Assembly (NCBI GenBank): GCA_035764505.1
Contig: DASTZC010000261.1
Location: 1-38,527 of the forward strand
From: Candidatus Polarisedimenticolia bacterium
GTDB taxonomy: Bacteria; Acidobacteriota; Polarisedimenticolia; Gp22-AA2; AA152
Direction: 5' to 3'
Length of the DNA: 38,527 bases
How positions within the stretch are numbered: position 1 is the first letter of the stretch; every line of letters begins with the position of its first letter. The notes beneath the pieces are model-generated. The model saw only the letters and a list, made by a program, of their open reading frames with translations, searched no databases and was not told the origin of the DNA. The translations under genes were made by a program, and so were the position numbers. Below are positions 1 through 38,527 of the stretch, piece by piece.

Positions 1-973
1 TCTTTTCGATCTCGGCGCACAGGTCGGGATTGTCCTTGAGCAGCTGGCGGGCTGCCTCGCGCCCCTGGCCCAGGCGGGTCTCGGCGTACGAGATCCAGGA
101 GCCCGATTTGTCGAGGACTCCCTGGGCGATGCCCAGATCCAGGAGGTCGCCTTCGCGCGAGATTCCCTGACCGTAGAGGATGTCGAACTCCGCCAGCTTG
201 AAGGGGGGCGCCATCTTGTTCTTCACCACCTTCATGCGCGTGCGGCTGCCGATGTCGGTGTCGGCCTCCTTGATCGAGCCGATGCGGCGGATGTCGATGC
301 GCACCGAGGCGTAGAACTTCAGGGCGCGCCCGCCGGTGGTGGTCTCGGGATTCCCGAACATCACGCCGATCTTCTCGCGGATCTGGTTGATGAAGATGAG
401 GGTCGTCCGGCTCTTGGAGACAATGCCGGTAAGCTTGCGCAGCGCCTGCGACATCAGGCGCGCCTGCAGCCCCACGTGCGCATCGCCCATCTCGCCTTCC
501 AGCTCGGCGCGCGGCACCAGGGCGGCCACGGAGTCGATTACCAGGACGTCCAAAGCCCCTGAGCGCACGAGGACTTCCGCGATCTCCAGCGCCTGCTCCC
601 CCGAATCGGGCTGTGAAATAAGGAGATTATCGGTGTCCACCCCCAATTTCTTGGCGTATTCTGGGTCGATGGCGTGCTCGGCGTCGACAAAAGCCGCCAT
701 GCCGCCAGCGCGCTGCGCCTGAGCCACGACGTGCAGGGCCAGCGTCGTTTTTCCCGACGATTCGGGGCCGTAGATCTCCACGATCCTGCCGCGCGGCAAG
801 CCCCCGATCCCCAGCGCGGCGTCCACCGAAAGGGACGTGGTGGAGATTGTCGCGATGTTGGACAGGACCTCCTTGGATCCCAGGCGCATGATGGAGCCCT
901 TGCCGAACTGCTTTTCAATCTGGGACAGCGCCATGTCGATGGCGCGTCCTCGCTCTTTCAGATCCTGGGACAT
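1..973 (-). CDS. recA: RecA recombinase, C-terminus beyond the window
   Basis: RecA is the ATP-dependent strand-exchange protein of homologous recombination and the SOS co-protease; it acts on single-stranded DNA in the cytoplasm. The reverse strand reads the canonical order: an N-terminal helix ([20 protein letters not shown]), Walker [10 protein letters not shown] at about residues 69-77, the [10 protein letters not shown] region, Walker B-like [11 protein letters not shown], and the loop regions with [19 protein letters not shown] and [15 protein letters not shown]. About 324 of the usual 340-350 residues are present. The missing part is the acidic C-terminal tail, cut by the left edge. 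The ATG at 973 is preceded by AGGAAGGA, about 8 nt away. A good sigma-70 promoter lies 57-86 nt upstream. The gene is divergent from the lytic transglycosylase gene. The identification is certain. Confidence 0.97.
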
Positions 974-1029
974 CGCGTCGTCCTTCCTGGAAAAAGGGGG
1001 AAAACTTTGGATGAAGGCCAAGAGGCCGC

Positions 1030-1059
1030 ATCTTAGAAGTTGGCGTCCATCCCTGTCAA
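1030..1059 (-). promoter_or_regulatory. recA promoter (-35 TTGACA, -10 TAAGAT)
   Basis: On the reverse strand a perfect -35 TTGACA (1059-1054) is followed by an 18-nt spacer and TAAGAT (1035-1030). This places transcription start near 1023 and gives a leader of about 50 nt before the recA ATG at 973. It is a prediction from consensus only. I see no SOS box of a known type overlapping it. Confidence 0.6.
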
Positions 1060-1220
1060 GAACCGCAAGACCCGGCGACGTGGCAAGCCGCACGCCAGTC
1101 AGACAACGATTCGCTGTCCGCCCCCTGCTCGCCCCGAGAACCCCTCTCGATCCAAGAGTTGCGTCCCGGCATCAATCCAATTCATCGAGGATCTGGATGC
1201 AGGTAAAAACCGAATAGAGC

Positions 1221-1246
1221 TGTTCAAATGTGAACACGGCCGAACA
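1221..1246. promoter_or_regulatory. Candidate operator: three GTTC/GAAC half-sites
   Basis: TGTTC-N6-GAACA (1221-1236) is a perfect inverted repeat. A second GAACA at 1242-1246 repeats the right arm exactly 10 bp on, about one helical turn. GTTC/GAAC half-sites are used by several LexA families, but with other spacings. The site is about 70 bp upstream of the transglycosylase promoter and about 160 bp upstream of the recA promoter, so its target is unclear. A regulator-binding role is inferred. Confidence 0.3.
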
Positions 1247-1312
1247 TGGGTGTAACGTCCAGGCCGTGGTCGCGGAATTTCATAAGAAAAAGGCAATAAA
1301 TGGTCAATATTC

Positions 1313-1342
1313 TTGACTTTGGGTAAAACCACCTTCTATATT
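1313..1342 (+). promoter_or_regulatory. Promoter of the lytic transglycosylase gene
   Basis: TTGACT (1313-1318) and TATATT (1337-1342) are separated by 18 nt inside an AT-rich pocket. The predicted start is near 1349, about 39 nt upstream of the ATG at 1388. AGAGGG at 1371-1376 can serve as the ribosome-binding site. Confidence 0.6.
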
Positions 1343-1387
1343 ACGTAAGTATTGTTCGTGACCAACCCGTAGAGGGCACTCCAAACC

Positions 1388-3484
1388 ATGCCATCTCAAA
1401 GACTTCTACCGCTAGTACTGTTGCTTTCGCTGGCCACTGCCGCCTGCGCCTCCGGCCACAATTCCTCCGGCGCGCGGCCCGTCTCCGTCATTCCGGCGTC
1501 GGCGACGCCCCTATTGACACCGCCAGCGGCCGCGGAAACGTCAGATTCCGGACAGGAGCCTGCGAAGGACCAGGCGCCGGCCCCCTCGGACAAGGTCGGG
1601 GCGGTCATCGAGGCGATGCAGGACCTCTACAACTCGGGACTCGAGGCGCACAAGGCGGGACGCTTCGACGAGGCGCGCGACTATTTCGACCAGGCGGTTG
1701 AGACGGCGCTGAACGGGCCGGTCGACATCGACGCCAACGTAGCGCTGAAGGCGGCCTACGAGGAGATGCTGGTCAACATCGACGGTTTGGAAGGGGACCT
1801 CTACCAGGACGGCGTCGCGCAGGGTGAAGAGCCTCCCAAGGACGAGCTGAAAGACATCACCGACTATCTCTCTCCCGAAGAAGCCGAGAAGGAGCGCGAG
1901 AAGGTCCAGGCAGCCTCCCCGGAAGTCCAGTACGACATTCCGATGGTCCTCAACGACAAGGTGCTCACCTTCATCGAGGCTTTCCAGACGCGGATGCGCG
2001 GCCCCTTCGAGGCGGGCCTGGTCCGCTCGGGCCGCTACCTGTCGATGATCAGGAAGATCTTCGCGGAAGAAGGGGTGCCGCTGGATCTGGCCTACATGGC
2101 GCACCAGGAAAGCGCTTTCAAGACCAGCGCTTATTCGCGGGCCAAAGCCAGGGGACTCTGGCAGTTCATCGCTCCCACCGGGCGCAAATACGGATTGAAG
2201 CGGGACCAGTGGGTGGACGAGCGCTCCGATCCGGAGAAGTCGACGCGCGCGGCGGCCGCCTATCTGAAGGACCTCTACGCGATGTTCGGCGATTGGCACC
2301 TGGCGATGGCCGCCTACAACGCCGGCGAGGGGAAGGTGGGGCGCGGACTGACGCGTACCGGCACCAAGGATTTCTGGAGCCTGGCTTCGAACAAGCGGGC
2401 CCTACGCACCGAGACCAAGAACTACGTTCCGGCCATCCTTGCCTCGATGGTCATCGACAAGGCGCCGCAAGAGTACGGCTTTCACGTGGAGCCGGTGGCC
2501 GAGCTGACGTATGACTGGGTGAAGCTGGACACCGCCACCGACCTCAAGGTGGCGGCCGAGTGCGCCGGCATCTCGGTGGACGAGCTTCGCGATCTCAACC
2601 CGGAGCTGCGGACGATGGCCACGCCCCCGTATGCCGAGGGGTACTCGCTGCGCGTGCCCTTCGGATCCGGGCAGAGCTTCTCGGAGAAGTACGCGGCCAT
2701 CCCCGCCACCGAGCGGCTGAAGTGGGCCACCCACGTGGTGCGCCGCGGCGAGACGATCGGCGTCATCGCCCGCAAGTACGGCGTGTCGACCTCCGCCGTG
2801 CTGACCGCGAATTCGCTCAAGAGCTCGCGCCTGCACGCGGGCCAGTCGCTGATGATCCCGCTGTCGGGCGGCATGACGCAGCAGCCGGTGGAGCGGGCGC
2901 AGTACGATGAAGAGGCGCCGACCTACGATCGCGGCGAGAAGGTCGTGCACCGCGTCCGCAAGGGCGAGACGCTGCAGAAGATCGCGGCCCGCTACCATAC
3001 GACGATCGACAGTCTGAGGTCCTGGAACGGCATCTCCGGCTCCTCGATCCGCGCCGGCCAGCGCATCACCGCCTATTACCGGACGGTGGCGACGGCGCCG
3101 GTGGACACCAACGACGCGCCGGCGACGGTGGCGGCAGGCGGCGAGTACAAGGTGCGGCGCGGCGACACGCTGTACAGCATCGCGCAGCGCTTCGGCATGA
3201 CGGTGGACCAGCTGCGCTCCGCCAACAACCTTGGGCGCAAGAGCGTCATCAAGCCGGGCGACCGGCTGAAGGTGTCGGGCGGCCCCGACGTGGAAGGCTC
3301 GCTGACGCGGCCTTCAGGCCCGTCGTCGACCAACGTCATCCGCTATCGCGTGCGCCCGGGCGACACCCTGGAGCGCATCGCGACCCGGCACAACGTGGAG
3401 GTCTCCGAGGTTATGCGCTGGAACAACCTTCACTCCGCGGACGAGATCTACGTCGGGACGACGCTGCGCCTGCACGTCAACTAG
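1388..3484 (+). CDS. MltD-like membrane-bound lytic murein transglycosylase with four LysM repeats
   Basis: This 698-residue lipoprotein is predicted to cleave the MurNAc-GlcNAc bond of peptidoglycan without water, forming 1,6-anhydro ends. The N-terminus is a lipoprotein signal with candidate acylated Cys20 (TAAC). Residues about 75-105 look like one TPR-type helical hairpin. The SLT domain spans about 228-345, with the catalytic Glu in AHQESAF (Glu241), then GLWQFIAPTGRKYGL and AMAAYNAGEGKV. Four LysM peptidoglycan-binding repeats follow at about 448-491, 519-562, 586-629 and 652-698, each starting VRxGxT. Domain order and length match MltD with extra LysM units. It has its own promoter and is divergent from recA. 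An intrinsic terminator lies about 60 nt past the stop. Family assignment is firm; the exact symbol is not. Confidence 0.93.
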   Translation: MPSQRLLPLVLLLSLATAACASGHNSSGARPVSVIPASATPLLTPPAAAETSDSGQEPAKDQAPAPSDKVGAVIEAMQDLYNSGLEAHKAGRFDEARDYFDQAVETALNGPVDIDANVALKAAYEEMLVNIDGLEGDLYQDGVAQGEEPPKDELKDITDYLSPEEAEKEREKVQAASPEVQYDIPMVLNDKVLTFIEAFQTRMRGPFEAGLVRSGRYLSMIRKIFAEEGVPLDLAYMAHQESAFKTSAYSRAKARGLWQFIAPTGRKYGLKRDQWVDERSDPEKSTRAAAAYLKDLYAMFGDWHLAMAAYNAGEGKVGRGLTRTGTKDFWSLASNKRALRTETKNYVPAILASMVIDKAPQEYGFHVEPVAELTYDWVKLDTATDLKVAAECAGISVDELRDLNPELRTMATPPYAEGYSLRVPFGSGQSFSEKYAAIPATERLKWATHVVRRGETIGVIARKYGVSTSAVLTANSLKSSRLHAGQSLMIPLSGGMTQQPVERAQYDEEAPTYDRGEKVVHRVRKGETLQKIAARYHTTIDSLRSWNGISGSSIRAGQRITAYYRTVATAPVDTNDAPATVAAGGEYKVRRGDTLYSIAQRFGMTVDQLRSANNLGRKSVIKPGDRLKVSGGPDVEGSLTRPSGPSSTNVIRYRVRPGDTLERIATRHNVEVSEVMRWNNLHSADEIYVGTTLRLHVN

Positions 3485-3488
3485 ATTT

Positions 3489-3517
3489 TTGACAGCGGCG
3501 CGACGGGCCGCTAGCAT
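3489..3517 (+). promoter_or_regulatory. Near-consensus sigma-70 promoter in the transglycosylase-comM gap
   Basis: TTGACA (3489-3494), a 17-nt spacer and TAGCAT (3512-3517) make one of the best promoter matches in the window. It begins 4 nt after the transglycosylase stop codon. The predicted start is near 3524. It drives either comM with a structured leader or a short terminated RNA, because a strong terminator follows at 3547-3587. Confidence 0.65.
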
Positions 3518-3523
3518 GAAATT

Positions 3524-3587
3524 CGCTTCCGGGAGGGAGCGGACAGGGAGAGCCGAGGGGTAATACCCCGGGCTCTCCTTTTATTTT
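3524..3587 (+). ncRNA. Candidate small RNA or attenuated comM leader
   Basis: From the predicted start, the transcript would fold as a 7-bp hairpin with a GGGA (GNRA-type) tetraloop at 3524-3541. A 5-nt linker and a strong terminator hairpin ending in a U-rich tract at 3587 follow. The unit is about 64 nt, holds no open reading frame, and ends 20 nt before the comM start. It may be an independent small RNA, or a leader whose terminator controls read-through into comM. I know of no matching RNA family. The structure is read directly from the sequence; the function is inference. Confidence 0.4.
3547..3587 (+). terminator. Strong intrinsic terminator before comM
   Basis: GGAGAGCC (3547-3554) pairs perfectly with GGCTCTCC (3571-3578). 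The interior extends the stem with GGGGT/ACCCC around an AAT loop. TTTTATTTT follows at 3579-3587. It could end the transglycosylase transcript, but it also lies just downstream of the promoter at 3489-3517. Confidence 0.8.
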
Positions 3588-3607
3588 GCCCGGGTGAAAG
3601 GCGAACC

Positions 3608-5134
3608 GTGCTGGCCCGGGTTCAAAGCGGCGCGATCGTCGGGATCGAGGCCGTCCCCGTCTGGGTCGAGGTCGACCTGTGCGGCGGCATTCCCTGCGTG
3701 AACATGGTGGGGCTTCCCGATGCCGCCGTGCGCGAGAGCCGCGATCGCGTGCGTGCCGCCATCCAGAACAGCGGCCTTTCCTTCCCCCCTCGCCGAATCA
3801 CCGTCAATCTCGCCCCCGCCGCCTTGCGCAAGGAAGGCACGGCGCTGGACCTCCCCGTGGCCGTCGGCATTCTTCTGGGAGCCGGCACCATTGCGGCTGG
3901 AAAGGCCGATGGATTGTTCCTGGCGGGGGAGCTGTCGCTGGATGGCGGCCTGCGACCCGTCTCGGGGGCCATCTCGATGGCGCTGGCGGCGCGCGGGCTT
4001 GGCTGCCGCGGCATGCTGCTGCCCGCCTCGGTGGCATCGCAGGCTTCGGTCGTTCCTGGAGTCTCAGTCTTCCCGGTCCGCAGCCTCGCCGAGGTGGTGG
4101 CTTTTCTGATGGGCGAGTCGGAGATCGGGGCGCTGCCGGAGCTCGATTACTCCGCGGCGGGGGAGGAGGACTGGACCGGGGAGGACTTGGCCGAAGTGGC
4201 GGGCCAAAGGGCCGCCCGACGGGCGCTCGAGGTGGCGGCCTCGGGCGGTCACAACCTCTTATTAGTGGGGCCGCCCGGGTCGGGCAAGACGATGCTGGCC
4301 CGGCGGCTCCCGGGCATCCTGCCGCCTCTGGGGCGCGAGGAAGCAGTGGAGGCGACACGGGTCCACAGCGCCGCCGGATTGGTCCAGAACGGCACGCTGC
4401 TTCGCCGCCGGCCCTTCCGGGCGCCCCATCATTCCATCAGCGGCGTCGGCCTGGCGGGAGGAGGCTCGGTCCCGCGGCCGGGGGAAGTCTCGCTGGCGCA
4501 CCACGGCGTTTTGTTCCTCGATGAGCTGCCGGAGTTCCGGCGCGGCGCGCTGGAAGTCCTGCGCCAGCCGATGGAGGAGGGGAAGGTCGTCATCAACCGG
4601 GCGCTGCAGATTCTGGAGTTCCCGGCGCGCTTCATGCTGGTGGCGGCGATGAACCCGTGCAAGTGCGGCAACCTGGGAGTGGCGGGGGCCGATTGCCGCT
4701 GCACGCCTCTGCAGGTGCGGGAGTATCGTGGCCGCATCTCCGGGCCGCTGCTGGACCGCTTCGACATCCACCTGGAGGTGCCGCGCGTTCCGGCCGGTGA
4801 CTTGCACGCCACGGCGCCTGGCGAATCCTCGGAGGTGGTGCGCGACAGGGTAGCGGCGGCTCGCGAGACTCAGGGCCGGCGCTTTGCCGGCCGCGCGACG
4901 CGCACGAACGCGGCGATGACCGCGTCTCAGCTGCGCGAGCATTGCGCCCTCGATGCTGTGGGACGCAAGCTCCTGCGCGGCGCCGTAGACCGCCTCGGCC
5001 TCTCGGCCCGCGCCCACAACCGGATTCTCAAGGTGGCGAGAACGCTGGCCGATCTCGCGGGCGCGCCGGAAATCGCCCCCGTCCACCTCGCCGAAGCGAT
5101 CCAGTACCGCTTGCTGGATCGCTCGGAACGCTAG
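3608..5134 (+). CDS. comM: ComM/YifB family AAA+ ATPase (Mg-chelatase-like)
   Basis: ComM is a hexameric DNA helicase that promotes branch migration during natural transformation; homologues are annotated YifB or Mg-chelatase-like. The 508-residue frame has the usual length. The N-terminal ribosomal-S5-like domain opens MLARVQSGAIVGIEA and contains VGLPDAAVRESRDRV. The AAA+ core has Walker A GPPGSGKTM at about 221-229, the RPFRAPHHSISGVGLAGG segment, Walker B VLFLDELPEF, and AMNPCKCG. The C-terminal Mg-chelatase domain ends with the AHNRILKVARTLADL helix. The start is GTG at 3608 with AAAGG just upstream, matching the conserved N-terminus. Although 20 nt from a terminator, it shows no sign of truncation. 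Possession of comM is not itself proof of competence. Confidence 0.95.
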   Translation: MLARVQSGAIVGIEAVPVWVEVDLCGGIPCVNMVGLPDAAVRESRDRVRAAIQNSGLSFPPRRITVNLAPAALRKEGTALDLPVAVGILLGAGTIAAGKADGLFLAGELSLDGGLRPVSGAISMALAARGLGCRGMLLPASVASQASVVPGVSVFPVRSLAEVVAFLMGESEIGALPELDYSAAGEEDWTGEDLAEVAGQRAARRALEVAASGGHNLLLVGPPGSGKTMLARRLPGILPPLGREEAVEATRVHSAAGLVQNGTLLRRRPFRAPHHSISGVGLAGGGSVPRPGEVSLAHHGVLFLDELPEFRRGALEVLRQPMEEGKVVINRALQILEFPARFMLVAAMNPCKCGNLGVAGADCRCTPLQVREYRGRISGPLLDRFDIHLEVPRVPAGDLHATAPGESSEVVRDRVAAARETQGRRFAGRATRTNAAMTASQLREHCALDAVGRKLLRGAVDRLGLSARAHNRILKVARTLADLAGAPEIAPVHLAEAIQYRLLDRSER

Positions 5135-5174
5135 GCCATCGAGGATTCACACCATGGCGCCGCAATCCTGGCGC

Positions 5175-5180
5175 TATAAT
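5175..5180 (+). promoter_or_regulatory. Consensus -10 box upstream of the TonB_C gene
   Basis: A perfect TATAAT lies at 5175-5180, but I find no good -35 at the right distance. TTCACA at 5146-5151 is 23 nt away, which is too far. Transcription from it would start about at the ATG of the 11-residue open frame at 5189. The promoter call is tentative. Confidence 0.35.
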
Positions 5181-5188
5181 TCCGCCAG

Positions 5189-5224
5189 ATGAAGCAAATC
5201 GACCTGGACCTGGGAGATGGATGA
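5189..5224 (+). CDS. Possible 11-residue upstream open frame before the TonB_C gene
   Basis: A mini-frame MKQIDLDLGDG ends with TGA at 5222-5224, directly abutting the ATG of the next gene at 5225. Its last codons carry the GGGAG that serves as that gene's ribosome-binding site. The arrangement would allow terminating ribosomes to restart. There is no evidence of translation beyond this geometry, and it may be chance. Confidence 0.25.
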   Translation: MKQIDLDLGDG

Positions 5225-5725
5225 ATGACCGCCAACACGCCGAGATATGTGGCCTTGATAGTGGGCTTCTCGGTTATCCAGGCGATCGGCACCACGCGGG
5301 CAGCGCCCGAGAAGATTCCCAACGATAAAGTAATCCACCCTCTGATGAAAGGTGTGGCCGAGCCGCAGCTCATCCCGGGGTCGCGCATCAATCCGGTTTA
5401 TCCCGAGCAATGGCTCAAACACCATCTTGGAGCGGTGGTGATTCTCCAAGGGGTCGTCGAGAAGAGTGGGAGCGTGCGAGAGCTCGCCCCCCTCAAGACC
5501 GATCTAAGAGTGGAAGAAGGGTGTTCCAAGGAGCCGGTGGATTCGAAGGACAAGCAGGGAGTCCCGCCCAAAGCGGCCCGTGACTTTGAGATCGCCGCCC
5601 TCAAGGCGGTGAAGCAATGGAAATATCGTCCGGCCGAGATGAACGACATGCCGGTCGAGGTTTTCTACACAATGATCGTGGAGTTCACCTCCTGCCCCGT
5701 GGAGCCTGGGAAGCAGCTCCCTTAG
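5225..5725 (+). CDS. Secreted TonB C-terminal-domain protein
   Basis: The 166-residue product has a signal peptide (hydrophobic stretch about residues 8-21, likely cleaved after TTRA). From about residue 60 to 155 it has a TonB C-terminal fold: PVYPEQW, GVVEKSGSVREL, AALKAVKQWKYRPAEMND and VEVFYTMIVEF. TonB transmits inner-membrane energy to outer-membrane receptors. This protein lacks the N-terminal membrane anchor and proline-rich spacer of a full transducer, so it is a stand-alone periplasmic domain of the kind common in Acidobacteriota. The domain contains a Lys- and Asp-rich insertion before the AALKAVKQW helix. The ATG at 5225 has GGGAG upstream. The partner is unknown, and energy transduction cannot be assumed. 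Confidence 0.8.
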   Translation: MTANTPRYVALIVGFSVIQAIGTTRAAPEKIPNDKVIHPLMKGVAEPQLIPGSRINPVYPEQWLKHHLGAVVILQGVVEKSGSVRELAPLKTDLRVEEGCSKEPVDSKDKQGVPPKAARDFEIAALKAVKQWKYRPAEMNDMPVEVFYTMIVEFTSCPVEPGKQLP

Positions 5726-5935
5726 GCGGGTCCTGCGCTTCTGTCAGGCTCAATCACTAACCACGCCGGAAGGGTTCCTGCTTCCTTGAACAGCGTCTTC
5801 TTGGGAAAAAGGGCGGCCGCCTCGATTTCCTTTTCCGCTCTTGTCCACGGCGGGATCTCGCGGAAAGGCTCGAGGCGACCACCCAGGCTTTCTCCTCACG
5901 ATGGCAAGGCTATCGCTGGCCTGAAAACCGCACGC

Positions 5936-7237
5936 TCAACGGTCCCCGGCCACCACGTACGCAACGTTGATTCCCGTCAGCAGGAAGTCGACGCGGCCGT
6001 CGCCGTTGACGTCTCCCAGTGGAAGAGCGTCGAAGCCGACTTCGCGCGCCGCTTCGGTGCCGGTGAAGGTGCGCAGCGTCCTACCGGCCTTCCCGGAGAT
6101 GAGGTAGGTCTTTCCACCATCCTCAGCACCCGCATCGCTCAGGTTCGCGCTGATGATGAGCTCGGGGACCTTGTCGCCGTCCAGGTCGTGCACGGGCCGG
6201 CCGGCCCCGAAGCTGTCGCCGGCGATCTCTCCGTTGAAGATCTTGAGGGCCCCTTGATCTTCGCTGTTTCCCGAGAAGATGTAGCCGCGGCCGGTGTCCG
6301 GCCCGAGGCGGGTGTCGAGGAAGTCGGCGACGTAGATGTCCGGAACGCGGTCGCCGTTGAAGTCCTCCGACGCGTGCACGTAGAAATGCCCGAAGGTGGC
6401 GGCCGTGTTCTTGGGCGCTAGAGTCCGCAGGTAGGCGCCGTTCCGTCCGCTCAGGACATAGGCTTGTCCGGTACCGCTCGGATGGTTCGGGTCGCCGGCG
6501 GCGCCCACGCACTGCTCCGGAAGGCCATCGCCGTCCAGGTCGCCGACTCCCGAAACCCCGGTGCCCAGCGAGCCTTCCTCGAAATGCCCGTCCTGCGACC
6601 AGATCGTCGAGCCGTCGCGCCCCGAGATCGCAACAACCTGCCCCGAGAAGGTGGCGGTCGGGGAAGCGAGAGGCAACCCCACGATGAGATCGGCGTAGGT
6701 GTCGCCGTTCACGTCCCCCGCGGCATTGATGTCATAGCCGAAGAAGCTTCCCGCAGCCCCCGCCAGGTCGTAGAGCAGCGAATGGTCCTTCCCGGAGACG
6801 ACGACGACCCGGCCGTTCTCACCGGGAGTGAAGCCGAATCGTCCCGGTCCTCCCGCTGCGTAGTCGGGAATCCCATCGTGATTCACATCCCCGACTCCCG
6901 CCACGCTGAATCCCAGGCGGTTGTTGGTGATTCCCGTCACCACGTTCAGGAGCGCTCCGTCCTTGCCGGAGTAGACGTAGGCCCGGCCGGAAAGAGTGCC
7001 GCCGGCGTTGCTGCGTGGCGCTCCGATGATGAACTCCGAGGCGCCGTCGCCATTCAGATCGCCGATGGCCGAGGCCATGAAGCCATAGAACCCGGGAGCC
7101 TCGGGCTGAAGCGTGTAGAGCACCTGGACATTGGGCTCCAGGAACTGGGCATGAGCCGGGGACGCCGATCCGATGGCGCCTCCCACGGCAAGGGCGACAA
7201 GGCCGAAGAGCCGATCGGTGCGAAGCCTGTGAGACAT
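5936..7237 (-). CDS. Secreted FG-GAP/VCBS beta-propeller protein
   Basis: From the chosen ATG this is 433 residues: a signal peptide with likely cleavage after SPAHA, then seven FG-GAP (integrin-alpha-like) repeats. Each repeat carries a DxNxDGxxD-type calcium loop, such as GDLNGDGASEFIIG, GDVNHDGIPDYAAG, GDLDGDGLPEQCVG and GDVNGDGRVDFLLTG. Seven repeats are what a closed seven-bladed propeller needs. Start choice: AAGGAGG lies 8 nt upstream of the ATG at 7237 and the signal peptide follows at once. The open frame extends to 7333 but that extension looks non-coding. Such proteins are extracellular and bind ligands or other surface proteins; the partner cannot be told. No sorting or anchor domain is seen at the C-terminus. 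Confidence 0.85.
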   Translation of the reverse strand: MSHRLRTDRLFGLVALAVGGAIGSASPAHAQFLEPNVQVLYTLQPEAPGFYGFMASAIGDLNGDGASEFIIGAPRSNAGGTLSGRAYVYSGKDGALLNVVTGITNNRLGFSVAGVGDVNHDGIPDYAAGGPGRFGFTPGENGRVVVVSGKDHSLLYDLAGAAGSFFGYDINAAGDVNGDTYADLIVGLPLASPTATFSGQVVAISGRDGSTIWSQDGHFEEGSLGTGVSGVGDLDGDGLPEQCVGAAGDPNHPSGTGQAYVLSGRNGAYLRTLAPKNTAATFGHFYVHASEDFNGDRVPDIYVADFLDTRLGPDTGRGYIFSGNSEDQGALKIFNGEIAGDSFGAGRPVHDLDGDKVPELIISANLSDAGAEDGGKTYLISGKAGRTLRTFTGTEAAREVGFDALPLGDVNGDGRVDFLLTGINVAYVVAGDR

Positions 7238-7482
7238 GAGGAACCTCCTTGGCATGGGGGATGGGCATTGGGGTGATGAATCAGCGGGGGCACTGCTGGC
7301 CGAGAGAGAGGTGATCACGATTGCTCCGATCACTTACCGCCAGTTGTGGATGCCCCCGGCCGTGAAGATCCTCTGAATGCCCGCGTGCATCAACGGGTTT
7401 GACGGAGAACTACATTTTCCGGGGATCAGGACCAGCTTCCGAGTGACCAAAGCCAGTCCTGCGGGCGGATGCCGTCAGACTG

Positions 7483-7505
7483 AAAAAAGCCGGGGAGGCG
7501 CGGCT
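7483..7505 (-). terminator. Intrinsic terminator of the LytTR regulator/kinase operon
   Basis: On the reverse strand AGCCG (7505-7501), an 8-nt loop, CGGCT (7492-7488) and a run of Ts follow the regulator's stop codon directly. The 5-bp GC-rich stem overlaps the last base of the stop codon. It is short but well placed. Confidence 0.55.
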
Positions 7506-8284
7506 CAGGGTCCCTTGCCGAGAAGGCGGCGAAGGTTGTCGCGGTAGGTGCGGGTCACGGTCAGCTCCTTGCCGCTGAGCATCCGGACGATGTACTCGCC
7601 GGTGAACCAGGGACGCAGGTCCTTGATGCGCAGGATGTTGATGATGACCGACCGGTGGATTCGCATGAACTGGCTTGGATCCAGCTCCGCCTCGAGCGCC
7701 TGCAGGGTCTGGCGATGCAGGTGGGATTCTCCGCCGAGGTGGAGCCTGACGTAATTCCCCTCCGATTCGATCCATTCGACCTGGTCCAGCTGCAGGAAGA
7801 AGATCCTTCCCTTTTCCTTGATCGGCAGGCGCGAAGTGCGCCGGATTAGAAAGTTGCTGCCCGCGAGGAAGTCCGCCAGCTGGCTCGCCACCTGGGATCC
7901 CCTCTCTGCGGCGATGCGCGACCGGGCGGAGAGGACCGCATCGCGGAAGCGCTCTTCCCGTAGGGGCTTGAGAAGGTAGTCGAGGGCGTGCGCCTCGAAT
8001 GCCCGCAGCGCGTGGCTGTCGTAGGCGGTGACGAAGATGGTGAGAGGAAGCGGACAGCTCCGCTCCGCCAGGCGCTGCAGCACCTGGAAGCCGTCCATTT
8101 CGGGCATCTGGATGTCCAGGAACACCAGGTCGGGCCGAAGACGCTCGATTTCCTGGACCGCGGATGGTCCGTCCGCCGCCTCGCCCACGATCTCGAGTCC
8201 CGGATCGGCGTGAACGTAGGCCCGGATTGCCTCGCGGGCCAGCACCTCGTCATCCACCACCAGACATCGAATCGAATCGTTCAT
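7505..8284 (-). CDS. LytTR-family response regulator
   Basis: This 259-residue regulator has a receiver domain at about residues 5-120 with acidic pocket Asp11/Asp12, phospho-acceptor Asp57 (VFLDIQMPEMDG), Thr86 and Lys106 (YLLKP). A LytTR DNA-binding domain follows at about 150-255, with FFLQLDQVEWIESEGNYVRLH and MRIHRSVIIN. LytTR proteins bind direct repeats in promoters, often of secreted or surface products. The start is ATG 8284, with GAGGTGA overlapping the kinase stop codon 9 nt upstream, so the two genes are translationally linked. Its phosphodonor is almost certainly the adjacent LytS-like kinase. The neighbouring FG-GAP gene is a plausible target, by position only. Confidence 0.93.
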   Translation of the reverse strand: MNDSIRCLVVDDEVLAREAIRAYVHADPGLEIVGEAADGPSAVQEIERLRPDLVFLDIQMPEMDGFQVLQRLAERSCPLPLTIFVTAYDSHALRAFEAHALDYLLKPLREERFRDAVLSARSRIAAERGSQVASQLADFLAGSNFLIRRTSRLPIKEKGRIFFLQLDQVEWIESEGNYVRLHLGGESHLHRQTLQALEAELDPSQFMRIHRSVIINILRIKDLRPWFTGEYIVRMLSGKELTVTRTYRDNLRRLLGKGP

Positions 8285-8293
8285 CGGCTCACC

Positions 8294-9427
8294 TCATCCG
8301 AGCTCGGACCGCCTCAGCGGTATCTCGAGGCGAAGCTCGGCTCCGCCTTCTTTGCGTCCCGAAATGTCGAGCCCGAAGGCGTCCCCATAGATCTGCTCCA
8401 GCCGCAGCCTCGTATTCCCGAGGCCGACCCCGGAGCCCTTGACGGGAAGCGTGCCGATCGCCTGCACGGGGCCATCGTTGATGATGCGGACGCGCATCTT
8501 TCCATCGAGGATTTCGGTGCCGAGCTCGAGAACGCCGCCCGAGCGGATCTGGGCGATTCCATACTGGATGGCGTTCTCCACCAAGGGCTGAATCAACATG
8601 TTGGGCACTCGCACGTCCAGGGTTTCGGGGTCGATATGCAGGCTGACCCGCAGCCGCTCGCCGAATCGCATCTGCTCCAGGTCCAGGTAGGCCTTCACGA
8701 AATCCAGCTCGTCGCGCAACGGGACCTCGTTGTCCTGCCAGCGGGCCAGGGCGACGCGCAGGAGGTCGCTCAGGCGGAGAAGCATCTCGCGGGCCGTCGC
8801 GGTGTCGCGGATCATCAAGGTCGAGATGCCGTTGAGAGTGTTGAACAGAAAATGAGGATGGAGCTGGAGCTTGAGGACCTGGAGCTCGTACTCGGCCATC
8901 TGCCGGCGGAGATCCGCTTCTCGTAGCTCCCGCCGGCGGAGCAGCTGGTAGTGCTGGATTGCGAGGACGGCCGTCACGATGCTGGTGTACATCCAGAACT
9001 GCTCGAACAGGTTCGAGCGGATCAAGGCCCAGGTCGATTCCACCGTGGCGGGAAGGCTCGCGCCAGTCTCGGCGTCGACGATGGGAGGTCCGATCACGAA
9101 TCGCAAAGCCGCGTAGAGAACCATGAAGGCTCCCAGCCCCCCGAGATGCGCCAGCAGGGAAGCCGGCCAGCGACGGGAGGGGAAGGGATAGCGACGGCAG
9201 AGCCAGAGGCAGGGGAAGGTCAAAAGGGCGTAGATGAGGTAGCGCCGGATGGGGTGCCCGAGGGCCGCGGCGAGGGTGATGGAGTGGCTCGGCTGGTTCA
9301 GATAGTTCTGAAACCCGAGGAAGGCTCCCAGGAAGATCCAGATTCCCAGGACCAGGAACACACACCGCCATCCGGCAAGGGGAGCGCGCCGCCCTTCCGC
9401 CCGGACGGTCGCATCGGATGAGTCCAT
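8294..9427 (-). CDS. LytS/YehU-type sensor histidine kinase
   Basis: This 377-residue membrane kinase has about four transmembrane segments, near residues 21-41, 64-78, 94-112 and 144-160. A short coiled linker follows, then the His_kinase domain with phospho-acceptor His192 in LHPHFLFNTLNG. The HATPase_c domain has the N-box PLVENAIQYGI and GSGVGLGNTRLRLEQIYG. The H-box type (PHFLFN) is that of kinases paired with LytTR regulators, and the partner lies 9 nt downstream. There is no separate sensor domain; the loop at about 113-143 and the membrane segments are the only candidates. The start codon region lacks a strong ribosome-binding site, so the first few residues are less sure. Confidence 0.92.
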   Translation of the reverse strand: MDSSDATVRAEGRRAPLAGWRCVFLVLGIWIFLGAFLGFQNYLNQPSHSITLAAALGHPIRRYLIYALLTFPCLWLCRRYPFPSRRWPASLLAHLGGLGAFMVLYAALRFVIGPPIVDAETGASLPATVESTWALIRSNLFEQFWMYTSIVTAVLAIQHYQLLRRRELREADLRRQMAEYELQVLKLQLHPHFLFNTLNGISTLMIRDTATAREMLLRLSDLLRVALARWQDNEVPLRDELDFVKAYLDLEQMRFGERLRVSLHIDPETLDVRVPNMLIQPLVENAIQYGIAQIRSGGVLELGTEILDGKMRVRIINDGPVQAIGTLPVKGSGVGLGNTRLRLEQIYGDAFGLDISGRKEGGAELRLEIPLRRSELG

Positions 9428-9558
9428 GAGCTCGATTGTACTCGCTGCGCCGGCCCCGCTCGTGCGCCTGGTCCCGTTTCCCCGTACGCTCGCCCCTGAA
9501 ATCTGTACGCAGGCGGAATTTGTAGGGGGCCGTGCTGTGGATGCTGGACGTGCGGGCC

Positions 9559-12500
9559 TTAGCGGCGGGGGAGTCGGTCCGGACCTCTATTGGCTGGTCG
9601 ACGCTTTACCGAATCCCTAGGGATCCCCGGGGGGGGGGGGGTGGTGTGGTGCAGGGCCGCCAAGGCGGCGACCAGCTCTGCCGCACCGACGGGCTTCGTC
9701 AGGTGAGTCGTGTAACCCGCTTGCAGCGCGCGCTCGCAGGCCTCAGGCGTCCCGAACGCGGTGAGGGCGATCGCCGGAATCCGGCCGCCATTTCCGGGAG
9801 GGAGGGAGCGGATGGCGCGTATCAGCCAGTAACCATCCCGTCCCGGCATGGCGATGTCGCTTACCAGCACGTCAGGCCGCTGCTGTTGAATCGCCTCGAG
9901 AGCCTCGTCAGCGGACCTGACGGCGAGCACTTCCGCTCCATGCTCCTCCAGGAGACGCCGGACCGGCTCACGGGCTTCGAGCTCGTCGTCGACGATGAGC
10001 ACCATGGAGCCCGCGAGCGACGCAGGCGACAGCTCGGGGCCTTTCACCGGCGCAACGGCTGCCCGGGGTTCGGAGGCGAGCGGGAGCGAAACGGTGAAAG
10101 TCGCGCCTTTCCCCTTTCCAGGACTGCGCGCCGACACGCTTCCTCCGTGCAGCTCGACGAGCTGTTTGGTTACGGCCAGGCCGAGCCCCAGGCCGCCCTG
10201 GGAGCCACCCGACGTGGGCTCGCTTTGCCGGAAGCGCTCGAAGATGTGCGGCAGTGCCTCTGCGGTGATGCCTTGGCCGGAGTCGCTCACGATCGTCTCG
10301 GCCCGTGAGTCCACCTGGTGCAGATCGACCCTGATTTCACCGCCCGGGCCGGTGAATTTGATGGCGTTGGAGAGGAGATTGCCGAGCACCTGCTGGAGCC
10401 GGGAGGAATCGGCGAGAATGAAGAGTGGATCCGGGGCGGCCTGCAAATCGATGCGAATCTGCTTCTCGAGAGCGGCCGGCTGCGCCGTGTCGATCGCCGC
10501 CTTGACCTCGCCACGCAGGTCGACCCCGCGAAGGACCAGCGACAGTTTGCCGCCCGCGATCCGCTCGACGTCGAGCAGGTCGGAGATGAGCTGGGCCTGC
10601 ATCTTGCTGTTGCGGGCGATGACCTCCACGCCTCTCTTGCGGTCGTCGTCGCTGAGACCCGCTTGCTTGAGTACCTGGGCCCAGCCGGAGATGGCGTTCA
10701 GCGGCGTGCGGAGCTCGTGGGACAGCACGGCAATGAAGCGGCTCTTGTCGCGGTTGGCCACGTCGAGCTCCTCGGCGCGCCCGCGCAGCTCCCCTTCGAG
10801 GAGCTCGTGCTCCTTGTCGGCTCGTCGGCGCTCGCTGATATCCTCGAAGGCGAGGAGGATCGATTCCTTCGTTTCGCCCGGAACGACGAGCTTTCGGGAG
10901 CTGAGCTTCATGACCTTCCAGCCGATGTGCGGGAACTCGTGCTCGATGACGACGTCGTCGATGCCCGCTTCGGCCGAAAGGACACCCGTCAGGAGCTGGC
11001 GCAAGGCCGGCGTTTCCCACCCTCCGCCGGCCACCTCGTAGACGGGACGGCCGATGGTCTCCTCGCGGAGGCCGCGGAAAAACTCGTAGAACGAGCGATT
11101 GGCGCTTCGAACGCGCAGCTCGTCATCCAGGACGAGGACTGGCTCCGCCACCGTGTCGACGATGGTCTCCGCGTACTCGCGGGCACGGCGGAGCAGGTCC
11201 ACGTCCGTCATGGTCAGCACCGCGCCGTCGACCTTGCTCTCCAGGGACAGGTAGGGACGAAGGCGGAGGCAGTACCAGCGGCTGTCCCTGGCCTGGATTT
11301 CGCGCTCCTTGGGCGTGACCGTGTCGATGACCTCGGTGAGAAGCGATTCCAGGTCGGGAAGATCAATCCCCATCCTGATGTCGCTGATGGACCGTCCGAC
11401 ATCCGCGGGGATGATGCTCAGGAGGCTCGCCGCCATGGGGCTGAACCGCCGGATGCGCAGGTCGCGCCCGACGATGATGATGGGAACCTGGACGCTGTTG
11501 ATCAGGTTCGTGAGATCGCTGTTGACCTGGCCCAGCTCCAGGTTGCGGCTGTGCAGCTCTTCGTTGATGGTCGTCAGCTCCTCGTTGCTGGATTGGATCT
11601 CCTCCTTCGTGGTCTCGAGCTCCTCGTTGATGCTCTGCAGCTCCTCATTGGCGGATTGCGCCTCCTCGTTGGTCGATTGCAGCTCCTCCATCGCGGCGTC
11701 GTGCTGCTCGCACAGGGCCTCCAGGTAGTCACGCGTGCTCGCCAGCTCGTGCTCGAGACGGGAGGAGCTCGCCGCACGGGGCTCCTGCTTCGCCTTGCTG
11801 ACCGTCTTGTGCTTCCCGGCCGCGCCGCGTGCTTTCCCGGTCGGGGCGTTCTCGAACACGACGAGGAAGCCGCCGTCCTCCGGCGAGGTTCCCTTGAGCG
11901 GACATACCTTCAAGTCGACCTCGCGCGATTCGTCGTTGAAGCGGACCTGGACGCGATCCTCGCGGACCGCCTCGTTCGCCTTCCTCGCCCGGCGCAGCAA
12001 TGCCCGGAGAGGAACGAGCAGGCCCGGACGGGCCATCTTCAGGAGCGCGAAGCTCGCCTTCCCCTCAGAGGGCGCGAGGTAGGGCTCGATATTCCCCCGG
12101 AACTGGAGGATCTCGAAGTTCGCGTCGACGAGCACGGCGGCGGGGGCGAACCCCAGGAGCAGGCGGTCGGCCTCCTTGTGCAGATCGGGTGTGCCGAATG
12201 CGGAAGCGATCCGGGACGATGGCCCGATTCCTTCGGGCCGCCTGGCGTACCCGGTTCCGGCGCTCCTCGTGGGCAGGGTGGCCGGCGATCGTCCGGACCC
12301 CGGCTTCTTGACGAAGATCTTGTGCTTCGCGTCCTCGGCTCCGAACAGGCCGCGGTACTGGCCGACCGTCTCCGATGCCCCGAGGATGAGATATCCCGTC
12401 GGCTTGAGCGCGTAGTGCAGGATCGGGACGATCCGCTGCTGCAGCGCCGGCTCCAGGTAGATGAGCAGGTTCCTGCAGCTGACCAGGTCCATCCGCGAGA

Positions 12501-13806
12501 ACGGCGGATCGGTCGCCGCGTTGTGGCGGGAGAAGACGCACATCTCGCGGATCGACTTGTTGATGCGGAAGCTTCCATCGACTTCCACGAAGAAGCGCCG
12601 CAAGCGCTCCTGCGACACGTTCTCCAGGCGCTCCTTGGGGTAGACGCCGGCGCGCGCCCGGCCGATCCCGGCGAGGTTCACATCGGTGGCGAAGATCTGC
12701 GCCGGGGCATGGCTTTTCGAGGACTCCATGCTCTCCGACAGGATCATGGCGAGCGAGTAGGCTTCCTCGCCCGTGGAGCAGCCCAGGACCCAGACCCGCA
12801 GCGGGTCCTGGCGGGGGCGGTTCTCGAGGAGCGCCGGGATGACCTTCGCTTTCAAGGCCTCGAACATCCCGGGGTCCCTGAAGAAGCCCGTCACGTTGAT
12901 CAGGATGTCCTGGCAGAGAGAATCGATCTCCGCGGGGTTGTCCCGGAGGAACTTCGCATAGTCCGCCAGCCCGTCTTTCTTGAGGAGAATCATGCGCCGC
13001 GTAATGCGGCGGACGAGGGTGCTCGCCTTGTACAGCGAGAAATCGACGTCGCAGCCGGAGCTCAGGACCTGCAGGATAGGCGCCAGGTCCGCCTTGCCGA
13101 GCGCGGATCCGGGCGCCTCTCCGATGACCGGGACGTCCGGCGCCACGAAGGGATGGGTGGCAATCCGCGTTAGCTCGGCCGCGATTCCCTCCGGAGGGAG
13201 AACGAAGTCCACGGACCCGGAAGCGACGGCGCTCTGCGGCATACCGTGATATTGAGCCGTGTCGTCCTGGGCGAAGGTGATGCCGCCGCCGGCCTTGATC
13301 TCCTCGATCCCGACGGTGCCGTCGGTGGCCGTGCCGGAGAGGATCACGCCGATGGCCATGTGCCCCTGATCCTCCGCGAGCGACCGGAGAAACCGATCGA
13401 TCGGGTGACGCGGCTGCGCGTCGCGGGCGAACAGCTTGAGGTGTCCCCCGGCGATGGTCATGTTCCGGTTCGGGGGAATCACGTAAACATGGTTGGGCTC
13501 GATCTCCGGCTCGTCGGCGACCTCGCATACTGGCATGGATGCGGCGCGCGAAAGAATCCCGGCCAGGGCGCTCTCATGCGAGGGAGCCAGGTGCTGCACG
13601 AGGACGAAGGCCATGCCGGTATCGTCGGGGAGGGCGCGCAGCAGCTGGGTGAAGGCCTCCAGCCCGCCTGCCGAGGCCCCGACGCCGACGACAGGGAATC
13701 TGGGTTTCACCTCCGGCGCCGCGTCCTCCTCGACGCCAGCGTTGGCCGCGGGCTCTTTCCCTCGCGGGTTGAGCGAGCGGAGCTTCTTATTATTTTTGTT
13801 GCGCAT
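9559..13806 (-). CDS. CheB-CheR-PAS hybrid histidine kinase with C-terminal receiver
   Basis: A protein of about 1415 residues fusing chemotaxis-type enzymes to a hybrid kinase. In order: CheB methylesterase (residues about 36-215; triad Ser45 in GVGASAGG, His72 in VQHLAPSH, Asp162 in GTATDG); CheR methyltransferase (about 240-500; INVTGFFRD and SAM-binding LGCSTGEEAYSLAM); an ELQSTNEEAQSANEELQ-type coiled coil; PAS-like domains; HisKA with His1030 in SHELRTPLNA; HATPase_c (NLLSNAIKFT, GGLGLGLAV); and a receiver with Asp1317 (LVSDIAMPG). All catalytic residues are present. No CheA, CheW or receptor gene is nearby, so it probably signals outside flagellar chemotaxis. The open frame reaches 14034, but the ATG at 13806, with GGGAAG 8 nt upstream, fits the family. 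The tail after the receiver crosses a 13-C homopolymer. Confidence 0.92.
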   Translation of the reverse strand: MRNKNNKKLRSLNPRGKEPAANAGVEEDAAPEVKPRFPVVGVGASAGGLEAFTQLLRALPDDTGMAFVLVQHLAPSHESALAGILSRAASMPVCEVADEPEIEPNHVYVIPPNRNMTIAGGHLKLFARDAQPRHPIDRFLRSLAEDQGHMAIGVILSGTATDGTVGIEEIKAGGGITFAQDDTAQYHGMPQSAVASGSVDFVLPPEGIAAELTRIATHPFVAPDVPVIGEAPGSALGKADLAPILQVLSSGCDVDFSLYKASTLVRRITRRMILLKKDGLADYAKFLRDNPAEIDSLCQDILINVTGFFRDPGMFEALKAKVIPALLENRPRQDPLRVWVLGCSTGEEAYSLAMILSESMESSKSHAPAQIFATDVNLAGIGRARAGVYPKERLENVSQERLRRFFVEVDGSFRINKSIREMCVFSRHNAATDPPFSRMDLVSCRNLLIYLEPALQQRIVPILHYALKPTGYLILGASETVGQYRGLFGAEDAKHKIFVKKPGSGRSPATLPTRSAGTGYARRPEGIGPSSRIASAFGTPDLHKEADRLLLGFAPAAVLVDANFEILQFRGNIEPYLAPSEGKASFALLKMARPGLLVPLRALLRRARKANEAVREDRVQVRFNDESREVDLKVCPLKGTSPEDGGFLVVFENAPTGKARGAAGKHKTVSKAKQEPRAASSSRLEHELASTRDYLEALCEQHDAAMEELQSTNEEAQSANEELQSINEELETTKEEIQSSNEELTTINEELHSRNLELGQVNSDLTNLINSVQVPIIIVGRDLRIRRFSPMAASLLSIIPADVGRSISDIRMGIDLPDLESLLTEVIDTVTPKEREIQARDSRWYCLRLRPYLSLESKVDGAVLTMTDVDLLRRAREYAETIVDTVAEPVLVLDDELRVRSANRSFYEFFRGLREETIGRPVYEVAGGGWETPALRQLLTGVLSAEAGIDDVVIEHEFPHIGWKVMKLSSRKLVVPGETKESILLAFEDISERRRADKEHELLEGELRGRAEELDVANRDKSRFIAVLSHELRTPLNAISGWAQVLKQAGLSDDDRKRGVEVIARNSKMQAQLISDLLDVERIAGGKLSLVLRGVDLRGEVKAAIDTAQPAALEKQIRIDLQAAPDPLFILADSSRLQQVLGNLLSNAIKFTGPGGEIRVDLHQVDSRAETIVSDSGQGITAEALPHIFERFRQSEPTSGGSQGGLGLGLAVTKQLVELHGGSVSARSPGKGKGATFTVSLPLASEPRAAVAPVKGPELSPASLAGSMVLIVDDELEAREPVRRLLEEHGAEVLAVRSADEALEAIQQQRPDVLVSDIAMPGRDGYWLIRAIRSLPPGNGGRIPAIALTAFGTPEACERALQAGYTTHLTKPVGAAELVAALAALHHTTPPPPGIPRDSVKRRPANRGPDRLPRR
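9629..9641. repeat. 13-G/C homopolymer in the 3' end of the hybrid kinase gene
   Basis: Thirteen consecutive G on the plus strand (C in the coding sense), next to four C, encode Pro-rich TTPPPPG just after the receiver domain. One base more would end the protein at a nearby TAG, and one base fewer at a nearby TAA. The reading therefore depends on the exact count. It may be slippage-prone or a sequencing artefact. Confidence 0.7.
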
Positions 13807-14326
13807 GGGGGATGCTTCCCGGTCGGCCCGCGCTCTTCCTGGCTCCGATGTTTTTTTGTCTCGATGCTGAACCATGGACCGCCACACGAAGTAGTCAGGC
13901 GGCACTTTGCACGGCGGCCACGATCGCTCTGGCGCCGTGCGAGCGGCCATGACCGGAAGCGAACGATAACCCAATTGTCTGACGTACGTCGCTAGTCTAT
14001 ACCACTCGCGCGCGCCTTTAGCGCACGCGTACAACCTTTTCTCCGCGGGGCCGACTTGGTCGGCGGGCCGAGCATGGCCTCGCTCGACCTCGCTGAAGCG
14101 ATACCGTAATTCACGTAGATCATTAATTCACGCGATGCATTGAGTCCCTGACGCGCACGGAATATGGCACTTGGCTCGGCTACTGGTACCTCTCCCGCGG
14201 GAAGAAGAATCCGTGCGGCGCAGCCACCTACGGCTCCGCCCAGAGATGCCGGCATTGCATCCTGCCCTCGAGCCTTATAGGAAAGAAGTGACGGGATGCT
14301 CGCCGAATTGGCGGAGATTGGACACC
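13807..14326. other. Intergenic region upstream of the hybrid kinase
   Basis: About 520 bp between the CHAT gene's stop and the chosen kinase start. The open frame through its left half (13807-14034) looks non-coding in composition. It contains a perfect 10-bp palindrome GACGTACGTC at 13981-13990, just past a possible reverse-strand -10 TATAGA (14001-13996) with a poor -35. It also holds a hairpin GCCGAC-TTG-GTCGGC at 14050-14064 without a T tract, and a direct repeat TAATTCACG at 14107-14115 and 14124-14132, 17 bp apart. These are candidate regulatory sites of the kinase gene; none matches a factor I recognise. Confidence 0.4.
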
Positions 14327-17260
14327 CTACCGCCAGTTCCCGGCGGCGACGAAGGCGGCCCAGTAGAAAGGATGGGTGCTGCGTCCTTGCGCCCGGCGTG
14401 CCTGAAGAAGCCCGAGGCTCGCTGCGCGGATCGCCTCGGGGGTGGAGCGCCCTTCGAGGCGCTGCTCGTAGAGGCGGTGCATCCACTCGCGCGTCGATGA
14501 ATCCTCGACTTTCCACAGGCTCATGATCAAGGTCTGCGCACCCGCCAATTCGAAGGCGCGTCGCAGCCCCATGACCCCTTCCCCGTCCTGGACCTTGCCC
14601 AGTCCCGTCTCGCATCCCGACAGAACGGCCCATTCCACGTGCGACAGATCCAGAACGGCGATCTCTTCGGCGGTCAGGATTCCGTCGTCGTCGGCGGGGT
14701 CGGTCGTGCGCCGTCGGTTGGCGCCGGCGAATGCGAGACCGGAGAGCAGCATCGGGCTGTCTTCCTGCGAAGACCTGGCCTTCGCGGAGTCGTTGGGGAC
14801 TTTGGGCGGCTGACACCGATCCTGCAGGAAGAAGCCGTGCGTCGCCACGTGGACCACCTGGAAATCGGGGGCCATCACCTTGAACGCGGTTTCGGTCGCC
14901 TGCCGTCCGCTGAGGGACAGGCTGGGTTTCGCGGCAGACGGCTGAGCGCCCGAGGCAGGCCAGAGGGATCCAATCTCGGAGATCTCGCGCGCCGCGTCCG
15001 GAAGGATCCCGAACCGCATCGATCCGAAGTCCTGGCATTCGGGAGGAGCGCTACGGAAGACGGTACGGCCCTTCGGGGCACCGGGCACCCCGCTGCCCGT
15101 CTCCAGCTGCGCGGTTTCGAGGCGGAGCTCGTCGGCGGGCGCATCGAAATCCGGTCCTCCCAGCGCCAGGAACTTTCTGTGGGCGCCCGAGGGAGGCGCT
15201 TGCCGGAGCAGGTCCCTTTCGGTCGACAGGTAATGGATAAGCGGACCGCCCTCCACCAGGTAACCGCCGTTCTCGACCGGGAGACTATAGAAGCTGACGA
15301 GGTGAATCGCCCCGTCGGGAACGATGAACACCTGGCGCGCACCGCGCAGGCCTCCTGACAGAGGATCCCAGATCAGCTTGCGCAGGGATCGGGAGATCTC
15401 CCGGTAGCGCTCTTCCGAGCGATCGGACAGATAGGAGCGGGGAGGTCCCAGCGCTTCCTTCCAGCGGCGTATCGAGGTGTCGATCCGATCGGCCGGGCCC
15501 AGGGGGATGGCGATCGGGTCGCGGCGGCCGGCGGGCAAGACCAGCGCCAGGTAGCTCGGCACGGGTGCCGGGGCCTTCGGCTCTCCTGCCGCGGGCAACG
15601 GCAGCAACGAGAATCGGAAGAAGGCGACCAATGCCGATCCGGAAGGCAGGGCCGCCCGCACTTCGTGCAAGCCCGCGCGGCTGGTCGCCATCCGATCGCG
15701 GAACTCGGCGCTCCTTTCCGCGAGCGTCCGCTCCACTTGCTCCTTTCCCGCCACGAGGCGCGTGATGACCGCCCGGTGCTCGGTGGGGGTCGAAGATCCC
15801 GGGCCCCGGACCGTCGCGGCCGAGAGGCGCTCGCTGGCTCGCGCGAGATCGGCCTTCAGGGCTTCCACCTCGGGGCCCGCGCCCGCCAGGAAGCGATGAC
15901 GAAAGGCCATCTCGTCCAGGACGACCGACCGGGAGCCGATCATCTGGTTCCAGACGGCTTCGATGCCTGCCGCGCTTCGCTCCTTTCCCAGATCGAGAAT
16001 CGAAAGGGCGATCTGCGTCCCGAGAGCCTGGACCTCCTGATAGGCCAGAGCTTCCCGTTCCGACAGGACGCGGGAGAGATCCAGGAAGTTGTTTCGGCCA
16101 ATCGACTCCGCTCGGAGCGCATGGGTGGCCGCAGCCTCGTAATCGCCCGCCGCGTACTCGACTCGCGCCATCCCGCTCAGCGTCGATACCAGGGCGCGAT
16201 GATTGGGTCCGAAGGATCTCTCCTGAATCCTCAGGATTTGTTCCCATGTCTCGCGAGCCCGGGCCGGGTTGGGAGAGTGGGACAGGACTTCCGCGAGACC
16301 GTTGAGGTAGAAGGGAGTTCTCCATCCGTCGGGCCCGGTGGATTTCTCGCCGATCTGCATGGCCCGCCGGGCAGTGGCCTCCGCCGCCTCGTGCTCCCCC
16401 AGCCCTGATTGGGCGAGCGCCAGTCCGACGAGGCCCGTCGCGAAGGTCGAATCCTCGGGGCCCAGCTCGCGCTCCCAGATCCGGACCGCCCGCTCGGAAA
16501 GCGCTTTCGCGTGCTGGAAATCTCCCAAGGACCGGTAGATATCCGCCAGCCCATCCAGGCTGGTGCCGACCCAATGGTGCTCGGGGCCAAAGAGGCGCTC
16601 GCGGATCCTCAACGACCTTTTCGCAGCTTCGAGCGCCCGGGGATAATCGCGGATCGTGCGGTACGCCTGGCCCAGAGAAAGAAGGGCTCCGGCGAGCTCC
16701 GCCGACGGGGGGCCGGGTCGGGCCTCCCAGAGCGCCACCAGCCGCCGGGCGTAGAGCAGGACATCAGCGTCGCGTCCCAGACGTCTCATATCGAACATCA
16801 TCTCGGACAGGGTATCCCCGAGATCCGGGTGGACAGGCCCGAGCACCTTCTCCTGGATGGCCAGGCTGCGACCGGCAAGCTCGGTGCCCTCGATGAATCT
16901 TCCTTCGTAGGACAACAGGTTCGCTCTCTTGATGATGATCCTCGCGTAGCACAGGCTTTCCGGCCCGCAGGCGGCTTCCGCCTTCCGCGCCACGCCATCG
17001 AGGAGAAAGTCGTCCTCCTCGCTCAGGGTGCGCCCGCCCTCGTAGGTGCAATAAAGCAGAACCTGCAGAATTCTCGCCGCGTCCCGACTCGGGTCGTTGC
17101 CCGTGAATTCGAGCTCCGCGAGCGCTTCCATCGCGCCCGCATGCGCTTCGGCATAGGACCTTTGCTTGGCGAGGGTTTCGAGCTCATCGACGGAGGGGGC
17201 TGCGGCCGGGAGGGAGCTCCAGGGCAGCGCGAAAAGCGGCACGAGAAAGAGAGCCTTCAA
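14327..17260 (-). CDS. Secreted TPR-CHAT protease-like protein
   Basis: From the TTG at 17260 this is 977 residues. A signal peptide (KALFLVPLFALPWSSLPAAA) is followed by a long TPR superhelix (about 30-420) with repeats of the kinesin-light-chain type, such as AYRTIRDYPRALEAAKRSL and HPDLGDTL. The C-terminal CHAT domain (about 640-977) is a caspase-fold cysteine peptidase domain with His808 in VATHGFF and Cys883 in VLSGCETGLG, so the catalytic dyad is intact. The open frame could instead start with TTG at 17299, overlapping the STAS stop by 17 nt; neither start has a strong ribosome-binding site. The STAS gene directly upstream implies co-transcription. Substrate and activator are unknown. 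TPR-CHAT proteins such as Csx29 are activated proteases, but no CRISPR genes are here. Confidence 0.85.
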   Translation of the reverse strand: MKALFLVPLFALPWSSLPAAAPSVDELETLAKQRSYAEAHAGAMEALAELEFTGNDPSRDAARILQVLLYCTYEGGRTLSEEDDFLLDGVARKAEAACGPESLCYARIIIKRANLLSYEGRFIEGTELAGRSLAIQEKVLGPVHPDLGDTLSEMMFDMRRLGRDADVLLYARRLVALWEARPGPPSAELAGALLSLGQAYRTIRDYPRALEAAKRSLRIRERLFGPEHHWVGTSLDGLADIYRSLGDFQHAKALSERAVRIWERELGPEDSTFATGLVGLALAQSGLGEHEAAEATARRAMQIGEKSTGPDGWRTPFYLNGLAEVLSHSPNPARARETWEQILRIQERSFGPNHRALVSTLSGMARVEYAAGDYEAAATHALRAESIGRNNFLDLSRVLSEREALAYQEVQALGTQIALSILDLGKERSAAGIEAVWNQMIGSRSVVLDEMAFRHRFLAGAGPEVEALKADLARASERLSAATVRGPGSSTPTEHRAVITRLVAGKEQVERTLAERSAEFRDRMATSRAGLHEVRAALPSGSALVAFFRFSLLPLPAAGEPKAPAPVPSYLALVLPAGRRDPIAIPLGPADRIDTSIRRWKEALGPPRSYLSDRSEERYREISRSLRKLIWDPLSGGLRGARQVFIVPDGAIHLVSFYSLPVENGGYLVEGGPLIHYLSTERDLLRQAPPSGAHRKFLALGGPDFDAPADELRLETAQLETGSGVPGAPKGRTVFRSAPPECQDFGSMRFGILPDAAREISEIGSLWPASGAQPSAAKPSLSLSGRQATETAFKVMAPDFQVVHVATHGFFLQDRCQPPKVPNDSAKARSSQEDSPMLLSGLAFAGANRRRTTDPADDDGILTAEEIAVLDLSHVEWAVLSGCETGLGKVQDGEGVMGLRRAFELAGAQTLIMSLWKVEDSSTREWMHRLYEQRLEGRSTPEAIRAASLGLLQARRAQGRSTHPFYWAAFVAAGNWR

Positions 17261-17282
17261 CTTGGATCCGGGGGAGGGTATC

Positions 17283-17660
17283 TTAGCGGGTCCGTTCAAC
17301 GCCCAGCGCCTTCATGGCGCTGGGCTCGCTGTCGTAGACCTTGAGGATGTGGCTGAGGTGCACCAGCTCGAGCGCGGCGCGGACCTTGGAGGTGGGGGCC
17401 AGCAGCGCGATGTCGCCTCCTTTGTCGACGGCGGCCCATTTCGAGGCGACCAGCTCGCCGATGCCGCCTGAGTCAATCGCTACCGTACGCCTGAGGTCGA
17501 TAAGGATCTGGCGCAGGTCTGCCTTGAGCGCCTCGTGCGTGGCCTCTCGCAGCTCCGGCGCGCCCTTTTCGAGGTAGAGGTTTCCAATGACTTCGATCAC
17601 GGCGATTTTGCCGGTCACCCTCATGTTGATCGATGTCAGACGATTCTCGCCGGCTCCCAC
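17283..17660 (-). CDS. STAS-domain anti-sigma-factor antagonist (RsbV/SpoIIAA-like)
   Basis: This 125-residue single-domain STAS protein has a beta strand opening KIAVIEVIGNLYL, then the conserved phospho-acceptor loop AIDSGGIGEL with Ser64, then GGDIALLAPTSKVRAALEL. Family members switch partners: when unphosphorylated they bind an RsbW-type kinase/anti-sigma factor and free the sigma factor or other target. No RsbW kinase or PP2C phosphatase gene is in the window, so its partners are elsewhere. The start is GTG at 17660; an ATG at 17624 is the alternative and would remove 12 residues. It is followed directly by the CHAT gene on the same strand. Confidence in the family is high. Confidence 0.88.
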   Translation of the reverse strand: MGAGENRLTSINMRVTGKIAVIEVIGNLYLEKGAPELREATHEALKADLRQILIDLRRTVAIDSGGIGELVASKWAAVDKGGDIALLAPTSKVRAALELVHLSHILKVYDSEPSAMKALGVERTR

Positions 17661-17984
17661 GGCAATGCCCCTAGGTAGGTTTCCTTCAGGCGTCCAAATC
17701 CTATCCTCGACGCTTCACTTTCGGCAAGCGCCGGCTCCAACTTTTGCATGGCTATGACCCCTACCGGACAATCACATCGAACGCGAAAGTACACGTTGTC
17801 AGCATAAGGGTTCATGCTTTTTCAGTAACCCTACAGCACATTTGCTACGAGGGGTTTGGACCGTTATCGGCCCTAATTCTACACCTCCCAGGAGATGCGC
17901 TCGCGCTACAGGTTCAGCCGATCTAAGGGCACACGGTTTGCTCTTCGACGGGGACGCAGATTCACGTCCATTCAAGGAGAGATC
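17661..17984. other. Divergent intergenic region between STAS and the Gly-rich gene
   Basis: This 324-bp gap is less GC-rich than its surroundings, especially about 17740-17880. It contains an imperfect operator-like inverted repeat, AGGGTT (17807-17812) and AACCCT (17827-17832), with a 14-nt spacer. It should carry the promoters of both divergent genes, but I find no convincing -35/-10 pair. No gene is supported. Confidence 0.4.
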
Positions 17985-18233
17985 ATGACGACGAAGAATC
18001 CGGAAAAAGACGATCGCTGGAACGAGGAGCGCGGTGGCACGGGCCAGGCCGGCAGTCGGGGCGAGGGCGGCGGGCAGAGTGGCCAGGGTGGCTCGAGCGG
18101 TCAGCGTGGCGGTCAGGGCGGTCAGGGCGATCGCGGTAGCCAGGGCGGTCAGGGCGGCCAGGGTGGTCGCGGCGGCCAGCAGGGCGGCGGTCAGGGCGGC
18201 CAGCGTGGCGGCCAGGGCAGCGGAAACCGATAA
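17985..18233 (+). CDS. Gly/Gln-rich low-complexity small protein, possible KGG/YciG-like stress protein
   Basis: This 82-residue protein has a charged N-terminus (MTTKNPEKDDRWNEERGG) followed by about 60 residues almost entirely of Gly, Gln, Arg and Ser in GGQGGQ and GQRGGQ units. It has no hydrophobic segment and is predicted to be disordered. AAGGAGAG lies 3-4 nt upstream of the ATG at 17985. The open frame reaches back to 17895, but that part lacks a binding site. Its nearest known analogue is YciG, a small KGG-repeat stress protein beginning with an acidic, RGG-containing segment. YciG is encoded next to the DUF892 protein YciF, and here too a DUF892 gene follows. The repeats read GGQ rather than KGG, so kinship is by analogy and context. 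Confidence 0.65.
   Translation: MTTKNPEKDDRWNEERGGTGQAGSRGEGGGQSGQGGSSGQRGGQGGQGDRGSQGGQGGQGGRGGQQGGGQGGQRGGQGSGNR
18075..18226 (+). repeat. Imperfect GGTCAGGGC-type tandem repeats within the Gly/Gln-rich gene
   Basis: Degenerate 9-bp units (GGTCAGGGC and variants) encode Gly-Gln-Gly runs. Unit-length changes would keep frame, so repeat number may vary between strains. Confidence 0.7.
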
Positions 18234-18324
18234 CCTGTTTCGATGAGCTTCCGAGATCGCACCCTTGGAGGCAGCGGCTGAAAACGGCCGCGCCTCAAGG
18301 GCCGCCACTTCAACGGGCTGAGAT

Positions 18325-18400
18325 CCTCGCGGAGAGCCGTCACCATCCTGGGCTGAAGCCGGGTATGAATCGGTACAGGGTCGATGACGGCTCCGCGAGG
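18325..18400. repeat. Long inverted repeat between the Gly-rich and DUF892 genes
   Basis: The left arm (18325-18342) and right arm (18385-18400) are reverse complements over 16 bp, with a single 2-nt (AG) bulge in the left arm. They enclose a 42-nt loop that itself holds GGCT-GA-AGCC. No T tract follows, so it is not a standard terminator. It lies in the untranslated gap upstream of the DUF892 gene, about 95 nt before its start. It could be a processing or stability hairpin, or part of a REP-like element; the sequence alone does not decide. Confidence 0.6.
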
Positions 18401-18493
18401 GGGAGTCCCAGAAAATCGAATCCGCACTCATAACCCCGTCCGGAGGCACGAAGCCGCCGCCGGGGATCGCTTGTCCCGAACTAGGAGACGACA

Positions 18494-19084
18494 ATGCCGA
18501 TGCAGAGCCTGGAACAACTCTTCGTAGACAAGCTCAAGGACATCCACGATGCGGAGAAGCGCATCGCCCGGGCCCTGCCCAAAATGGTCAAGGCGGCCGC
18601 GTCACCCGAGCTGGCGGCGGCTTTCGAGGAGCACCTCCTGGTGACCGAAAAGCAGATCGAGAGACTGGACAGGATCTTCGCGAGCTGTGCAATCTCCTCG
18701 GGCCGGAAGATCTGCCATGGGATGAAGGGGATCCTCGAAGAGGGAGAGGAGCTGCTGAGCAAGGAGAGGAATGAGGCCGAGGAGTCGGTGCTGGATGCCG
18801 CCCTGATTGCGGCCGCCCAGGAAGTGGAGCATTACGAGATTGGCGCCTACGGCTGCCTGAAGGCCTGGGCCGAGATTCTGGGCTGGAGCGAGGAGGCCCG
18901 TCTTCTGTCGCAGAGCCTGGATGAAGAAGAGCTCACCGCCGAGAAGCTCAGCGAGCTGGCCTCGGCCATCAACCCGCAGGCCATGGAAGCGGGCCACAGT
19001 GAATCCGAGGAAAAGGAAGTCGCCGAGGGCGGGAGAGGCGCCAGAAACGGCCACAGGCAAAAACAGCATCGCCGCGCCAGCTAG
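18494..19084 (+). CDS. DUF892 (YciE/YciF-like) ferritin-fold stress protein
   Basis: This 196-residue protein is a four-helix ferritin-like domain of the YciE/YciF family. It opens LEQLFVDKLKDIHDAEKRIARALPKM, and has the paired metal-type motifs FEEHLLVTEKQIERL and AAQEVEHYEIGAYGCL. Family members form dimers with a dinuclear-metal-like site; in enterobacteria they are induced by osmotic and sigma-S-type stress. The last 35 residues are a charged tail rich in Glu, then Gly, Arg and Lys, not typical of the domain. AGGAGA lies 6 nt upstream of the ATG. The gene converges with the mbtH-like gene, 24 nt from its end. Confidence 0.9.
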   Translation: MPMQSLEQLFVDKLKDIHDAEKRIARALPKMVKAAASPELAAAFEEHLLVTEKQIERLDRIFASCAISSGRKICHGMKGILEEGEELLSKERNEAEESVLDAALIAAAQEVEHYEIGAYGCLKAWAEILGWSEEARLLSQSLDEEELTAEKLSELASAINPQAMEAGHSESEEKEVAEGGRGARNGHRQKQHRRAS

Positions 19085-19108
19085 TCACGGGAAGCGGCTC
19101 TCCGGGCA

Positions 19109-19336
19109 TCAGCTCTTCTTGGCGGCGGCTTCCTCCATCTGCTTGCGCAGGCTGAGCGGGCGCATGTCGGTCCAGACCTCCTTCACATAGGCGAGGCATT
19201 CGGCCTTCAGGCCGCTCTTGCCCGCGTCGCGCCATCCGGCGGGGTTCTCCCGGTCCGCCGGCCAGATCGAATACTGCTCCTCGTGATTCACCACCACCTT
19301 GTAGATCGTCGTATCTTCCGCATCGTCTTCGAACAT
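19109..19336 (-). CDS. MbtH-like NRPS accessory protein
   Basis: This 75-residue MbtH-family protein binds adenylation domains of NRPSs and is often needed for their solubility and amino-acid activation. Family marks are present: [20 protein letters not shown], and [18 protein letters not shown] with the conserved Trp residues. AAGGAG precedes the ATG at 19336. It is the last gene of the NRPS operon, 30 nt after the MFS gene. It probably serves the NRPS of this operon, but MbtH proteins can also act on other NRPSs in the cell. Confidence 0.95.
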
Positions 19337-19366
19337 CGGCTGCTCCTTCCCTCGTGAGAATTCAGC

Positions 19367-20692
19367 TCAACTCTTGACGTAGGCCGGCTGCGGGGCCGGC
19401 GAGACGGTTGAATCATTATCGTCGAGGCGGCGCAGGGGCGGATAGAACAGCGCCGCCAGCGCCGCCACGATGCTGAGGCTCCCCGCCACGATCAGGATCA
19501 GGGCAATGCCGCGTCCCGGTCCGGTGCCGATCAGCGGTCCGAGCCATCCGGCGAGACGGCCGCCCGGCGCCATGGCCGGCTCGGCCAGACGATCGGCCAG
19601 CGGCCCGGCGGCCAGCGACGCCAGCGGCATCGCCGACATGGCGATGGTGGTCCGCACCGCGAAGACCCTTCCCTGCAGATCGGCAGGGACGACGCGCTGC
19701 CAGATCACCTGGCTCGATCCCGCCGTGACCGGCATGAAGAAAAGGAAAAGGAAGGCCGCCGCGGCCAGCAGCGGCACGGAAGCCGTCACCCCGGCGGCGA
19801 TGACTGCCAATCCCCCCAGGCAGGAAAAGAGGATCACTCCGAGCGCGGAACGGCGCGGCCCTCCCCACAAGCTCATCAGCGCGCTGCCACCGATCATCCC
19901 CATCCCGCCGATCGCCAGGATGGTCCCTAGCGCCGCGGGGGTGGAGAAGCTCAGCACCAGGGGGGTGAAGACCACCGTGGCCAGCTCGGTGAAGAAATTC
20001 ACCACGGCGAACATGAGCAGCAGCGCCAGCAGCCCCGCGTGAGCGAAGATGTACCTCCAGCCGAACGGCAGGTCGTGCCGGTACGAGGTGCGCTCGGCGC
20101 CCGGCGGCGCCGCGGATGGAATCGCCGCGGCGAGGATCGTGGCGGCCGAGAAGAGAAAGGTGGCGACATCCAGAAGGGCCACGCCGAACAGGCCAATCCA
20201 GGTGATCAAGGCGCCGGCCAGCAGCGGCGCGAGCACCTGCGGCACCGACATCGCAAGCTGGGTCAAGCCGCTGGCCCGCCCGAGCTGATCGCGCGGCACA
20301 AGCAAGGTGACGGTGGCCGAATAAGCGGGCCACTGAACCACGGTGGCGGCGGAAGTGATGACGACGATGGCGCAAGCTCCCGCGAGCGACAGCGCATCGA
20401 GCCGGACCAGTATCGCCACCCCTGCAGAAGTCGCGGCGCCGATCAGGTCGCAGCCAGCCAGGAGGCGCTTGCGATTCCAGCGATCGATCAGGGGACCGGC
20501 CAGCGGCAGGATCAGCAGCGGCGGCAAGGCGGCGCAGAAGGTCACCAGGGAGTACTGCGTGGTCGAGGCGGTGCGCTGGAAAATCCAGACTCCGAGAGAG
20601 AAGGCGGTCAGCCCCGATCCGAGCATCGAGACGAGCTGGCCGGTCCATATCAGAAGGAAGGCGCGCACTCCGGGGCCGCGGAAAGAAGACAT
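19367..20692 (-). CDS. MFS exporter (EntS/MFS_3-type), probable product efflux
   Basis: This 441-residue protein has about twelve hydrophobic segments and the family's conserved loops: FLLIWTGQLVSMLGSGLTAFSLGVW at the start, GPLIDRWNRKRLLAGCDLIG between helices 2 and 3, and GPLADRLAEPAM in the second half. EntS-type MFS proteins export siderophores and other peptides by proton antiport. The stop of the LarA homologue is 3 nt upstream, and the ribosome-binding GGATGAG lies within that junction. Position in an NRPS operon supports export of the peptide. Direction and substrate are inferred. Confidence 0.88.
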   Translation of the reverse strand: MSSFRGPGVRAFLLIWTGQLVSMLGSGLTAFSLGVWIFQRTASTTQYSLVTFCAALPPLLILPLAGPLIDRWNRKRLLAGCDLIGAATSAGVAILVRLDALSLAGACAIVVITSAATVVQWPAYSATVTLLVPRDQLGRASGLTQLAMSVPQVLAPLLAGALITWIGLFGVALLDVATFLFSAATILAAAIPSAAPPGAERTSYRHDLPFGWRYIFAHAGLLALLLMFAVVNFFTELATVVFTPLVLSFSTPAALGTILAIGGMGMIGGSALMSLWGGPRRSALGVILFSCLGGLAVIAAGVTASVPLLAAAAFLFLFFMPVTAGSSQVIWQRVVPADLQGRVFAVRTTIAMSAMPLASLAAGPLADRLAEPAMAPGGRLAGWLGPLIGTGPGRGIALILIVAGSLSIVAALAALFYPPLRRLDDNDSTVSPAPQPAYVKS

Positions 20693-20695
20693 CGC

Positions 20696-22006
20696 TCATC
20701 CCGCCGCCCGCCGCGCCAGCGGCTCGATCAGGACCGGAAGGGTCCCCAACCCGTGGGGGATGAGATAGCCGGGTCCCGGATTCGACGCGGCCAGCGCTTC
20801 CGCAAGTGATGCGTGCGGGATCATCCCCATCCGTCGCACCGTCGCCGGGTCGAGGGCCGAGACGAGGCGCACCTTGTAGCGCTCCGACTTCCAGCGGATG
20901 CCCCACGCGGTCTGCCCATGGACCTGGTAGCGGCTCACCAGCTTCTGCGCTGTCGCGCGCGCGCCGCCCGGCACGAACCAATCGAGGAAGTCGGGACGGC
21001 CGAGTCCGTCGGCGCACTCCGCCAGCAGCACCAGGTCGCCGCCGTCCTTCAGGACGAGGCGTGCATGCTCGAGCGCCTTGTGCGACTGGATCATGTTGAG
21101 GTCGCGCGGCGAGCCGCCGCAGCTCACGACCACGAGGTTGCGACGCCGGGCGACCTGCACGGAATGCTCCTGCAGATATTCGGCGCAGCCGCGCCGGTGC
21201 GCGGCCCGCCAGTTGCCGGCATACAGCCCCACGATCCGGTTGGCTCCGCCGAGCACCGTGTTGACCAGGAAGCTGGGACCGACCAGGCCGCAAGCTTCCT
21301 CCATATCCTCGCTGACCGGATTCCCCTCCAGCCGTCCCGATTCGATCCCTTCGGCTTTCGACAGGCTGGTCCGATCGAAAGCGAGCAGGTGGTTGGCCTG
21401 GATGGAGCGGTCGGAGCCGCAGCCTGGCAACACTCCCTTGCGACCGCCGCTGAAGCCGGCGACGTAGTGGAAGCCGATGGCGCCCACCACGAACACCCGG
21501 TCGGCCTTCAGGAGGCGGCGGTCGACTTCCACGGGAGTGCCGCGCGAGGTGACGCCTACCGGTGCGTTCTCGACGGCGTCATAGGCATCGTGGATGCGGA
21601 CGGCGACGCGGCGGGCCGGCTCGTATCCGACGATGCGGGTGATCTCCTCCGGCGTGGGGGGGCGATGCGTCCCGGCTCCCACCAGGAACTCGATCTGTCC
21701 GTCGGGTACGCCAAAATTCGCCAGCCGCCGCAAAAGGAGCGCGGCGACACGATCGGATCCGGAGGCCCGCGTTGCGTCCGGGACCACGATGCAGACGCTG
21801 TGCGAGGGGGAGACGATCTCGCCGAGCGGCGGCGAGCCGATGGGAGATTCGAGCTTCGCTAGCAGCTCGTCGTCGCCCAGCTCGGGGGGATCGGATCCGA
21901 TCGGGTCGACGACTTCGAAACGCCCGGGATCGTAGGTGAAATCGACCCGCCCGCTTCCGTATCCGAGCGCCAGGCGCCCCGGTGATTCGCGCTTGCCGTC
22001 AGTCAT
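20696..22006 (-). CDS. LarA-family nickel-pincer 2-hydroxyacid racemase homologue
   Basis: LarA uses a nickel-pincer nucleotide, bound covalently to Lys, to interconvert D- and L-lactate by hydride transfer; homologues act on other 2-hydroxyacids. This 436-residue protein has PDATRAS, AGTHRPPTPEE, GFHYVAGFSGGRKGVLPGC and IQANH. His114, His180, Lys190 and His206 line up, at a constant offset of 6, with His108, His174, Lys184 and His200 of Lactobacillus plantarum LarA, as I recall that numbering. All cofactor and catalytic residues therefore appear intact. The ATG at 22006 overlaps the aminotransferase stop by 8 nt, indicating translational coupling; the frame upstream to 22276 is that gene read in another phase. 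larB, larC and larE, which make the cofactor, are not in the window. The substrate is unknown; the neighbours suggest an aryl 2-hydroxyacid. Confidence 0.88.
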   Translation of the reverse strand: MTDGKRESPGRLALGYGSGRVDFTYDPGRFEVVDPIGSDPPELGDDELLAKLESPIGSPPLGEIVSPSHSVCIVVPDATRASGSDRVAALLLRRLANFGVPDGQIEFLVGAGTHRPPTPEEITRIVGYEPARRVAVRIHDAYDAVENAPVGVTSRGTPVEVDRRLLKADRVFVVGAIGFHYVAGFSGGRKGVLPGCGSDRSIQANHLLAFDRTSLSKAEGIESGRLEGNPVSEDMEEACGLVGPSFLVNTVLGGANRIVGLYAGNWRAAHRRGCAEYLQEHSVQVARRRNLVVVSCGGSPRDLNMIQSHKALEHARLVLKDGGDLVLLAECADGLGRPDFLDWFVPGGARATAQKLVSRYQVHGQTAWGIRWKSERYKVRLVSALDPATVRRMGMIPHASLAEALAASNPGPGYLIPHGLGTLPVLIEPLARRAAG

Positions 22007-23222
22007 GCGGCACCCCCGAGGCGGCCGGATGGAGCGATTCGAGGGCCCGGGCGATCCGTGCCACCCCCTCCTGCAGGACTTCGGGCGGGCTGTAGCTGAA
22101 GCTGAGCCGCAGGGACGAGGTCGCGGGGGCCGCGTCGCCAGCAGCGAAGGCGCCGCCCGGAAGGAAAGCCACCTTCTCGCGCTGCAGCGCCGCCTCGAAG
22201 AGGACCCAGGCATCGATGCCGCGGGGGAGATCGACCCAGGTGAAGAAGCCGGCCCGCGGAACCGACCAGCGCGCATCCTTGGGAAATGAGCGGTTCAGAG
22301 CAGCCAGCAGCGCGTCGCGGCGGCGCGCGTATTCGGTCCGCAGGCGCTCCAGGTGCTCCTCGAATCCGCCCGAGGCGACGAAGGCGGCGACGGCGCGCTG
22401 CCCTAAAGTGGCCGTGTCGATGTCGCTCGATTCCTTGAGCGAAGCGAGCGGTCCGATGAAGCGCTCCGGCACCACCACCCAGCCGGTGCGCAAGCCTGGC
22501 GCCAGCGTCTTGGAGAACGATCCCAGGTAGAGCACCCATTCCGAATCGAAAGCCCGCAGCGCCGGAAGCTCCTCCCGGTCGTAGGTCAGCATGCCATAGG
22601 CGTCGTCTTCAAGAATCGGCATGCGATGATCGCGCGCCAGATCCACGAGCCGGCGCCGCGCCTCGCGTGGCAGCGAAGCACCGGTGGGATTGTGGCCGTC
22701 CGACATCGCGTACAGAAGCGTCGGGCGCAATCCGCCGGCAAGCGCGCGCTCCAGCGCGTCGACGTCGATTCCGGTCGCGGGCGAGGTCGGGACCGTGACG
22801 ATGTGCGGCTCGTGCGGTGATACCGCCTGCTGGAAGCCGGTGTAGCAGCTCTCCTCCAGGACGATCGTCGCGCCGGGATCGAGGAGCAGCCGTGCCAGGA
22901 GCGACATTCCCTGCTGCGCCCCGGCCGTGAGAAAGACCTGCTCCGGCTCGCAGGCGACACCCCGGCGGGCCATGAGCCGGGCGACGAAAGCGCGCAGCTC
23001 CGATGAGGAGGGGCCGTACTGCAGGGCGCGCGGATCGGCGCGCAGGACGCGGCCGATGGCCTCGTCCACCGCCGCCGTCGGGAAGAGATCCGCGGCCGGC
23101 AGGCCGAGCGCCAGGGACAGGACCTCCGGTCGCGCCGTCGCCACCAGCAGGTCCTGCAGCGCCGAGCGCCGCAGCGCCAGCGTCCATCTCGCGAGAGGGG
23201 GGCCTGGCGCGCGCGCCGTCAT
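21999..23222 (-). CDS. Fold-type-I PLP aminotransferase, HpgT-like by context
   Basis: This 407-residue class I/II aminotransferase resembles the 2-aminoadipate/MocR catalytic-domain group. Residues seen are HNPTG with Asn178, ILEDDAYG with Asp207, and the PLP-lysine Lys238 in GSFSKTLAPGLRTGW. It has no N-terminal DNA-binding domain. GAAGGAGC precedes the ATG at 23222. Beside a 4-hydroxymandelate-synthase-like enzyme in an NRPS operon, the best functional guess is transamination of 4-hydroxybenzoylformate to 4-hydroxyphenylglycine, as HpgT does in glycopeptide clusters. Formation of 4-hydroxyphenylpyruvate from tyrosine (HpgT also catalyses this reverse half-reaction) or an aminoadipate-type reaction are alternatives. 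The family is certain; the substrate is inferred. Confidence 0.88.
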   Translation of the reverse strand: MTARAPGPPLARWTLALRRSALQDLLVATARPEVLSLALGLPAADLFPTAAVDEAIGRVLRADPRALQYGPSSSELRAFVARLMARRGVACEPEQVFLTAGAQQGMSLLARLLLDPGATIVLEESCYTGFQQAVSPHEPHIVTVPTSPATGIDVDALERALAGGLRPTLLYAMSDGHNPTGASLPREARRRLVDLARDHRMPILEDDAYGMLTYDREELPALRAFDSEWVLYLGSFSKTLAPGLRTGWVVVPERFIGPLASLKESSDIDTATLGQRAVAAFVASGGFEEHLERLRTEYARRRDALLAALNRSFPKDARWSVPRAGFFTWVDLPRGIDAWVLFEAALQREKVAFLPGGAFAAGDAAPATSSLRLSFSYSPPEVLQEGVARIARALESLHPAASGVPHD

Positions 23223-23258
23223 GAAGCTCCTTCTTTAAACGATCTCATGCGCCCTCTC

Positions 23259-24326
23259 TCACAGGTTGCCGCGCGCCGCCTGCTCGCGCTCGACCGCCTC
23301 GAACAGCGCCCGGACGTTGCCGGCGCCGAAGCCGCGGGCTCCCTTGCGCTGCACCACCTCGAGGAAGCCGGTCGGCCTGCCGGTCACCGGCTTGCTGAAG
23401 ACCTGCAGGAGGTAGCCCCAGCGGTCGCGGTCGACCAGGACGTTCAGCTCCCGTAGCTCCTTGAGGTCCTCCTCGATGTCGCCGACGCGCGCCGGCAGCG
23501 CGTCGTAGTAAGTGCCGGGGGTCTGCAGGAAATCGACGCCCCCTTCGCGCAGGACCCGCACCGTGGCGGCGATGTCGGAGGACAGCATCGCCAGGTGCTG
23601 GGCGCCGGCGCCGTGGTGGTAGTCGAGGTACTCGTCGATCTGGGACTTGGAGCGGCCGGGCGCCGGCTCCATGATCGGAAACTTGATCGTGCCGTTCTCG
23701 CTCTCCATCACCTTGGAATTCATGGCGCTGCGCTCGGTCACGATGTCCTCGTGGTGCGCTTCGTGGAAGCCGAACACGCCGGCGTAGTAATCGATCCACT
23801 GCGCGAGCGTCCCCGCCTCCACGCACACCGCCACGTGGTCGATGGCCGCGAGGCTGGCCGTCTTGCCCGCCCAGCGCGATTTCCACGGGCGGAAGCCCGG
23901 CAGGAAGGGGCCGGTGTAGCTGTCGCGCTGCACCAGGGAATGGATCGTGTCGCCGAACGACTTGATCGCCGCCCGGATGACGCGGCCCGACTCGTCGGTG
24001 GCCACGTGCGGCTCGGCCACCGGCGTCGCGCCGCGCTCGACGCAGTGGCGGAAAGCGCGCGCCGCGTCGTCCACCGCCAGCGCCACGTCGCGGATGCCGT
24101 CGCCGTGCAGGCGTGTGTGATCGGAGATGGGGCCGTTGGGCGCCAGCGAGTTGGTGAACACCAGCCGGATGTCTCCCTGCTCGACGGCAAAGGAGGTGCG
24201 GTCGCGCAGACCCGTCTCCAACCCCCCCTCTGCCAGGGGGCGGAAGCCCAGCGCGCGCGTGAAAAAGTAGGCCGAGGCGAAAGCGTTGCCGACATAGAAC
24301 TCGACGTGATCGATCCCACGAAGCAT
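23259..24326 (-). CDS. 4-Hydroxymandelate synthase-like dioxygenase (HPPD family)
   Basis: Non-haem iron enzyme of 355 residues with two VOC-type domains. HPPD and HmaS both use 4-hydroxyphenylpyruvate and O2: HPPD makes homogentisate, HmaS makes 4-hydroxymandelate. The iron ligands are His164 (AIDHVAVC), His244 (AQHLAMLS) and Glu323 (GFLEVVQR). Their spacing of 80 and 79 residues equals that which I recall for Amycolatopsis HmaS (161/241/320). At two pocket positions where HPPD has Asn (PINEP) and Phe (GKGNFKALFEA), this protein has Met219 (PIMEP) and Val338 (GAGNVRALFEA); HmaS has aliphatic residues there. The rest of the C-terminus is otherwise HPPD-like. GGGAGG precedes ATG 24326. The gene starts 20 nt after the NRPS stop. 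HmaS activity is likelier than HPPD but not proven. Confidence 0.85.
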   Translation of the reverse strand: MLRGIDHVEFYVGNAFASAYFFTRALGFRPLAEGGLETGLRDRTSFAVEQGDIRLVFTNSLAPNGPISDHTRLHGDGIRDVALAVDDAARAFRHCVERGATPVAEPHVATDESGRVIRAAIKSFGDTIHSLVQRDSYTGPFLPGFRPWKSRWAGKTASLAAIDHVAVCVEAGTLAQWIDYYAGVFGFHEAHHEDIVTERSAMNSKVMESENGTIKFPIMEPAPGRSKSQIDEYLDYHHGAGAQHLAMLSSDIAATVRVLREGGVDFLQTPGTYYDALPARVGDIEEDLKELRELNVLVDRDRWGYLLQVFSKPVTGRPTGFLEVVQRKGARGFGAGNVRALFEAVEREQAARGNL

Positions 24327-24346
24327 GATGCCTCCCGTCTTGCGTT

Positions 24347-38527
<14,181 letters not shown>

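Follow-up and report, generated by a model that had tools for sequence, protein, structure and literature searches.

A putative transcription attenuator in the 5' leader of comM in one family of Polarisedimenticolia

Helicases of the ComM type take part in integrating DNA strands that enter the cell. In the window, the whole 38,527-nucleotide stretch of Candidatus Polarisedimenticolia DNA analyzed here, comM is preceded by a promoter, a short hairpin and an intrinsic terminator. From this arrangement and its conservation, we give slightly better than even chances to the reading that the comM 5' leader is a transcription attenuator with a promoter-proximal intrinsic terminator, and most comM transcripts would then probably be cut short before the gene. 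Such an attenuator would most likely be specific to the lineage and be opened by something binding the arm of the terminator that carries a conserved 9-nt word, GGAGAGCCG.

All elements of the locus lie on the + strand. A sigma-70-like promoter (3489..3517) was read directly in the sequence, with a TTGACA -35 box at 3489-3494 and a TAGCAT -10 box at 3512-3517 separated by 17 nt; it was also detected by the promoter scan and is conserved in the order. Hairpin 1, CGCUUCC-GGGA-GGGAGCG (3524..3541), begins at the predicted +1. The word GGAGAGCCG occupies positions 3547..3555; all but its last base form the 5' arm of the terminator (3547..3587), in which GGAGAGCC (3547-3554) pairs with GGCUCUCC (3571-3578) around an inner stem, GGGGU/ACCCC, followed by the T-tract TTTTATTTT (3579-3587). 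The comM start codon is a GTG at 3608, 20 nt past the T-tract. The gene (comM/yifB, 3608..5134) encodes a Mg-chelatase-like AAA+ ATPase: a domain search found ChlI, Mg_chelatase and C-terminal domains and a match to TIGR00368 above the cut-off (E 5e-176), which places the product in the ComM/YifB family. The upstream neighbor (1388..3484) encodes, according to the domain search, a MltD-like lytic transglycosylase with SLT and LysM domains. A second promoter-like match (10-of-12) is found at 1313-1342, 46 nt before the transglycosylase start codon. Direct reading thus bears out the coordinates and sequence of the promoter-hairpin-terminator unit, including its 20-nt distance from comM, as they had been described in an earlier sequence-only reading of this DNA.

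The unit is not likely to have arisen by chance. The predicted 65-nt RNA has a folding energy of -38.9 kcal/mol, while its shuffles average -21.8 (z -5.9), and 0/200 of them were as good. The promoter scan returned 1 site in 3 kb, compared to 0.1 in shuffles. The standard terminator scan does not list the terminator at 3547-3587, presumably because of its internal loop; a separate scan of the 38.5-kb window found 1 U-tract terminator and 4 promoter-like sites, and the terminator follows one of them. Promoter-terminator units were also sought in 20 stretches per genome, which were picked by contig number and earlier matches and are not random. The 292,388 bases taken from elsewhere in the window's genome contained 40 promoters, 15 terminators and no unit, where 0.14 would be expected. 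The related genome G003 (369,066 bases, in stretches that deliberately include the comM locus) contained 77 promoters, 29 terminators and three units versus 0.41 expected: comM itself, a tRNA-Met gene, which is a true RNA gene, and one weak site. The latter (L265, + strand, about 18532-18625) has a hairpin of -10.3 kcal/mol and CCAGAGAGG in its leader, and is possibly a chance occurrence. Intrinsic terminators look scarce in the same scan (1 in the 38.5-kb window, 15 in the 292,388 bases scanned elsewhere in the genome), a hint that transcripts of this lineage may be ended in other ways.

The order was sampled with 12 genomes, four from the window's family, a small one of uncultured bacteria (G000-G003, of which G000-G002 form one genus), and eight from a sister family. 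Within the window's family, promoter, hairpin 1 and terminator are all kept before comM in 4/4 genomes, three of them from one genus: in each, the GGAGAGCC/GGCUCUCC pairing is followed by a U-tract, itself 20-30 nt from comM. Both hairpins, on whose conservation the sequence-only reading depended, are therefore present in every family member. In hairpin 1 the helix is preserved with two pairs changed on both sides; these are compensatory changes of the kind that the sequence-only reading proposed to look for, but as many were found in 59/500 shuffles, and none occurs in the terminator stem, which gives no covariation support because it hardly varies among the four genomes. The GNRA cap first noticed on hairpin 1 is real in the window's genome (GGGA), but it is limited to that genome, the three relatives carrying other loops. 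Conservation of an RNA structure in the leader is thus plausible from these alignments, unproven by covariation.

A covariance model of the family leader found one strong site per genome, at comM only, in 4/4 family genomes, and no comM site in the other 37 genomes of the class. Its weak matches (E 8e-6 to 0.009) fell in 7 places in 6 other genomes, on contigs other than that of comM; several resemble ordinary hairpin or terminator sites and some have no U-tract. A further match is simply the G003 site seen from its opposite strand. A wider survey took in 80 comM loci from named genomes; the upstream sequence was long enough at 78, and three of these have a U-tract terminator within 250 nt of comM. 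Only at one of the three, L102, does a promoter-like match precede the terminator, 187 nt from the comM match, so the promoter-terminator arrangement is rare at comM.

The promoter and the word reach further than the terminator. The comM start region was readable in 10/12 genomes of the order (no comM was matched in G009, and in G008 the match covered just the C-terminal part). In all ten, TTGAC and TANNAT boxes 17-18 nt apart precede comM, and in both families GGAGAGCCG stands 21-30 nt past the -10 box. No other 9-mer occurs in all ten leaders; a shared word longer than 6 nt arose in 0/2000 dinucleotide-shuffle trials over five deep lineages, with shuffles that ignore shared ancestry. The sister-family comM is 56-57% identical to that of the window over near-complete matches, and the rest of the leaders diverge widely. 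Across these genomes, 23 matches were listed for the pattern TANNAT-n-GGAGAGCCG, compared to 3 for the reversed control. Ten of the 23 are at comM; of the others, several sit just ahead of a start codon, where an ordinary ribosome-binding site would be expected. In the window's family the upstream gene encodes a LysM protein, identified by domain search in the window itself and by eye in the three other genomes. The gene in that place in the sister family encodes an FG-GAP-type repeat protein, recognized by eye and lying in frame in G006, G007 and G011. As judged by this comparison, promoter and word belong to comM and not to the upstream lytic transglycosylase, because both stay while the neighbor differs between families.

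In the six readable sister-family leaders, promoter and GGAGAGCCG are retained, with no GGCUCUCC partner and no T-tract (6/6). A copy of the terminator 3' arm acting in trans was also sought in this family: GGCTCTCC-n-TTTTT occurs somewhere in 4/8 genomes, and none of these sites is at comM. The RNAalifold consensus of the sister-family leaders is weak (-11 kcal/mol, unfavorable covariation term) and single folds have z between -0.3 and -1.2, so we do not claim a conserved fold there. Since the order keeps the word even where the terminator is missing, GGAGAGCCG probably serves as a recognition site independently of any terminator, and its primary role need not be antitermination.

How might such a leader work? 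A promoter upstream of an intrinsic terminator, itself before the comM start codon, is what an attenuator calls for; the leader showed no strong alternative fold, no leader peptide and, by Rfam, no ligand-binding domain, so that a trans factor would be needed. ATG, GTG and TTG are absent within 3524-3587, where the sequence-only reading had likewise seen no open frame; this speaks against a leader peptide inside the transcript. An ATG at 3516-3518 overlaps the -10 box and opens a 15-codon frame; predicted transcription begins downstream of this ATG, and the frame is not conserved, ending after five codons in G002. We also asked whether GGAGAGCCG might serve a leader ORF as its ribosome-binding site, but a close start codon exists only in G002 and G007. 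Rfam gave no match at gathering score in the window, and only two unrelated, chance-level matches at E up to 5 over 12 comM loci; a suspected resemblance of the leader to a PyrR-like site was dropped for want of a match. A repeat family or mobile unit was likewise discarded, there being no second full copy in the genome. The best terminator-free folds fall short of the terminator fold by about 9-19 kcal/mol; a switch within the leader itself is thus not obvious. With no start codon, Rfam match or strong alternative fold, leader-peptide and self-switching attenuators are disfavored; the remaining options are simple partial termination and a factor binding the RNA as it is made.

In the model that we propose, RNA polymerase would start near 3524, the predicted +1, and make hairpin 1. 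By default it would stop at the U-tract near 3587, releasing an RNA of about 64 nt. The 20-30 nt between U-tract and comM presumably leave too little room for a second promoter; comM must therefore be transcribed through the terminator, and its product would come only from polymerases that read through. A hypothetical trans factor sitting on GGAGAGCCG would block formation of the terminator and turn comM on. An RNA-binding protein would be the simplest such binder; a 30S subunit at a Shine-Dalgarno-like site may also be envisaged. A broader form of this model is that a dedicated trans factor reads the GGAGAGCCG RNA throughout the order, and that the terminator of one family turned this recognition into an antitermination switch; in a variant, GGAGAGCCG would be a Shine-Dalgarno-like site that lacks a start codon, and the bound 30S subunit would act as the antiterminator. 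We regard this broader form as possible but doubtful.

Read-through RNA may contain a further hairpin (GCCCGGG/CCCGGG, 3588..3620) around the comM ribosome-binding site and start codon: GCCCGGG directly 3' of the U-tract (GCTCGGG in G002) can pair with CCCGGG in the comM codons, and the pairing is formable in 4/4 members of the window's family. That it could cover the ribosome-binding site is tentative, since one arm is coding sequence.

Other explanations of the unit have to be weighed against the attenuator. The terminator could be unregulated, ending transglycosylase transcription and damping comM to a fixed low level. Its position about 60-100 nt past the transglycosylase stop codon would suit this, as would the lack of a self-switching fold in the leader and the absence of the terminator from the sister family, where the upstream gene is another one. 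However, a terminator meant only for the upstream gene would be expected ahead of the comM promoter, whereas here it follows the promoter and the start of the word, an order conserved in 4/4; moreover, the 5'-arm word predates the terminator or exists apart from it. We consider this explanation unlikely, and its simplest version, a terminator that merely serves the transglycosylase, is weakened by the sister family, which keeps promoter and word at comM behind another upstream gene.

Of the two possibilities left by the sequence-only reading, a small RNA gene or an attenuator, it is the attenuator that we favor. A stand-alone gene for an RNA of about 64 nt, acting in trans by pairing or protein binding and with read-through into comM incidental, appears quite improbable: promoter, 5' hairpin and terminator fit, and the same scan also finds a tRNA gene, yet of the 53-55 nt that precede the U-tract no more than 13-21 are free of pairing, no unpaired run exceeds 6 nt, the runs are not conserved, and in the sister family promoter and word lead directly to comM, no terminator intervening. 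Action by base pairing is disfavored in particular because there is no unpaired, conserved seed. Leader-derived RNAs with trans roles are nevertheless known in E. coli (PMC7815308). Finally, GGAGAGCCG could be a DNA operator for a repressor or activator just past the start site, the hairpin being secondary. The invariance of the word at 21-30 nt past the -10 box in both families is compatible with an operator, and in the window's family the word belongs to an inverted repeat with a 15-16-nt spacer; but the T-tract directly after the repeat in 4/4 is what a terminator needs, not an operator, and we hold this to be very unlikely.

Returning to the attenuator, the closest known arrangement is that of the BglG/LicT/SacY type, where a conditional intrinsic terminator in the 5' leader is controlled by protein-mediated antitermination. 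The comM locus has the same order of promoter, short untranslated leader, hairpin, intrinsic terminator and gene, and its conserved element over the terminator 5' arm could be the target of an antiterminator. Unlike these systems, the comM leader has no recognizable binding hairpin of this type and its antiterminator protein is hypothetical, the gene encodes a DNA-processing ATPase and is not part of a sugar operon, and GGAGAGCCG is also kept where the terminator is absent. To our knowledge, the known control of comM-type genes is at the promoter. CRP-S/Sxy control of competence genes in gamma-proteobacteria acts on initiation through activators (PMC4299799; see also PMC6728893); both cases concern competence-type genes, the role of comM in transformation being only putative here, but the element visible at comM would act after initiation.

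Premature termination in leaders is as such well known, and the E. coli small RNAs IspZ and ChiZ are derived from leaders in this way, IspZ likely ending by intrinsic termination (PMC7815308). Like these, the comM RNA would be a short 5'-UTR product in the 60-90 nt range; unlike these base-pairing sponges, it is unpaired at few positions and offers no conserved seed. A leader of the terminator type was not found described for comM/yifB in the literature searched, which covered few subscription papers, in line with the sequence-only reading, to which no precedent was known. All together, the comM leader terminator may be a fresh instance of a known on/off leader type, supported for one family. 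If true, it would represent post-initiation control of comM in a little-studied lineage; the shared 9-nt word GGAGAGCCG would offer a direct bait for finding its factor, and the contrast between the two families, one of which lacks the terminator, shows how a conserved site already in place might become part of an attenuator.

Two minor observations concern comM starts elsewhere. In G007 (L025, 1447-1500), GGAGAGCCG is followed by an ATG in the comM frame, a possible 18-codon N-terminal extension that is absent from relatives. In two other families of the class (L014, and L034 with L164), a hairpin stands before the comM start with a purine run in its loop that resembles a ribosome-binding site: GGAGGC-GAAAGGA-GCCTCC before a TTG at L014, and GGCGG-AACGGAGA-CCGCC at the L034 and L164 comM loci. 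Ahead of these hairpins lie a promoter-like site and a leader whose GAGAG recalls GGAGAGCCG.

Follow-up and report, generated by a model that had tools for sequence, protein, structure and literature searches.

A LarA homologue in an NRPS operon with an HmaS-like dioxygenase and an aminotransferase: a tentative Hpg-type route without Hmo

Based on gene order, conserved residues and genome comparisons, we tentatively propose that a LarA homologue encoded in an NRPS operon acts on 4-hydroxymandelate in a 4-hydroxyphenylglycine (Hpg)-type route that dispenses with the oxidase Hmo, most likely by a racemisation that feeds a D-specific dehydrogenase; we give this reading slightly less than an even chance. 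In the known Hpg pathway, HmaS forms 4-hydroxymandelate, the FMN oxidase Hmo converts it to 4-hydroxybenzoylformate and HpgT performs the transamination. The window, i.e., the stretch of DNA analyzed here, is a whole contig of 38,527 bp that ends inside the NRPS. The minus strand encodes, in this order, the NRPS end (C-A-PCP-TE), an HPPD/HmaS-type dioxygenase, an aminotransferase (AT), LarA and an MFS exporter. The features are as follows (basis of assignment in brackets):

24347..38527, minus strand: NRPS, 3' part, open at the contig end (Pfam, A-domain codes)
within 24347..38527, minus strand: partial C, A (Leu code DAWFLGNVV) with methyltransferase, PCP (Pfam, codes)
within 24347..38527, minus strand: next modules, C, A (DAEFIAQVA), PCP, C, A (DPRNFLLRA), PCP (Pfam, codes)
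within 24347..38527, minus strand: terminal module, C, A (DGEHFGAIE), PCP, TE (Pfam, codes)
23259..24326, minus strand: HPPD/HmaS-type Fe(II) dioxygenase (PDB match, alignment, tree)
21999..23222, minus strand: PLP aminotransferase of the LysN/multiple-substrate AT group (Pfam and identity comparisons)
20696..22006, minus strand: LarA homologue (Lar_N and LarA_C), 436 aa (Pfam, NCBIfam, alignments)
21665..21667, minus strand: LarA catalytic His114 (His108 of LarA_Lp), directly preceded by the cluster-specific Thr113 (alignment)
21467..21469, minus strand: LarA catalytic His180 (His174 of LarA_Lp) (alignment)
21437..21439, minus strand: LarA cofactor Lys190 (Lys184 of LarA_Lp), followed by the cluster-specific Gly191, Cys196 and Gly197 (alignment)
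19367..20692, minus strand: MFS exporter, with which the conserved part of the operon ends (Pfam, NCBIfam; conserved in G018 and L057, see below)

The spacings are 20 nt between NRPS and dioxygenase, 36 nt between dioxygenase and AT, and 3 nt between LarA and the exporter; the LarA start overlaps the AT stop by 8 nt (ATGACTGA). The genes and coordinates of a preliminary description of this DNA are real, including the position of LarA between AT and exporter with its start overlapping the AT stop; the dioxygenase start at 24326 coincides with the end coordinate given there. A longer LarA ORF reaching 22276 is a frame extension. An Rfam scan of the window gave no matches.

Full NRPS-dioxygenase-AT-LarA-MFS synteny is present on contig C7 of G018, a genome of another family, with identities of 72% (HmaS), 68% (AT), 65% (LarA), 64% (MFS) and 58% (TE). 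In the case of the Eisenbacteria contig VBOY01000107 (locus L057, genome G396), AT-LarA-MFS is kept at 66, 72 and 70%. Since the same order recurs in these two genomes, it is not due to chance, and the conservation of the operon in genomes of different families supports an Hpg-type route. Further contigs scanned beyond L057 yielded LarAs of 30–39% only, none with the trio.

A dioxygenase was considered HmaS-type when the Fe ligands are kept and Asn245 and Phe364 (S. avermitilis HPPD numbering) are swapped for aliphatic residues, which are Ile in known HmaS. The Fe ligands His187, His270 and Glu349 are retained here, and both complete cluster dioxygenases carry Met for Asn245 and Val for Phe364, so that the window enzyme displays the HmaS pattern and lacks the HPPD residues. 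Among the HPPDs aligned from the phylum, 28/28 keep both Asn245 and Phe364. In Arabidopsis HPPD, Phe424 and Asn423 matter for substrate binding and N282A, at the equivalent position, cuts efficiency about 160-fold (PMC6750108). In an unrooted tree, the dioxygenase branches outside the actinobacterial HmaS clade, with HmaS on one side of it and HPPD on the other. Judged by its active site, the enzyme looks HmaS-like rather than HPPD, as previously suggested, and Met and Val argue against a plain HPPD.

LarA, whose nickel-pincer class is rare, matches the Pfam families Lar_N (176.8 bits, cut-off 23.3) and LarA_C (38.6 bits, cut-off 25). Alignments to LarA_Lp, Mar2 (6d6z) and LarA_Ip (9eia) confirm the earlier statement that all cofactor and catalytic residues are kept: R80, K190 and H206 for NPN binding (R75/K184/H200 of LarA_Lp) and D77, H114, H180 and K310 for catalysis (D72/H108/H174/K298). 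A family-by-family search showed it to be the only Lar_N-family gene of the genome, which also encodes larB (LarB, 293.8 bits), larE (LarE, 281.2 bits) and larC, the latter in two pieces on contigs C60 and C113; the absence of these three genes, previously named as a possible refutation, is thus ruled out. The cluster LarAs form one clade (support 100/100), and their changes next to the lysine that binds the cofactor and ahead of the first catalytic His are absent from the 18 nearest homologues compared. The best NCBIfam model for all three is LarAH10, which comprises racemases of hydrophobic 2-hydroxyacids such as phenyllactate and 4-hydroxyphenyllactate, but their 336–341 bits (336.8 for the window) do not reach its cut-off of 540, and Gln365 of the window LarA replaces the Phe/Tyr of hydrophobic racemases at the Trp358 position. 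With Y181, V182, Q365 and T366, the window enzyme has three of the four residues of the 2-hydroxyglutarate racemase signature Y,F,H/Q,T, which is complete in the G018 and L057 proteins (Y,F,Q,T). The specificity residues thus appear to fit this published signature better than the hydrophobic one, yet all four are common to the wider LarA clade, also in other contexts. LarA homologues do racemise aromatic 2-hydroxy acids, e.g., 4-hydroxyphenyllactate (PMC11770544); a LarA acting on mandelates was not found in the literature searched.

The preliminary description had seen no oxidase at the locus and recommended a search for hmo, whose presence elsewhere in the cluster was part of its other refuting condition. 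No Hmo-family flavin oxidase was found in this or the two other cluster-carrying genomes, all draft assemblies. Their FMN_dh matches are IMP dehydrogenases (IMPDH) or IPP isomerase, and an Hmo on another contig was consequently rejected for these three drafts. A gene similar to GlcD/D-2-hydroxyglutarate dehydrogenase is located on contig C41, unlinked to the operon. LarA genes adjoin COG0277 dehydrogenases in five groups (PMC7583248), a pattern matched at locus L051, where an FAD-linked GlcD-type COG0277 dehydrogenase stands beside LarA. As in our operon, the gene directly before that of LarA encodes an AT in L051 and in L050 and L052, and the LarAs belong to the same wider clade; there, however, the AT belongs to an unrelated subgroup (25%) and neither NRPS nor dioxygenase is matched. 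The G396 assembly, of only about 3 Mb, contains no FAD-oxidase_C match, which weakens the combination of racemase and GlcD in that genome. Upstream in the homologous clusters there are genes for other oxidoreductases, a luciferase-like monooxygenase and an enzyme resembling haem oxygenase, which could in principle carry out the oxidation. The AT shares 40% identity with T. thermophilus LysN, compared to 33 and 29% with the ATs beside actinobacterial HmaS genes, leaving an HpgT orthologue unsupported; its function could still equal that of HpgT.

The A-domain codes were read from MAFFT alignments. Every A domain that was read in the three clusters retains Asp235, which binds the alpha-amino group and marks the amino-acid type, and no hydroxy-acid A domain occurs among them. 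An amino acid is therefore a likelier product than incorporated hydroxymandelate, which weakens the earlier suggestion that hydroxymandelate is racemised for incorporation. The canonical Hpg code, DIFHLGLLCK, does not occur among the A domains of the three clusters that were read. A domains to serve as Hpg standards were not found in the stretch of Nonomuraea NRPS examined. His278 and Gly301 of the Hpg code recur in DIWHFGFIS and in the code of the terminal module, DGEHFGAIE. The DIWHFGFIS domain was nevertheless no longer taken for a clear Hpg domain, since the A domains closest to it among those compared have Gln/Glu-like codes. The code DPRNFLLRA presumably resembles that of aminoadipate reductase.

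In the proposed route, of which we infer every substrate and every step, 4-hydroxyphenylpyruvate would be supplied by the AT and/or primary metabolism and converted to (S)-4-hydroxymandelate by the HmaS-like dioxygenase. LarA would then act on 4-hydroxymandelate in place of Hmo; going by known LarA chemistry, it would perform an S-to-R inversion and thereby feed a D-specific 2-hydroxyacid dehydrogenase encoded elsewhere, the GlcD-like gene on C41 being a candidate. The AT would turn 4-hydroxybenzoylformate into Hpg for loading by the NRPS, and the MFS protein would export the finished product. Within this reading, racemisation for an unlinked D-specific dehydrogenase would be the most likely mode of LarA, outright oxidation a less likely one. 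The route is favored by the HmaS-type substitutions, larB/C/E, the single Lar_N gene, the missing Hmo family and Asp235 throughout, as well as by the changes near the cofactor lysine, the aromatic substrates of LarA homologues and the adjoining of LarA and COG0277 dehydrogenases. It is disfavored by a LarA pocket fitting 2-hydroxyglutarate racemases, by A domains among which no Hpg code was read and no Hpg-using module pinpointed, by an AT that is not an HpgT orthologue and by the other oxidoreductases upstream in homologous clusters.

The foremost of the alternatives, in our view rather unlikely, is that racemisation of (S)-4-hydroxymandelate by LarA provides the (R) form and that this hydroxy acid itself is built into a depsipeptide or ester, with the AT only making 4-hydroxyphenylpyruvate from tyrosine. 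This would make an oxidase unnecessary and agrees with both catalytic His of racemisation being kept and with an AT nearer to LysN/multiple-substrate ATs than to HpgT-type ones, but given Asp235 in all A domains read it requires an unread module or a route outside A domains. The same two His, which belong to the racemase mechanism, speak against LarA acting as a nickel transhydrogenase, where hydride would pass from 4-hydroxymandelate to NPN, 4-hydroxybenzoylformate would be freed for the AT and the cofactor would return to its oxidised state by reducing a second 2-oxo acid, e.g., 2-oxoglutarate to 2-hydroxyglutarate. Here, the missing Hmo family, the pocket resembling 2-hydroxyglutarate racemases and the cluster-specific changes flanking the cofactor lysine are in favor, and both the 2-oxoacid and the reduced form of NPN do occur as intermediates of LarA (PMC11770544, PMC12611868). 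Nevertheless, no LarA with productive oxoacid release was found in the literature searched and the effect of the cofactor-side changes is putative, and we consider this mechanism unlikely.

To the same degree unlikely is a LarA with a different substrate, 2-hydroxyglutarate (or a relative of adipate) being the simplest choice; the gene would then belong to the operon because of another building block or to deal with AT co-products. The racemase signature, the closeness of the AT to the 2-aminoadipate transaminase LysN and the presumed aminoadipate reductase likeness of DPRNFLLRA would be accounted for. This explanation would not account for the HmaS-like dioxygenase, however; the signature residues are not peculiar to this context, and the G018 contigs read contain no DPR-type A domain, yet G018 retains the trio. 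Very unlikely, finally, is an ordinary HPPD with LarA as an unconnected, incidental neighbor. The dioxygenase does pass the NCBIfam HPPD equivalog cut-off (410.6 versus 277) and has S. avermitilis HPPD as its best PDB match, but Asn245 and Phe364 are lost and the gene order is conserved across families at 64–72% identity.

As in the glycopeptide and CDA clusters with their HmaS-Hmo-HpgT pathway, the NRPS has an HmaS-type dioxygenase and a class I/II aminotransferase as neighbors; unlike in those systems, LarA lies in the operon, the three genomes lack an Hmo-family gene, the dioxygenase branches outside the actinobacterial HmaS clade, and the AT is no HpgT orthologue. With the LarA superfamily (LarA_Lp, Mar2, LarA_Ip) the enzyme shares both domains, all key residues and larB/C/E in the genome, and differs in its biosynthetic context and in the changes described. 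In agreement with the preliminary description, which knew of no NRPS pathway with a nickel-pincer enzyme, the literature searched contained none, nor a LarA enzyme in any natural-product gene cluster. If LarA handles hydroxymandelate, nickel-pincer chemistry would enter natural-product biosynthesis, and a concrete enzyme with a candidate substrate would be at hand for asking whether NPN does more than racemise. An Hpg route without an H2O2-producing flavin oxidase would be of practical interest for making phenylglycines, and a transhydrogenase would be the first of its nickel-pincer kind, performing a redox step of a phenylglycine pathway in secondary metabolism.

Most of the remaining NRPS cluster was recovered on other contigs. 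The end of contig C82 overlaps the window end by 915 bp at only 77%, and a direct abutment of the two was rejected; either one extra module lies between them, as in G018, or C82 derives from a related cluster. The cluster is probably a lipopeptide NRPS-PKS, of which the window holds the 3' end with its own precursor operon.

The LarA homologue lies within a run of five genes with intergenic gaps of 20, 36, -8 and 3 nt from the NRPS to the MFS transporter, which we therefore read as a single operon:

24347-38527, minus strand, partial NRPS, C(partial)-A-MT-PCP-C-A-PCP-C-A-PCP-C-A-PCP-TE, open at the contig end
23259-24326, minus strand, dioxygenase, 355 aa
21999-23222, minus strand, aminotransferase (AT), 407 aa
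20696-22006, minus strand, LarA homologue, 436 aa
19367-20692, minus strand, MFS transporter

The window comprises an entire contig, whose edge interrupts the NRPS. The gene order and LarA residues of the preliminary description are both confirmed. The remaining annotated genes of the window appear unrelated (recA, a Mg-chelatase-like (ComM-type) ATPase, two-component systems, a CHAT-TPR protein). The CHAT-TPR gene (14327-17299, minus strand) lies immediately downstream on the exporter side, and a large hybrid sensor with CheB, CheR, PAS, histidine kinase and receiver domains occupies 9559-14034 (minus strand).

LarA homologues are frequent (66 of 149 relatives), but close ones are rare; matches at E <= 1e-90 occur in 2 of 41 genomes of the class. 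In G018, which belongs to a different family of this class, the homologue matches at 65% and the surrounding genes repeat the arrangement NRPS-dioxygenase-AT-LarA-MFS. One further close relative came from a scan covering one genome per species. It lies in Candidatus Eisenbacteria genome G396, on contig VBOY01000107, which begins within the AT and continues with LarA-MFS. These three cluster LarAs form one clade (support 100/100).

By whole-sequence score the dioxygenase is an HPPD (410.6 bits; top PDB match S. avermitilis HPPD), yet its active site differs, with Met245, Val364, Met228 and residues near 216 missing (S. avermitilis numbering). The HmaS proteins of A. orientalis and S. coelicolor and the HmaS-like structure 7yvv carry Ile245, Ile364, Met228 and the same gap, whereas all 28 aligned HPPDs of the phylum have Asn245, Phe364 and Leu228 and lack the gap; the HmaS reference sequence agrees with PDB 2r5v across 357 of 357 residues. 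In Arabidopsis HPPD, N282A lowers efficiency ~160-fold, and Phe424/Asn423 are important in substrate binding (PMC6750108). Judged by these residues the cluster dioxygenase appears HmaS-like, and since two cluster dioxygenases sit between the HmaS and HPPD groups in an unrooted tree, HmaS-type activity may have arisen here either independently or early. The AT is 40% identical to LysN, and 33% and 29% to the ATs adjoining two actinobacterial HmaS genes, themselves 50% identical; it is not an HpgT orthologue, but may still accept 4-hydroxybenzoylformate or tyrosine.

The cluster does not encode the canonical 4-hydroxyphenylglycine (Hpg) pathway. An hmo oxidase gene, named in the preliminary description as part of the evidence against its proposal, was not among the matches to FMN_dh, the family of Hmo, which are other enzymes in all three genomes: IMPDH alone in the window's genome and G396, IMPDH and type 2 IPP isomerase in G018. 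The cofactor genes larB, larE and larC, the last as one piece on contig C60 and another on C113, were found in the window's genome, where a Lar_N search returned the cluster LarA alone, making it the sole visible client of the cofactor. These tests, suggested in the preliminary description, strengthen its proposal that an Hpg-type route lacking Hmo includes a nickel-pincer enzyme. Among the open-access papers searched, none couples LarA or nickel-pincer terms with biosynthetic gene clusters.

The protein belongs to the LarA superfamily, retains every cofactor and catalytic residue in the alignment, and falls in no characterised subgroup. T113, G191, C196 and G197 are unique to the cluster LarAs versus the 18 nearest homologues; T113 precedes the first catalytic His, and the other three, among them a new Cys, follow the cofactor Lys. 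We prefer a model in which LarA would act as racemase together with a D-specific dehydrogenase over net oxidation by LarA, because a GlcD/D-2-hydroxyglutarate-dehydrogenase-like gene is present on contig C41 of the window's genome and a weaker one in G018 (none was found in G396), because COG0277 dehydrogenases stand beside LarA in five groups of published gene contexts (PMC7583248), and because locus L051 of another genome of the phylum has the order AT-LarA-GlcD (6422-10292), the adjacent GlcD-type gene encoding a FAD dehydrogenase. The L051 genes probably form a 2-hydroxyacid catabolic unit; AT-LarA pairs also occur at L050 and L052. 2-Hydroxyglutarate as the LarA substrate is a real alternative: racemases of this compound show the pattern Y, F, H/Q, T, and hydrophobic racemases often F/Y at the third position (PMC11770544). 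The window LarA has Y181, V182, Q365 and T366, and the other two cluster LarAs Y, F, Q, T, in a stretch whose alignment is method-dependent, pairwise comparison with LarA_Lp reading W and G instead.

Direct incorporation of hydroxymandelate, as earlier suggested, is weakened, since every A domain read in the clusters keeps Asp235, the mark of the amino-acid type. None carries the canonical Hpg code. The terminal A domains adjoining TE (61% identical between window and G018, with differing codes) are the first candidates for using the product of dioxygenase, AT and LarA. A domain 3 of the window (near 29590) reads DPRNFLLRA and an A domain on contig C161 of G396 (near 46795) DPRNFVLRA, which we take to resemble the aminoadipate-type code of Lys2 reductases; such a code is unusual within NRPS. 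No DPR-type A domain was seen in the G018 contigs read. On a plasmid of Streptomyces sp. NBC_00887, HmaS adjoins an AT and an NRPS with A-domain codes DAMLMGAVC and DMLVVGAVC, which differ from the canonical Hpg code, and no FMN oxidase is annotated within 8 kb.

Condensation-domain matches and synteny with C161 tie three further contigs to the window, suggesting one cluster joined as C211-C8-C82-window:

C211, starter AMP-ligase-PCP-C-A with adjacent PPTase
C8, NRPS modules and PKS residues 1-187
C82, PKS from residue 189 on, luciferase-like monooxygenase, haem-oxygenase-like enzyme and a C-A(DIWHFGFIS) module, then the window

The starter ligase may be FAAL-like, as its DIP2-like AMP domain suggests. 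The C domains at the C82 end (9957-10871) and the window start (38527-37613) overlap over 915 bp at only 77% identity, which calls for either one more module between them, such as G018 has, or a second, related cluster. The PKS is split across C8 and C82. The luciferase-like monooxygenase (72-73% identity) and the haem-oxygenase-like enzyme (68-86%) stand between PKS and NRPS in all three clusters (C82, C161 and contig C92 of G018).
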